NCBI GenBank assembly: GCA_944320845.1
Contig: CALUJA010000019.1
Location: forward strand, 1-54,671
Source: an uncultured Phocaeicola sp.
GTDB taxonomy: Bacteria; Bacteroidota; Bacteroidia; Bacteroidales; Bacteroidaceae
DNA: 54,671 nt
Direction of reading: 5' to 3'
A model generated the notes under the pieces. It ran no database searches. It was not told the origin of the DNA and saw only the letters and a program-made list of their open reading frames with translations. The number at the start of each line of letters is the position of its first letter. Positions within the stretch are counted from its first letter, which is position 1. Made by a program: the position numbers and the translations under genes. Below, one piece after another: positions 1-54,671 of this stretch.

Positions 1-1
1 G

Positions 2-45
2 AAAGAGCTAAATATTTGATTTGCAAATACTTAGCTCTTTTTCTT
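2..45 (-). terminator. Terminator-like hairpin after tRNA-Leu
   Basis: A 10-bp perfect inverted repeat (2-11 with 31-40) lies immediately 3' of the tRNA on the minus strand, with further AT pairs inside. The T-rich stretch (38-45) is on the plus strand, so the hairpin may also serve a plus-strand gene to the left of the window. Any U-tract for the minus direction falls outside the window. Confidence 0.55.
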
Positions 46-46
46 G

Positions 47-130
47 TACCCAGACCCGGGGTCGAACCGGGATGGATTTTACTCCACTGGTGTTTGAGAC
101 CAGCGCGTCTACCGATTCCGCCATCTGGGC
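47..130 (-). tRNA. tRNA-Leu (anticodon CAA)
   Basis: On the minus strand the 84-nt sequence folds as a class II tRNA. The acceptor stem GCCCAGA pairs with TCTGGGT (one G-T pair), and the discriminator is A. The anticodon arm CTGGT/ACCAG has the 7-nt loop CTCAAAC, giving anticodon CAA, which reads UUG leucine codons. A long variable arm (TGGA/TCCA) and the T arm with GGTTCGACCCC follow. The CCA end is not encoded: the next bases read CAAG. A good promoter lies just upstream. Confidence 0.95.
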
Positions 131-152
131 AATTGTTTTTCCATTGCGGATG

Positions 153-184
153 CAAAGGTAAATCGTTTTTTTGAAACCTGCAAA
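153..184 (-). promoter_or_regulatory. Promoter of tRNA-Leu
   Basis: On the minus strand, TTTG (184-181), a 20-bp spacer and TACCTTTG (160-153) match the Bacteroidetes sigma-ABfr consensus (TTTG, 19-21 bp, TAnnTTTG). The predicted start is about 15-20 bp before the mature tRNA. Confidence 0.8.
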
Positions 185-311
185 TTTTCCGCCGTTTTTT
201 CTTTATCATTTTATGACAATCGCCCCCTATGTCCGGATGCCGTACATAAAAAGGATGATATTGTCAAAGACATGGCATCGACTGCACCAAACGCTCCTTG
301 CGACTAAGGCA

Positions 312-349
312 AACCGTAGCAATGATATAACCCGGTCATTGCTACGGTT
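312..349 (-). terminator. Hairpin after the alpha/beta hydrolase gene
   Basis: A perfect 14-bp inverted repeat (312-325 with 336-349) with a 10-nt loop starts 9 bp after the stop codon of the minus-strand hydrolase gene. The following U-tract is short (TTTG), so it may end transcription inefficiently or mainly protect the mRNA 3' end. Confidence 0.6.
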
Positions 350-357
350 ATGCAAAG

Positions 358-1440
358 TCATTTCAAATATTCAAGGAAGAACTGTTCTATCTTGTCGAAT
401 GGAATTATATCCATGCGGTCGTACAAATCGACATGGGTAGCCCCCGGCACAATCAGCAGCTCTTTGTTGTCTCCCTTCAGCTTCTTGAACGCATCTTCAC
501 TGAAATAACGGGAGTGGGCCTTCTCGCCATGAACCAACAGTACGGCACTGCGAATCTCATCGCTATAAGACAACAGCGGCATGTTGATGAAGGAAAGCGC
601 CGAAGTCTTGTTCCATCCTCCGTTTGAATTGAGCGAACGCTTGTGATAGCCCCGTGATGTCTTGTAATAGGCATGATAATCTTTCACAAACCAGGGAGCA
701 TCGTCGGGCAGCGGGTCGGCCACTCCACCGGCCAATGCGTATGAACCGTTGTTATAGTCCTCCGTACGCTGGGCATTAAGCTGCCTGCGCATCTCATGGC
801 GGGCATCCGCATCCATCGCATCAAAGTAACCGTTTGCGTTCACCCGGCTCATGTCGTACATGGTAGAGGCTACGGTAGCCTTGATACGGGTATCTATCGC
901 CGCCGCATTGACGGCCATGCCACCCCATCCGCAGATGCCAAGAATGCCGATGCGCTCAGGGTCAGCATTCTCACACGTGGAAAGGAAGTCGACAGCCGCA
1001 CAAAAATCTTCCGTATTGATGTCGGGCGAAGCCACATAACGAGGCTCGCCGCCGCTTTCGCCCGTAAAAGAAGGGTCGAATGCAATGGTCAGAAAACCCC
1101 GTTCCGCCAAAGTCTGGGCATACAGACCGGCAGCCTGCTCTTTTACCGCGCCAAACGGGCCGCACACAGCTATCGCCGGAAGCCTGCCGTCCGCATGTTT
1201 GGGCACATACATATCGGCCGCCAAAGTTATGCCATAACGATTGTGGAAAGTAACTTTACGATGGTCCACCTTTTCACTCTTGGGAAATACCTTATCCCAC
1301 TCCTGAGTCAGAATCAAATCCTTGTCCATATTCATATCGGTATTAAGATTACTGTCTTTGCCATTTACTGCAAGAATGTTTCCGGCCGCGCACAGACATA
1401 CCGCCACGGCGCCACATAATTTTTTAAACGAACTCTTCAT
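358..1440 (-). CDS. Secreted alpha/beta hydrolase, YcjY/dienelactone-hydrolase-like
   Basis: A 360-aa alpha/beta-hydrolase-fold enzyme. The start at 1440 was chosen because GGAGG sits just upstream and the protein then begins with a clean signal peptide (MKSSFKK, then a hydrophobic run to about residue 24); the ORF is open a little further upstream. The nucleophile-elbow motif GICGWGG puts a cysteine at residue 170, as in dienelactone hydrolases and E. coli YcjY (GICGSGG), rather than the usual serine. The C-terminal GATHVDLYD gives the catalytic His336, and LVHGEKAHSR is typical of this family. The substrate cannot be deduced. It is probably periplasmic. An AraC-type regulator lies immediately upstream on the same strand, about 108 bp away. 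Confidence 0.85.
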   Translation of the reverse strand: MKSSFKKLCGAVAVCLCAAGNILAVNGKDSNLNTDMNMDKDLILTQEWDKVFPKSEKVDHRKVTFHNRYGITLAADMYVPKHADGRLPAIAVCGPFGAVKEQAAGLYAQTLAERGFLTIAFDPSFTGESGGEPRYVASPDINTEDFCAAVDFLSTCENADPERIGILGICGWGGMAVNAAAIDTRIKATVASTMYDMSRVNANGYFDAMDADARHEMRRQLNAQRTEDYNNGSYALAGGVADPLPDDAPWFVKDYHAYYKTSRGYHKRSLNSNGGWNKTSALSFINMPLLSYSDEIRSAVLLVHGEKAHSRYFSEDAFKKLKGDNKELLIVPGATHVDLYDRMDIIPFDKIEQFFLEYLK

Positions 1441-1473
1441 ATAGCCTCCTGTATCATCCGGTTTTCTACCAGA

Positions 1474-1481
1474 CAAAAGTA
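1474..1481 (-). promoter_or_regulatory. Candidate -7 element for the hydrolase gene
   Basis: TACTTTTG on the minus strand matches TAnnTTTG, 34 bp upstream of the chosen start codon. I see no convincing -33 TTTG at the right spacing. Confidence 0.45.
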
Positions 1482-1548
1482 GCGCAAAAAGGCGGGAAAA
1501 TCATTGCTGTAAAGCTCAAAAAACATTTCTGACAAGGTCAAGGCAACC

Positions 1549-2394
1549 TTAAACCGAGACAGCCGTAGGGGGAATGCCGTATTGCTTCTTAAAGGCCGTC
1601 GAGAAATGGGACGGATTCTTGAAGCCCACCTCCGCGTAGACATCCGCTATTTTCCTTCCCCCCTCCTTCATCAGCGCATAAGCCACCTCAAGCCGCTTGC
1701 GAATCAGCCACTTTTCAGGAGTAAGGTCGCTCACCTTACGGAAATCCCGCTTGAAAGTAGCCAGACTTCGCCCTGTGTAATGCGCCAGTTCCTCCTGTGA
1801 AAATTCATACATATAGTTTTTGTTCAGGAAATCCAGAATATCAATCTTCCACGGCTCGCTGAAGTCAAACAGCGTGGGAACAAACCGTTTGTCGATATGG
1901 AACAAGGCCAGCAGACCTTCCTGCAGCTTCAAATCCATGAAATCGTCCATCGGCTTCACATTCTGGTCGAAATAAGGTATCATCGATGCAAAGAGACTGG
2001 TTATTTCTGCCGTCTTCGGCAACTTGATTACCCCGCCATCCAGCTTGGGAGTCTGGGGAGGAATCTTGTTTTTCCCTATTTTTGCATACATTTCCCGCAG
2101 GAAACTGCGGGTAAAGTTCAGGAAAATGCCGCAATAGCGCTCCCCGTCACAAGGCTTCTTATAGAGAGTGATGTGGTGGTCACGGGGGATGAACACACAT
2201 TCCCCCTTGCCTACGTGAATCTGCTCTTTCCCGTTGTCGAGCAGCATCTCACCCGAATACACATAATTCATGGCAAACTCACGCGAGCGATGGACGCATC
2301 CGCTCACATCGTCATAGATAAAGCTGAAAAACACATCGTTGTAATTAAAAATCACCTTCAATGGATTCCGGACACCGTTTTCATCTCTTTTCAT
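1549..2394 (-). CDS. AraC-family transcriptional regulator
   Basis: A 281-aa regulator. The N-terminal half (about residues 15-150) looks like a cupin-type sensing domain, with the short stretch GKGECVFIPRDHH. The C-terminal ~100 residues carry the two-helix-turn-helix AraC domain, with EFSQEELAHYTGRSLATFKR as the first HTH and IADVYAEVGFKNPSHFSTAF as the second. The ORF is open up to 2613, but the extra 73 residues are not AraC-like and overlap a predicted RNA and its terminator, so the ATG at 2394 is preferred. That start is 35 bp from a TACCTTTG -7 element. It probably controls the adjacent hydrolase gene or itself. The effector is unknown. Confidence 0.9.
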   Translation of the reverse strand: MKRDENGVRNPLKVIFNYNDVFFSFIYDDVSGCVHRSREFAMNYVYSGEMLLDNGKEQIHVGKGECVFIPRDHHITLYKKPCDGERYCGIFLNFTRSFLREMYAKIGKNKIPPQTPKLDGGVIKLPKTAEITSLFASMIPYFDQNVKPMDDFMDLKLQEGLLALFHIDKRFVPTLFDFSEPWKIDILDFLNKNYMYEFSQEELAHYTGRSLATFKRDFRKVSDLTPEKWLIRKRLEVAYALMKEGGRKIADVYAEVGFKNPSHFSTAFKKQYGIPPTAVSV

Positions 2395-2428
2395 GGAAAC
2401 ATTTCTTTTACGCGTTAATAGGCATGAG

Positions 2429-2436
2429 CAAAGGTA
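2429..2436 (-). promoter_or_regulatory. -7 element of the AraC-type gene
   Basis: TACCTTTG on the minus strand is a perfect TAnnTTTG. It lies between the small-RNA terminator (2465-2489) and the start codon at 2394, so the regulator has its own promoter downstream of the RNA. Confidence 0.6.
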
Positions 2437-2464
2437 AGAAAAAAGCGGAAAAACAAAAAGGCAT

Positions 2465-2489
2465 AAAAAAAGGAGTACCGCTGTACTCC
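2465..2489 (-). terminator. Intrinsic terminator of the predicted small RNA
   Basis: On the minus strand a perfect 7-bp stem, GGAGTAC/GTACTCC with a 4-nt loop (2489-2483 with 2478-2472), is followed directly by seven T residues (2471-2465). This is a classic rho-independent terminator on the minus strand only. Confidence 0.85.
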
Positions 2490-2528
2490 AACCTTTGTTA
2501 ACCTTAAAATCTAATACTATGAAAAACA
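2465..2528 (-). ncRNA. Predicted small RNA upstream of the ECF sigma gene
   Basis: A self-contained transcription unit of about 64 nt. A full promoter (TTTG at 2564-2561, 19-bp spacer, TATCTTTG at 2541-2534) lies on one side and an intrinsic terminator (stem 2472-2489, T7) on the other, with no worthwhile ORF between. The start near 2528 is inferred from the promoter. The body contains the AT-rich stretch GGTTAACAAAGGTTGG just before the terminator stem. From memory, similar blocks occur between genes in other Bacteroides genomes, which would fit a conserved RNA, but I cannot check this here. It lies between the divergent AraC-type gene and the sigma gene. Confidence 0.6.
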
Positions 2529-2533
2529 CGATG

Positions 2534-2564
2534 CAAAGATACGGACTTTCTGGAAACCTGCAAA
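2534..2564 (-). promoter_or_regulatory. Promoter of the predicted small RNA
   Basis: Minus strand: TTTG (2564-2561), 19 bp, TATCTTTG (2541-2534). Both elements and the spacing match the Bacteroidetes consensus exactly. Confidence 0.7.
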
Positions 2565-2623
2565 TACCCAAGGACAAAAAAGCTGTTTTATAACATAGAT
2601 TAAGGTTTTTCAAAGATATTTGC

Positions 2624-2631
2624 TAACTTTG
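2624..2631 (+). promoter_or_regulatory. -7 element of the ECF sigma gene
   Basis: TAACTTTG on the plus strand fits TAnnTTTG and lies 20 bp before the sigma start codon, leaving a short leader. A -33 TTTG at the normal distance is not evident. Confidence 0.55.
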
Positions 2632-2651
2632 GCTGCATCTAAAGTCAATTT

Positions 2652-3266
2652 ATGGTCAAACAACAAAAGATGGAAATAGCAGAACGGCTGATAGTGGAAC
2701 AGTTGAAGCGCGGAAACGACAATGCCTACAAATATCTTTACCGACACCACTACGCGATGTTATGCCACGTTGCATACGAATTCGTAAAAGACGACTTCAT
2801 GGCTGAAACGCTTGTAGGGGATGTTATCTTCCATCTGTGGGAGATACGCGACTCGCTGGAAATACACACTTCCCTGCGCAGCTATCTGGTGCGTGCCGTG
2901 CGAAACCGCTGCATGGACTATCTGGCCTCGAAAAAAGAAAGAAACGAAGTCGCACTTTCATCGTTAGGAGAAAACGAAAGTGCCCAAGAACACTATATTT
3001 TGTCTGACGAATATCCTTTGGGAACCCTTCTGGAGCGGGAACTGGAAAAGGAAATCCGACAAGCCATCTGCCACCTGCCCGATGTTTGCCGGAAAGTATT
3101 CCTGAAAAGCCGCTTTGAAGGGAAAAAATACGAAGAAATCGCCGTCGAGCTCGCCATATCGGTCAACACCGTGAAATATCACATAAAGACCGCATTGACC
3201 CTGCTGCACAAGGAACTCGACAAATATCTGCTGGGCCTCATCCTGTTATTTTTCATTTTCAGCTAA
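2652..3266 (+). CDS. ECF RNA polymerase sigma-70 factor of PUL1
   Basis: A 204-aa ECF sigma factor. Region 2 (about residues 25-95) includes YLYRHHYAMLCHVAYEFV and the LRSYLVRAVRNRCMDYL helix. Region 4 (about 135-190) has LPDVCRKVFLKSRFEGKKY followed by the helix-turn-helix EEIAVELAISVNTVKYHIKT. The hydrophobic C-terminus (LLGLILLFFIFS) is typical of the Bacteroides expansion family of PUL sigma factors. An ATG six codons further in is a possible alternative start. It lies 64 bp upstream of fecR and is expected to direct RNA polymerase to the susC promoter when FecR releases it. Confidence 0.92.
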   Translation: MVKQQKMEIAERLIVEQLKRGNDNAYKYLYRHHYAMLCHVAYEFVKDDFMAETLVGDVIFHLWEIRDSLEIHTSLRSYLVRAVRNRCMDYLASKKERNEVALSSLGENESAQEHYILSDEYPLGTLLERELEKEIRQAICHLPDVCRKVFLKSRFEGKKYEEIAVELAISVNTVKYHIKTALTLLHKELDKYLLGLILLFFIFS

Positions 3267-3330
3267 AAAAGACACCCCGTCACCTACCCGCCCGAAACAA
3301 ATTATCGTCTATCTTATAGAAGCCTTTATT

Positions 3331-4338
3331 ATGGAAGACAAAAACGCACATATCGACGAACTGATATCCAAACTTCTGGTCCAAGGACTGGACAACAATG
3401 AACGGAAGGAACTGGACGCATGGATGGCGCAATCGGAAGAAAACCGGAAGCATGCCATGCAGCGGCAAGAAATCTGGTTTTCAGCCATCGGAAAGGAAGA
3501 CGAAAAAAGATATGACCAGGCCCAAGCGTTCGAAGCGTTCAAGAAGCGCACCGCAGCACACAGGCAGACCACCAAGATGAAAAATCCGTATTGGAAATCA
3601 GCCTGCAAGTATGCCGCCGCCATAGCTGTCATAGGACTGATATCCTACTTCTCTTACCGCATCGGTGAAACCAACCTGAGACAGGCTTTAACAGAAATAG
3701 AGGTGGAAGCCCCCTTAGGCTCACAGACCAGACTCCGCCTGCCAGACAGCACGCTGGTATTCCTGAATGCCGGGTCACGCATCGTCTATGCACAGAATTT
3801 CGGAGTGGACAAGCGGGAAGTCAGGCTGTCGGGCGAAGGGTATTTCGAAGTAACCCACAACGCGGAAAAGCCTTTCATGGTAACTTCAAAAGACCTTCAG
3901 GTAAGAGTTCTGGGAACGAAATTCAATATCTGCGATTATCCGGAAGACAGCAAGGCTGTGGTGTCACTAATAGAAGGAAAAGTAGCCTTGGACAACCGGA
4001 TTCAGAAAGAAACCGAAATGATACTCCTTCCTAATGAACAAATGACATTGAACAAGGAAGAAAGGCGGATGAAAAAGGAAATCAAGACAGCCTCGGACGC
4101 AAAGAAATGGACAACCGGACAGCTGTTTTTCGACGAGACTCCACTCATCGAAGTGGCCAAGACACTGGAAAGAAGCTATAATACGCAAATAAACTTCGGC
4201 AATGAATCTTTGAAAGAATGCCTTTTCTGCGGCAGCTTCAACCGCACCGAACAAAACATAAAAGACATTCTCGAAGCATTAAGAAAAACCGGAAAGATTC
4301 ATTACACGATAGACAATAAAAACATAACTTTGTATTAA
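3331..4338 (+). CDS. FecR-family anti-sigma factor
   Basis: A 335-aa inner-membrane anti-sigma factor. A cytoplasmic N-terminal region (1-85) would hold the sigma factor. One membrane segment follows (about 90-108, AAAIAVIGLISYFSYRI). The periplasmic FecR domain (about 120-215) includes EVEAPLGSQTRLRLPDSTLVFLNAGS-type sequence with GEGYFEVTHNAEKPFMV and VLGTKFNI. The C-terminal part (about 265-335) resembles the DUF4974 domain (FDETPLIEVAKTLERSYNTQI). By family knowledge it receives the signal from the STN domain of the SusC transducer encoded just downstream and controls the upstream ECF sigma factor. Confidence 0.92.
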   Translation: MEDKNAHIDELISKLLVQGLDNNERKELDAWMAQSEENRKHAMQRQEIWFSAIGKEDEKRYDQAQAFEAFKKRTAAHRQTTKMKNPYWKSACKYAAAIAVIGLISYFSYRIGETNLRQALTEIEVEAPLGSQTRLRLPDSTLVFLNAGSRIVYAQNFGVDKREVRLSGEGYFEVTHNAEKPFMVTSKDLQVRVLGTKFNICDYPEDSKAVVSLIEGKVALDNRIQKETEMILLPNEQMTLNKEERRMKKEIKTASDAKKWTTGQLFFDETPLIEVAKTLERSYNTQINFGNESLKECLFCGSFNRTEQNIKDILEALRKTGKIHYTIDNKNITLY

Positions 4339-4403
4339 CCCTATGTTAAACACTTCAAACCCTTAAACCAATGGAAAGAGAAATGTAACCGTCAGGAGAA
4401 GGT

Positions 4404-4439
4404 AAAATAAAAATGCCGGAAGAAGGGCGAGTTCTTCCG
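4404..4439 (-). terminator. Intrinsic terminator of the predicted antisense RNA
   Basis: On the minus strand an 8-bp perfect stem (CGGAAGAA/TTCTTCCG, 4439-4432 with 4424-4417, 7-nt loop) is followed by GC and then ATTTTTATTTTA (4414-4403). The plus strand has no T-tract after the hairpin, so it is not the fecR terminator. Confidence 0.75.
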
Positions 4440-4493
4440 ACACACGACCTTAGTTATCTCCTAACAAGTTAAATGCGAGACGTTTGCTAAGGA
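4405..4493 (-). ncRNA. Predicted antisense small RNA between fecR and susC (DonS-like position)
   Basis: A roughly 90-nt minus-strand unit bounded by the -7 element TACTTTTG (4507-4500) and a strong intrinsic terminator (4439-4404). It is complementary to the 5' leader of the plus-strand susC transcript. Bacteroides PULs with an ECF sigma/anti-sigma pair are known to carry cis-encoded antisense RNAs near susC that repress the locus (DonS of B. fragilis is the described example). The position and orientation here fit that model. No sequence comparison could be made, the -33 element is poor and the 5' end is inferred. Confidence 0.6.
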
Positions 4494-4499
4494 ATGGGA

Positions 4500-4507
4500 C
4501 AAAAGTA
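4500..4507 (-). promoter_or_regulatory. -7 element of the antisense RNA
   Basis: TACTTTTG on the minus strand fits TAnnTTTG. The sequence 18-20 bp upstream (CGTT/GTTC) is a weak -33 match. Confidence 0.5.
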
Positions 4508-4568
4508 CAAAAACATTTCTTTAAGAACGCCTTTTACCCAAAGTTTTTAATCTTAAAATCCCCAATTT

Positions 4569-5891
4569 ATGAATCACAGGAAAAAGGCCATAGCAATGGT
4601 CGGGGCACTCTTATGCCTTAACTTCAGTATATACGGACAAAGTATATCACTGAAAATAAACAATGTATCGGTCAAAAAGGCGATAACCGAACTTCAAGAA
4701 AAGAGCGGCTATTCATTTGTCTACATAGCAGGAGACATCGATACAAACAAGACCGTGTCTGTCGATGCCGACGAGCTGAACGAAGCCATCACGCAAATAC
4801 TGAAAGGACAAAACGTATCCTACGAAATCCAAGACAAAAACATCGTAATCAAAAAAAGGAATGCCCCCTCACAAGCCGCAACCAGCGACAAGAAGCGGAA
4901 AGTATCAGGAACCGTCAAAGACATTAACGGACAGCCGGTAATCGGAGCCAACATCACAGAAAAAGGAACGGCCAACGGAACAATCACAGACTTGGACGGC
5001 AATTACACTTTAGAAGTTTCCGATGACGGCACCTTAGTGGTAAGCTATATCGGCTACAAGACACAAGAAATACCAGCTTCCCAAATAAAAAGAGGACAAC
5101 AGTCCATTACTCTTCGCGAAGATACCGAAATCATGGATGAGGTGGTAGTTATAGGTTACGGTACAATGAAAAGAAAAGACCTTACAGGAGCCATTTCTGT
5201 CATTGACAAAAAAAGTATTGGAGAAATTCCAACCACATCTATTTTGGAAAGCATAAATGGAACCATTCCCGGTATTGAAATCAGTATGAATGGCCGTCCC
5301 GGTGACACTGGATTCGCAACAATTAGAGGTATTAGCAATTTTACAAATAATTCTCCTTTATATGTAATAGACGGATTACCAACAGACAACATCCGAGATT
5401 TTAATGTTAATGATATAGAATCTATCCAAGTTTTAAAAGATGCTTCAGCTGCTGCCATTTATGGATCTCGAGCTGCTAATGGTGTTATTATCATTACAAC
5501 AAAAAAAGGAGAAGAAGGCCCTGTTAAAATCAGCGTTTCAGCATCTTATGCATTACAACATTGGAATCCACCTTTTGAATTTGCAGATGCAGAAGAATGG
5601 TCAAGAATAAATGATGTAGCGAGAGAAAACGCAGGTCTCCCTAAAATGCCTCATGACCTGTCTATAAACACAGATTGGTGGGACGCTATTATTCAAACAG
5701 GAAATATCCAGCAATATAATATTAGTTTATCAGGAGGAAATAAAACTGGGAACTATTATGTATCTGGAGAATATTATAAAAATGAAGGCGTTTTATACGG
5801 CTCCGGATATGAACGGTTTAGCATACGAATCAATACAAACGCAAAAAAAAGGAATCTTCAGCATGGGGCAATCTCTAATACTAAGCAATAA
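4569..5891 (+). CDS. SusC-family TonB-dependent transducer, N-terminal fragment (frameshifted)
   Basis: First half of the PUL1 SusC gene, which is one gene spanning 4569-7833 but read in two frames. It begins with a signal peptide (to about residue 23). An STN signalling domain (about 25-100, SLKINNVSVKKAITELQEK) contacts FecR, and a carboxypeptidase-regulatory-like domain follows (about 115-180). The TonB-box-like segment MDEVVVIGYG is at 189-198, then the plug domain (KDASAAAIYGSRAANGVI) and the first barrel strands. True homology ends near residue 424, at an A8 run; the last 16 or so residues are out of frame and spurious. Up to the TonB box the base composition is like the host (hand-counted lines at 50-55% GC), and beyond it much lower (30-33%). 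Confidence 0.85.
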   Translation: MNHRKKAIAMVGALLCLNFSIYGQSISLKINNVSVKKAITELQEKSGYSFVYIAGDIDTNKTVSVDADELNEAITQILKGQNVSYEIQDKNIVIKKRNAPSQAATSDKKRKVSGTVKDINGQPVIGANITEKGTANGTITDLDGNYTLEVSDDGTLVVSYIGYKTQEIPASQIKRGQQSITLREDTEIMDEVVVIGYGTMKRKDLTGAISVIDKKSIGEIPTTSILESINGTIPGIEISMNGRPGDTGFATIRGISNFTNNSPLYVIDGLPTDNIRDFNVNDIESIQVLKDASAAAIYGSRAANGVIIITTKKGEEGPVKISVSASYALQHWNPPFEFADAEEWSRINDVARENAGLPKMPHDLSINTDWWDAIIQTGNIQQYNISLSGGNKTGNYYVSGEYYKNEGVLYGSGYERFSIRINTNAKKRNLQHGAISNTKQ

Positions 5892-7833
5892 TGTAGTTGA
5901 CCCAACTAGCGCCAATACAATCAGTGATGCGTTAGCTATGGCACCTGTAGTTCCTATTTACGATTCAAACAACCCAGGAGGATATGGATACGGTGATCCC
6001 AACACTAATAATGTAATAGGAGAAAACCCTATTGCACATGAAAATCTAGTAGAAAGAAAAGATAAAAATCTACGAATAAGAGGAACTATATGGGGAGAAT
6101 TAGCCATCCTAAAAAATTTGAAATACAGATTAAATTTAGGATATGAACTTAATTTTGATCAATCAAAAACACTACGAAAAGAAGGCAACTGGCGCATGAA
6201 TATGGCACATGAATCCTCCTATGTTGATGAATACTCCGGGAGATTAGATAAACCACTAATAGAAAACACTTTGACCTTTGATGACAAATTTGGGAAACAT
6301 GCATTAAACGTAATGATTGGAACATCCTATACCAAAGAAACTTATAATAGAATTTCAGGTAAAATCCAAGATATCTTGCAAACATCGGAAGGTAAATACT
6401 ATGATGTACTAGATGCAGGAAGCACCTTGCCTAAAGTCGGAGGCTACCGAAATATTGGAGCCCTACTATCTTATTTAGGGCGAATAAATTATTCATATGA
6501 TGATAAATATATACTAACAGCAACCTACCGACGTGATGGCTCCTCAAGAGTAAAAAAAGAAAACAGATGGGGTAATTTCCCTTCCGTTTCTGCTGCATGG
6601 AGAATCAGCAAAGAAAAATTTATGAGTTCTCTGAACTGGTTAGATGATTTAAAACTCCGTACAAGCTACGGAACATTAGGTAGTCTTAATATCGGTTATT
6701 GGGACTATATTCCTACCATCAATACTTTTCTTGCTGCAACATTTGGGACAGACCAGCTTCAACAAAATGCAGCGACTCAAACCAATCTTGTGAATGAAAA
6801 TCTAAAATGGGAATCACAAACCCAATTAGATTTCGGATTTGACGCAATCTCTCTAAATAATCGTTTAACGATTTCTGCCGATTATTACATTTCAAAGACA
6901 AAAGATGTTCTTACAGCTATGCCTATTCTTTTGACTGCAGGAAACGGAGCAGGCAATCCTGTTGTCAATGCTGCATCTATCGAAAATCATGGATTTGAAT
7001 TGAATATCGGCTGGAAAGAGCAACGTAAAGATTTCACATATTTTGCAAACCTAAATTTATCCACAGTTAAAAACAAAGTTACTAGTTTAGGATATGGCCG
7101 TAATGAAATCATCTCTGGACAAGCACGAACTGCTGTAGGTAGACCAATTGGAGAATTCTATCTTATAAAAGCTGATGGAATATTTCAAAACGAAAAAGAA
7201 GTGCAAGCCCACAAGAACTCCAAAGGAACTGTAATCCAACCTGATGCAAAACCTGGAGATATCAGATATGTTGATTTTAACGATGATGGTAAAATAACAG
7301 ATGCTGACCGCCAAATTTTAGGTTCACCTCATTCTTTATTCCAAGCAGGACTAAACATTGGACTAGCATGGAAAAATTTCGATCTTAAAATGAATTGGTT
7401 TATGGATATCGGATCTAAAGTTTTTAATGCTACCAAACAATATATGTGGGGAGCTGACGGAGGAGGAAATGGAGATTCCAATTATATGAAAGGATTTGCT
7501 TATTGGACTCCAGAACACCCAACTGATATTCCCAGACCCATTGCCGGGAAAATAGAGAATCGACGTGATAGCGATTATTGGTTGGAAAATGGCAGCTATG
7601 CAAAACTTAAAACAATATCTATTGGATACACATTACCTAATAAATTCCTTCACAGAATAATGATTAATACTTGCCGATTATATGTGACTTGCCAAAATGT
7701 ATTTACCATATCTAAATTCAGCATGCAAGATCCAGAATACAGAAAAGACAATATTTGGAATAAAGGTTACCGAGGAACATTGGCTTATCCCAATCCTTTT
7801 GCCATAAATTTTGGAATCCAATTAGAATTTTAA
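5758..7833 (+). CDS. SusC-family outer-membrane transporter, C-terminal barrel fragment (frameshifted)
   Basis: Second half of the PUL1 SusC gene. The open frame starts at 5758, but sequence resembling SusC begins only at about 5851 (GIFSMGQSLILSNNV), directly continuing the upstream fragment if one A is removed from the A8 run. The remainder is the 22-strand TonB-dependent barrel and ends in the aromatic F typical of outer-membrane barrels (INFGIQLEF). The joined protein would be 1087 aa, a normal SusC length. It lies 11 bp upstream of susD. The DNA is AT-rich like the following two genes. If the frameshift is real and fixed, PUL1 cannot import its glycan; if it is a sequencing slip or a switch, the gene is intact. 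Confidence 0.8.
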   Translation: MYLENIIKMKAFYTAPDMNGLAYESIQTQKKGIFSMGQSLILSNNVVDPTSANTISDALAMAPVVPIYDSNNPGGYGYGDPNTNNVIGENPIAHENLVERKDKNLRIRGTIWGELAILKNLKYRLNLGYELNFDQSKTLRKEGNWRMNMAHESSYVDEYSGRLDKPLIENTLTFDDKFGKHALNVMIGTSYTKETYNRISGKIQDILQTSEGKYYDVLDAGSTLPKVGGYRNIGALLSYLGRINYSYDDKYILTATYRRDGSSRVKKENRWGNFPSVSAAWRISKEKFMSSLNWLDDLKLRTSYGTLGSLNIGYWDYIPTINTFLAATFGTDQLQQNAATQTNLVNENLKWESQTQLDFGFDAISLNNRLTISADYYISKTKDVLTAMPILLTAGNGAGNPVVNAASIENHGFELNIGWKEQRKDFTYFANLNLSTVKNKVTSLGYGRNEIISGQARTAVGRPIGEFYLIKADGIFQNEKEVQAHKNSKGTVIQPDAKPGDIRYVDFNDDGKITDADRQILGSPHSLFQAGLNIGLAWKNFDLKMNWFMDIGSKVFNATKQYMWGADGGGNGDSNYMKGFAYWTPEHPTDIPRPIAGKIENRRDSDYWLENGSYAKLKTISIGYTLPNKFLHRIMINTCRLYVTCQNVFTISKFSMQDPEYRKDNIWNKGYRGTLAYPNPFAINFGIQLEF
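5843..5850 (+). other. A8 homopolymer at the susC frameshift point
   Basis: Eight consecutive A residues. With seven As the frame reads NAKKGIFSMGQ, as expected for SusC. With eight it leaves the frame and stops at 5891. Total length 4569-7833 is 3265 bp, one more than a multiple of three. Confidence 0.85.
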
Positions 7834-7844
7834 TACTGAATATT

Positions 7845-9398
7845 ATGAAAACAAAAAAAATAATATACACTTGTTGTTTAATTGCATGCAGTTTATGCAA
7901 TCAAGCTTGTAGTGATTTATTGGATATTGACAACCCCAACAAACAAACTACAAATGAGTTTTGGAAAACAGAACAAGATGCACAATTAGGAGTAAATGCT
8001 TGTTATGCTATTTTTTACCGAATAGGATCTTGGCATCGCTATTTACACTGGCGATTTGATTTGCTTTCCGATGAAGGATATAGCATGAGTCCTTTGGTAC
8101 AAACCAGTGACTGGACACGTTTTATTTACGCAGATTATAATCATGACAACAACCAGACCGTAATTTGGAGAGAAGCATATCGAGGAATATTTCGTGCCAA
8201 CCAAGTCTTAACATATGTACCACAAATAGAAATTCAAGATGCCAAGAAAAAAGATGCTTATTTAGGGCAAGCTTATTTTCACCGTGCCTATAATTATTTC
8301 CACTTAGCAATATTGTGGGAAGAAGTGCCTCTAGTTACCAACCTACAAAACCCGGGAGATCAACCCAAACAAGGAACATTAGAGGATGTATGGAATTTAA
8401 TTGAAGACGATTTGTTGCTTGCTATAGATTTACTTCCGGAAGAATGGGAAAGAGAAGAAAAAGGACGCATAACAAAAGGAGCTGCAAAAGCTTTACTAGC
8501 ACGTGCATACATGCAACAACACCGTTGGGAAGATGCCAAAAAACAATTAGACTGGCTCGTCATAGGAGAAGGGAAAAAATATTATGGATTAGTTACAAAC
8601 TATAAAGATAATTTTTCTCACCTTACAGAAAATAACAAAGAATCAGTTTTTGAAATACAATTTAGCGATGCTCTAAACGGAGGTGAAAGTGATGAAAAAG
8701 GAGCAACCAACGGACATCAACGCTCAATAATATTTGGTTTAGCTGGCATTGGATTTCGAGACGGGTTAGCCAGACCTTGGTTGTTAGACCTCTATAAACA
8801 AGAACGTACAAAAGACGGGAAACTAGACCCTCGTTTACGAGTTAGCTTGTTGTACAAAGATTTAGCTACAGATTTTCCTACAGAAGAAACAGGAAAGTTT
8901 TATGGTAAAACATGGGAAGAAGGAGGATGGGGAAATGATGTCTATTATCGTAAATATTCTCGTGACGATTTTCGCACTACAGAAGACCGCCATTCTCAAC
9001 TGAATTTTCGAGTGATTCGTTACGCAGATATTCTACTAATGTATGCTGAATGCCTAAACGAACTTGGAAAAACAACAGATGCCTATACATATGTTGATTT
9101 AGTTAGAGAACGTGCAAATATGAGGCCTCTAAAAGAAGCTTATCCTAATATAGGGAATGACAAACAAAAATTTCGGGAACGTTTACAAACCGAACGAGTT
9201 CTAGAATTAAATGGAGAATGCGTACGCTGGTTTGACATCAAAAGATGGGAATTATACAATACCCCTCAAGGATTAGCTGCACTGAGAGAACGTGATCCCG
9301 ATTATGACAATTTTATAGTTGGCATATCACATCGGCAACCAATACCGAGTAGTGAAATTGTCAATAATCCTAATCTAAAACAACTCGAAGGATATTAA
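7845..9398 (+). CDS. SusD/RagB-family surface glycan-binding lipoprotein (PUL1)
   Basis: A 517-aa SusD-like protein. The N-terminus is a lipoprotein signal (hydrophobic run then SLCNQACSDLLD, with the lipidated Cys near residue 22). Typical SusD sequence follows: TNEFWKTEQDAQLGVNACY, the TPR-like helical scaffold (LGQAYFHRAYNYFHLAILWEEVPLVT), RVIRYADILLMYAECLNELG and the C-terminal RTERVLELNGECVRWFDIKRW-type motif. It forms the lid of the SusC transporter encoded 11 bp upstream. The gene is AT-rich, matching the barrel half of susC and the GH39 gene and unlike the flanking housekeeping genes. Confidence 0.93.
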   Translation: MKTKKIIYTCCLIACSLCNQACSDLLDIDNPNKQTTNEFWKTEQDAQLGVNACYAIFYRIGSWHRYLHWRFDLLSDEGYSMSPLVQTSDWTRFIYADYNHDNNQTVIWREAYRGIFRANQVLTYVPQIEIQDAKKKDAYLGQAYFHRAYNYFHLAILWEEVPLVTNLQNPGDQPKQGTLEDVWNLIEDDLLLAIDLLPEEWEREEKGRITKGAAKALLARAYMQQHRWEDAKKQLDWLVIGEGKKYYGLVTNYKDNFSHLTENNKESVFEIQFSDALNGGESDEKGATNGHQRSIIFGLAGIGFRDGLARPWLLDLYKQERTKDGKLDPRLRVSLLYKDLATDFPTEETGKFYGKTWEEGGWGNDVYYRKYSRDDFRTTEDRHSQLNFRVIRYADILLMYAECLNELGKTTDAYTYVDLVRERANMRPLKEAYPNIGNDKQKFRERLQTERVLELNGECVRWFDIKRWELYNTPQGLAALRERDPDYDNFIVGISHRQPIPSSEIVNNPNLKQLEGY

Positions 9399-9444
9399 TC
9401 TCCAACCCTACCAATTATAATCCAACAATAAAAAATATACAGCT

Positions 9445-11130
9445 ATGAAATCATTTAAAATATTATTTATCATCTTATTAAGTGGATATTACTTATTTAC
9501 ATACGCTCAAAAGGACGATTATACAACCTTTGAAATTGATGTACAAAATAAATTAGAACCAATGAAACCTATATGGGCTTGGTTCGGATACGACGAACCT
9601 AATTACACTTATATGAAAGACGGGAAAAAGCTATTGACTGAACTTTCAGAATTAAGTTATGTCCCAATTAACGTACGAGTACATAACCTTCTTACTACAG
9701 GAGACGGAACGCCTGCTTTAAAATGGGGATCAACCAATGCATATAGAGAAGACAATGCAGGAAATCCTATTTATGACTGGACTATTGTTGATAGTATCTT
9801 TGATACATACATCAATCGAGGCATGAAGCCTCTAGTCGAAATAGGTTTTATGCCCAAAGCCCTCTCCATAAAGCCAGAGCCATATCAACACAATTGGACT
9901 CCATCTAGCAACTATAATGATATTTATACAGGATGGGCATACCCCCCAAAAGATTATAACAAATGGAGAGAATTAATTTACCAATGGGCTAAACATTGCA
10001 TCGAACGCTATGGAAAAGAAGAAGTCAAGACTTGGTATTGGGAGGTTTGGAACGAGCCTAATATCGGCTATTGGCAAGGAAGTCACGAAGAATATTGCAA
10101 ACTTTACGATTACGCTGCAGATGGACTTAAAAAAGCTTTGCCAGAAGCAAAAATTGGCGGTCCAGAAACAACAGACCCTAGTGGTAAAAATGCAAGCGAC
10201 TATTTACGACTTTTTCTTGAACACTGCATACGTGGGAAAAATTATGCAACTGGAGAGATTGGTTCTCCATTAGATTTCATTACCTTCCATGCCAAAGGTG
10301 GTCCACGTGTTATAGACAATCGAGTCCAAATGAATATGGGGAGACAATTACTGAATATATCAAAAGGATTTGAAATTGTTGCTTCATTTCCTGAGCTTAG
10401 GCACTTACCCATTATTATAGGAGAATCTGATCCTGAGGGATGTGCCGCCTGTTCTATAGAACACCACCCACAAAACGCCTATAGAAATGGAACCATGTAT
10501 TCTAGTTACACGGCAGCTTCGTTTGCACGCAAATATGATCTTGCACGTAAATATGGCGTTAATTTTATAGGAGCAGTCTCTTGGTCTTTTGAGTTTGAAA
10601 ACCAAATGTGGTATGCCGGATTTCGAGATCTAGCAACAAACGGAGTAGACAAACCAGTTCTTAATGTATTCCGTATGTTTGGAATGATGAAAGGAAATTT
10701 AATATCAGTCAAATCATCAAGAAATTTTTCAATTGAAGAGTTATGTCAAAACAGTGTCAGAAAAGAAGCAGATGTCAATGCTCTTGCAAGTTCAGACGAC
10801 CGAAGTATTGCAGTCATGATATGGAATTATCATGATGACGATCTTCCTGCGCCTGATGAAAAAATAAAAATTTCATTCAAAAACATTAAAGCAAAACGTG
10901 TATTAGTACATCATTACAGAATAGATAACAAATACAGCAACTCTTATGAAGTTTGGAAATCAATGGGAAGCCCACAAAATCCATCCAAAGAACAAATTAA
11001 AGAATTAGAACAAAGTGGAAAACTTCAAATGTATACATCTCCAACATGGCACCAACCCAAAGAGAAAAATTTAAATCTGTCTTTTTCATTACCACGTCAA
11101 GGCGTATCACTCGTCACACTAACATGGTAA
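9445..11130 (+). CDS. GH39-family glycoside hydrolase (beta-xylosidase/alpha-L-iduronidase-like)
   Basis: A 561-aa secreted glycosidase with a signal peptide (to about residue 21, ending FTYAQ). The (beta/alpha)8 catalytic domain carries WEVWNEPNIGYWQG with the acid/base Glu204 and IIIGESDPEGCAAC with the nucleophile Glu327. This GH39 pattern indicates a retaining enzyme acting on beta-xylosides or related sugars, including uronic-acid glycosides. Residues from about 440 form a beta-rich accessory region. It lacks a lipobox, so it is probably periplasmic and acts on oligosaccharides imported by the adjacent SusCD pair. It is the only enzyme of PUL1 in this window. Codon use is AT-rich (one sampled 60-base line has 27% GC). 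Confidence 0.88.
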   Translation: MKSFKILFIILLSGYYLFTYAQKDDYTTFEIDVQNKLEPMKPIWAWFGYDEPNYTYMKDGKKLLTELSELSYVPINVRVHNLLTTGDGTPALKWGSTNAYREDNAGNPIYDWTIVDSIFDTYINRGMKPLVEIGFMPKALSIKPEPYQHNWTPSSNYNDIYTGWAYPPKDYNKWRELIYQWAKHCIERYGKEEVKTWYWEVWNEPNIGYWQGSHEEYCKLYDYAADGLKKALPEAKIGGPETTDPSGKNASDYLRLFLEHCIRGKNYATGEIGSPLDFITFHAKGGPRVIDNRVQMNMGRQLLNISKGFEIVASFPELRHLPIIIGESDPEGCAACSIEHHPQNAYRNGTMYSSYTAASFARKYDLARKYGVNFIGAVSWSFEFENQMWYAGFRDLATNGVDKPVLNVFRMFGMMKGNLISVKSSRNFSIEELCQNSVRKEADVNALASSDDRSIAVMIWNYHDDDLPAPDEKIKISFKNIKAKRVLVHHYRIDNKYSNSYEVWKSMGSPQNPSKEQIKELEQSGKLQMYTSPTWHQPKEKNLNLSFSLPRQGVSLVTLTW

Positions 11131-11186
11131 CAATCATGAGAAAAAACGAACAAGACCAAGTTTTTCGCTTGTAGAACAAACGAATT

Positions 11187-11207
11187 AAAAGTTTTGCAAA
11201 CACTTTT
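11187..11207 (+). terminator. Weak terminator-like hairpin after the GH39 gene
   Basis: AAAAGT (11187-11192) pairs with ACTTTT (11202-11207), 57 bp after the stop codon, ending in a short T run. It is short and AT-only, so the assignment is tentative. Confidence 0.3.
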
Positions 11208-11230
11208 CTCAAATTTACTGCCACTGCTCT

Positions 11231-11324
11231 CACCACCCCGCATAACTTGCTATCAGCAAGCTGGTTATAGGGTGGTGGTAGCAAACAGTTCTTAGAAAGG
11301 TAACCAACCTTGCTACCACCACCC
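11231..11324. repeat. Two overlapping, mutually exclusive inverted repeats
   Basis: Hairpin 1 pairs CACCACCC (11231-11238) with GGGTGGTG (11270-11277), with inner stems ATAAC/GTTAT (11242-11246, 11264-11268) and TTGCT/AGCAA (11247-11251, 11255-11259). Hairpin 2 pairs 11270-11284 with 11310-11324, a perfect 15-bp stem starting GGGTGGTGG. The segment 11270-11277 takes part in both, so only one can form at a time. The layout suggests a dispersed palindromic repeat or an antiterminator-type switch. Confidence 0.75.
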
Positions 11325-11352
11325 TCATTTCTGTCTGGCAGCTAAAAAGAAG

Positions 11353-11395
11353 CTTTCCTTGCCGGACTGGGGAAAGACGGCAAGAGGTAGGAAAG
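11353..11395. repeat. Third intergenic hairpin
   Basis: CTTTC (11353-11357) pairs with GAAAG (11391-11395), and CTTGCCG (11358-11364) with CGGCAAG (11378-11384), leaving AGGTAG as a bulge. No T-tract follows on either strand, so it is not an obvious terminator. Confidence 0.55.
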
Positions 11396-11570
11396 TTTTC
11401 ATGCAGACCGAATCTCATTCTTGTGTCTGTGAAACAAAATTTTGTCCGAATCAATGAGGAGGAAGCATCCTGTCCGCATCCTTTACAGCCTGATGAAAAG
11501 TCCTTCCGCCCTATTTCTTGCACACCTTCTATAAAATTGTGCAAAGAAAATACATTTATTTGCCTGAATA

Positions 11571-11602
11571 TTTGGTTAAGACAAGAAATATTTATTCCTT
11601 TG
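11571..11602 (+). promoter_or_regulatory. Promoter of the acpP-fabF-rnc operon
   Basis: TTTG (11571-11574), a 20-bp spacer and TTCCTTTG (11595-11602) fit the Bacteroidetes consensus except for one base of the -7 element. The predicted start is about 45 nt before the acpP ATG. Confidence 0.7.
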
Positions 11603-11654
11603 CACCGAAAAAATCAATAAATTATCTTATTTATAAACTTAAAAAATTAGAATT

Positions 11655-11891
11655 ATGTCTGAAATCGCATCAAAAGTACAGAAAATTATCGTTGATAAAT
11701 TGGGCGTAGAAGAATCAGAAGTAGTGCCTACTGCAAGCTTTACTAACGACCTGGGCGCAGATTCTCTGGACACTGTAGAATTGATCATGGAATTTGAAAA
11801 AGAATTCGGTATCTCTATTCCTGACGATCAGGCAGAAAAAATCCAAACTGTAGGAGATGCCATCTCTTACATCGAAGCTAACGCAAAATAA
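11655..11891 (+). CDS. acpP: Acyl carrier protein
   Basis: A 78-aa acidic helical protein of standard ACP length. The 4'-phosphopantetheine attachment site is Ser37 in [19 protein letters not shown]. It carries growing acyl chains in type II fatty-acid synthesis in the cytoplasm. It is the first gene after a consensus promoter and is followed 14 bp later by fabF, the usual Bacteroidetes order. Codon use is strongly biased, as expected for an abundant protein. Confidence 0.98.
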
Positions 11892-11905
11892 GTTAATTCT
11901 AAACT

Positions 11906-13171
11906 ATGGAATTAAAAAGAGTGGTAGTAACAGGTCTTGGCGCGCTGACTCCGGTAGGCAATACGGTTCCCGAATTCTGGAACAACCTTATAAACGGAGT
12001 GAGTGGGGCAGGACCTATTACTCATTTTGACGCATCAAAGTTCAAGAGCCAGTTTGCCTGCGAGGTGAAGAACTTCAATGTGAACGATTTCATCGACCGC
12101 AAGGAAGCGCGCAAGATGGATCTTTACACGCAGTATGCCATCGTTGCAGCAAAAGAGGCCGTAGCCGATGCGAACATCGACGTTGAAAAAGAAGATTTAA
12201 ATAAGATTGGAGTCATCTATGGCGTAGGTATAGGCGGACTTCATACATTCGAGGAAGAAGTGTTGAACTATGCGCAGACCAAAGACACCATCGGACCGCG
12301 CTTCAGTCCTTTCTTCATCCCGAAAATGATTGCCGACATTGCAGCAGGCCATATCTCTATGATTTATGGTTTTCACGGACCTAACTTTACGACCACTTCA
12401 GCGTGTGCCTCTTCATCGAATGCCATCGGCGAAGCGTTCAACCTGATTCGTCTGGGAAAAGCCAACATCATACTGGCCGGAGGTGCTGAAGCCACTATCT
12501 ATCCTGCCGGTGTAGGCGGATTCAACTCAATGAACGCACTGTCTACCCGCAACGACGACCCGACTCACGCATCACGTCCTTTCAGTGCAAGCCGCGACGG
12601 TTTCGTTATGGGAGAAGGTTCCGGATGTCTGATTCTGGAAGAACTGGAGCATGCCAAAGCACGCGGTGCCAAGATTTATGCTGAAATTGCCGGAACCGGT
12701 GCCTCTGCCGACGCTTACCACATAACAGCTTCTCATCCGGAAGGTTTAGGAGCCAAGCTGGTCATGTCGAACGCACTGGAAGATGCCGGAATGAAACCGG
12801 AAGACATCGACTATATTAACGTACATGGTACATCAACGCCTGTAGGCGACATTTCAGAAGTCAAGGCCATCCAAGCCCTTTTCGGAGACTATGCCTATCA
12901 GGTAAACATCAGTTCCACCAAATCGATGACGGGACACCTTTTGGGTGCTGCCGGAGCAGTGGAAGCCATCGCCTGCGTATTGTCTGTTAAGAATGACATT
13001 GTACCTCCGACCATCAACCATGAGGAAGGAGACAACGATGAACACATCGACTACAACCTGAACTTCACGTTCAACAAGGCGCAGCAGCGTACAATCCGTG
13101 CCGCACTGAGCAACACATTCGGTTTTGGAGGTCACAATGCATGTGTAATCGTAAAAAAATACGCAGAATAA
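11906..13171 (+). CDS. fabF: 3-oxoacyl-ACP synthase II (KAS II)
   Basis: A 421-aa condensing enzyme that elongates acyl-ACP with malonyl-ACP. The start motif VVVTGLGALTPVG, the active-site cysteine Cys167 in TTSACASSSNAIGEA, and the two catalytic histidines in VHGTSTPVGD and STKSMTGHLLGAAGA are all present. The C-terminal NTFGFGGHNACVIVKK is typical. The length matches the family. It lies between acpP (14 bp upstream) and rnc (1 bp downstream), so the three genes are almost certainly cotranscribed. Confidence 0.98.
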   Translation: MELKRVVVTGLGALTPVGNTVPEFWNNLINGVSGAGPITHFDASKFKSQFACEVKNFNVNDFIDRKEARKMDLYTQYAIVAAKEAVADANIDVEKEDLNKIGVIYGVGIGGLHTFEEEVLNYAQTKDTIGPRFSPFFIPKMIADIAAGHISMIYGFHGPNFTTTSACASSSNAIGEAFNLIRLGKANIILAGGAEATIYPAGVGGFNSMNALSTRNDDPTHASRPFSASRDGFVMGEGSGCLILEELEHAKARGAKIYAEIAGTGASADAYHITASHPEGLGAKLVMSNALEDAGMKPEDIDYINVHGTSTPVGDISEVKAIQALFGDYAYQVNISSTKSMTGHLLGAAGAVEAIACVLSVKNDIVPPTINHEEGDNDEHIDYNLNFTFNKAQQRTIRAALSNTFGFGGHNACVIVKKYAE

Positions 13172-13172
13172 C

Positions 13173-14165
13173 GTGTTAGACAATATAACAGATAAGATAA
13201 GACTCTTTTTCCGCAAGGACAAGGAGCCTTATCTTTGTTTTTATAGGATATTAGGGTTCTATCCGCGAAATATCGAACTCTACAAGCAAGCCCTGCTTCA
13301 CAAGTCCTCATCCGTAAAGGCAAAAGGGCGTCTGCTGAACAACGAGCGTCTGGAATTTCTTGGCGACGCCATCCTGGATGCCATCGTTGCTGACATCGTA
13401 TACAAACATTTTGAAGGAAAGCGGGAGGGATTCCTGACAAACACCCGCTCGAAAATCGTGCAGCGGGAGACTTTAAACCGCGTGGCTGTGGAAATCGGGC
13501 TGGACAAGCTGATTAAATACACCACCCGCCAGTCTTCACACAACAGCTACATGTGCGGCAACGCATTCGAAGCGCTCATCGGAGCCATCTATCTGGACCG
13601 AGGATACCGGGCATGCAAGAAGTTCATGGAAGAACGCATCATCAACCGATATTTGAATCTGGAAAAAGTATCCCGCAAGGAAGTCAATTTCAAGTCCAAG
13701 CTGATAGAATGGGGACAGAAATACAAGTTTGAGGTAGACTTCAAGCTATTGGACGAATCGTTAGACCAAGAACAGAATCCTACTTTCGAAACGCAAATCA
13801 CCGTTGAAGACATTCCGGCCGGACGAGGCAAAGGCTATTCCAAAAAGGAATCCCAGCAGGAGGCTTCGCACGAAACGCTCGCAATAATAAAGAACGACCC
13901 GCAATTCATCGACGCAATCTATGCAGCCAAGGCGAAACGCGAGCAGCAGGCATCAGACAAAGCGGGACAGGCCATTCCACAACAAGAAGAGGAAGCGGTC
14001 ATTCTTTCGGAACCAGCAGAAGAAAAGACATCCGCCTGTGAGAAAACTGAGTCATTGCAAAATGAAAAATCCGACAGTGATACCGAGCGCATCATTGCGG
14101 AAGCAGAGGAAGCGGCTTTTTTGACAGAAGCAAAAATTCCTAAGGACAATAGCGAAAAAAAATAA
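13173..14165 (+). CDS. rnc: Ribonuclease III
   Basis: A 330-aa double-strand-specific endoribonuclease used in rRNA and mRNA processing. The catalytic domain (about 25-165) holds the signature ERLEFLGDAILDAIV and the second acidic site GNAFEALIGAIYLDRGY. The double-stranded-RNA-binding domain (about 175-250) ends in GRGKGYSKKESQQEASHETL. Some 80 further residues form a low-complexity acidic tail rich in E, A, S and K, which is longer than in enterobacterial RNase III (226 aa). The start is a GTG one base after the fabF stop, implying translational coupling. Confidence 0.95.
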   Translation: MLDNITDKIRLFFRKDKEPYLCFYRILGFYPRNIELYKQALLHKSSSVKAKGRLLNNERLEFLGDAILDAIVADIVYKHFEGKREGFLTNTRSKIVQRETLNRVAVEIGLDKLIKYTTRQSSHNSYMCGNAFEALIGAIYLDRGYRACKKFMEERIINRYLNLEKVSRKEVNFKSKLIEWGQKYKFEVDFKLLDESLDQEQNPTFETQITVEDIPAGRGKGYSKKESQQEASHETLAIIKNDPQFIDAIYAAKAKREQQASDKAGQAIPQQEEEAVILSEPAEEKTSACEKTESLQNEKSDSDTERIIAEAEEAAFLTEAKIPKDNSEKK

Positions 14166-14291
14166 AGTCAGACTATCCCATAACAAGACTTATTCACGAC
14201 GAAAATATCTTTTGTCTCATTACGGAATTTTAAAGAATATTTGCGACATTCTCTGCTGAGCAACATAAAAGTACGGATTTTTATAAAGATT

Positions 14292-14319
14292 TGTAACATA
14301 GATGACATTCGATGTTACA
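14292..14319. promoter_or_regulatory. Inverted repeat upstream of the second susC
   Basis: TGTAACAT (14292-14299) and ATGTTACA (14312-14319) form a perfect inverted repeat whose centres are 20 bp apart, about two helical turns. A partial third copy, TGTAAC, lies at 14334-14339. The arrangement, some 50-80 bp upstream of the candidate -7 element, is that of an operator for a dimeric regulator. The regulator is not identified. Confidence 0.5.
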
Positions 14320-14369
14320 TAAGAGAAATCAAATGTAACCTATTTTTCTACGATTAATCTGCGCCTTTG

Positions 14370-14377
14370 TAATTTTG
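14370..14377 (+). promoter_or_regulatory. Candidate -7 element of the second susCD operon
   Basis: TAATTTTG fits TAnnTTTG, 31 bp before the susC start. A TTTC lies 21 bp upstream (14345-14348) as a possible weak -33 element. Confidence 0.5.
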
Positions 14378-14407
14378 TTACCGAAATCATAACAAAAAAA
14401 CAACATT

Positions 14408-17400
14408 ATGAAAAGCGCAAATTACTCTCGCCCGTTAGGGTTGTTGTTCTTGTTATGCCTGATTCCGATTTGGGCATTTGCACAGAACATTACAGTGAAA
14501 GGAACTGTAAAAGATGGTGCTGGCGAAACAATCATTGGTGCCAGCGTGGTAGAAAAAGGAACGACCAATGGTACCATTACTGATTTCGACGGAAATTTCA
14601 CCTTGAATGTTCCATCAAACTCTACACTTCAGATTTCATTTGTGGGTTACAAGACTCAGGAAATCGCTGTATCAGGAAAAACGACAATCAATGTTACATT
14701 GTCAGAAGATACCCAGATGCTGGATGATGTGGTAGTAGTGGGTTATGGTACACAGAAGAAAGAAGATTTGACCTCGGCCATCTCCACCTTGAGTCCGAAG
14801 GAAGTATTGAAATCACCGGGTGGAATCACCGATGCATTGCAGGGAAGTACAGCCGGTGTCAACGTATCCGGAGGAAAAATCCGTATCCGTGGTACCGCTT
14901 CCATTACCGGTAGCACCGACCCGCTATGGGTAGTAGACGGTATCATCGATGCATCAGGAAACATTCCGAATGACGATGAAATCGAGTCTATCCAAGTATT
15001 GAAGGATGCCGCATCTTGCGCCATCTATGGTGTGCGTGGTGCGAACGGTGTCATCGTGGTAACAACCAAAAAGGGTAGCGAAGGCAAACCGAAAATCAAC
15101 TTCAATGCTTATGCCGGCTTCGGTTCCCCTTCCCACAAGGTTGACATGTTGAATGCCTACGATTATGGAGTTTATGTAAATGAACTCTATTATAACAGTT
15201 CAAGTGCAGCTTCTATTGCCAACGGGACTTGGAATCAAGTAGTTCCCACCGGAGTTGCAAACCCAAGCAGTCCTTTAGCCAATACCGACTGGTGGGATCA
15301 GTATTTCTGCAACACCAATTATCAGAAATATGATGTATCTATCAGTGGCGGAAGCAAGTATGCCAACTACCGTATCGGTGCTACGCATACCGACAACGAC
15401 GACCAGATGCACAAAAATGATGCAAAAGTCGACAACATCTATGCCAATGTAGAAGGAACAGTAGGCCGTATCACTTACGGTGGACGTATCTTTGCAAACT
15501 ATAGCCGCACAAACGGATATACGGGAGCTTCACTGATGAACATGTTAATGATTTCTCCGAACCTGCCGGTATACAATGAAGACGGAAGCTTCTTCCTGAC
15601 CGGAAACAATGGCCGCGATGGAAACGATATCACAAACCAAGCTTGGTATCTCCATAACCAACAGCTCGCTAACCGTTCAGTAAGCATGATGGGTAGTATC
15701 TTCGGAGAAATCAAGATTTTCGACTGGTTGAAATACCGCTTGACCTATACTTACTCATACGCCCGCAACAACGACAAGACCATCATTCCCCAATACGATT
15801 TGGGTACAGCTAACTCTAGACAAGGTTATAACCAACAAACCTCAACCAAAGGCGGCAGCGGACATGAAGTAATCGAGAACCTGCTCACTTTCGACCATAC
15901 GTTCAACGGTGTACACAACCTTTCAGGAGTATTGGGTGTAGTTTCTGAAACATTCGACGGATGGTCAACAGGCATTACCGGCCGTAGTAACGAATACAGC
16001 GGATTCGGAATTGAGAGCCGCTATCCCGACAGCCAAACAGTTATCAGCTCACAGACCAACCAGGCTTACTTCTCTTATCTGGCCCGTGTCATGTATTCAT
16101 ACAACAGCAAATACATGATTACAGCCAACTTCCGTGCTGATGAATCTTCCAAGTTCGCAGACGGAAACCGTTGGGGATACTTCCCGTCATTCTCTGTAGG
16201 ATGGAGAATCAGCGAAGAGCCATGGATGAAGGAAGCTACTTCCGGATGGCTCGACAACTTGAAAATCCGTGCCACTTTGGGATGGATTGGTAGCGCCAAC
16301 GCCGTAGGATTATACGATTATCAGTCAGTAGTGGAAACAGACAACCGTTACTACACATTCGGACCGAACCAAATTAATCCGGAAGGAACTGCCTCAAACG
16401 CTCCCGCTCCGCTGATTGAGAACTTTGCCAATCCCGACTTGTCTTGGGAAACAACCCGCGATGCCGGCGTCGGTTTCGACATGGACATGTTCAACAACAA
16501 GCTGAGTTTGGTATTCGACTACTACAACCGTAAGACTACCGACATGCTTCTGGCCGTTCAGCTTCCGCGTTCAACCGGTAACATCAACTCCGTTTACATG
16601 AATGTTGGTAGCATGACCAACTGGGGTATTGAAATTGCAGCAACCTATCGCGAACAGATAGGAGACTTCAAGTTCACCATCTCTCCGAACTTCTCTTTCT
16701 ACCGCAACGAGGTAACCAGTCTGGGTAGCAATGCTTCATTGGCAGGAGGAAACTCTTCTGTAGGAAACGTAACCATGACTGTAGTAGGCAAACCGGTTGC
16801 CCAGTTCTGGGGATACAAGACCGACGGACTGTTCAAAACCGATGAAGAGGCCGCCAACTATGTAAACAAAAACGGACAGCGTCTGCAAGAATCAGCCAAG
16901 GCAGGTGACCTCAAGTATGTAGACACAAACGGCGACGGAGTGATTTCTGACGATGACAAGACCTTTATCGGTTCGTCTCTGCCCGACTGCTCTTTCGGTC
17001 TGAACATCACGGCTGAATATAAGGGCTTCGATTTCTCTATGCTGTGGCAAGGAGACTTCGGAAACCAGATTTTCAACAACTGGAAATACGAACTGATGGG
17101 CGGTTATGCTGCCAAGAACCAGATGGCGGACATGAAGAACCGCTTCCGCGCTCAGGAGGTGACATTTACAACAGCAGGCGGCGAAACCATTACATTGCCA
17201 GCCAACACCAACACGGATATTCCGCGTGCTGTATTGAACGACCCGAATGGTAACCATACCAAGGCATCCGACTATTTCATTGAAAACGGCTCTTATTTCC
17301 GCTGCAACCGAATCACTTTAGGCTACACGTTCGACAAGAGTCTGCTTTCAAAGATTCATGTAGAATCCTTGCGCTTGTACATGGGTGTGAAGAATCCGTT

Positions 17401-17548
17401 CACTATCACAGGCTATTCCATGTTCGACCCGCAGGTACCGAGCGGCGGTGCAACTCTGAACCGTGGCGTTGACGGTGCCTTCTATTACTCCGGCGATACT
17501 TACTGGGCTACACGCGAGTTCTTTGCCGGCGTACAGTTAACATTCTAA
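14408..17548 (+). CDS. SusC/RagA-family TonB-linked outer-membrane protein (PUL2)
   Basis: A 1046-aa TonB-dependent glycan transporter. A signal peptide ends near WAFAQ (residue 26). A carboxypeptidase-regulatory-like domain (about 27-110) with the GTTNGTITDFDGNFTL motif follows, then the TonB-box-like segment DDVVVVGYGTQKKED, the plug domain with LKDAASCAIYGVRGANGVI, and the C-terminal barrel ending in VQLTF. It has no STN domain and no sigma/anti-sigma pair beside it, so unlike PUL1 its transporter is not a transducer. The gene is host-like in composition and intact. susD follows 27 bp downstream. Confidence 0.95.
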   Translation: MKSANYSRPLGLLFLLCLIPIWAFAQNITVKGTVKDGAGETIIGASVVEKGTTNGTITDFDGNFTLNVPSNSTLQISFVGYKTQEIAVSGKTTINVTLSEDTQMLDDVVVVGYGTQKKEDLTSAISTLSPKEVLKSPGGITDALQGSTAGVNVSGGKIRIRGTASITGSTDPLWVVDGIIDASGNIPNDDEIESIQVLKDAASCAIYGVRGANGVIVVTTKKGSEGKPKINFNAYAGFGSPSHKVDMLNAYDYGVYVNELYYNSSSAASIANGTWNQVVPTGVANPSSPLANTDWWDQYFCNTNYQKYDVSISGGSKYANYRIGATHTDNDDQMHKNDAKVDNIYANVEGTVGRITYGGRIFANYSRTNGYTGASLMNMLMISPNLPVYNEDGSFFLTGNNGRDGNDITNQAWYLHNQQLANRSVSMMGSIFGEIKIFDWLKYRLTYTYSYARNNDKTIIPQYDLGTANSRQGYNQQTSTKGGSGHEVIENLLTFDHTFNGVHNLSGVLGVVSETFDGWSTGITGRSNEYSGFGIESRYPDSQTVISSQTNQAYFSYLARVMYSYNSKYMITANFRADESSKFADGNRWGYFPSFSVGWRISEEPWMKEATSGWLDNLKIRATLGWIGSANAVGLYDYQSVVETDNRYYTFGPNQINPEGTASNAPAPLIENFANPDLSWETTRDAGVGFDMDMFNNKLSLVFDYYNRKTTDMLLAVQLPRSTGNINSVYMNVGSMTNWGIEIAATYREQIGDFKFTISPNFSFYRNEVTSLGSNASLAGGNSSVGNVTMTVVGKPVAQFWGYKTDGLFKTDEEAANYVNKNGQRLQESAKAGDLKYVDTNGDGVISDDDKTFIGSSLPDCSFGLNITAEYKGFDFSMLWQGDFGNQIFNNWKYELMGGYAAKNQMADMKNRFRAQEVTFTTAGGETITLPANTNTDIPRAVLNDPNGNHTKASDYFIENGSYFRCNRITLGYTFDKSLLSKIHVESLRLYMGVKNPFTITGYSMFDPQVPSGGATLNRGVDGAFYYSGDTYWATREFFAGVQLTF

Positions 17549-17575
17549 AATCTTAAACACTAAATCAGAATTATC

Positions 17576-19438
17576 ATGAAACGAATGAAATTATATATAG
17601 GTGCCTGCTTGGGGACAGCTTTAATCTCTCTAAGCTCGTGCGAACCGGATATGGTATATAATAATCCCTCTGCAGACAATGAAGCAACCTATTACAACAC
17701 TAAGGAACACCTGACCTACGCCGTAAACGGTGCCTACAACATGTTGCAACGTGCGGGAGGATGGGCACGGTGGATGCCGTTCATGCTGAACGCCCGCAGC
17801 GACGAATATGCCTTCACAAGCGGTGCGGCTGCCGGCGAACCTGAAACTGCGCGACTTTCCCAATATACAGCCAATGCCGACCTGGGAAGTATGTCTGCCA
17901 CTTATCAGGACTTCTATACCTTACAGTATGCTGCCAATCTGGCTTTGGAGAAACTTGAAGCCAATCAGGACGGAGCATTTGACCTGAACAACGCCGACGA
18001 CAAGAAACTGTATGACCGCCTGCGCGGTGAAGCCATCTTCCTGCGCGGTCTGAGCCGCTTCTATCTGGTCTATTTCTTCGGCGATGAAATTCCTGACCGC
18101 GACTATACAACGACCGGCGGCGACGACTATCTGTTGCCTCCTGCTGAACCCGGACAGATTTACCAACGGATGGTAAAAGATTTCAAGGATGCATCCGAAC
18201 TGCTGACTGAATGGAACTACGAGGGAACAGAGAATGAAGGACGCGCCACCAAAGGCTCTGCATTGGCTTTCTTAGCCAAAGCCTACATGGGACGCCCGAT
18301 ATTGGACGGAACGGCCAAAGCCGGAGACGCAGACTGGGCAGCCGCCAAAGATGTTTTGTGGCAGATTATAGATTCCCAAGAATATGACCTTATACCAAAC
18401 TATCGTGAAAATGCCACAGAAGACAATGAAAACAACATCGAGTCACTGTTCGAAGTACAGTTCTCCCAAAGCACCGAAACCGGAGGATTCAACCCTGCCG
18501 CTCCGGGCGACATCAACAGTTGGGTAGTAACCGGACAAGACTGTATGAGAATGATTGAAATAACTTCTCCGAATTCAGCCGTTTCCAGCAGATGGTGGAA
18601 CGGTATGCCTTCACTTGCCTTGTATAATGAATTTGAACGCGATGGAAATGAACGAATCATTGATCCACGAGCCTACTTGGGTCTGTATATCCCCGACGGA
18701 TGCAAGTTTAAAGGAAAGGGAGAAGAAGGAAAAGAAGAAGAGGGAGAATGGATTGGATATGACAAACTGTTCTCTGATATTGATGAAGAGACCGGTGAAG
18801 ATCTTTTTGCCAAATGGAGAGGAACATGGTTCGGCTGTCGCAAATACGGTATTGATGAGTTCCGGAATATGCTCCGCAGCGGTATCAACGACCGCGTAAT
18901 CCGTTACGCCGATATTTTGCTGATGTACGCAGAATGCTGCCTTGAAGCAGACAACGACGAAACGACAGCTAAAAAATACATCCAGATGGTACGCGACCGC
19001 GCCAATAACAATACGGAAGCATACAATACTACCGGAGCAGATGCCGGTATGTGGTATCTGAAAGGCGGAACACTGCCCACCGTAGACCAGCTTATCGCCG
19101 ACCATCCGACATTGGGAAGAGTAGTAGGCAAAGACGGAACCGTAATCTGCAAAGGAACGGAAATCAACACCGTCCGCCGCGCACTAAAGCACGAATATTC
19201 CGTTGAGCTGTACTGGGAAGGATGGCGCTTCTTCAACCTGATGCGCTGGTATAACAATCCGAACGATCCGGACCGTGAAAGCATGCTGGACAACCTGAAG
19301 AACAAGAACGCGATGCAGGTAGAACAAACCAATCTGGAAGGTACTGTAACCTTCGACTACAGTCGCCACCTGCGTCTGCCGATACCGTCAACCGAGCTTT
19401 CTACGAACACAAATATGCACGGCAATTCTGCAAATTAA
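17576..19438 (+). CDS. SusD/RagB-family lipoprotein (PUL2)
   Basis: A 620-aa SusD-like surface lipoprotein, longer than the usual ~520-560 aa. The lipobox is in ALISLSSCEPD (Cys about residue 22). SusD hallmarks include YAVNGAYNMLQRAGGWARW, RGEAIFLRGLSRFYLVYFFGDEIP, RYADILLMYAECCLEA and HEYSVELYWEGWRFFNLMRW. A charged insertion rich in E, K and G lies near residues 378-400. It pairs with the SusC encoded just upstream. A strong terminator follows, so the operon holds only these two genes; no glycosidase is attached. Confidence 0.95.
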   Translation: MKRMKLYIGACLGTALISLSSCEPDMVYNNPSADNEATYYNTKEHLTYAVNGAYNMLQRAGGWARWMPFMLNARSDEYAFTSGAAAGEPETARLSQYTANADLGSMSATYQDFYTLQYAANLALEKLEANQDGAFDLNNADDKKLYDRLRGEAIFLRGLSRFYLVYFFGDEIPDRDYTTTGGDDYLLPPAEPGQIYQRMVKDFKDASELLTEWNYEGTENEGRATKGSALAFLAKAYMGRPILDGTAKAGDADWAAAKDVLWQIIDSQEYDLIPNYRENATEDNENNIESLFEVQFSQSTETGGFNPAAPGDINSWVVTGQDCMRMIEITSPNSAVSSRWWNGMPSLALYNEFERDGNERIIDPRAYLGLYIPDGCKFKGKGEEGKEEEGEWIGYDKLFSDIDEETGEDLFAKWRGTWFGCRKYGIDEFRNMLRSGINDRVIRYADILLMYAECCLEADNDETTAKKYIQMVRDRANNNTEAYNTTGADAGMWYLKGGTLPTVDQLIADHPTLGRVVGKDGTVICKGTEINTVRRALKHEYSVELYWEGWRFFNLMRWYNNPNDPDRESMLDNLKNKNAMQVEQTNLEGTVTFDYSRHLRLPIPSTELSTNTNMHGNSAN

Positions 19439-19462
19439 TAAATAAATTGGTTTACATTTCGG

Positions 19463-19494
19463 GGAATCCGGCTTCACGGCCGGATTCCTTTTTT
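19463..19494 (+). terminator. Intrinsic terminator of the second susCD operon
   Basis: A 10-bp GC-rich stem (19463-19472 with 19479-19488, 6-nt loop) is followed by six T residues (19489-19494), 24 bp after the susD stop. Confidence 0.9.
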
Positions 19495-19601
19495 ATAAGG
19501 GTGCCGTTTATTCATCCCGGTTCCGTTTCATACGCATGCCGTCCAGATTCCACCACGGCAAAAGCCGCATCCGGAAAGGAAGAAAACAGATTCCGCCCCC
19601 G

Positions 19602-19639
19602 ACAAAAAACAAATCCCGACCGCATGCACAGCCGGGATT
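19602..19639 (-). terminator. Intrinsic terminator of pfkA-dusB
   Basis: On the minus strand, AATCCCG (19639-19633) pairs with CGGGATT (19618-19612) across a 14-nt loop, followed by a T-rich tract (19611-19602). It lies 30 bp after the dusB stop. Confidence 0.7.
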
Positions 19640-19668
19640 CACGACAAAAAATCTCTGAGTTGCAGGCA

Positions 19669-20664
19669 TCATTCCTGCCTGTCGCTGCCAAATGCAGCCT
19701 CTATATAGTCCAGAATGCCGTTCAGCTCCGGCAATGTCTCGGCGCGGAGCATGGCAATGCGCGTTTCCCTGAAGTTCGGAATCCCCTTGAATAAGGGTGA
19801 AGCCGCCAGATGACGGCGCACATGAAGGATTCCCCTGCGCTCGTCCAGCAGATTTACACTGTCGGCCACCTCACGCCGGAGCACATCCAGCCGCCATTTG
19901 AAGCTGAGCGGAGGGAGCTCTTCACCGGTATCCAAAAAATGTTTCACCTCCTTGAAAATCCAGGGACGACCGAAGCTGGCCCGGCCTATCATAATGGCAT
20001 CCACCCCGTATGCCTCGAAACACTCGCGGGCTCGTGCGGGCGTAGTGACATCCCCGTTGCCGATAACCGGAATCCGCATGCGGGGATTCTTCTTCACCTC
20101 CCCAATCAGCGTCCAGTCTGCCTCGCCCATATACATCTGGGCCCGCGTGCGTCCGTGGACAGTCAAAGCCTCTATGCCGCAATCCTGCAACCGCTCGGCC
20201 AGTTCCACGATAATCTTATGCTCCGCATCCCATCCCAAACGTGTCTTTACCGTGACGGGAATCTGCACGGCATCTACCACGGCCCGCGTAATCTCCAGCA
20301 TTTTCGGCACATTCTGCAGCATTCCCGCTCCCGCACCCTTGCCCGCCACACGTTTCACGGGGCATCCGAAGTTCAGGTCAAGAATATCCGGCTTCGCCTG
20401 CTCGACAATACGGGCCGCCTCCACTATCGTATCCGTATCCCGCCCGTAAATCTGAATGGCCACGGGGCGTTCTTTTTCACTGATGTTCAGCTTGAGCAGT
20501 GTCTTGTCTACCGAACGTATCAAAGCGTCGGCCGACACAAACTCGGTATATACCATATCAGCACCAAATTCCTTGCACAGCAGACGGAAGGCCGGGTCGG
20601 TCACATCCTCCATCGGGGCAAGCAATACGGGATATTTCCCTAAGTCAATGTTCCGTATCTTCAT
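19669..20664 (-). CDS. dusB: tRNA-dihydrouridine synthase
   Basis: A 331-aa FMN- and NADPH-dependent enzyme that reduces uridines in tRNA D-loops. Family motifs appear in order: APMEDVTDPAFRLL at the N-terminus, NFGCPVKRVAGKGAGAGML with the catalytic Cys, TVKTRLGWD, LTVHGRTRAQMYMGEADW, PVIGNGDV and MIGRASFGRPWIF of the FMN-binding barrel. A helical C-terminal domain follows. The ATG at 20664 is preferred over an upstream TTG because GGAGG lies at the right distance. The start is 10 bp after the pfkA stop, so the two form an operon. Assignment to DusB rather than another Dus paralogue is by overall resemblance. Confidence 0.93.
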   Translation of the reverse strand: MKIRNIDLGKYPVLLAPMEDVTDPAFRLLCKEFGADMVYTEFVSADALIRSVDKTLLKLNISEKERPVAIQIYGRDTDTIVEAARIVEQAKPDILDLNFGCPVKRVAGKGAGAGMLQNVPKMLEITRAVVDAVQIPVTVKTRLGWDAEHKIIVELAERLQDCGIEALTVHGRTRAQMYMGEADWTLIGEVKKNPRMRIPVIGNGDVTTPARARECFEAYGVDAIMIGRASFGRPWIFKEVKHFLDTGEELPPLSFKWRLDVLRREVADSVNLLDERRGILHVRRHLAASPLFKGIPNFRETRIAMLRAETLPELNGILDYIEAAFGSDRQE

Positions 20665-20674
20665 ATTCCTCCGC

Positions 20675-21688
20675 TCAGCCAAAACATATTCCCATCCGTC
20701 TTCCCTGCACCACCAAGTCGTGCTCCTCGGTCACCAGCTTGAGTTTCCCTGCCGTTTCGCTCAGCGGGATAGAGCCGATGACATCCCCCTGCAAGGCAAC
20801 CATGCGTCCGAACTGCCCTCCGGCAATCAGCTCCGTGGCATGCCCGCCCATGCGCGTGGCCAGATTACGGTCGAACGCCGTAGGACTTCCGCCGCGCTGT
20901 ATATAGCCAAGCACGGTTTCACGGGTCTCAAATCCCGTTTCATACTCTATTTCCTCCGCAACGAACTGGGCCGCCTTTTTCCCGTCGCGGGTGGCGATGC
21001 CTTCGGCCACTACCACAATGGAATAAGGCTTGCCGTTTTTCAGACGGTTGATAATGGCATCGCCGATACGATGAATGTCAAAAGGAATCTCAGGCAGCAG
21101 GATAATGTCGCCGCCTCCCGCCATTCCCGAATAGAGGGCAATCCATCCGGCCTTGTGCCCCATCACTTCAATCACCATCACACGCTGGTGCGAACTGGCC
21201 GTAGAGTGAAGCCGGTCGATAGCCTCGGTGGCAATGGATACGGCAGAGTCGAAACCGAACGAAAAGTCGGTTCCCCACACATCGTTGTCAATGGTCTTCG
21301 GGACAGACACCACGTTCACCCCCGCCTCAGCCAGTCTTGCCGCCGTCTTCTGCGTACCGTTTCCGCCGATACAGACAATGCAGTCCAACTGCCGCTCGCG
21401 GATGGTGTGAAGCAGCATGGCGGGCTTGTCTTCCGACAGAGCCGTATTCCCCCGCCGCTTGAAAGGCTTTTCGCGCGAAGTGCCCAGCACCGTACCGCCC
21501 CGGTTCAGCAGTCCGGTCAGCGAATCCTCTTTAAGCGGTATCACATCATTGTCCAACAAACCGCGGAAACCGTTGTGAATGCCGAAAACCTCCATTCCGT
21601 AATGCCGGATAGCCGTCTTGCACACACCGCGTATCGTAGCGTTTATGCCCGGGCAGTCGCCCCCCGACGTCAAGATTCCTATCTTCAT
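20675..21688 (-). CDS. pfkA: 6-phosphofructokinase family protein
   Basis: A 337-aa phosphofructokinase that phosphorylates fructose-6-phosphate in glycolysis. Motifs are GGDCPGIN (9-16), GGNGTQ (108-113), PKTIDND (130-136) with the catalytic TIDND aspartates, and MGHKAGWIAL. The residue pair that distinguishes phosphoryl donors reads Gly in GGNGT (ATP-like) but Lys in PKTIDND (as in pyrophosphate-dependent enzymes; ATP enzymes such as E. coli PfkA have PGTIDND). The donor is therefore not certain from sequence. It is the first gene of the pfkA-dusB operon, divergent from the GH3-family operon. Confidence 0.93.
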   Translation of the reverse strand: MKIGILTSGGDCPGINATIRGVCKTAIRHYGMEVFGIHNGFRGLLDNDVIPLKEDSLTGLLNRGGTVLGTSREKPFKRRGNTALSEDKPAMLLHTIRERQLDCIVCIGGNGTQKTAARLAEAGVNVVSVPKTIDNDVWGTDFSFGFDSAVSIATEAIDRLHSTASSHQRVMVIEVMGHKAGWIALYSGMAGGGDIILLPEIPFDIHRIGDAIINRLKNGKPYSIVVVAEGIATRDGKKAAQFVAEEIEYETGFETRETVLGYIQRGGSPTAFDRNLATRMGGHATELIAGGQFGRMVALQGDVIGSIPLSETAGKLKLVTEEHDLVVQGRRMGICFG

Positions 21689-21714
21689 CTTTCTTCGATT
21701 TTATTATAATGATG

Positions 21715-21722
21715 TAAAGGTA
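21715..21722 (-). promoter_or_regulatory. Candidate -7 element of pfkA
   Basis: TACCTTTA on the minus strand differs from TAnnTTTG at the last base and lies 27 bp before the pfkA start. No clear -33 element is seen. Confidence 0.4.
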
Positions 21723-21795
21723 AGAAAAAAGTGTATAAATGTCATATCAAAGGAAAAAATAATAAAAGCCATTCCGTTTTATATGGAAAAAAATC

Positions 21796-21803
21796 TACCT
21801 TTG
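21796..21803 (+). promoter_or_regulatory. -7 element of the GH3-family operon
   Basis: TACCTTTG, a perfect TAnnTTTG, lies 30 bp before the start codon at 21833. The region 20 bp upstream (TTCCG) is a weak -33 match. Confidence 0.65.
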
Positions 21804-21832
21804 CATCTTAAGGAACAGAAACTTGACAACCG

Positions 21833-23347
21833 ATGAACTCTACAAAGTTAATAGGAAAGATATTCGAACCGAGGCAGAAAGCCACAGCGCTCTATGCACA
21901 TGAAACGGAAGCAATCCAAGACCGGATATTCCGGAAGCTGATACAGACCGCCGCTTCCACGGAATGGGGAAACAAATATGACTACAGACATATAGGCAAT
22001 TACACCGACTTTCAACGCGTGCCCATACAGACATACGAAGATATCAAAAGCTACGTAGACCGTATGCGACACGGAGAAGAAGACATTCTCTGGCCGGGAA
22101 AAGTCATCTGGTATGCGAAATCGTCTGGAACGACCAACGACAAAAGCAAGTTTATCCCTGTAAGCAAAGACGGGCTGCACCATATCCACTATCAGGGGGG
22201 TACGGATGCCGTCGCCCTTTACCTGCAGCAGAACCCCGAAAGCCGCTTTTTTTCCGGCAAGGGGCTGATATTGGGAGGAAGCCACAGCCCAAACTATAAT
22301 GTAAAAGACAGCCTGGTGGGCGACCTTTCCGCTATTCTGATTCAGAACATCAACCCGTTGGTAAACTTCATCCGCGTGCCCAGTAAGGAAATTGCCCTAT
22401 TGAGCGAATTTGAAGAGAAAGTGGAACGCATCGCGGAGACCACGGTGCAAGAAAATGTAACCAATCTGTCGGGCGTGCCTTCATGGATGCTGGCCGTCGT
22501 CAAGCGCATATTGGAAAAGACGGGGAAAAAGTACCTGAACGAAGTATGGCCTAATCTGGAAGTATTCTTCCACGGGGGAGTCAGCTTCACGCCCTATCGC
22601 GAACAGTACAAGGCCCTTATCCCTTCCGACAAGATGCACTATATGGAAACTTATAATGCAAGCGAAGGATTCTTCGGACTACAAAACGACCTGAGCGATC
22701 CCGCCATGCTGCTGATGGTAGACTATGATGTATTTTACGAATTCATTCCTTTGGAAGAGATAGACAGCCCGCATCCGAACATTGTTCCCCTTACGGGCGT
22801 TGAGATTGGCCGGAACTATGCGATTGTCATCAGCACATCGTGCGGATTGTGGCGGTATATTCTCGGCGATACCGTAAAGTTCACACAAAAAGACCCGTAC
22901 AAATTCATCATAACCGGGCGGACAAAACACTTCATCAACGCCTTCGGCGAAGAATTGATGGTTGACAATGCAGAAAAAGGACTGGCTCGCGCCTGCGCCG
23001 AGACCGGGGCACAAGTACTGGAATATTCTGCCGCACCCGTGTTTATGGATGCCAACGCCAAATGCCGCCACCAGTGGCTCATCGAGTTCAGCGTGATGCC
23101 GGATTCGCTGGACAAGTTCCGGCACATTTTAGACCAGTCTCTGCAGGAGATAAACTCCGATTATGAAGCCAAGCGTCATAAGGACATCACGCTGCAAGAA
23201 CTGGAATTAATCGTAGCCCGCCCCAATCTCTTCCACGACTGGCTGAAGATGAAAGGTAAGTTGGGAGGACAGCATAAGGTTCCCCGCCTGAGCAACACAC
23301 GCGAAAACATAGAAGAAATGCTGAAACTAAACCAAGAAAACGACTGA
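21833..23347 (+). CDS. GH3 auxin-responsive-promoter family protein (acyl-adenylate ligase-like)
   Basis: A 504-aa member of the GH3 family, named for plant proteins that conjugate amino acids to jasmonate or auxin through an acyl-adenylate. The ATP-binding motif is visible as YAKSSGTTNDKSKFIP (about residues 98-113). SGVPSWMLAVVKRI, the YNASEGFFG segment, and GDTVKFTQKDPYKFIITGRTKHFINAFGEELM in the hinge and C-terminal region follow the family order. No signal peptide is seen, so it is cytoplasmic. GH3 homologues are common in Bacteroidetes, but their substrate is unknown. It begins an operon with two envelope proteins (1-bp gap, then a 4-bp overlap), hinting at an envelope-related role. Confidence 0.9.
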   Translation: MNSTKLIGKIFEPRQKATALYAHETEAIQDRIFRKLIQTAASTEWGNKYDYRHIGNYTDFQRVPIQTYEDIKSYVDRMRHGEEDILWPGKVIWYAKSSGTTNDKSKFIPVSKDGLHHIHYQGGTDAVALYLQQNPESRFFSGKGLILGGSHSPNYNVKDSLVGDLSAILIQNINPLVNFIRVPSKEIALLSEFEEKVERIAETTVQENVTNLSGVPSWMLAVVKRILEKTGKKYLNEVWPNLEVFFHGGVSFTPYREQYKALIPSDKMHYMETYNASEGFFGLQNDLSDPAMLLMVDYDVFYEFIPLEEIDSPHPNIVPLTGVEIGRNYAIVISTSCGLWRYILGDTVKFTQKDPYKFIITGRTKHFINAFGEELMVDNAEKGLARACAETGAQVLEYSAAPVFMDANAKCRHQWLIEFSVMPDSLDKFRHILDQSLQEINSDYEAKRHKDITLQELELIVARPNLFHDWLKMKGKLGGQHKVPRLSNTRENIEEMLKLNQEND

Positions 23348-23348
23348 A

Positions 23349-25274
23349 ATGCACCTCTCGAAATACCTTTTCTTCCTGCTTGCCATCATTGGGCTCTATG
23401 CATGTGCCAGCACCGGCTCGCCCGACGGAGGCCCTTATGACGAGACTCCGCCGAAGTTCGTCCGTGCCAATCCCAAGCCCAACGCCACAAACAATACCCG
23501 GAAAAAGATAAGCATCGAGTTTGACGAATACATAAAACTGGACAAGCCTTCGGAAAAAGTCATCATCTCGCCTCCGCAGAACGAAGCGCCCGAGGTTAGA
23601 GCCAGCGGACACAGCGTAGTGGTGGAGTTCTTTGATTCCTTAAAGGCCAACACTACCTATACCGTCGATTTTGGAGATGCCATCGTCGACAATAACGAAG
23701 AGAATCCGCTGGGAAACTTCGCCTATGCGTTTTCTACAGGGGAGTCTATCGACACGATGGAGGTATCGGGCACGGTGTTGAACGCCGCCGACCTGGAACC
23801 GATAAAAGGCATACAGGTAGGACTGCACAAGAATCTGAACGACACGGCCTTCACCAAACTGCCGTTCGACCGTATCTCGCGCACAGACAGCCGCGGACAT
23901 TTCACAATTCGGGGGGTTGCGCCGGGCACTTACCGCATCTATGCGCTGATGGACGGCAATCAGAACTATCTTTTCGACTCCAAGACAGAGACGGTGGCCT
24001 ACCTCGACTCGCTGGTTATACCCAGCATGACTGGAGCCGTGAGATATGACACCATCTGGAATGAAGTGGACACTCTGGCGTATGACACCATCTACACGAC
24101 AAACTATACGCGTTTTCTTCCGGATGACCTGATACTCCGCGCCTTTAAAGAAGAGAATCCGATGCAGTATCTGGTAAAGAGCGAGCGAGAGCAACTTAAC
24201 CGTTTTTCTCTTTACTTCAGTGCAAAATCCGATACGCTGCCCACCATACGCGGATTGGACTTTGATGAAAAAGACGCTTTCATCGTTGAAAACAATCTCC
24301 GCAACGATACCATCCACTATTGGATTAAGGACACCACCCTTTGCGAACGCGACACACTGACCTTTCAGATGGACTATCTGGCTACCGACACGTTGGGAAA
24401 ACTGGTTCCCAAGACCGACACGCTGCGAATGGTCAACAAAATCGGGAAAGAGCGCCGGATGGTTCTGGCTAAGGAAGCTCAGGAAAAGGAAGAAAAGGAA
24501 AGAAAAAAGCGCGAAAGAAAGGGGGACACAGTCCGTGTGCAGCCCAAATTCCTGACCATGACCGTGGATGCGCCGTCAAGTCTTGACCTGAACCGCAACA
24601 TCATCCTGAAATTTGAGGAGCCGGTGGCACACATCGACACATCGGCTATTCACATGGCCGTCAAAGTAGACAGCCTGTGGGAAGACATTCCCTTTATCTT
24701 CATGGCCGACACCCTGATGCCGCGCCAATATCAAATATTGGCAAACTGGCAGCCCGGGCAAGAATACCAGTTAAGGATAGACTCGCTCGCCATTCAGGGG
24801 CTTTACGGGCTCAGCACCAACAAGGTGGAAAATACGTTGAAAGTAAAGACACTGGCCGATTACGGCACGCTTTACCTGAATATCACGGGAGCCGGCCCTC
24901 ATGCCTTCGTGCAATTGCTGGACAGCAACGACGGCATCGTGCGGCAGCAACCGGTCAGCGAGCGGAAAACCTGCGACTTTTATTTCTTGCAGCCCAGTAC
25001 AAAATATTATATCCGCCTCATCAACGACGAGAATGACAACGGAGTATGGGACACGGGAAACTATGAAGAGAAAAGACAGCCCGAAGAAGTATTTTATTTC
25101 CCCAAGGTATGGGAAATGAAGGCCAACTTCGAATTTGAGGAGAACTGGGACATACATTCCACTCCACTCGACAAACAGAAACTGGATGAAATAAAAAAGC
25201 AGAAGCCTGAAGAAGCAAAAAAAATAAAGGAACGTAACAAAGAGCGGGCCCGCAAATTAGGAAGAACATCATGA
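23349..25274 (+). CDS. Ig-like-domain (SbsA/Big_5) lipoprotein
   Basis: A 641-aa envelope lipoprotein. The signal ends in LLAIIGLYACASTG with the lipidated Cys at about residue 19. An Ig-like Big_5 domain (about 33-130) has ETPPKFVRANPKPNATN and KISIEFDEYIKLD. A carboxypeptidase-regulatory-like segment with SRGHFTIRGVAPGTYRIYALMD (about 175-200) follows, and further beta-rich repeats make up the middle. The last 45 residues are a highly charged K/E helix. The function of the family is not known. It starts one base after the GH3-family stop and overlaps the next gene by four bases, so the three are coupled. Confidence 0.85.
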   Translation: MHLSKYLFFLLAIIGLYACASTGSPDGGPYDETPPKFVRANPKPNATNNTRKKISIEFDEYIKLDKPSEKVIISPPQNEAPEVRASGHSVVVEFFDSLKANTTYTVDFGDAIVDNNEENPLGNFAYAFSTGESIDTMEVSGTVLNAADLEPIKGIQVGLHKNLNDTAFTKLPFDRISRTDSRGHFTIRGVAPGTYRIYALMDGNQNYLFDSKTETVAYLDSLVIPSMTGAVRYDTIWNEVDTLAYDTIYTTNYTRFLPDDLILRAFKEENPMQYLVKSEREQLNRFSLYFSAKSDTLPTIRGLDFDEKDAFIVENNLRNDTIHYWIKDTTLCERDTLTFQMDYLATDTLGKLVPKTDTLRMVNKIGKERRMVLAKEAQEKEEKERKKRERKGDTVRVQPKFLTMTVDAPSSLDLNRNIILKFEEPVAHIDTSAIHMAVKVDSLWEDIPFIFMADTLMPRQYQILANWQPGQEYQLRIDSLAIQGLYGLSTNKVENTLKVKTLADYGTLYLNITGAGPHAFVQLLDSNDGIVRQQPVSERKTCDFYFLQPSTKYYIRLINDENDNGVWDTGNYEEKRQPEEVFYFPKVWEMKANFEFEENWDIHSTPLDKQKLDEIKKQKPEEAKKIKERNKERARKLGRTS

Positions 25275-26086
25275 TAAAGAAGGTAATTTTCTGCATGGCG
25301 CTTCTGATAGGAAGTATATGCACAGCAAAAGCTCAGTGTGGAGCGGTAAACGATGCCATCGAGCCGGGAGAAACCCTCTCTTATGAGCTGAAGTTCAACT
25401 GGAAGTTTATCTGGATTAACGCCGGGTGGGCTAAAATGACGGTCAATGAATCGACATTCAACGGAAAGCCCTGCTTGAAAACCGACCTTCAGTCCTACAC
25501 AAACAAGCGGATTGACTTTTTCTTCAAGATGCGCGACACGCTGACCTGCATCACTACCCCCGACCTTATTCCCGTTTACTTCCGCAAAGGCGCGGAAGAA
25601 GGCAAGCGTTACACGGTAGACGAAGTGCATTTCAGCTATAAGAACGGGCAATGCATCGTGGACCAACAGCGCACGCTGCGCGGAAAGACCACCCAAAAAC
25701 ACGACGAGATGCCTGTATGCGTGTATGACATGCTGAGCATCCTGCTTCAGGCCCGGTCATACGACCCGACAGACTATCAGCCGGGGCAGAAAATACTCTT
25801 CTCTATGGCCACCGGACGGGCTGTGGAAAAGCAGACACTCATATTCCGCCGCAGGGAGAACTATAAGGCAGAAAACGGAGTAACCTACCGTTGCCTGGTT
25901 TTCTCTCTGGTAGAATATACGGGTGAAGGGAAAGAAAAGGAGGTCATCACCTTCTATATCACAGACGACCGCAACCATCTGCCCGTCCGGCTCGACATGT
26001 ATCTGAATTTCGGCTCGGCCAAAGCCTTTCTTACAGACATCAAAGGAAACCGGCATCCGCTCACCTCAATCGTTGAGAAGGACTGA
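25271..26086 (+). CDS. DUF3108 domain-containing exported protein
   Basis: A 271-aa protein with a signal peptide (to about residue 22, ICTAKAQ) and a single DUF3108-like beta-barrel domain: GETLSYELKFNWKFIWINAG at the start, DTLTCITTPDLIPVYFRK in the middle and ITDDRNHLPVRLDMYLNFGSAKAFL at the end. It is predicted periplasmic. Proteins of this family have no established activity. The start codon overlaps the stop of the preceding lipoprotein gene (ATGA), and a strong bidirectional terminator follows. Confidence 0.88.
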   Translation: MIKKVIFCMALLIGSICTAKAQCGAVNDAIEPGETLSYELKFNWKFIWINAGWAKMTVNESTFNGKPCLKTDLQSYTNKRIDFFFKMRDTLTCITTPDLIPVYFRKGAEEGKRYTVDEVHFSYKNGQCIVDQQRTLRGKTTQKHDEMPVCVYDMLSILLQARSYDPTDYQPGQKILFSMATGRAVEKQTLIFRRRENYKAENGVTYRCLVFSLVEYTGEGKEKEVITFYITDDRNHLPVRLDMYLNFGSAKAFLTDIKGNRHPLTSIVEKD

Positions 26087-26133
26087 ATCCGGTTTTCATC
26101 CCGTTGAAATCTTCGCTTCACCCATATAAAACC

Positions 26134-26179
26134 GGCATCCCGCCCGCACGAAACCTACGGCTCATGCGGGCGGGATGCC
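26134..26179. terminator. Bidirectional terminator between the DUF3108 gene and nadB
   Basis: A perfect 15-bp GC-rich stem (26134-26148 with 26165-26179) has a T-rich flank on the plus side (26180-26184) and TTTTATAT on the minus side. It closes two convergent operons. Confidence 0.9.
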
Positions 26180-26199
26180 TTTATCGTCTGCAAAAGGAA

Positions 26200-27789
26200 T
26201 CAGATTTCCTCGCCTTCCTTCTTCTTGGCATGCGGATAATCAATCGTATAATGCAGGCCGCGGCTCTCTTTCCGCTCCATCGCCTGGCGGGTAATCAGGT
26301 ATCCCACGTTTATCATGTTGCGCAGTTCGCAGATTTCACGCGATGCCTTTACGCGCTTGAACAGGCGCTCGGTCTCCTCGTAAAGGATATCCAGACGGTT
26401 CCATGCGCGCACCAGGCGGAGATTGCTCCTCACAATGCCCACATAAGCCTCCATAATCTGATTTACCTCCTTCATGCTCTGCGTTATCAGGATTCGTTCC
26501 TCCGTACTGATGGTTCCTTCGTCGTTCCACTCAGGAATATCCTCGTTGAAATCATAGCGGTCGAGCACGCTGACGGCGTGCCTGGCGGCGGCGTCTGCAT
26601 ATACAACGGCCTCGATGAGCGAATTGGAAGCCAGCCGGTTGCCGCCATGCAGGCCCGTGCACGAGCATTCGCCGATGGCATACAGGCGCTTGATGCTCGA
26701 CTGCCCGTCCAAATCCACCTTGATGCCCCCGCACAGATAATGGGCGGCAGGAGCAACCGGAATATAGTCCTTCGTGATATCGATGCCCAGACTCAGGCAT
26801 TTCTTGTAGATGTTCGGGAAATGGCGCTTCGTTTCCTCGGCATCCTTGTGGGTTACATCCAGATAAACATGGTCTTCGCCCCGCTGCTTCATCTCGCTGT
26901 CTATCGCGCGGGCCACAATGTCGCGCGGAGCCAGCGAAAGTCTCGGGTCATACTTCTGCATGAACTCTTCGCCCGACAGATTCCGCAATACCGCCCCATA
27001 TCCCCGCATGGCTTCCGTTATCAGGAAACTCGGACGGTCGCCCGGGTGATAAAGGGCCGTAGGATGAAACTGAATGAACTCCATGTCCTTTACCACGCCT
27101 TTCGCGCGGTATACCATCGCTATCCCGTCGCCCGTAGCCACTAGCGGATTGGTGGTATGGCGGTATACGGCCTCACATCCTCCCGTAGCCATCACGGTTA
27201 CCTTCGAAAGGAAAGTGTCCACTTCGCCCGTCTCTTCATTCAGCACATAGGCACCGTAGCACTTGATGCCCGGAGTATGGCGCGTCACGATAATGCCCAA
27301 ATGATGCTGGGTAATTATCTCAACGGCATAAAAGTGGCTGAAAACCGTAATATTGGGGTGCTGGCGCACCGCTTCTATCAGACTGGTCTGTATCTCGGCC
27401 CCCGTATTGTCCTTGTGGTGAAGGATGCGGAACTCGGAATGGCCGCCTTCCTTGTGCAGGTCAAAGTCTCCGTTCTCATTCTTGTCGAAGTGCACGCCCC
27501 ACTTTATCAGTTCCTCTATCTGGGCGGGCGCGTTGCGCACCACCTTTTCAACGGCCGCCGGGTCGCTTATCCAGTCTCCCGCCACCATTGTGTCATGAAT
27601 ATGTTTTTCGAAATTATCTACTTTCAGATTTGTTACCGAAGCAATCCCCCCCTGCGCATAATAGGTATTGGCTTCTTCCAAGCCCGCCTTGCAGATTAAT
27701 GCTACCGAACCTTTATGCGCAACCTTCAATGCGAAACTCATACCGGCTATCCCCGAACCGATAACGAGAAAATCAAATTTCCTTACCAT
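26200..27789 (-). CDS. nadB: L-aspartate oxidase
   Basis: A 529-aa FAD enzyme that oxidises L-aspartate to iminoaspartate, the first step of NAD synthesis. The N-terminal FAD fold has DFLVIGSGIAGMSFALKVA. EANTYYAQGGIASV, the MEFIQFHPTALY segment, RDIVARAID and AIGECSCTGLHGGNRLASNSLIEAVVY are family motifs, and the C-terminal helical domain completes the length. The ATG at 27789 is used; a TTG two codons upstream is less likely. It is a single-gene unit here: nadA and nadC are not in the window. The promoter carries an overlapping palindrome. Confidence 0.97.
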   Translation of the reverse strand: MVRKFDFLVIGSGIAGMSFALKVAHKGSVALICKAGLEEANTYYAQGGIASVTNLKVDNFEKHIHDTMVAGDWISDPAAVEKVVRNAPAQIEELIKWGVHFDKNENGDFDLHKEGGHSEFRILHHKDNTGAEIQTSLIEAVRQHPNITVFSHFYAVEIITQHHLGIIVTRHTPGIKCYGAYVLNEETGEVDTFLSKVTVMATGGCEAVYRHTTNPLVATGDGIAMVYRAKGVVKDMEFIQFHPTALYHPGDRPSFLITEAMRGYGAVLRNLSGEEFMQKYDPRLSLAPRDIVARAIDSEMKQRGEDHVYLDVTHKDAEETKRHFPNIYKKCLSLGIDITKDYIPVAPAAHYLCGGIKVDLDGQSSIKRLYAIGECSCTGLHGGNRLASNSLIEAVVYADAAARHAVSVLDRYDFNEDIPEWNDEGTISTEERILITQSMKEVNQIMEAYVGIVRSNLRLVRAWNRLDILYEETERLFKRVKASREICELRNMINVGYLITRQAMERKESRGLHYTIDYPHAKKKEGEEI

Positions 27790-27813
27790 GAGCAAATAGT
27801 TGTTTAGATGTTA

Positions 27814-27844
27814 CAAAACTACAAAAAAACTATGTTAGACCTAA
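27814..27844 (-). promoter_or_regulatory. Promoter of nadB
   Basis: On the minus strand, TTAG (27844-27841, 3 of 4 matches to TTTG), a 19-bp spacer and TAGTTTTG (27821-27814) form a good Bacteroidetes promoter about 25 bp from the start codon. Confidence 0.65.
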
Positions 27845-27847
27845 CAT
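27832..27847. promoter_or_regulatory. Palindromic operator candidate over the nadB -33 element
   Basis: ATGTTAG-AC-CTAACAT is a 16-bp palindrome with perfect 7-bp arms that covers the -33 box of nadB. A repressor bound here would block the promoter. It also lies about 50 bp upstream of the divergent PH-like genes. The regulator is unknown. Confidence 0.55.
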
Positions 27848-27894
27848 CAGCCATCTTTTTTTCTTCCGCATGCTTGTTTTAAAGGAGAATTTAC

Positions 27895-27902
27895 TATCTT
27901 CA
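27895..27902 (+). promoter_or_regulatory. Weak -7 element for the PH-like/lpd/dacB operon
   Basis: TATCTTCA matches TAnnTTTG at six of eight positions, 27 bp upstream of the start at 27929. CTTG lies 18 bp further upstream. Confidence 0.3.
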
Positions 27903-27928
27903 CGAATCAATTAACCTCAAACCATAGA

Positions 27929-28348
27929 ATGAGAACGTTTCATACAAAAGTCGGATGGTGGTATTGGATGATTATTGTCATACTATCAAGCTTCCTGTTT
28001 GTCACCTTTTGGTTCCACGAACTGCTGCTTGCTCTTCTGTTCGCCATCGCAGTAATCTATTCGATTGAAGGGATGATTCATACACAATATATAATAACAG
28101 ACGACAGCATGCTGCGGATAGAGTCGGGAAGATTCAGCAAAAAGCCGGCCCCCATCCCCTTATCCCAGATTACAGACATCACGAAATCAAAATCATGGGA
28201 AGCGGCTCCGGCCTTTTCACTCGACCGTCTGAAAATATCCTACCGGAAAGGAGGAACAAAGACCCATGTATTGCTCTCCCCCCAAAATGCGGAAGCCTTC
28301 GTCCGCTGTCTGAAAAAACAGAACGACTCGATTAACGTTAACATTTGA
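27929..28348 (+). CDS. Small membrane protein with a bacterial PH-like domain
   Basis: A 139-aa protein with two adjacent membrane segments (about 12-28 and 31-48) followed by a cytoplasmic beta-rich domain: YIITDDSMLRIESGRFSKKPAPIPLSQITDITKSKSW. This matches the bacterial PH-like (bPH) layout, in which the domain follows a hairpin of two transmembrane helices. No catalytic residues are expected. The next gene, 4 bp downstream, has the same layout, so the two may act as a pair. The role is unknown. Confidence 0.75.
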   Translation: MRTFHTKVGWWYWMIIVILSSFLFVTFWFHELLLALLFAIAVIYSIEGMIHTQYIITDDSMLRIESGRFSKKPAPIPLSQITDITKSKSWEAAPAFSLDRLKISYRKGGTKTHVLLSPQNAEAFVRCLKKQNDSINVNI

Positions 28349-28352
28349 TATT

Positions 28353-28742
28353 ATGGCAAAAACATTCAAGCTCAGAAGAACGCCCTTCAAGGTATGGCTG
28401 GGAGTCATTATCGTCATCATAGCACTCATTTTACTGGCTTTGGAAACAGAAAACTACTGGAATCTTATGCCCATTATCTTCCCTGTTCTGCTGCTGGCGG
28501 ACGAGCTGATGGCGCGTATCATCGTGCAGGACAACGGCGACATCTGGCTGAAGCGCGGATTCAGCGGGAGCATAAAAGCATACGGAGTGACACGCATCGT
28601 CCGCAGCAAGGGCTCATGGCTGAAAGGAAGGATTACCGTCCATTATACCAAAGGCTTTATCAATTTCGACCCTAAGGACTTGGACGGGTTCATACGCTAC
28701 GCAAAGGAGCACAACCCGCATGCAAGCTACCAGGAAGAATGA
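28353..28742 (+). CDS. Small two-helix membrane protein, probable PH-like paralogue
   Basis: A 129-aa protein with two membrane segments (about 15-31 and 36-52) and a soluble C-terminal domain (IIVQDNGDIWLKRGFSGSIKAYGVTRIVRSKGSW). Its topology and the order of beta-strands resemble the preceding PH-like protein, suggesting an old duplication, though identity is low. It lies between that gene (4 bp) and lpdA (31 bp). I do not recognise a specific function. Confidence 0.65.
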   Translation: MAKTFKLRRTPFKVWLGVIIVIIALILLALETENYWNLMPIIFPVLLLADELMARIIVQDNGDIWLKRGFSGSIKAYGVTRIVRSKGSWLKGRITVHYTKGFINFDPKDLDGFIRYAKEHNPHASYQEE

Positions 28743-28773
28743 CATACTTTTCGTTTAACCTAACCATATAAAG

Positions 28774-30117
28774 ATGAAGAACTATCAGATAGCCGTCATC
28801 GGCGGAGGGCCGGCAGGATATACAGCGGCCGAAGCGGCAGGAAAAGCCGGCCTGAGCGTCGTTTTGTTTGAAAAAAACAATGTGGGGGGCGTATGCCTGA
28901 ACGAGGGATGCATACCCACAAAAACCCTTCTGTACTCAGCAAAAGTGTACGACACGGCATGCCACGCATCCAAGTATGCCGTGAAAGTGCAGGAACCTGC
29001 CTATGACCTGGGAAAAATCATCGCGCGAAAGGCAAAGATTGTCCGCAAGCTGGTTTTGGGAGTAAAGGCCAGACTGGCAGCCCGGAACGTGACAATCGTA
29101 CAGGGAGAGGCGCTGATTGCAGACGCTCATACAATCCGCTGCGGAGAAGAAACCTACCAATGCGAGAAGATGATTGTGTGTACGGGAAGCGAAACCGCGC
29201 TCCCGCCGATTCCGGGCATCGGTGAAACCAGCTGCTGGACTCATCGCGAGGCGCTCGACAACAAGGAAGTGCCGGAATCTCTTACCGTCGTCGGAGGAGG
29301 CGTGATAGGGATGGAATTCGCTTCGTTCTTCAACAGTCTGGGCGTTCCGGTGACCGTAATCGAAATGACAGGGGAGATATTGGGCGGAATAGAAGGCGAA
29401 CTGGCTGCCCTGCTGCGTGCGGAATATGCCAAACGAGGGGTAAAGTTTCTGCTCAACACACGGGTAACCAGACTTGAAAAGACGGAAACAGGAATCCGGA
29501 CTGTCTATGAGAATGCCGAGGGGGCAGGACAAGCCGATTCGCACAAGGTGCTGATAAGCGCAGGCCGCCGTCCGGCAACGAAAGGATTCGGCCTCGAAAA
29601 CCTGAAACTGGAGCTTACGGAACGCGGACACATCAAAGTGGACGAGCACATGCAGACATCCGTGGACGGAGTCTATGTATGCGGAGACTTGAACGGGACA
29701 TCGCTGCTGGCTCATACCGCCGTGCGCGAAGCGGAAGTAGCCGTCCATCATATTGTCGGGCATCCCGATGCGATGAGCTACCGGGCAATCCCCGGCGTAA
29801 TCTATACCAACCCGGAGGTCGCCTCGGTGGGAATGACCGAAGAAGGGCTGAAAAATGCCGGCATGGCCTATCGGGCCGTCAGGCTTCCCTTAGCCTATTC
29901 GGGCCGATTCGTCGCTGAAAACGAAGGGGTGAACGGTATATGCAAGGTCTTGGTCGGCGAAGACGACACGGTATTGGGCGTTCATCTGTTGGGAAATCCG
30001 GCATCCGAACTGATTGTCATGGCAGGAATGATGATAGAAGACGGGCGCAAGCTGTCGGAATGGAAGCGTTATGTCTTCCCCCATCCCACGGTCGGTGAAA
30101 TTTTCAAGGAACTGTAA
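28774..30117 (+). CDS. lpdA: Dihydrolipoyl dehydrogenase
   Basis: A 447-aa flavoprotein disulfide reductase, the E3 component of 2-oxoacid dehydrogenase or glycine-cleavage complexes. The FAD motif is VIGGGPAGYTAAEAAGKAGL. The redox-active disulfide is Cys41-Cys46 in GGVCLNEGCIPTK. The NAD-binding motif is VVGGGVIGMEFASFFNSLG. The second FAD segment is GVYVCGDLNG. The catalytic dyad near the C-terminus is His437/Glu442 in HPTVGEIFKEL. No E1 or E2 genes are nearby. The stop is immediately followed by the dacB ATG. Confidence 0.93.
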   Translation: MKNYQIAVIGGGPAGYTAAEAAGKAGLSVVLFEKNNVGGVCLNEGCIPTKTLLYSAKVYDTACHASKYAVKVQEPAYDLGKIIARKAKIVRKLVLGVKARLAARNVTIVQGEALIADAHTIRCGEETYQCEKMIVCTGSETALPPIPGIGETSCWTHREALDNKEVPESLTVVGGGVIGMEFASFFNSLGVPVTVIEMTGEILGGIEGELAALLRAEYAKRGVKFLLNTRVTRLEKTETGIRTVYENAEGAGQADSHKVLISAGRRPATKGFGLENLKLELTERGHIKVDEHMQTSVDGVYVCGDLNGTSLLAHTAVREAEVAVHHIVGHPDAMSYRAIPGVIYTNPEVASVGMTEEGLKNAGMAYRAVRLPLAYSGRFVAENEGVNGICKVLVGEDDTVLGVHLLGNPASELIVMAGMMIEDGRKLSEWKRYVFPHPTVGEIFKEL

Positions 30118-31527
30118 ATGAGACAAGCCTTATTGCTTTTCGCCTTTTGGGCCTGCCTTACAGTCTCGGCAGGCGCGCAAACGCTTGCCGAGAAACTGGA
30201 CGCACTGGTTTCAACCGCCTCCGTTCTGCAAACCTCCGAGGTGGGAATCTGCGTATACGACCTCACGACCGGCATTCCGATATACCGTTATCAGGCGGAC
30301 AAGCTGTATCGCCCGGCTTCCATCGAGAAGATTGTGACGGCGGTCACGGCACTGTCGGAATTGGGAAAGGACTATCCGTACCAGACACGCCTGGCCTACA
30401 CCGGAAGCATAGAGGAAGGACGGCTGAAAGGGGATGTATACGTTGTCGGGGGCTTTGATTCGGAATTTATGGAAAGCGACTTGGAACTGCTTGCCGATAC
30501 CCTATGCCGGAGCGGAATCAGGCAAATCGACGGACGGCTTGTCGGGGATGTTTCGATGACCGATTCCGTCTACTGGGGGAAGGGATGGTCGTGGGACGAT
30601 GCCCCGGAAGCATTCCAGCCGTATCTTTCTCCGCTGATGCTGAACCGCGGATGTGTGGATGTGACAATCGCACCGGGCAGTCAGGGGGCCGCGGGAAAAG
30701 TGGAGGTTTCTCCGGCATCCGATTATTATCAGACGGACAACCGCACGCTTTCACGCACTCCGTCGGCAGGCAGACTGAGAATCACACGCGACTGGATGGA
30801 GCACGGAAACCGGATTCTGCTTAGGGGAAATGTCACATCGCGGCAGTCGACCACGATAAGTCTATACAACTCGCAGGCTTTCTTCATGGAGACACTGCGC
30901 TACCAACTGGAGCAAAAGGGAATCGAGACAGTATCAGACAGTGTGGATTACGCCTCCGTCCCGGCAGAAGCCCTTACCATCTACATCCGCAGACGCCCGC
31001 TGGAGGAGATTCTTCACCGCGCCCTGAAGGAAAGCGATAACCTTGCCGCCGAATCCATGTTCTACCATCTCGGCATGAAGTGCGGCCACAAGACAGCGGG
31101 GACAGGAAGCAAAGACGGGCAGAAGGCAATCTACCGGTTTATGAAGGACAGTCTGGGCCTTTCTCCTGCAGAATATAAAATCGTAGACGGGAGCGGCGTC
31201 TCGCTTTACAACTATGTATCGCCCGACCTGATTATGGCCTACCTGAAATATGCCTACCGCAATCCCCGCATATACGGCCCGCTTTATGAGGCGCTGCCGA
31301 TAGCAGGCATCGACGGCACCCTGAAATACCGGATGAGGAAAGGGAAAGCATTCCGGCATGTCAGGGCAAAGACCGGCACCGTTACCGGCATCTGCTCGCT
31401 GGCAGGCTATGCCTCGGGCATTTCAGGGCATCTGTATGCCTTTGTCATCATCAACCAAAATGTGTTGAAAGCCCGCCAGGCGCGCGACTTCCAGGACAAA
31501 GTCTGCGAAATACTGGTCAGCAACTGA
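30118..31527 (+). CDS. dacB: D-alanyl-D-alanine carboxypeptidase/endopeptidase (PBP4 family)
   Basis: A 469-aa class C penicillin-binding protein with a signal peptide (to about residue 20, VSAGAQ). Active-site motifs are SIEK (Ser68, Lys71), SDN in KESDNLAAESMFYHLG, and KTG (Lys418) in RAKTGTVTGICSLAGY. The large insertion between SxxK and SxN is typical of PBP4/DacB. It trims or cleaves peptidoglycan peptides in the periplasm. The ATG directly follows the lpdA stop codon, so it is cotranscribed with that gene. It converges on the minus-strand division cluster, consistent with but separate from it. Confidence 0.93.
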   Translation: MRQALLLFAFWACLTVSAGAQTLAEKLDALVSTASVLQTSEVGICVYDLTTGIPIYRYQADKLYRPASIEKIVTAVTALSELGKDYPYQTRLAYTGSIEEGRLKGDVYVVGGFDSEFMESDLELLADTLCRSGIRQIDGRLVGDVSMTDSVYWGKGWSWDDAPEAFQPYLSPLMLNRGCVDVTIAPGSQGAAGKVEVSPASDYYQTDNRTLSRTPSAGRLRITRDWMEHGNRILLRGNVTSRQSTTISLYNSQAFFMETLRYQLEQKGIETVSDSVDYASVPAEALTIYIRRRPLEEILHRALKESDNLAAESMFYHLGMKCGHKTAGTGSKDGQKAIYRFMKDSLGLSPAEYKIVDGSGVSLYNYVSPDLIMAYLKYAYRNPRIYGPLYEALPIAGIDGTLKYRMRKGKAFRHVRAKTGTVTGICSLAGYASGISGHLYAFVIINQNVLKARQARDFQDKVCEILVSN

Positions 31528-31610
31528 AGCGGCAGGGAGCATCCGCGAAACTTGCCCTTGCAAGAATCCGTTCCGACGGCAAGAAAAAGTCCGTCTTGAC
31601 GCGGCAAAAA

Positions 31611-31646
31611 AAGTGGGGCATCCGTCAAAAGGCGGACACCCCACTT
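31611..31646 (-). terminator. Terminator of the dcw operon
   Basis: AAGTGGGG (31611-31618) pairs with CCCCACTT (31639-31646), with additional inner pairing (TCCG/CGGA). On the minus strand it is followed by a run of seven T residues, 47 bp after the yqeY stop. Confidence 0.88.
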
Positions 31647-31692
31647 CAAACTATCATTCAGGTCGGGCCAGGCAGCCGCCTTCCCGAACATC

Positions 31693-32142
31693 TTATCCCA
31701 GCAGCTCCTTCACTTTTGCCGAAATCGCACGGCCTTCGGCCAGTCCGGCAAGTTCTTTAGAGGCCACTCCCATAACCTTGCCCATATCTTTGCCGCTTGT
31801 CGCGCCTACGCGGGCAATGATTTCTTTCAGCTTTGCCTCCAGTTCCTCGGCCGAAAGCTGCTTCGGAAGATAGGTTTCGATTACACGAACCTGCGCCATT
31901 TCCTCTTCCGCAAGGTCGGCGCGCCCCTGTCCTTCATACACGGCAGCCGAGTCTTTTCCCTGTTTCACCAGCTTCTGCATGATTTTCAGTGCAGCCTCAT
32001 CGGTCAGTGTATCGTTTGCTCCGGGCGCCGTCTTAGCTTCCAGAAAACATTTCTTCACGTTGCGCAAGGTCTCAAGCCGTACCTTGTCTTTGGCTTTCAT
32101 AGCCTCTTTGATGTCATTGCTTATCTGCTCAAACAAATCCAT
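31693..32142 (-). CDS. GatB/YqeY domain-containing protein
   Basis: A 149-aa YqeY-type protein made only of the helical domain found at the C-terminus of the GatB amidotransferase subunit. It starts MDLFEQISNDIKEAMKAKDKVRLETLRNVK and ends with the helical tail GKDMGKVMGVASKELAGLAEGRAISAKVKELL. It may bind tRNA, but no activity is established. The ATG at 32142 is chosen by family fit; an in-frame ATG at 32166 would add eight residues. It is the last gene of the dcw cluster, just after ftsZ. Confidence 0.88.
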   Translation of the reverse strand: MDLFEQISNDIKEAMKAKDKVRLETLRNVKKCFLEAKTAPGANDTLTDEAALKIMQKLVKQGKDSAAVYEGQGRADLAEEEMAQVRVIETYLPKQLSAEELEAKLKEIIARVGATSGKDMGKVMGVASKELAGLAEGRAISAKVKELLG

Positions 32143-32167
32143 ATTTCCAATATTTAAATTAATCATA

Positions 32168-33472
32168 CTATCCAAAAGAAATCACCGCATGACCCGCATC
32201 GTTTCCTCCCGCATTCTCCACGGTTTCCTCCATCGAAGCCTTTGTCTGGATAGACTCCAGGTCTGACTTGGTCCGCTTATAGGTAGGGATTGTATCCACC
32301 ATGCTGATTACATCATCGTTATTCAAATCTTCCTGACTGAATATATACAGGTGATGCCGCCGCTTCTTCCGGCCGTTCTTGTTGATGCCCGGCCCGTAAT
32401 AACGGATACGGCGCATGTCATTCTCCTGCTCTTTTTCCTCCTGCTCGGCCAAACGCTTCTGTTCCTCGGCCGTTATGCGCACATCCATGCCCGGAACATC
32501 CTTTATCCCGAATCCGGTGGCAAGGATGGTAAATTTCACCTTGCGTTCCAACGTATCGTCGATGTAAAGTCCCCATTTGGTTTCCATATCCTGCTGCCCG
32601 AATCTGGACATGAACTCATGGACTTCGGTCATTTCGTCCATCATCAAGTCGCCGTACTCCGCGCTATACGAGATATTGAACAAGACCTTCTTCGAGTCGA
32701 ATATATCATTATTGTTCAGCAGCGGGGAGTGAAGCGCATCGTTGATGGCCTGCGTAACTCTTCCTTCCCCTTCACCGAATCCTGTACTCATGATGGCAAC
32801 GCCGCCGTCCTTCAGCACCGTCTTCACATCATTGAAGTCAAGATTGATTTTGCCGCGCACGGTAATGATTTCGGCTATGCTCTTTGCGGCGACAGAAAGG
32901 GTATCATCGGCCTTTCCAAAGGCATTCAGCACGCTGAGGTCCGGATAAACATCGCGCAGACGCTCGTTGTTGATGACCAGCAGGGCATCCACGTATTTGC
33001 TCATCGCCTCCACCCCGTCCAAAGCCTGGTCAATCTTCTTGTTTCCCTCAAACAAGAACGGAATGGTAACGATGCCCACCGTCAGGATACCCATGTCCTT
33101 GGCTGTCTTTGCAATGATGGGAGCGGCTCCCGTACCGGTACCTCCGCCCATTCCTGCCGTAATGAACACCATCTTGCATCCGTCGTTCAGCATATCCTTG
33201 ATGCTTTCCAAACTTTCTTCGGCCGCCGCCCGGGCACGTTCCGGACGGTTTCCCGCTCCCAGTCCCTCATTGCCCAACTGAAGCTTGAACGGCACCGGAG
33301 ACTCGTCGAGCGCCTGATTGTCTGTATTGCAGACCACGAAAGTAACGTCATGGATACCTTCACTGAACATGTGATTGACGGCATTCCCGCCGCCTCCACC
33401 TACACCAATGACTTTTATGATATGTGGAACCTCTTTCGGAAAACTGAAAGGCATTTTTATTTCATCAGACAT
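32168..33472 (-). CDS. ftsZ: Cell division protein FtsZ
   Basis: A 434-aa tubulin-like GTPase that forms the division ring. The N-terminal motif IKVIGVGGGGGNAVNHM, the tubulin signature GGGTGTGAAP, and the T7-loop segment NLDFNDVKTVL with its catalytic acidic residues are present. A variable linker (about 325-405, rich in K, E and R, with an RKKRRHH cluster) leads to the C-terminal region. The gene lies 25 bp after ftsA in the standard order. Confidence 0.98.
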   Translation of the reverse strand: MSDEIKMPFSFPKEVPHIIKVIGVGGGGGNAVNHMFSEGIHDVTFVVCNTDNQALDESPVPFKLQLGNEGLGAGNRPERARAAAEESLESIKDMLNDGCKMVFITAGMGGGTGTGAAPIIAKTAKDMGILTVGIVTIPFLFEGNKKIDQALDGVEAMSKYVDALLVINNERLRDVYPDLSVLNAFGKADDTLSVAAKSIAEIITVRGKINLDFNDVKTVLKDGGVAIMSTGFGEGEGRVTQAINDALHSPLLNNNDIFDSKKVLFNISYSAEYGDLMMDEMTEVHEFMSRFGQQDMETKWGLYIDDTLERKVKFTILATGFGIKDVPGMDVRITAEEQKRLAEQEEKEQENDMRRIRYYGPGINKNGRKKRRHHLYIFSQEDLNNDDVISMVDTIPTYKRTKSDLESIQTKASMEETVENAGGNDAGHAVISFG

Positions 33473-33497
33473 AATCCTATCTTTTTACGGTAAACAA

Positions 33498-35066
33498 TTA
33501 TTTCTTCGAAGTCTCATCATCCCAAACTTCATTCAGTATCTTGTCGCGGAAGCGGCCAAACCATCCGCTTTCCTTCTTCTCCTTTCTGACAGCCTCTTCC
33601 AAAGCGTCTATTTCCTCCCTCTTTTCTTTAATCTTCATCTCGCGAGCCCGCTGTATCATATCGAGAGCGTCTTTATAAGACCTTTTGCTTTTCAGGCGGC
33701 GAGCTTCCTCCAGATAACCGTCACATTCTTGCGAACGCTTTTTCTGCCGCTCATTTTCCTGTTGCTCCCTTAGTTGCTGAAGCTGGTCCTGCCGTACCTT
33801 TGCCGCACGCTTTCTGTTCTCCTCTTCCGCCAGCTTTTTCTGCTCCTCCAAAAGGCGGTCTCTCTCTTCCTGCTCCTGCTGCGCCTCAAAAATGTCTTTC
33901 GTCTTGTGCGGATCGACCTTGCAGCAATTCTCCTTTCCGGCAGACAAAAGTCCGACAAGCGTGTTCTGCGTTCCGTCTTCCGGCAAATCCGCCACACCTA
34001 CTACCGCAATCTCTCCCTTTCGGGCAATGCGAATCTTCTCCATCTTCGTAATCCGCTGAAATGCCTTATCTATATCCGGCAGGTTTGCGCCGCCTCCCGT
34101 AAGGACAAATCCCGCCATCAGCTTGTCACCATAGTTGGAAAGCTTGATTTGATTCCATACATTCGTAATGATTTCATTAATGCGGGCCTCGACTATATCT
34201 TCCAAAACACTGGCGGAAACCTTGCATTTCCCTTCCAGCACACAGTCCTCATTATGTTCCTCCTCGTCATCCTCCAATTCTGTATAGGCACTCGCATAGC
34301 GGAGCTTAAGCTGTTCCGCATCTTCCTCCTCTATCTGCAGGCTGCAGATGTCCTTCGTAATATTGTTTCCTCCCAACGGAATGACAGCCAGATGACGCAA
34401 TATGTTTCCCTTGTAGACAGAAACCGTGGTGGTTTCCGCGCCCAAATCAATCAAGGCACAGCCCGAACGCTTTTCATTGTTCGTCAATATGACATTTGCA
34501 GCAGCAACCGGCGACAAAAGATAGTCGGCAATCTCATAGCCTGCCTGACGGAAAGACTGCTTTATATTGCTTTTCAGTTCATGGCGGGCCACGATATTCT
34601 GGTAGCGTCCCTCGATGGAATCGGCCGAAACTCCTACCGGAGCAGCCAGCAGGCTGTTGCCCACCTTGTATTCTTGCGGCTCTATCGCCAATATCTCCTG
34701 ATTCACCAACGGACAATCCTTATTCTCCTGCATCAAGGCATCGACCAAAGACTGGGAAATCTTGGTGTTTTCGCCCAACTGCTTTGATACAACATTATAT
34801 ACACTCTTGACAGACAGTCCGCCTATGCCTACATAAATCTTTTTAACCGAAGCCTGAAGCTGCTTCTCCAACTGTTTGATGACCAAAGCAAGGCACTGGG
34901 CCGTCTTGTCGATATTATAGATTGCCCCTTTCCTAATGCAGTCCGACGAATACTCACTGGCATATGCCAGAATCTGCAAGCTCCCGTCCGCATTCTTCCT
35001 TCCTGCAATGCCTGTTATCTTGGTCGATCCCAATTCGATTGCTGCTATAAAGTCTGTTACTGCCAT
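33498..35066 (-). CDS. ftsA: Cell division protein FtsA
   Basis: A 522-aa actin-like ATPase that anchors FtsZ to the membrane. The actin fold spans about 1-390, with AIELGSTKITGIAGRK as phosphate-1 motif, CALIDLGAETTTVSVY as phosphate-2 and FVLTGGGANLPDI as the adenosine motif. A charged coiled-coil-like linker follows (about 395-500, EEQKKLAEEENRKRAAK). The end, GWFGRFRDKILNEVW, is the amphipathic membrane-targeting helix. E. coli FtsA has 420 residues, so the linker is a long extension, which I believe is common in Bacteroidetes. It starts 3 bp after the ftsQ stop. Confidence 0.96.
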   Translation of the reverse strand: MAVTDFIAAIELGSTKITGIAGRKNADGSLQILAYASEYSSDCIRKGAIYNIDKTAQCLALVIKQLEKQLQASVKKIYVGIGGLSVKSVYNVVSKQLGENTKISQSLVDALMQENKDCPLVNQEILAIEPQEYKVGNSLLAAPVGVSADSIEGRYQNIVARHELKSNIKQSFRQAGYEIADYLLSPVAAANVILTNNEKRSGCALIDLGAETTTVSVYKGNILRHLAVIPLGGNNITKDICSLQIEEEDAEQLKLRYASAYTELEDDEEEHNEDCVLEGKCKVSASVLEDIVEARINEIITNVWNQIKLSNYGDKLMAGFVLTGGGANLPDIDKAFQRITKMEKIRIARKGEIAVVGVADLPEDGTQNTLVGLLSAGKENCCKVDPHKTKDIFEAQQEQEERDRLLEEQKKLAEEENRKRAAKVRQDQLQQLREQQENERQKKRSQECDGYLEEARRLKSKRSYKDALDMIQRAREMKIKEKREEIDALEEAVRKEKKESGWFGRFRDKILNEVWDDETSKK

Positions 35067-35069
35067 ATC

Positions 35070-35804
35070 CTATTCCTTTTTGGTACAAATAATCTGATTG
35101 TTAAACTCTACGCTAATGCGGCTGTACTTATTCCATCCAACCTTGTTCAACGCTTCCTTGTAAAATTTCTGCAATTTACTGAATTTTTCTTGATAGTCAC
35201 CACCTTTTCCGAGAAAAAGAATATGATTTCCCACACGAGGCACTATTTCAAGTTCTTGTCTGGGTGTCACGTTGATTTGCTCCACTTGAGCCTTCCAGAA
35301 CGGATTGTCCTGAAGGTATTTTCCCAAGGCATACAGCTCCGACTGCGCGAACTTACGGTCTATCGCTCCCGTTGCAACCGCCACATGAATCGCTTTTCCC
35401 GGAGCGGCCATTACCATCCCCTGATTGTCGATATAGTAATTGTCGCCGTTATTGCTTAAGACATGCAGCAAAGGGATGCGCTGATAAATCTCGATGCACA
35501 CCTTGCCGCCCGAAGTCTGATAGCACTCCGCCTCACGGATGAAAGGATGCTCCGACAATATTTCCTCCAGCTCGCGCACATTAATGTCAGCCATACGCTT
35601 TCCTTCGAGGGATATCTTCTCACGTTTCAAAAGGCTCTTGATTCCGTTTTCCGTAATGAACCCATAATTTACCCGGTCTTTTACCACCAGTTCCATCCCT
35701 TCGCAAATCCGGTTGTCCGGCTCGCGGTTGAAAGCTGTAACCGCAATCACCAGATAAGCCGAGAGCAGCAACAGCACAAAGCCTGTCAAAATCCGTTTTA
35801 TCAT
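35070..35804 (-). CDS. ftsQ: Cell division protein FtsQ
   Basis: A 244-aa single-pass membrane protein of the divisome. It has a short cytoplasmic N-terminus, a membrane helix (about 6-24, LTGFVLLLLSAYLVIAV) and a periplasmic region with a POTRA-like domain (NVRELEEILSEHPFIREAECYQTSGGKVCIEIYQR) and a beta domain with YYIDNQGMVM. Conservation of FtsQ is low in this phylum, and position between murC and ftsA supports the call. The ATG at 35804 overlaps the murC stop (ATGA); an upstream ATG at 35819 would lie inside murC. Confidence 0.9.
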   Translation of the reverse strand: MIKRILTGFVLLLLSAYLVIAVTAFNREPDNRICEGMELVVKDRVNYGFITENGIKSLLKREKISLEGKRMADINVRELEEILSEHPFIREAECYQTSGGKVCIEIYQRIPLLHVLSNNGDNYYIDNQGMVMAAPGKAIHVAVATGAIDRKFAQSELYALGKYLQDNPFWKAQVEQINVTPRQELEIVPRVGNHILFLGKGGDYQEKFSKLQKFYKEALNKVGWNKYSRISVEFNNQIICTKKE

Positions 35805-37183
35805 CTGCCTTTCAACCATTCATATATTTGCGGAACATAATTATCAATATCGCCTGCGCCCAATGTTATCAGCACATCCAGGTCAGGAAGCGCCTTCAAG
35901 ACATCAAGCAGGTCTTCTTTCCGGCACATCTGCTTCTTCATTCCCGGACGGAGATTATCATAAATCAGCCGCGAGGTCACGCCCGGAATCGGCTTTTCAC
36001 GGGCCGGATAGATGTCGAGCAGTACCACCTCGTCCAACAGTGAGAGACTGTCGGCGAAATCCTTGTAGAAATCCCGCGTGCGGGTATAGAGATGTGGCTG
36101 GAATACGGCGGTAAGCTTCCGGTCCGGATAAAGCATCCGCAAGGAAGATACGCTCTGACGGATTTCTGCCGGATGATGAGCGTAATCGCTCAAGAACACA
36201 ACGCGGTCATTCCTTATTTTAAAGTCAAACCGTCTGTCCACTCCCCTGAAACTTGCCATGGCCGACCGGATTTCGTCAGCGGCCGCTCCGGCAATCTGAG
36301 CCAAGGCCATCGCCGCTATGCCGTTTTCTATATTGACAAAGACAGGTACTCCCAACCGGATGCCGGGGATATTTCCCAACGGAGATACATAATCAAAAAA
36401 TATCTCGCCAGACTCCACACGGACATTGGCGGCATGAAAGTCGCCCGTCTGCCCTGAAGAATACGTATAGACCGTCACATCCGGCCGGACATCCGGCTCA
36501 AAGCCGAGTCCTTCCTTGACAATCAGGAAGCCGCCCGGACGGATTAGCGAAGTATACTTGCGGAAACTCTCCAGGTAGGCCTCGTGTGTGCCGTAGATAT
36601 CCAGATGATCGGAGTCGACCGCCGTAACCACCGTGGCATAAGGAGTAAGCCAATGGAAAGAACGGTCGAACTCATCGGCCTCGATAACCACGTAATCACT
36701 CTCTGATGAAAGCAGCAGATTGGTCCCGTAATTCTTCGAAATGCCGCCCAAGAAAGCATTGCATCCCACATGCGACTGATGAAGCAGATGGGCCGCCATT
36801 GTCGAAGTGGTGGTTTTGCCGTGGGTGCCCGCCACGCAAAGCCCTTTCTCCGTACGGGTCAGCATACCCAAGACCTGCGCCCGCTTCTGTATCTCAAACC
36901 GATGCTCCCTAAAGAATGCCAGTTCCCGGTGCGAGGCGGGAACCGCCGGCGTATAAACGACCAGTGTGGTCTTTGGGTCAAGAAATTGCGCCGGAATCAA
37001 CGGCACGTTTTCCTCGTAATGAATGTGCGCGCCCTCGGCTTCCAGTTTTTCTGTCAGGTCGGAAGACACGCGGTCATAGCCGCCGACGCATTTTCCCCTT
37101 GAAAGGAAATAGCGCGCCAGCGCACTCATGCCGATTCCCCCTATGCCGATAAAATAAACGGCCTTTATGGTATTAATGTCCAT
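35801..37183 (-). CDS. murC: UDP-N-acetylmuramate--L-alanine ligase
   Basis: A 460-aa ATP-dependent ligase that adds L-alanine to UDP-MurNAc. VYFIGIGGIGMSALARYF is the UDP-substrate Rossmann motif and GTHGKTTTSTMAAHLL the ATP-binding loop. VIEADEFDRSF, DYAHHPAEI and FQPHLYTRTRDFY are further signatures. The ATG at 37183 follows an AAAGAAAGG ribosome site and overlaps the murG end by 11 bp; the longer ORF upstream does not match the family. ftsQ overlaps its stop by four bases. Confidence 0.97.
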   Translation of the reverse strand: MDINTIKAVYFIGIGGIGMSALARYFLSRGKCVGGYDRVSSDLTEKLEAEGAHIHYEENVPLIPAQFLDPKTTLVVYTPAVPASHRELAFFREHRFEIQKRAQVLGMLTRTEKGLCVAGTHGKTTTSTMAAHLLHQSHVGCNAFLGGISKNYGTNLLLSSESDYVVIEADEFDRSFHWLTPYATVVTAVDSDHLDIYGTHEAYLESFRKYTSLIRPGGFLIVKEGLGFEPDVRPDVTVYTYSSGQTGDFHAANVRVESGEIFFDYVSPLGNIPGIRLGVPVFVNIENGIAAMALAQIAGAAADEIRSAMASFRGVDRRFDFKIRNDRVVFLSDYAHHPAEIRQSVSSLRMLYPDRKLTAVFQPHLYTRTRDFYKDFADSLSLLDEVVLLDIYPAREKPIPGVTSRLIYDNLRPGMKKQMCRKEDLLDVLKALPDLDVLITLGAGDIDNYVPQIYEWLKGR

Positions 37184-38303
37184 GCCTTTCTTTATAATCA
37201 AGAGCCAGCTCATAAACTTCTTCAGCGATGACATTCGCCGCATCTTTCAAAGCCAGCTTCGCAATGTTCATACTCAGTTTCTTCAGTGTATCCGGACTTT
37301 CCACGGTTTCCACCGCCTTGTCAAGCAGCTTTTCCACCGCCTCACTGTCTTTAATATAAAGAGCCGCGCCTTTGTTCACCAGAGCCAGCGCATTTTTGGT
37401 CTGATGGTCTTCGGCCACATTCGGAGAAGGCACCAGTATGACCGCCTTCCCCAACAGACAAAGCTCGGAGATGGAGCCGGCTCCCGCCCGGCTGACCACC
37501 AGGTCGGCGGCACGATAGGCCGTCGCCATATCGGCAATAAAGTCTGTGGTATAAAGCATCGGCATCTCGCCCGCCTGCCGGACGGCCGCTTTCGCGTCTT
37601 CAAAATAAAACTTCCCCGTCTGCCAGATGAACTGGATGCCGGAATCCTTTATTTTGCCCAGACCCTGCATCACACATTGATTGATGGTACGGGCTCCCAG
37701 ACTGCCTCCCAGAATCAGAACCGTTTTCTTCGCCGGGTCAAGCCCGAACGAACGCACGGCATCCTCCTTGCCTACCCTCGTTTCCAACAGATTCTGTCGC
37801 ACGGGGTTGCCAGTCAACCGGATTTTGTCCTTGTCGAAAAAGCGCTCCATCCCTTCATAAGCCACACAGATACGCGAAGCACGCCGGGCCAGAAGCTTGT
37901 TTGTCACGCCCGCATACGAATTCTGTTCCTGCAACACGGTAGGAATGCCCATCCCTTGCGCCACCTTCAGCGTCGGTCCGCTGGCATAGCCGCCCACGCC
38001 CACCGCCGCATGCGGCCTGAAGTCGCGGATAATCCTGCGGGCTTTCAGCTGGCTGCGCACCAGCTTGACCAGCACCCCGACATTCTTCAACAGATGCTTC
38101 CGGTCGAATCCGGCTACCGGAAGGCCGATTATCTTGTATCCCGCGGCAGGAACACGCTGCATCTCCATGCGTCCCTCTGCGCCGACAAACAGTATTTCCG
38201 TATCAGGATGCTGTTCCTTCAGCGCATTGGCGATGGAAACAGCCGGGAAAATGTGTCCCCCGGTACCTCCTCCGCTGATGATTATACGCACATTGTCTCG
38301 CAT
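37173..38303 (-). CDS. murG: UDP-GlcNAc--lipid I N-acetylglucosaminyltransferase
   Basis: A 376-aa GT-B glycosyltransferase that converts lipid I to lipid II at the cytoplasmic membrane face. IIISGGGTGGHIFPA is the first glycine-rich loop, VGVGGYASGP the second, and ILGGSLGARTIN opens the C-terminal domain. SRAGAGSISEL and PSPNVAEDHQTKNA bind UDP-GlcNAc. The start at 38303 follows AAGAAG; the 40 upstream residues of the open frame are not MurG-like and lie in an unusually large gap (185 bp) after ftsW, which holds an internal promoter candidate. Confidence 0.97.
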   Translation of the reverse strand: MRDNVRIIISGGGTGGHIFPAVSIANALKEQHPDTEILFVGAEGRMEMQRVPAAGYKIIGLPVAGFDRKHLLKNVGVLVKLVRSQLKARRIIRDFRPHAAVGVGGYASGPTLKVAQGMGIPTVLQEQNSYAGVTNKLLARRASRICVAYEGMERFFDKDKIRLTGNPVRQNLLETRVGKEDAVRSFGLDPAKKTVLILGGSLGARTINQCVMQGLGKIKDSGIQFIWQTGKFYFEDAKAAVRQAGEMPMLYTTDFIADMATAYRAADLVVSRAGAGSISELCLLGKAVILVPSPNVAEDHQTKNALALVNKGAALYIKDSEAVEKLLDKAVETVESPDTLKKLSMNIAKLALKDAANVIAEEVYELALDYKERHGH

Positions 38304-38317
38304 TCTTCTTTTTTTTA

Positions 38318-38325
38318 CAAAGTTA
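38318..38325 (-). promoter_or_regulatory. Candidate internal promoter before murG
   Basis: TAACTTTG on the minus strand fits TAnnTTTG exactly, 14 bp before the murG start. The -33 region 19 bp upstream reads TTAT (weak). It lies in the only sizeable gap of the dcw cluster. Confidence 0.45.
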
Positions 38326-38488
38326 TGAATAAACTTCCAATATAATAACCGCCTGTATAAAATTCTTTTATCTTTAGACAAGCCGCGTTTCACTCTGTCG
38401 GAAAAGATTTTCCACCATAGCAAAACAGGCGCCGGCTTTTAATGAAAAAAAGTCTGCGCCCTGCCATAAAAGTCCCGCACCGGCAACG

Positions 38489-39790
38489 CTACTTCCCTTC
38501 CTCCTGTCCGGCCTTCGACTGCTCCGCCAGATTCATGGCCGCTGCCTGAAGCGCGGCCACGGCTGCCTCCTGCATCTGCTGCTGCCGCTCGGCCTCTTCC
38601 TTCTTCCGCTGCTCTTCCCGCGCGTTCACATAGCGGCTCACGCTCAATATCATGCCGATGTAGGCACAGTTTACCAAGGTCGATGTCCCTCCTTTGCTGA
38701 TAAGCGGAAGCGGTTGTCCCGTGACGGGAAACAGGCCTACCGCCACCATCATGTTGAGCAGAGCCTGCGAAACCAGCAGAAGGGCTATGCCCATCACCAG
38801 AAAGGCCGGGAAACTCTTGTCGCATTTCCGGGCAATCTTTCCGGCCCGCATCAGCAGCCAGATGTAAAGCACGGCCACAGCGGCTCCCCCAACCAGTCCC
38901 AGTTCTTCGATGATGATGGCGAAAATAAAGTCGGAAAAGGCCTGCGACAGGAAATCACGCTGCACGCTGTTGCCCGGCAGCTTTCCGACAATGTTGCTGG
39001 ACGCGATGGCAATGTTGGCATGCGCCACCTGCGCGTTCTTGTCAATGTCATACTTGGCGGCAGGCACTGTCTCCTGCCCGTCGAAAAATCCCGTAATGCG
39101 GTTTTGCCAGGTCTCCACACGGTGCATCATCGGCACATCCTTCCATTCCTTGGCGGGAAGAGCCATGATGATGCTGACAAACACCGTCAGCACAAGCACC
39201 ACAACGCCGGCCAGCCTGAGCAACTGCCGCCACGGTATCCGCCCCACAATCATCATCAGGAATACGACCCCGAAAAGCAAGGCGGCGGTCGAAGCGTTTT
39301 CAGGCGCAATCAGAGCCACCACAACTACCGTTATCCAGACTATCCACCGGAAAGCCTTGCGGTCGGCCCCGTCTTCCGTCTGGAACTTCGAAAGCAGATA
39401 GGCCGTGACAATGACCACAGCCATCTTCGCCAGTTCCGAAGGCTGGAACTGGATGCCGAAAAACTCCAGAAAGCGGGCCGCCCCGTTCACCCGGTCGCCT
39501 GTCACGATTCCCATTATCATGACAAACGCCAGCAGAACAACCGACACCGGGAGCAGGAACAAGGGAAATACCCGGAAAATCTGGTAAGGAATGTTATGGA
39601 CCAACAGGACGATAAAGACTCCTACCATAAGTATAATGCTGTGTTTGGTTATCGGTTCCCAGTGGTCGCCGCTTTGATAAGTAAGCGTACTGGCGGCACT
39701 GAACACTTCTACTACCGATATCAGACAAAGAAACAGGAATATAATCCAGACAGCCTTGTCTCCCTTAAACAAATTCCTCAGCAAATCCAT
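38489..39790 (-). CDS. ftsW: SEDS peptidoglycan polymerase FtsW
   Basis: A 433-aa multi-pass protein of the SEDS family that polymerises lipid II at the septum. About ten hydrophobic segments are visible. Family motifs include GVNGAARFLEF-type sequence (DRVNGAARFLEF) with FQPSELAKMA, a large extracellular loop, and GLVGGAAVAVLY and GQPLPLISKGGTS near the end. The last ~45 residues are a Q/E/A-rich cytoplasmic tail. It lies 4 bp after murD. The paralogue RodA is ruled out by context rather than sequence. Confidence 0.95.
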   Translation of the reverse strand: MDLLRNLFKGDKAVWIIFLFLCLISVVEVFSAASTLTYQSGDHWEPITKHSIILMVGVFIVLLVHNIPYQIFRVFPLFLLPVSVVLLAFVMIMGIVTGDRVNGAARFLEFFGIQFQPSELAKMAVVIVTAYLLSKFQTEDGADRKAFRWIVWITVVVVALIAPENASTAALLFGVVFLMMIVGRIPWRQLLRLAGVVVLVLTVFVSIIMALPAKEWKDVPMMHRVETWQNRITGFFDGQETVPAAKYDIDKNAQVAHANIAIASSNIVGKLPGNSVQRDFLSQAFSDFIFAIIIEELGLVGGAAVAVLYIWLLMRAGKIARKCDKSFPAFLVMGIALLLVSQALLNMMVAVGLFPVTGQPLPLISKGGTSTLVNCAYIGMILSVSRYVNAREEQRKKEEAERQQQMQEAAVAALQAAAMNLAEQSKAGQEEGK

Positions 39791-39794
39791 AGGC

Positions 39795-41129
39795 TTACAA
39801 GTTTCTTACACATTCCTTGAACTGGCATCCGCGGTCTTCGTAACTCTTGAACAAATCGAAGCTGGCGCAACAGGGGCTCAACAAAACGGTCTCTCCCTTT
39901 TTGGCCATCCGGTAAGCGGCGTTTACCGCGTCCTTCATGCTCTGCACATCGGCAATCGGCAGTCCGAAGCCGCCGAAAAACTCGTGCAGCTTCTCGTTAT
40001 GAAGTCCCAGGAATATAAGCCCGGAACATTTTTCCCGCACCAGGTCGGCAATCTCATTATAGTCATTGCCCTTGTCCTTCCCGCCCAAAATCAATACGGT
40101 CTTGGTCTTCATGCTCTGCAAGGCATACCAGCACGAGTTTACATTCGTCGCTTTCGAATCATTGATATACTCAACGCCCCTCACACGGGCAACCTTTTCC
40201 AGCCGGTGCTCCACTCCCTTGAAGTCGTGCAGGGCCTCACGGATATATTCCTTACGGATTCCGGCGACATTGGCCGAGATTCCTGCCGCCATCGAATTGA
40301 ACAAATTATGCTTACCGGTCAAGGCAAGTTCTTCCTGCTCCATATTAAAGGCGGCAGGCTCGGTAAAATAAACCTTGTTCTGCTCCACAAATGCAGCCAG
40401 ACCGTCTTCCCGCCGTTCGGCGAAAGGATAATAGCGGCCGTGTATGCCGTACTTGTGCAGTTCTCCCTGGATTATCGGGTCGTCATTCCAGAAGATAAAG
40501 GCGTCTTCGTCCGTCTGATTCTGGATAATGCGGAACTTGGCGTCCACGTAGTTCTGCATCTTATAGTCATACCGGTCGAGATGATCGGGCGTAATGTTCA
40601 TCAAAACGGCGATATTGGCGTGGAACTTGTACATATTGTCAAGCTGAAAACTGCTCAGCTCAATAACATAATAGTCGTAGTCGCATTCCGCCACCTGGTA
40701 TGCCAGGCTCTGCCCGATGTTTCCCGCAAGCCCGACGTTCAGACCCGCCTTCTTAAAAATGTGATAGATAAGCGAAGTGGTCGTTGTCTTCCCGTTACTG
40801 CCGGTTATGCACACCATTTTCGCATTTGTGTAGCGTCCCGCAAACTCTATCTCAGAGATTACGGGTATTTCTCTCTGCTTCAGCTTCAGAATCATCGGAG
40901 CATCGTTCGGGATGCCCGGACTCTTGATTACTTCGTCGGCGTTCAGAATCAGCTCCTCCGTATGCTTTCCTTCCTCCCACCGAATGCATCTTTCGTCCAA
41001 CATCTTTTTATATTTGTCCTTGATAGCGGACATGTCTGATACAAACGTATCAAAACCCTTCTTTTGTGCCAGTATCGCAGCACCTGTGCCGCTCTCACCG
41101 GCTCCCAATATGACAATTCTTTTTGTCAT
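39795..41129 (-). CDS. murD: UDP-N-acetylmuramoylalanine--D-glutamate ligase
   Basis: A 444-aa Mur ligase that adds D-glutamate to UDP-MurNAc-L-Ala. The N-terminal motif is IVILGAGESGTGAAILA, and VCITGSNGKTTTTSLI is the ATP-binding loop. VIELSSFQLD is the central-domain motif, and NDSKATNVNSCWYAL and LILGGKDKGNDY are C-terminal domain signatures specific to MurD. It lies 9 bp after mraY and 4 bp before ftsW. Confidence 0.97.
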   Translation of the reverse strand: MTKRIVILGAGESGTGAAILAQKKGFDTFVSDMSAIKDKYKKMLDERCIRWEEGKHTEELILNADEVIKSPGIPNDAPMILKLKQREIPVISEIEFAGRYTNAKMVCITGSNGKTTTTSLIYHIFKKAGLNVGLAGNIGQSLAYQVAECDYDYYVIELSSFQLDNMYKFHANIAVLMNITPDHLDRYDYKMQNYVDAKFRIIQNQTDEDAFIFWNDDPIIQGELHKYGIHGRYYPFAERREDGLAAFVEQNKVYFTEPAAFNMEQEELALTGKHNLFNSMAAGISANVAGIRKEYIREALHDFKGVEHRLEKVARVRGVEYINDSKATNVNSCWYALQSMKTKTVLILGGKDKGNDYNEIADLVREKCSGLIFLGLHNEKLHEFFGGFGLPIADVQSMKDAVNAAYRMAKKGETVLLSPCCASFDLFKSYEDRGCQFKECVRNL

Positions 41130-41138
41130 GACCTTGTT

Positions 41139-42407
41139 TTATCTTATCTTTAAAGTTATAATCGTAATCGCCGCCAAGACAATCGTTATAATCCAAAAGC
41201 GGACTGTTATCTTAGACTCATGGAATACACTCGCCGGACGGGTGAACACATACGTGCACTCGGGGTCAAGCTGCGCAAGTGTGGTGCGGAAATGGTCATG
41301 AATCGGCGTCCGCTTGAAAAGACGCTGCCTGACTCCCTTCCTTTTTCCCTTGCGGAAATATCTTACCTGCAGGATGACAGACAGATTCTCCACCAGAAAA
41401 ACTCCGCACAGTATCGGTATCAGCAGTTCCTTATGAATGATAATAGCAAATACGGCTATGATGCCGCCGATGGTCAGACTGCCCGTATCGCCCATAAACA
41501 CCTGCGCCGGGAAAGCATTGTACCACAAAAAGCCGATTAATGCACCGATAAAGGCACATATATATATAACCATCTCTTCGCTTCCCGGTATATACATGAT
41601 ATTCAGATAGCCTGCATACTCGATATGGCTGGATACATAAGCCAGGATTCCCAAGGTGACACCGATGATTGCCGAGTTCCCCGCCGCCATTCCGTCCATG
41701 CCGTCGTTCAGGTTCGCCCCGTTTGACACGGCTGTCACCACGAATATCGTCACCAGGACAAAGACAATCCATCCTGCCGTCTGGGCATGCTCGCCAAGGA
41801 ATCCTACAAAATCGGCATAATCCAAGTTATTGTTCTTGAAGAACGGGATGGTAGTCTTCGTCGACTTCTCATCCTGCGTCTTGTGCACCACTTCAACAAT
41901 CTCGCCGTTCCGCTGCACCTCCACGTTTTCACGAATCACCACATCCGGACTGAGGTATAAAGTCAGGCCTACAATCAGGCCCAAACCCACCTGGCCTATA
42001 ATCTTGAATTTCCCGTGCAAGCCCTCCTTGTCTTTTCGGAACACCTTAATGTAATCGTCGAGGAATCCCAACGTGCCCAGCCACACGGTGGTAATCAGCA
42101 TCAGCAGCATATAAATGTTGTGAAGCTTGCCCAAAAGCAGGCAAGGTATGAGTATCGCCACGATTATGATGATTCCCCCCATCGTGGGCACGCCCACTTT
42201 GTTCACATTAAAAGGGTCTATGGAAGCATCGCGCTGTGTTTCCGTTATCTGCTTCCGCTTCAACAGTTTTATGAAGTATTCGCCGAAGATGGATGATATC
42301 AGCAAAGACAGGATGACAGCCATCAGCGCACGGAATGACACATAGCCGAACATCCGCGCGCCCGGGAAATCAAACTTTTCCAAATAGTCGAATAAATAGT
42401 ATAACAT
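41139..42407 (-). CDS. mraY: Phospho-N-acetylmuramoyl-pentapeptide transferase
   Basis: A 422-aa polytopic membrane enzyme that forms lipid I from UDP-MurNAc-pentapeptide and undecaprenyl phosphate. PTMGG follows the first helices, the catalytic LGFLDDYIKV, NGANLNDGMDGMAAG and FMGDTGSLTIGG motifs are present, and the HDHF motif lies near the end. It is about 60 residues longer than E. coli MraY (360), mostly from a periplasmic insertion near residues 160-205 with REN VEVQRNGEIVEVV-type sequence. The spacing is 3 bp from murE and 9 bp to murD. Confidence 0.97.
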   Translation of the reverse strand: MLYYLFDYLEKFDFPGARMFGYVSFRALMAVILSLLISSIFGEYFIKLLKRKQITETQRDASIDPFNVNKVGVPTMGGIIIIVAILIPCLLLGKLHNIYMLLMLITTVWLGTLGFLDDYIKVFRKDKEGLHGKFKIIGQVGLGLIVGLTLYLSPDVVIRENVEVQRNGEIVEVVHKTQDEKSTKTTIPFFKNNNLDYADFVGFLGEHAQTAGWIVFVLVTIFVVTAVSNGANLNDGMDGMAAGNSAIIGVTLGILAYVSSHIEYAGYLNIMYIPGSEEMVIYICAFIGALIGFLWYNAFPAQVFMGDTGSLTIGGIIAVFAIIIHKELLIPILCGVFLVENLSVILQVRYFRKGKRKGVRQRLFKRTPIHDHFRTTLAQLDPECTYVFTRPASVFHESKITVRFWIITIVLAAITIITLKIR

Positions 42408-42410
42408 GTC

Positions 42411-43868
42411 CTAAATTTCGTTTGCCAGTATTCCTCTCACCACTTCCTTATCATCAAAATGATGCTTTACCCCTTTAATCTCCTGATAGTCCTCGTGCCC
42501 CTTTCCGGCTATAAGCACTACATCGCCCGGCTGTGCAAGCATGCAAGCCGTGCGGATAGCTTCCTTCCGGTCGGTTATGGCAAGCACTTTCCGCATATCA
42601 TCCTTGGCCAGTCCCGCCAGCATATCGTCGATAATGTCCTGAGGCTCTTCAAAACGCGGATTGTCTGAGGTAATCACCACCTTGTCGCTTTGCTTCGCCG
42701 CCTCCTGTGCCATCAGCGGGCGTTTTCCCTTGTCGCGGTTGCCGCCGGCTCCCACCACCGTAATGACATGCCCCCGTCCTTTCAGCACTTCATGAATGGC
42801 ATTCAGCACGTTGACCAGAGCGTCCGGCGTATGGGCATAGTCGACAATGGCGGTATACCCTTTCGGCGAACGGATGGCATCAAACCTTCCGGACACAGGG
42901 CGCAGCATGCTCAGCACGAGCAGCACATCGTCCGGCTGTTTTCCCAGGAGACAGGCCGCTCCGTAAACGGCCAGCAGGTTCGATGCATTGAAGCGGCCGA
43001 TGAACTGCACGTTCACTTCGCGGTTGTTGATATCCATCAGCATGCCTTCGAACCCGTCTTCCAGCACTTTTCCCTTAAAGTCGCAAAGCGTCCGGAGCGA
43101 ATAAGTCGCGACCTTGGCCTTTGTATTCTGCACCATCACCAGTCCGTTCTTGTCGTCCGCATTGGTCAGGGCGAAGGCCGTCTTGGGCAAAGCGTCGAAA
43201 AAGGCTTTCTTCGCCTTCAGATAGTTCTCGAAAGTCTTGTGATAATCCAGATGGTCGCGGGTCAGATTCGTGAAGATGCCTCCCGCGAACCTCAGTCCGC
43301 CGATGCGCTTTTGGGCAACAGAATGAGAGCTGACCTCCATAAACGCATACTTGCAGCCTTCATCCGCCATCCGCCCCAACAGACGGTTCAGGGTTATCGG
43401 GTCGGGCGTGGTATGGTCTGCCGGGATTGCCTCGCCATCGATATAGTTACATACCGTAGAGAGCAGGCCAACCTTGTATCCGAAACGGCGGAACATCTCA
43501 TACAGCAGGGTGGCGATGGTGGTTTTCCCGTTTGTTCCGGTCACTCCCACCAAATCCAGCTTGTCGGTCGGATTGCCATAAAACACCGTTGCCAGCCGTC
43601 CTACCGCAGCTTCGGTATCGGCAACCTGCACGTAGGTCACATGCTCGCTGCGTTTTTCCGGCAAGATTTCACACACCACAGCCGATGCGCCCTTTTCTAT
43701 GGCGCTATCTATATAGATATGGCCGTCGGTCTGCGTTCCCTTTACGGCAACAAACAGGCATCCCGGCCTTACCAGACGGGAATCCATCTGTATGTCCGCT
43801 ATTTCTTTATATAAATCGCCTGCCGACTGACAGACGGTAACCGCTTTCAAAATCTCGTCAAGTTTCAT
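42411..43868 (-). CDS. murE: UDP-MurNAc-L-Ala-D-Glu--meso-diaminopimelate ligase
   Basis: A 485-aa Mur ligase that adds the third stem residue. [21 protein letters not shown] is the N-terminal uridine-binding region, [16 protein letters not shown] the ATP loop, and [13 protein letters not shown] and [11 protein letters not shown] central motifs. The substrate-selecting motif reads DNPR (in SDNPRFEEP), which marks meso-diaminopimelate rather than lysine. It therefore also shows that the organism makes DAP-type peptidoglycan. It lies 12 bp after ftsI. Confidence 0.97.
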
Positions 43869-43880
43869 TTTCCTTATACA

Positions 43881-45980
43881 TTATTTAAGAGTCAACTTTA
43901 TCGTTTGTCCCTTGCGCACGTAAGCTCCGGCGGCAATGCTTTGGGAAACCACCTTTCCCACTCCGGCCAAACGTACTTTCAGTCCGTAAGTCTCCAGCAG
44001 ATAAACGGCATCCTTCGCTCCCATCCCCTTCACGTTAGGCAGCCGCTTGCCGCTTACCTTCATTTCTGTCAGTTCCGCACGGTCGGCATGCGTATGCGCC
44101 TTTCCCCAGACAAGGGTATCCTTTTCGGGAACAGGGGTGCTGCTGACATTCAAAGCACGCAAAACGTAGGATGCCGCCTGAATGTCTCCGTTCTTCACAT
44201 CCGGAATCAGGACAGAGGTGGAGTCTTTCGCATGTTCCAAATCCTGATTCAGATGTTTGGCATAGATGCGCTCCGCAATCCGACTGAACACGCTTCCCGC
44301 CTGCAAGCCTCCAGACGCCGGCCCGTGGGGGATGTGGATGGACACGATGCAGCTATACTGAGGGGCTTCTGAGGGAAAATAGCCGCAGAAGCTGACCAGA
44401 TAGCCCTCTTTGGCAAGCGCAACCTGCGCCGTGCCCGTCTTTCCCGACACATGGAACTGCTTGCTCCCCGCGGGCTTGGCCAATCCCTCCGAAACCACCT
44501 TGCGAAGAATGGTGCGTATCTGCATCAGCGTAGTGTCTGAACAGATTTTCGGATTGACTATCTCCGTCGGAAATTCTTTTATCACCTCACCATCCTTCAT
44601 TATGGCCTTTACAAATTTCGGTTTCACCATGGTCCCGTTGTTGGCGATAGCGTTGTAAAAGTTCAGCAGATAGATGGGAGGAATCATTGTCTCATAGCCG
44701 ATGCTCATCCATGGCAGGGTGGTCTTGGCAAAGTAACGCTCCTTCGGCCCCTGAATGCGGGGGACAGCCTCGCCCACGAAGCCCAGATTCAGCGGCTTGT
44801 CTATACTCATCCGCTTCAGCCCGTCGACAAACTTCTGCGGATTGTCCTTGTAAAACCGGTCTATGATGGTCGATACGCCCACATTGGACGACACTTCCAT
44901 GATGCGTGTCACATCAATCTTTCCGTATCCCCCTTTATACCAGTTCCAGTCCTTCATGAAACTGCCGTGCATGTTCACCACCCCATTTCCGGTATCCACT
45001 TCATAGTCGGGCGTTATGTACCCGTCTTCCAGCGCTACCATAATGGAAGCCGTCTTGAAGGTAGAGCCCGGCTCCATCAGATTGCTGACCGAAGCGTTGC
45101 GCATCTCGTAGTAATGTCCGTCTCCGGCGCGGGTCATGTTCACGTTTGCCTTGACATCCCCTGTGGCTACCTCCATCACAACGGCCACTCCGGATACGGC
45201 ATTCAGCGTTTCCAACTGGTCTACCAGCGCTTTTTCGGCGATGTCCTGCATGTCTACATCTATCGTCGTAATCACATCACAGCCGTCTACCGCCGGTTTG
45301 TCCACGATGTTCAGGTATTTGTTCATTACCTTCTGCCGGTGTGTAACGCCCGGTTTTCCCCGCAGCACAGAGTCATAGGTCAGTTCTATCCCGTTCTTTG
45401 CGCCCAAGGCCATGTCGGGATACATGTCGCCTAAGGTGCGGGCGGCCAGCGAGCCGAACGGTTTTTTCCGTTGGTTGAATTCCTGCTCCTGGAGTCCGCT
45501 TTTATACCGGCTCAGGCAAAAGACCGGAAGTTTTTTCACCTCCTTATACTCGATGTAGGATATGCGCTTCGGATAGAGCAGATAGTACCGGCTCTTCTCC
45601 CGCCGCCCGTTCAGGATATGACGGCGGAAGTCGCGCGCGCTTTTGTCGGGGAATATCTGGTGAAGCCCCTCGCATATTTCCGGCAGATGGTTCATCAGCG
45701 TGGTGTCATTGCCGGCTTCCTTCAGCGCCACAAAGTCCATATAGATTTTATATTCGGGCAGGCTGCTCGCCATCAGCTTCCCGTCGGCCGAAATGATATT
45801 GCCGCGCGTGGGGGGAACCGTCACATTCTCCCGCACGAAGCGGTCGGCCACATCTTTCCAATACTGCCGCTCCGCAAACATCACAAAGGCGGCCTTGGCA
45901 ATGACGGCAATCGCCACCAGCGCCATCAGGAACACGATGAACGTATAGCGGAGCATGATATTCTTTTGTCCGGGCATCAT
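43881..45980 (-). CDS. ftsI: Penicillin-binding transpeptidase with PASTA domain (FtsI/PBP3)
   Basis: A 699-aa class B PBP that cross-links septal peptidoglycan. It has one N-terminal membrane helix (about 10-32), a dimerisation domain (about 50-230) and the transpeptidase domain with STFK (Ser306, Lys309), SSN in EVSSNVGVS, and KTG (Lys514) in VSGKTGTAQVAL. A single PASTA domain closes the protein (about 640-699, LPNVKGMGAKDAVYLLETYG). The start lies 4 bp after the ftsL-like stop with AAGGAG upstream. Confidence 0.95.
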   Translation of the reverse strand: MMPGQKNIMLRYTFIVFLMALVAIAVIAKAAFVMFAERQYWKDVADRFVRENVTVPPTRGNIISADGKLMASSLPEYKIYMDFVALKEAGNDTTLMNHLPEICEGLHQIFPDKSARDFRRHILNGRREKSRYYLLYPKRISYIEYKEVKKLPVFCLSRYKSGLQEQEFNQRKKPFGSLAARTLGDMYPDMALGAKNGIELTYDSVLRGKPGVTHRQKVMNKYLNIVDKPAVDGCDVITTIDVDMQDIAEKALVDQLETLNAVSGVAVVMEVATGDVKANVNMTRAGDGHYYEMRNASVSNLMEPGSTFKTASIMVALEDGYITPDYEVDTGNGVVNMHGSFMKDWNWYKGGYGKIDVTRIMEVSSNVGVSTIIDRFYKDNPQKFVDGLKRMSIDKPLNLGFVGEAVPRIQGPKERYFAKTTLPWMSIGYETMIPPIYLLNFYNAIANNGTMVKPKFVKAIMKDGEVIKEFPTEIVNPKICSDTTLMQIRTILRKVVSEGLAKPAGSKQFHVSGKTGTAQVALAKEGYLVSFCGYFPSEAPQYSCIVSIHIPHGPASGGLQAGSVFSRIAERIYAKHLNQDLEHAKDSTSVLIPDVKNGDIQAASYVLRALNVSSTPVPEKDTLVWGKAHTHADRAELTEMKVSGKRLPNVKGMGAKDAVYLLETYGLKVRLAGVGKVVSQSIAAGAYVRKGQTIKLTLK

Positions 45981-45984
45981 TTTC

Positions 45985-46341
45985 TCAATCTCCTTCCTTA
46001 ATCAGATACGGAGGGGTGGTAGCCGTCTGGAGCGGCATCCTTCCCTCTTCTGTTGCTATATACTCCTCGATGCGCGACTGGCGGCTGCGCTCGGTAAGTT
46101 CAGAAGAAATCGTCAGCGCATCATACTTTATGTCGACCAGCTCCTTTTTCAGCCGGTCGATTTCAATAATCTCCCGCTGGCTTTCATAACGATTGTCGAT
46201 ATAAAGTATGGTCAGGATGACGATTAGAATAAGCAGATTCGCCTGTCTCTTCAGGAAGTTGTGCGCCAGTATGTCGCCCCCCAGAATGCTCTTCAGGGTG
46301 ACATGAAAGTTTTCCTGCTGCTTGTCTTCTTGCTGTTCCAT
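45985..46341 (-). CDS. FtsL-like cell division protein
   Basis: A 118-aa bitopic protein with a cytoplasmic N-terminus, one membrane segment (about 33-48, ANLLILIVILTILYI) and a periplasmic helix with a heptad-like pattern (IIEIDRLKKELVDIKYDALTI). Size, topology and position between rsmH and ftsI fit FtsL, which joins FtsQ in the divisome, although FtsL sequences are too divergent for motif proof. It lies 12 bp after rsmH and 4 bp before ftsI. Confidence 0.85.
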   Translation of the reverse strand: MEQQEDKQQENFHVTLKSILGGDILAHNFLKRQANLLILIVILTILYIDNRYESQREIIEIDRLKKELVDIKYDALTISSELTERSRQSRIEEYIATEEGRMPLQTATTPPYLIKEGD

Positions 46342-46353
46342 GTTTCCGTCCGT

Positions 46354-47268
46354 TTACTTCTTTTCCGCGATTCTTAACTTGGCACTGCGCGAACGCGGAT
46401 TGCGCCTCACTTCTTCTTCCGACGGCACAATCACCTTGCTGTTCACCAGCCGGAAGGGAGTGTTTACATTGCCATAAAAATCCTGCTCCGCCTTGCCCTC
46501 CACGTTTCCCGTCTTCATCAGGTTTTTCACCATACGGTCTTCCAGCGAATGATAGGTGATGACCGCCAGTCGTCCGCCGGGATTCAGGGCTTCGGCCGCC
46601 GCATAAAGCATTTCCTTCAGTGCCTCCATCTCCTGGTTCACCTCGATGCGCAGCGCCTGAAAGACCTTTGCCAGGTCTTTCTTCTCGCGTTCCCGGCCAT
46701 AGAGCGGTCTCACCGTCTCTAAAAAGCCGCCGATTGTGTCGAAAGGCTTCTGCATACGCGCCTTGACCAAGGCACCCGCCAGTTTCCGGCTGTTCTTCAG
46801 CTCTCCGTATAAGTAGAAGATGTCTGCCAGACGCTCCTCACTGTACGTATTGACTATATCGGCGGCCGTCATGCCCGCACGGCGGTTCATCCGCATGTCG
46901 AGCTTCCCGTCGAAGCGAAAGGAGAAACCGCGCGCGCTGTCGTCGAAATGGTGGGAAGACACGCCCAAGTCGGCCAGAATGCCGTCCACTTTCTCCACCC
47001 CGTAATAGCGCAGGAAATTATGCAGGTATCTGAAATTGCTCCGCACGAAGGTGAAACGGCCGTCGTCTACGGTGTTGCGCTCGGCATCCTCGTCTTGGTC
47101 GAAGCCGAACAAACGGCTCTTCGCGCCCATCTGCCGCAGGATTTCCCTTGAATGGCCGCCTCCTCCGAAAGTTACATCCACATAAACTCCGCCGTCTTGC
47201 AGATTCATACCCCCGACGCTCTCCTGCAAAAGCACCGGCACATGATAAGTCTGTTCCGTTTCGCTCAT
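46354..47268 (-). CDS. rsmH: 16S rRNA (cytosine1402-N4)-methyltransferase
   Basis: A 304-aa SAM-dependent methyltransferase (MraW) that modifies C1402 in the 16S rRNA decoding centre. YHVPVLLQESV opens the protein, GVYVDVTFGGGGHSREIL is the SAM-binding loop, and DGILADLGVSSHHFDDSARGFSFR and the late ITYHSLEDRMVKNL are family motifs. It is the first gene of the dcw cluster in this window. No mraZ precedes it, unlike the usual arrangement. Confidence 0.96.
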   Translation of the reverse strand: MSETEQTYHVPVLLQESVGGMNLQDGGVYVDVTFGGGGHSREILRQMGAKSRLFGFDQDEDAERNTVDDGRFTFVRSNFRYLHNFLRYYGVEKVDGILADLGVSSHHFDDSARGFSFRFDGKLDMRMNRRAGMTAADIVNTYSEERLADIFYLYGELKNSRKLAGALVKARMQKPFDTIGGFLETVRPLYGREREKKDLAKVFQALRIEVNQEMEALKEMLYAAAEALNPGGRLAVITYHSLEDRMVKNLMKTGNVEGKAEQDFYGNVNTPFRLVNSKVIVPSEEEVRRNPRSRSAKLRIAEKK

Positions 47269-47575
47269 GTCAATCGTATTATTCCACTGTTACCAGTCAG
47301 ATATTAATTAAGGTGTAAAATTAGGCATTTCCTGATAATTAGGCATCATCTTGCCGCAGGATTTTTTCAGAAAGTTATCAACAGCCCGCAGGAAGGCCGT
47401 GACGGCCGCATTTTTCCAAAGGGGCAAGCCATCCGCAAGCCCCGGCGAAACGGACACGGGATGCGGATGAAACCTTTTTTCCGTCCGACGAACCACCGGC
47501 TTCCCCCGCACAAAACTCCCGCAACGACAGGGAAAGCAATATTTTAAATATTTTCATAAAAAAGCGGGATATTTA
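47269..47575. other. Gene-free stretch between rsmH and the PUL3 promoter
   Basis: I find no gene, in particular no mraZ. On the minus strand TGCCTAATT occurs twice (in 47325-47353), 12 bp apart, about 55 bp upstream of rsmH. A dcw promoter must lie here, but no full TTTG/TAnnTTTG pair is clear. Confidence 0.55.
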
Positions 47576-47607
47576 TTTGTTTTCTATTTTATATTTTGCT
47601 ATATTTG
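47576..47607 (+). promoter_or_regulatory. Promoter of PUL3
   Basis: TTTG (47576-47579), a 20-bp spacer and TATATTTG (47600-47607) match the Bacteroidetes consensus at every position. The predicted transcript starts near 47614, leaving a leader of about 390 nt before the lipoprotein gene. Confidence 0.8.
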
Positions 47608-47613
47608 CGAAGT

Positions 47614-48007
47614 ATTTTAGCAACAGACGATTTGATTTCTCAAAAATTTTATACATGCGAACCAAAGAGACCTTGTGACCTTATCTTAATCTGATTTCAG
47701 CAGAAATGTCGGAAATTATGAAGAAAGAGACCCTGCGGAATGAACAAAACAGGCAGGCATTTTGTTATTCCAACACACATTTTACAAAACGGCAGCCGAA
47801 GGCGCCGAAACAACAGTTTACAAATTTTGTTTCACCTTAAACCTGAAGAGAAAGAATGGAGAAAAGTACCTGCAAGACTGCCCTGGTATGAAATCAAAGC
47901 CAAAATGGAAGGCGTCTTGCCTCATATCCCAATCTATGAATAATCTAAAATCATCTCTGCATGACGAACCTGTCTTGCAGACCTATACTTGAAAAAAATC
48001 ATAACCT
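47614..48007 (+). promoter_or_regulatory. Long structured 5' leader of PUL3
   Basis: The leader has no convincing gene (short ORFs at 47705, 47740 and 47762 do not resemble proteins). GCAAGAC (47872-47878) can pair with GTCTTGC at 47914-47920, extended by GCC/GGC, or with another GTCTTGC at 47972-47978. The choice between partners would change the structure close to the first start codon. Function is a guess. Confidence 0.4.
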
Positions 48008-49501
48008 ATGAAAAGAATCATGCAATTGTTGGGAAGCCTTTTTGTGCTTCTGGCCGTGTCTGCCTGCTCCGATGATATCGCAGAAGAAGTGTATCAGCAG
48101 GAAAAGCCACAGGCAGAAGAAAAGACTTCCACCCTGACCATTAACCTTGAAAATGCCGAGGGACAAGAAGGGCTGATACTGGCCGCCCTGGCAGAAAACC
48201 CGTTCGACGAACAGGGTATCAGCAAGGAAATCGGCGAAGAAGATTTCCTTATCTCGAAAGCGGCTGAAGGAAACCAGATTGTATTCGACCTGACAGACTT
48301 TTACAAGCAGACGCTTTTCTTTAACGTCTATCAAAAGACGGGCGAAGACTATGTGGCAAAGACGCATCTGGGCAACCAGCTGCAATACGAAGTAGTGCCG
48401 GGCGAGGTGGAAAAAAGCATCGACCTGTCCGCATCGCCGCAGGAAGTCATCCGCAAGACCGTGCTCACCATCGGCGTCGCGCCGGAATACGACGGGAAGG
48501 CCCTGTATCTGTTAAAGGAATCCACATGCAAATTATTTGAAGAAGCGCTGCTGGCGGGAGGAACACCGGCCGAAGACCTGTATATGGCTACGGCAACCGT
48601 CGAAGCAGGCACGGCGTCAATCACCATCGACTCGCCCAAAAGCACCGGAACATACTGGGTCTACGTGATTCAGCCCGAGGAGGGACTGCCCTATCTCAAG
48701 CGCAGCACGGAAATCGGATACGATACAGACGAGCAGGTGGCCTTAACCTTCGAAAAGGAAGTAAAGAAGCAAATCCAGGTTACCGCCATCTATCTGACGG
48801 GAGAAGGCTACCAGACGGAAGAAGCGTTCGCACAAAAAGAAATTTATCTCATAAGCAAAAGCAACTGGGAAACTGTCAAAAATTTCGTGGAGACGACACA
48901 CGGCAATCCGCAGCCGGGAACATACGTGGCTGTTCAGACTACCGACCGCGAAGGAAAAGCCACATTCGAGCTGTTTTGCACCGAGGCCCAACAGGATTAT
49001 GTAGTATATGCGCCGAAGTGGAATACGGACTATTATGACAATTACAAAGAGGCAAACGTAACGATTACGCCGGAAAGCGGCATCGTTCCCGTAGAGATAA
49101 AATATCCTTTCATGCCTCCAACGAGCGGCGGAGATGCGGGAATTGACAAAGAAGTAACTTTTAATATAACTGTTACATCACTTCCTGACCCTTGGATGCT
49201 ACATTTTTTATTCTCTTATGCTTATATAATAAGTGATGCCACTGAATTGGAAAATCTGTGGAATAATGTCATATTGCCGAACGGTTCCGATGAAAAAGTA
49301 ACTATGTCGGCAAGTACAGTCACGCTCTCTACTCCCATAAGCATTACAGCCTCTATCAACACTGGAAAACGTATAGCTGTAGTTGTCCGTTTAGCCCAAG
49401 GAATTAGTTTTATGCCTTTAGTAAAAGAAATTGATGCTTCCGGAATAAGCGGGAATACTTATGATGTAGAATTAACTGCCGCTGATCTAAAAACCTTTTA
49501 A
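48008..49501 (+). CDS. Multi-domain surface lipoprotein at the head of PUL3
   Basis: A 497-aa lipoprotein. The signal MKRIMQLLGSLFVLLAVSACSDD has the lipidated Cys at about residue 20, followed by SDD, which resembles surface-export signals of Bacteroidetes. The rest looks like four tandem beta-sandwich units starting near residues 42 (TLTINLENAEGQ), 150 (TVLTIGVAPEYDGKALYLL), 257 (IQVTAIYLTGEGY) and 382 (TFNITVTSLPDPW). The final unit (from about base 49140) is AT-rich (sampled lines 27-35% GC against 53% just before), so the C-terminal domain seems exchanged. It lies 9 bp before susC and is probably a glycan-binding or adhesive partner. I do not recognise the family. Confidence 0.75.
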   Translation: MKRIMQLLGSLFVLLAVSACSDDIAEEVYQQEKPQAEEKTSTLTINLENAEGQEGLILAALAENPFDEQGISKEIGEEDFLISKAAEGNQIVFDLTDFYKQTLFFNVYQKTGEDYVAKTHLGNQLQYEVVPGEVEKSIDLSASPQEVIRKTVLTIGVAPEYDGKALYLLKESTCKLFEEALLAGGTPAEDLYMATATVEAGTASITIDSPKSTGTYWVYVIQPEEGLPYLKRSTEIGYDTDEQVALTFEKEVKKQIQVTAIYLTGEGYQTEEAFAQKEIYLISKSNWETVKNFVETTHGNPQPGTYVAVQTTDREGKATFELFCTEAQQDYVVYAPKWNTDYYDNYKEANVTITPESGIVPVEIKYPFMPPTSGGDAGIDKEVTFNITVTSLPDPWMLHFLFSYAYIISDATELENLWNNVILPNGSDEKVTMSASTVTLSTPISITASINTGKRIAVVVRLAQGISFMPLVKEIDASGISGNTYDVELTAADLKTF

Positions 49502-49510
49502 CCTTAGCAT

Positions 49511-52500
49511 ATGAAAAGTTACATAAGAAGAACAATGCTGTTGCTTGCCTTGCTGTTCTATTTTGGCAGCATGGCAATGGCACAAAACATAACGATAACC
49601 GGTCGGGTGGTAGACCAAACCGACACGCCGGTTATGATGGCAAATGTGGCCGAAGTAGGCACAACGAACGGAACTGTTACGGACATGGACGGAAATTATA
49701 CTATCTCCGTCCCCGTTGGAGCGACACTGGAATTTTCTTTCATCGGGTACGCGTCGGAAAAGAGAAAGGTGGAAGCGGGCATGACAACGCTCGATATCGT
49801 GCTGAGGGAAGATACCCAGATGCTCGATGCCGTGGTGGTAACGGCGTTGGGTATCAAGCGGCAGGAAAAAGCACTGTCATACAACGCGCAGAGTGTCAAG
49901 TCCGACGAACTTACGCGCGTGAAAGACGCCAATCTTATCAATAGCCTGAGCGGAAAGATTGCCGGTGTAACCATCCAGACCAGCTCGTCGGGCGTGGGCG
50001 GAGCCGCGAAGGTAGTGATGCGCGGTACCAAGTCAATCGAGGGAAACAACAATGCGCTCTACGTGATTGACGGTATCCCGATGTACAATACCGTAAGCGA
50101 ACAGGGCTCGGGACGCTATACCTCACGCGGTTCCACCGAGGGCATCGCCGACTTGAATCCCGATGACATCGAGTCGATGACCGTACTCACCGGAGCTTCG
50201 GCCGCCGCACTCTACGGGTCTTCAGCAGCCAACGGTGCGATACTGATTACCACAAAGAAAGGAAAAGAGGGCCGACTGGAAGCCACCTTTACATCATCGG
50301 CCGAGTTTGCCAAGGCATTCGTCATGCCCGAATTTCAAAACACCTACGGAAGCAATCCGAACGACGCCGTGAGTTGGGGCGAAAAGCAGGCTTCCACGGG
50401 TTACGAGCCGACAGACTTCTTCAAGACATCGGCTACTTATACCAACTCCATCACGCTTTCAATAGGTAACGAAAAGAATCAAACATATGCCTCGCTTGCG
50501 GCCACGAACGCAAACGGACTGATACCCAACAACCGCTACGACCGCTATAACATGACGGTCAGAAACTCAAGCACGGCGCTGAAAGACCGCCTGCGTATGG
50601 ACATAGGAGCCCAATATATCATCCAGCGCGACCAGAATATGGTCAATCAAGGGGAGTATATGAACCCGCTGGTAGGAGCATATCTCTATCCGCGCGGACT
50701 GAACTGGAGCGATGCCCGTTACTTTGAGCAGTGGGACGAAGAACGCGGCATCCTTACCGCCAGCCCCTTCCCGGAAGGTGACTATACCATGCAGAATCCC
50801 TACTGGGTAGCCTACCGTAATCTGCGCACCTCAGAGCGAAAGCGCTTCATCGTTTCGCTGGGACTCTCCTTCCTTATCAAGGAATGGTCGGCATCCGAGA
50901 AATGGGACATCGGCGTGCGCTACCGCGTAGACCGCACCTCACAGGAATATAAAGACAAGCGTTATGTCGGTACGGTGGCAACATTGATGGATGGTGGCAC
51001 GAAGAACGGCTATTTTGGCCTAAGCTCCGGGTACGATATGCAGAACTATGTGGATGTCTTGACGAATCTGAACAAAAATATCGGCGAGGACTGGGGACTG
51101 GCTGTCAATGTGGGAGCCAGCCTGACTGACCAGCGAAACGACATGTTATTCAATCAAGGCCCGCTTCGTGACGACGGACTGCCCAATGTATTCAATGTGC
51201 AAAACATCGAGCAAGGGGCACAAAAGGCACAGTTCTACCAAGACGGATGGAGGGAACAGACTCAATCCATATTCGGCAGCATGGAAGTAAGCTGGAAGCG
51301 TCTGCTCTACCTGACCGTTACCGGGAGAAACGACTGGGCTTCTCAGCTGGCCGGCTCCAAACACAAGTCGTTTTTCTATCCTTCGGTAGGACTTTCGGGA
51401 ATTATCACCGACATGCTGCCCGAATCCTGGCGGGACAAAATGTACAGTTCGCTCTCATTCGCGAAAGTGCGGGTGGCGTATGCGCAGGTGGCTTCACCGT
51501 TCCAAAGAGGACTGACCGTGCAGATGAACACATTCAGCCAGACGGACAAAAAATGGGTGAAAGAGGGATTCTATCCGCTGAAAGACTTGCAGCCGGAGCG
51601 GACGAACTCATTCGAAGTCGGTTTGTCCACCAAGTGGCTGCGGAATATCCTGAGCCTCGACGTGACTTACTACCGTACAAACACCAAGAATCAAACTATC
51701 CGCGCGGCGATGTCCGCGTCATCCGGATACAATTATACATATGTACAGACCGGTAACGTGCAGAACAGCGGCGTGGAACTGGGCTTGGGAGCGACGGTGG
51801 ATGTAGGGAAAAACTTCACTTGGGACACTTATTTCACCTACGGATACAATAAAAACGAAATCAAGGAACTGGTGAAAAATGTGCGCAACCCGCAGAATCC
51901 GGACGAACCGCTGTTCAATAAGGACGAGCTGCTTAAGGAAAGCTTCGGAAATGCTCAGATTATCCTGCGCCCCGGAGGCACATTAGGCGACATTTATGCC
52001 AAGACCGACTTTGTGCGCGACGAGCATGGAAACATCGACGTGTCGCAGGATTTGAAGCCACGCAACGAGTATCTGAAACTGGGAAGCCTGCTTCCCGACG
52101 CTACCATGGGGTGGAGAAATGATTTCCGTTACAAGCAATTCAGTTTTGGGTTTATGCTTTCCGCCCGTTTGGGAGGCATCGTCGTGTCGGGCACACAGGC
52201 AGCACTCGACTATTCGGGCGTATCAAAAGCCACGGCTGATGCCCGTGATAACGGCGGCGTGACAGTAGCAGAAGGAATTGTCATCCCGGCACAAAAATAT
52301 TACCAGCTTCAGGGCCGGCCGAAAGACTACCTCACGCAGTATTATACCTACAGTGCAACCAACGTCCGCCTGCGTGAAGCGTACATTTCCTACAATATCC
52401 CGCGCAAGTGGCTTGGGAATGTACTCGACCTCAGCATATCGATAACCGGAAAGAATCTCTGGATGCTTTACAACAAAGCACCCTTCGATCCGGAGGCCGT

Positions 52501-52591
52501 ATCCTCAACCGGCAACTATGCGCAAGGAATCGACTACTTCATGATGCCGTCTCTCCGGAGTTTCGGCTTCAGTGTAAAGGCTAAATTCTAA
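49511..52591 (+). CDS. SusC/RagA-family TonB-linked outer-membrane protein (PUL3)
   Basis: A 1026-aa TonB-dependent glycan transporter. The signal peptide ends at SMAMAQ (about residue 25). The carboxypeptidase-regulatory-like domain has GTTNGTVTDMDGNYTI, then the TonB box region DAVVVTALGIKRQEKAL, the plug (SLSGKIAGVTIQTSSSG, LTGASAAALYGSSAANGAILI) and the barrel ending in FSVKAKF. The VVVTALGIKR variant of the TonB box marks the SusC subclass that, as I recall, pairs with SusD_2-type partners and GH18 loci such as the B. thetaiotaomicron N-glycan PUL. No STN domain. susD follows 18 bp later. Confidence 0.95.
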   Translation: MKSYIRRTMLLLALLFYFGSMAMAQNITITGRVVDQTDTPVMMANVAEVGTTNGTVTDMDGNYTISVPVGATLEFSFIGYASEKRKVEAGMTTLDIVLREDTQMLDAVVVTALGIKRQEKALSYNAQSVKSDELTRVKDANLINSLSGKIAGVTIQTSSSGVGGAAKVVMRGTKSIEGNNNALYVIDGIPMYNTVSEQGSGRYTSRGSTEGIADLNPDDIESMTVLTGASAAALYGSSAANGAILITTKKGKEGRLEATFTSSAEFAKAFVMPEFQNTYGSNPNDAVSWGEKQASTGYEPTDFFKTSATYTNSITLSIGNEKNQTYASLAATNANGLIPNNRYDRYNMTVRNSSTALKDRLRMDIGAQYIIQRDQNMVNQGEYMNPLVGAYLYPRGLNWSDARYFEQWDEERGILTASPFPEGDYTMQNPYWVAYRNLRTSERKRFIVSLGLSFLIKEWSASEKWDIGVRYRVDRTSQEYKDKRYVGTVATLMDGGTKNGYFGLSSGYDMQNYVDVLTNLNKNIGEDWGLAVNVGASLTDQRNDMLFNQGPLRDDGLPNVFNVQNIEQGAQKAQFYQDGWREQTQSIFGSMEVSWKRLLYLTVTGRNDWASQLAGSKHKSFFYPSVGLSGIITDMLPESWRDKMYSSLSFAKVRVAYAQVASPFQRGLTVQMNTFSQTDKKWVKEGFYPLKDLQPERTNSFEVGLSTKWLRNILSLDVTYYRTNTKNQTIRAAMSASSGYNYTYVQTGNVQNSGVELGLGATVDVGKNFTWDTYFTYGYNKNEIKELVKNVRNPQNPDEPLFNKDELLKESFGNAQIILRPGGTLGDIYAKTDFVRDEHGNIDVSQDLKPRNEYLKLGSLLPDATMGWRNDFRYKQFSFGFMLSARLGGIVVSGTQAALDYSGVSKATADARDNGGVTVAEGIVIPAQKYYQLQGRPKDYLTQYYTYSATNVRLREAYISYNIPRKWLGNVLDLSISITGKNLWMLYNKAPFDPEAVSSTGNYAQGIDYFMMPSLRSFGFSVKAKF

Positions 52592-52609
52592 TTCAAAAAG
52601 GGAAAACAC

Positions 52610-54187
52610 ATGAAGAAATCAATACTTATAGCGGCAGCATGCGGAATCATCATCAGCGGCTGCACGACAAATTTCGAGGAATATAACCGCGATCCCTACG
52701 GTGTAACCGACGAAGTGCTGGCATCGGGAGGAATCGCTGAAAAGATAGCAAACAACTGCGGTGTGCTGACGGGCATCGTCATCCCACTACAGGAAAATCT
52801 GTATCAGCAGTCCATCAGCCTGGGATGCGAGACCCTGTCGGGATATATGGGGCAGACAAAGTTCGGCGACTTCGGGCAATTCCGCTACAACACGGGATTC
52901 ATTGAATATCCCTTCACGGACAACGAGTCGCTGGTCAAGGTCATCAAGCAGTACAACGCCTTGGCGCTGGAGACAAACGCCGACCAGGAAAACGCCTTCT
53001 ACGCATGGGGGACGGTGTTGAAGGTGGCCATCCTTCACCGCCTTACCGACATGTACGGCCCCATCCCATACGAATTTGCCGGAACGGAGGCGCAAAAACC
53101 TTACCAGACCCAGGAATATATCTACCGCAAGATGATAGAAGAGCTGACCTGGGCTTCGCAAACCCTTTCGACTGCTGTGCTGACAAGCGTAGAGCGGGCA
53201 GCATGGACTACGCAGGACGATGTATATGCCGGCGACTTGGGCAAGTGGGCGCGGTTTGCCAATTCACTCAAGCTGCGCTTGGCTATGCGGACTTCCGGAC
53301 AGCTGCCTGAAGAAGCCAAGACTTGGGCGGAAGAAGCCGTCAAGGCCGGAGTCATCGAAAACAATGCCGACAATGCCGCGAAGCCGACATCCGACAATCC
53401 GTTCTACAAGATGAGTGCAAACTGGGGCGACACGCGGTGCGGTGCGGATATCATCGCCTACATGACGGCGTTTGACGACCCACGTCTGGCGGCATACTTC
53501 GAGCCGACCAGCCGCGGAGGCGGAGCGGAAACTTATTTCGGCCTGCGTTCGGGAGTGAGCCTGCCGGCCAAAGAAGAGCTGATTAACGGCAATATCTATT
53601 CTCTGCCGAAGGTAAAGATGACCGACCCGGTAGTCTGGATGACTGCCGCCGAGGTTTCCTTCCTCCGGGCCGAGGGCGCACTGAAAAACTGGAGCATGGG
53701 AGGTACCGCCGAGTCGCTCTATACCCGCGGCATCGAGCTGTCGATGAACATGCATCAGGTGTCGATGGGAAATTATCTCGAGAACAAAAACCGGCGCGGA
53801 GCATTTGCCGACAGCGAGTATCCGCAGTTTGACAACCCGTCTTTCACCTCCAACATCACCGTGGCATGGAGTGAAAACGCCGGCGAGAACCTGGGACAAA
53901 TCATTACGCAGAAGTACATAGCCATGTTTCCCTATGGCAGCGCCGAGGCTTGGGCCGAATGGCGGCGCACGGGATACCCGAATCTGCTGCCTGCCATCGA
54001 CTACAACCACGAAATCATGAATATCCAGCGGGGGGCCGACGGCGCGGACATCCACGGATACCGCCGCTATCCGCTGCCGCAGGTAGAGCATGACGTGAAC
54101 GGAGCCAATGTAGAAAAAATCATTGCCGAGGATTTGGGAGGAAACGACAGCCCCAATACGGACGTATGGTGGGCACGCAAGCAATAA
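52610..54187 (+). CDS. SusD-family surface lipoprotein (PUL3)
   Basis: A 525-aa SusD-like protein. The lipobox lies in ACGIIISGCTTNF (Cys about residue 18), followed by EEYNRDPYGVTDE, common in the SusD_2 subgroup. RLTDMYGPIPY, WARFANSLKLRLAMR, AAEVSFLRAEGALKNW and the near-terminal QKYIAMFPYGSAEAWAEWRRTGYP are typical. It forms the lid of the SusC encoded 18 bp upstream. Composition is host-like. A further lipoprotein gene starts 30 bp downstream. Confidence 0.93.
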   Translation: MKKSILIAAACGIIISGCTTNFEEYNRDPYGVTDEVLASGGIAEKIANNCGVLTGIVIPLQENLYQQSISLGCETLSGYMGQTKFGDFGQFRYNTGFIEYPFTDNESLVKVIKQYNALALETNADQENAFYAWGTVLKVAILHRLTDMYGPIPYEFAGTEAQKPYQTQEYIYRKMIEELTWASQTLSTAVLTSVERAAWTTQDDVYAGDLGKWARFANSLKLRLAMRTSGQLPEEAKTWAEEAVKAGVIENNADNAAKPTSDNPFYKMSANWGDTRCGADIIAYMTAFDDPRLAAYFEPTSRGGGAETYFGLRSGVSLPAKEELINGNIYSLPKVKMTDPVVWMTAAEVSFLRAEGALKNWSMGGTAESLYTRGIELSMNMHQVSMGNYLENKNRRGAFADSEYPQFDNPSFTSNITVAWSENAGENLGQIITQKYIAMFPYGSAEAWAEWRRTGYPNLLPAIDYNHEIMNIQRGADGADIHGYRRYPLPQVEHDVNGANVEKIIAEDLGGNDSPNTDVWWARKQ

Positions 54188-54217
54188 TGAGTCAAGAACA
54201 TACTAACCGATTGATTT

Positions 54218-54671
54218 ATGAAAAATATCTTTTACATCATAGGAATTGCAGGCTGCATGGCTGCAAGCTGCACCGAGATAGAGCCGTTGGAAATGCAGGC
54301 AGGCGGCATCCCGCAAGATACAGAGACCATCCGGGAGTTTAAGGCTGCGGAACATCCGCTCACAATGGTATGGTTTGACAGCTGGAAGGCGGACGGAAAC
54401 ATGAACACCTACCTCAACACGCTGCCCGACAGCATCGACATGGTGGTGCTTGAGCAGGGATATGAGGATATCACCCCGTTGCAACAGACGGATTTGGAGA
54501 CCGTACAGACTTCCAAAAGCACCCGAATACTGATTTTGGCCGAGTTTGACACCTGGACAGCCGAATATAAGACAAAGATTGAAGAGGCAGAGATAGAGGG
54601 AGAAAACATCGCCTACGAAGCTGCCGAGGCAGAAGACCGGGATGCCACGGACGAAGAGATAGAGACGGCCA
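54218..54671 (+). CDS. GH18-like lipoprotein, 3' end cut by the window
   Basis: The first 151 codons of an ORF still open at the window edge. The N-terminus MKNIFYIIGIAGCMAASCTEIEP is a lipoprotein signal (Cys at about residue 18). The segment HPLTMVWFDSWKADGNMNTYLNTLPDSIDMVVLEQGYEDITP resembles the early strands of Bacteroides GH18-like proteins (a strand, then LPDSvDiv), followed by ILILAEFDTW. The catalytic DxxDxDxE region would lie beyond the edge, so it may be an active endo-N-acetylglucosaminidase or an inactive binding protein. Position after susCD supports a surface glycan role. Confidence 0.6.
   Translation, partial: MKNIFYIIGIAGCMAASCTEIEPLEMQAGGIPQDTETIREFKAAEHPLTMVWFDSWKADGNMNTYLNTLPDSIDMVVLEQGYEDITPLQQTDLETVQTSKSTRILILAEFDTWTAEYKTKIEEAEIEGENIAYEAAEAEDRDATDEEIETA

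Follow-up and report, generated by a model that had tools for sequence, protein, structure and literature searches.

A probable DonS-type antisense RNA gene between the anti-sigma and susC genes of a Phocaeicola PUL

PUL-associated antisense RNAs and the window locus

DonS of Bacteroides fragilis belongs to a family of cis-antisense RNAs of 78-128 nt that are divergent to susC homologues and, according to passages of PMC7366714, act negatively on their PULs. The same passages count ten DonS-like RNAs in Bacteroides thetaiotaomicron, five of them visible on Northern blots. Excerpts of PMC10994844 give 32 annotated PUL-associated antisense RNAs for this species, with correlations to the PULs that are negative as well as positive. 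The mechanism of DonS is termed unknown in an excerpt of PMC11697453.

The window, meaning the whole 54,671-nt stretch analyzed here, is contig 19 of a 2.8-Mb Phocaeicola genome (Table 1). According to the original prediction, the minus strand of its fecR-susC gap carries a small but complete transcription unit, and the box, the hairpin, and the T-rich tail are all present at 4507-4404. The box, TACTTTTG at 4507-4500 on the minus strand, fits the sigma-ABfr -7 consensus TAnnTTTG quoted in passages of PMC7366714, and a TTTG at the -33 position is absent from this promoter. The start of the RNA was assumed to lie 7 nt past the -7 box, in the window and in every relative. Box and stem are 56 nt apart, and the predicted 8 perfect pairs (CGGAAGAA/TTCTTCCG) are there, but they form part of a longer stem of 12 pairs (4443-4413, loop of 7 nt) with TTTTTATTTT on its 3' side, and an extra 5' hairpin is predicted that the earlier description did not contain. 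As also claimed, a T-tract behind the hairpin is lacking on the plus strand. The gap holds no plus-strand terminator by the strict scan rules, and no inverted repeats were found within 4300-8000.

Table 1. Features of the antisense unit and its host locus in the window
Feature	Position	Strand	Basis
FopS trans-acting sRNA gene, RF04319	2462..2529	-	Rfam, 76.4 bits
FopS -7 box TATCTTTG	2541-2534	-	sequence
ECF sigma factor gene	2652..3266	+	Pfam Sigma70_r2, Sigma70_r4_2
FecR-type anti-sigma factor gene	3331..4338	+	Pfam FecR, FecR_C
Mini-ORF ATG GAA AGA GAA ATG TAA, presumed susC leader	4371..4388	+	orthologue alignment, class frame test
T-rich tail of terminator	4412-4403	-	sequence
Predicted antisense RNA, about 88-90 nt	4404..4493	-	box and terminator
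Terminator hairpin, 12 pairs, loop 7	4413..4443	-	scan and orthologue pairing
Predicted 5' hairpin, outer stem CCUUAG/CUAAGG	4448..4492	-	prediction; pairing in 7 orthologues
-7 box TACTTTTG of antisense RNA promoter	4500..4507	-	sequence; matches TAnnTTTG
Predicted FopS pairing site TTAATCTTAAAAT, susC translation start region	4547..4559	+	duplex prediction
susC, first open stretch	4569..5891	+	Pfam STN, CarbopepD_reg_2, Plug
susC, second open stretch, other frame	5758..7833	+	Pfam: no hit, E up to 0.001
susD	7845..9398	+	Pfam SusD_RagB
GH39 glycoside hydrolase	9445..11130	+	Pfam Glyco_hydro_39

A lenient terminator scan of positions 1-20000 is not significant alone (23 found, against 20.7 in shuffles with an sd of 5.4). 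Strict scanning of both strands over all 54,671 bases returned 10 terminators, only two of which have a TAnnTTTG box 25-160 nt before them: the antisense unit and the neighboring FopS gene. Taken as 94 nt (4497-4404), the predicted RNA has a better fold than all 200 of its shuffles (z -3.69). An Rfam search of 4250-4650 with E up to 10 gave zero matches, FopS RF04319 included. A DNA search for close copies of the gap in its own genome gave 19 matches, namely the window's own and 18 short hits whose E values were 0.7 or worse.

The unit shares with DonS and the B. thetaiotaomicron RNAs, as excerpts of the sources describe them, its orientation, predicted length, canonical -7 box, Rho-independent terminator, and ECF PUL. 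In a PUL with an ECF sigma/anti-sigma pair, it runs antisense to and divergently from a susC homologue, its predicted 88-90 nt from box to terminator fall within the family range, and a promoter and terminator of its own can be read from the bases, with the -33 TTTG missing. Some of the known RNAs have been seen as transcripts, and DonS is described as repressive; the window unit is a prediction from sequence. Comparison strongly supports a gene for a small minus-strand RNA in the gap that separates the anti-sigma gene from susC. In position, predicted length, and PUL type the unit fits the proposed DonS class; the best reading is that it joins the known PUL-associated (DonS-type) antisense RNAs, a class otherwise from B. 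fragilis and B. thetaiotaomicron.

Like the class, the host locus agrees with the original prediction in part. The unit does lie in an ECF sigma/FecR/susC/susD/GH39 locus, but the GH39 link may be incidental because DNA identity with orthologous loci (98.5% in L032, 87% in L031) breaks off sharply inside susC, at 5165. The break falls 597 nt into the gene, right ahead of the plug domain, and suggests that the barrel of the transporter was exchanged while the regulatory part in front of it was conserved. In the assembly, susC is also split into two overlapping open frames (4569-5891 and 5758-7833), and the orthologues L031, L032, and L033 have a single uninterrupted frame; the split is a frameshift, either in the strain or in the assembly. 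Given the split and the non-matching DNA past 5165, the PUL may be non-functional in this strain whether or not the RNA is produced. Among three named loci, the closest FecR match is in Candidatus Phocaeicola faecipullorum (99%), and the FecR orthologue of Phocaeicola vulgatus ATCC 8482 stands at 52%. An RNase III gene (13173-14165; Pfam Ribonuclease_3 and dsrm) lies 2 kb past the GH39 gene. Its proximity is probably a coincidence, though the enzyme could cut an antisense duplex.

Conservation of the unit and its distance to susC

A DNA search across 61 Phocaeicola genomes matched 11, the window genome included, and 8 sequences counting the window are alignable across the gap. The minus-strand alignment has 7 rows, with G014 omitted as near-identical to the window. 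The two-hairpin structure is paired in 90.3% of its cells, against 37-59% when the partners are slid. Pairing reaches 98.7% in the terminator helix, where 4 pairs have changed on both sides, and 92.9% in the outer stem of the 5' hairpin, which has zero double changes; the inner helix of that hairpin is weak (68.6%). Column shuffles equaled the paired cells in 1 of 500 and the covariation score in 7 of 500. Doubly changed pairs, 4 where the shuffles average 2.0, are mildly in excess (42 of 500 shuffles reach 4), and pair types are not (281 of 500 reach the observed number).

The strand of the RNA can be read from G-U pairs, each of which becomes an A-C mismatch on the plus strand. The terminator helix of the orthologues has 11 such G-U cells against 1 of the reverse, a count that is independent of the terminator finder. 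A symmetric count over the 52 stems of the class described below gives 61 G-U against 5 A-C oppositions, a ratio somewhat biased towards the minus strand by the finder, which allowed up to two G-U pairs and one mismatch. Together with the 52 minus-strand and 0 plus-strand units among 92 long gaps, this asymmetry indicates that the minus strand is the RNA strand. It also contradicts, as does the side on which the T-tract lies, the one sequence outcome named in advance as fatal to the original prediction, a hairpin kept only as a plus-strand element.

The unit was surveyed in 153 of 391 FecR_C matches in the 61 genomes, namely the best-scoring matches listed and 7 from the window genome, with weaker ones outside the sample. 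A SusC-like frame follows in 139 of the 153; the other 14, among them some truncated at contig ends, were excluded. Among the 92 gaps of at least 90 nt, a complete minus-strand unit is present in 52 and a plus-strand unit in 0, and terminators stand on the minus strand in 64 and on the plus strand in 1. By these rules 40 of the 92 lack a complete unit, 12 of them having a minus-strand terminator and no box. Gaps below 90 nt (n=47, two of them from the neighboring FecR matches L029 and L030) have zero units and zero terminators on both strands; these short gaps, together with the rest of the window, served as the test of whether the units are tied to fecR-susC junctions. Shuffling the minus strand of 91 gaps (90-300 nt) 20 times each gave a unit in 0 of 1820 cases. 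Kinship was handled by clustering 138 loci into 96 clusters, of which 33 bear a unit and 30 further ones are long gaps without it.

The unit extends to other genera of the family. From 63 stretches picked from the listed matches, 55 with a SusC, 37 gaps of at least 90 nt were obtained; 9 contain a minus-strand unit and none a plus-strand unit, and minus-strand terminators occur in 18, plus-strand ones in 3. The same type of unit occurs in the matching gap of orthologues and in that of unrelated PULs. In P. vulgatus (L046, L033) the layout is alike and the RNA sequence almost unrelated. RNAalifold likewise found no common structure in 18 class-B (75-nt) RNAs, leaving the layout alone as what different PULs have in common.

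With the SusC start taken as the first ATG of the frame, the units fall at fixed distances from it. Of the 52 units, 25 place the antisense start at exactly 14 nt upstream of this ATG, 22 place it at 74-86 nt (all but one of them within 74-77), and 5 place it elsewhere. The window unit, at 76 nt, is of the second class. The 33 unit-bearing clusters divide into 15, 15, and 3 others, and the nine units outside the genus into 6 at 14 nt, 1 at 76 nt, and others at 1 and 25 nt. Units of the 14-nt class have a -7 box that overlaps the susC start codon. The corresponding plus-strand motif, CAAAnnTATG, marks 30 of 64 susC starts behind gaps of 90-200 nt, 1 of 27 behind those of 200-300 nt, and 0 of 47 behind shorter ones, and so it does not belong to translation starts in general. 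Gaps of 200-300 nt have a box at -58 to -64 in 22 of 27 cases, and both other gap classes lack it. The -33 TTTG is missing from all 15 testable clusters, a result of little weight since shuffles expect just 0.5.

Two loci illustrate the spacing. In the L127 gap, the antisense RNA is preceded by two TATCTTTG boxes in tandem with an 11-nt offset; the susC-proximal box would give the usual 75 nt and the other 86. Two further PULs of the window genome (G000), L026 and L025, carry antisense units, one of each distance class (14 and 74 nt). The exact 11-mer TTAACCTTAAA, compared with its reversed control in three genomes (8 to 2, 20 to 11, and 17 to 13), gives no strong genome-wide signal.

Leader mini-ORF and FopS site

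The presumed susC leader of the window contains a mini-ORF between fecR and the 3' end of the antisense RNA, and its ATG is invariant in the 8-row orthologue alignment. A rule based on a AACCTTAAA-like motif finds a mini-ORF in 26 of the 33 unit-bearing clusters. An in-frame stop within 10 codons follows in 24 of these 26, against 13 and 11 in the other two frames (p 0.003), and the mini-ORF ends before the 3' end of the antisense RNA in 24 of 26. Applied to the 30 long gaps that lack a full unit, the same rule picks out 13, and a stop within 10 codons follows in 10 of them against 5 and 5 in the other frames (p 0.03). A cruder first test was weaker: an ATG in 32 of 33 against an expected 0.62, and a stop within 10 codons in 78% against 53%.

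Small ORFs are familiar in another antisense setting. In the CopA-CopT/tap system, a plasmid antisense RNA lies opposite a leader with a small ORF upstream of the regulated gene. The window likewise has an antisense RNA opposite a leader with a small ORF. However, the mini-ORF of the window class stops before the antisense target in those 24 of 26 clusters, far from susC. The two fixed distances, the start-codon overlap, and the leader mini-ORF are not described in the available passages of PMC7366714, PMC10994844, and PMC11697453. Among the matches listed in the literature on susC leader ORFs and on antisense RNA and RNase III, no title names the two-distance rule, the overlap, or the mini-ORF, and among those listed for uORFs and leader peptides no title concerns a Bacteroides susC leader ORF.

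The trans-acting sRNA FopS is encoded beside the locus. It represses susC mRNAs by pairing near the start codon, according to passages of PMC11697453. FopS was found in 61 of 61 Phocaeicola genomes, with 6 matches in the window genome. It stands about 0.8 kb before fecR in L031 and L032, in the latter before a 204-aa ORF in the sigma position, and 3.8 kb before fecR in L033. Nucleotides 1-42 of FopS are predicted to pair with the 70 nt around the window susC start at -24.2 kcal/mol (z -4.5; 0 of 200 shuffles equal), and pairing with the mini-ORF region is weak (z -1.0; 27 of 200 equal). Median z values at the susC start are -2.2 in the 14-nt class (n=15), -2.5 in the 75-nt class (n=15), -2.7 in long gaps without a unit (n=30), and -0.65 in short gaps (n=33), against +0.19 in fecR coding controls (n=95). 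These medians indicate that FopS pairing tracks long leaders, not the antisense RNA as such.

FopS resembles the predicted antisense RNA in being a short sRNA with a sigma-ABfr promoter and a terminator; it acts against susC mRNAs, as the antisense RNA would, and a copy lies 1.9 kb from the antisense RNA. It differs in acting in trans on the start codon region, whereas the 4404-4493 RNA does not match RF04319 and lies at least 76 nt upstream of the ATG. The 5' part of FopS, read on the opposite strand, resembles a susC start (TTAACCTTAAAATCTAATACTATGAAAAACAC), as if FopS had originated from an antisense of such a region. A FopS-like seed (7 of 9 matches) is present in the first 35 nt of 0 of 15 class-B RNAs. 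It is present in 6 of 15 class-A (14-nt) RNAs, no clear excess over a shuffle mean of 2.9 with values of up to 8, and the idea that class-A RNAs carry such a seed is therefore unsupported.

Proposed function and alternatives

The stretch 4507-4404 is probably, at roughly two chances in three, the minus-strand gene of an about 88-nt DonS-type cis-antisense RNA that represses the susC leader. The unit, its strand, its position, and its conservation rest on comparison, and from them we infer transcription, pairing, repression, and a switch. The housekeeping sigma factor would initiate the antisense RNA at about 4493, and the hairpin at 4443-4413 would terminate it. Its target would be a long leader of the susC mRNA, supplied either by read-through from the sigma/anti-sigma operon or by an ECF-sigma promoter located within the fecR 3' end. 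Without induction, the antisense RNA may pair with sense leaders made by leaky transcription, in the stretch from the mini-ORF to the start of susC, leaving them untranslated and degraded. On induction, the freed ECF sigma factor would drive strong sense transcription and the leader would outnumber the antisense RNA. Sense polymerases crossing the antisense promoter could at the same time cut the antisense supply, producing a threshold switch.

The length of the sense leader is central to this proposal. Read-through from the sigma operon is expected because the gap has no plus-strand terminator by the scan rules. In PUL24 of B. thetaiotaomicron, an ECF sigma/anti-sigma system, 5' RACE placed a susC 5' end 291 nt upstream, within the anti-sigma coding region; this end was seen in an anti-sigma mutant and the band was absent in the wild type (section 9 of PMC11501099). 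The PUL24 start site, as reported there, is a precedent for a sense leader covering the antisense gene, and if the same pattern holds in the window, the susC leader would span the whole gap and be fully complementary to the antisense RNA. The susC gene BT_3983 counts against a long leader: an excerpt of PMC11697453 equates position 72 with -6, so that its leader seems to be about 77 nt, and a leader of that length in the window would hardly overlap the antisense RNA, if at all. Third-position conservation at the 3' end of fecR in 7 orthologues gave nothing clear as a sense promoter signal, and the available part of PMC12596196 contains no promoter motif usable for this locus. Among the papers listed on start sites, none concerns P. 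vulgatus.

An antisense RNA at the gap would silence read-through, which favors RNA pairing, with transcription interference as the main rival. Here, the act of antisense transcription from 4493 to 4404 would itself block or collide with read-through from fecR, insulating susC in lieu of a fecR terminator. Such interference is rather unlikely as the whole explanation, yet it would account for several features of the survey. Of the 92 long gaps just one has a plus-strand terminator, as do 3 of 37 in other genera; the antisense start keeps its distance to the start of susC and not to fecR; and the RNA sequence diverges while the layout stays, both in P. vulgatus and in the class-B RNAs without a common structure. 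On the other hand, the predicted second hairpin is kept in most orthologues, suggesting that the RNA product matters; the 3' hairpin is needed either way. DonS reportedly acts when supplied in trans. The description of DonS as negative on its own PUL, in passages of PMC7366714, also speaks against interference.

The remaining readings are far less probable. Action of the minus-strand RNA in trans on other mRNAs, in the manner of FopS, is very unlikely: the RNA is small and terminated, with a housekeeping-type -7 box and a make-up like that of neighboring FopS, but the FopS-like seed is wanting in class B and in no clear excess in class A, and the sequence varies from PUL to PUL among units that were sought in fecR-susC gaps only. 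It is more improbable still that the promoter is spurious and without function, paired by chance with a terminator. Antisense start sites are common in B. thetaiotaomicron, many with weak transcripts, according to passages of PMC7366714; conservation across genus and family, two fixed distances, and 0 of 1820 shuffles all argue against this origin. Scarcely credible is a hairpin that belongs to the plus-strand leader as an attenuator or processing signal of the fecR-susC mRNA, with the minus-strand features as a by-product. Every hairpin has a hairpin as its complement, and the sense leader has to fold as well, but the T-tract is on the minus strand only, the G-U asymmetry (61 to 5, with some G-U tolerated by the finder, and 11 to 1 in the orthologue helix) favors the opposite strand, and the -7 box sits at two fixed positions in long gaps and in 0 of 47 gaps below 90 nt.

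Beyond a repressing antisense RNA, a composite susC-leader switch can be proposed, if only tentatively and as doubtful. It would combine a housekeeping antisense promoter at one of the two fixed distances, a leader ORF of at most about 10 codons right ahead of the 3' end of the antisense RNA, and the FopS site at the susC start. Translation of the leader ORF, the antisense RNA in cis, and FopS in trans might jointly decide whether read-through RNA of the sigma operon yields SusC, and the front end up to the SusC N-terminal domains might move between cargoes as a single unit. If this were true, the 14-nt class would share bases between a ribosome start site and an antisense promoter. The mini-ORF and the FopS site are predictions testable in laboratory strains. 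The survey yields a sequence rule: a start 14 or about 75 nt from the susC ATG, a terminator about 60 nt past fecR, and a gap of at least 90 nt. This rule should aid in calling PUL-associated antisense RNAs in further Bacteroidaceae genomes, and it indicates the exact bases to mutate.
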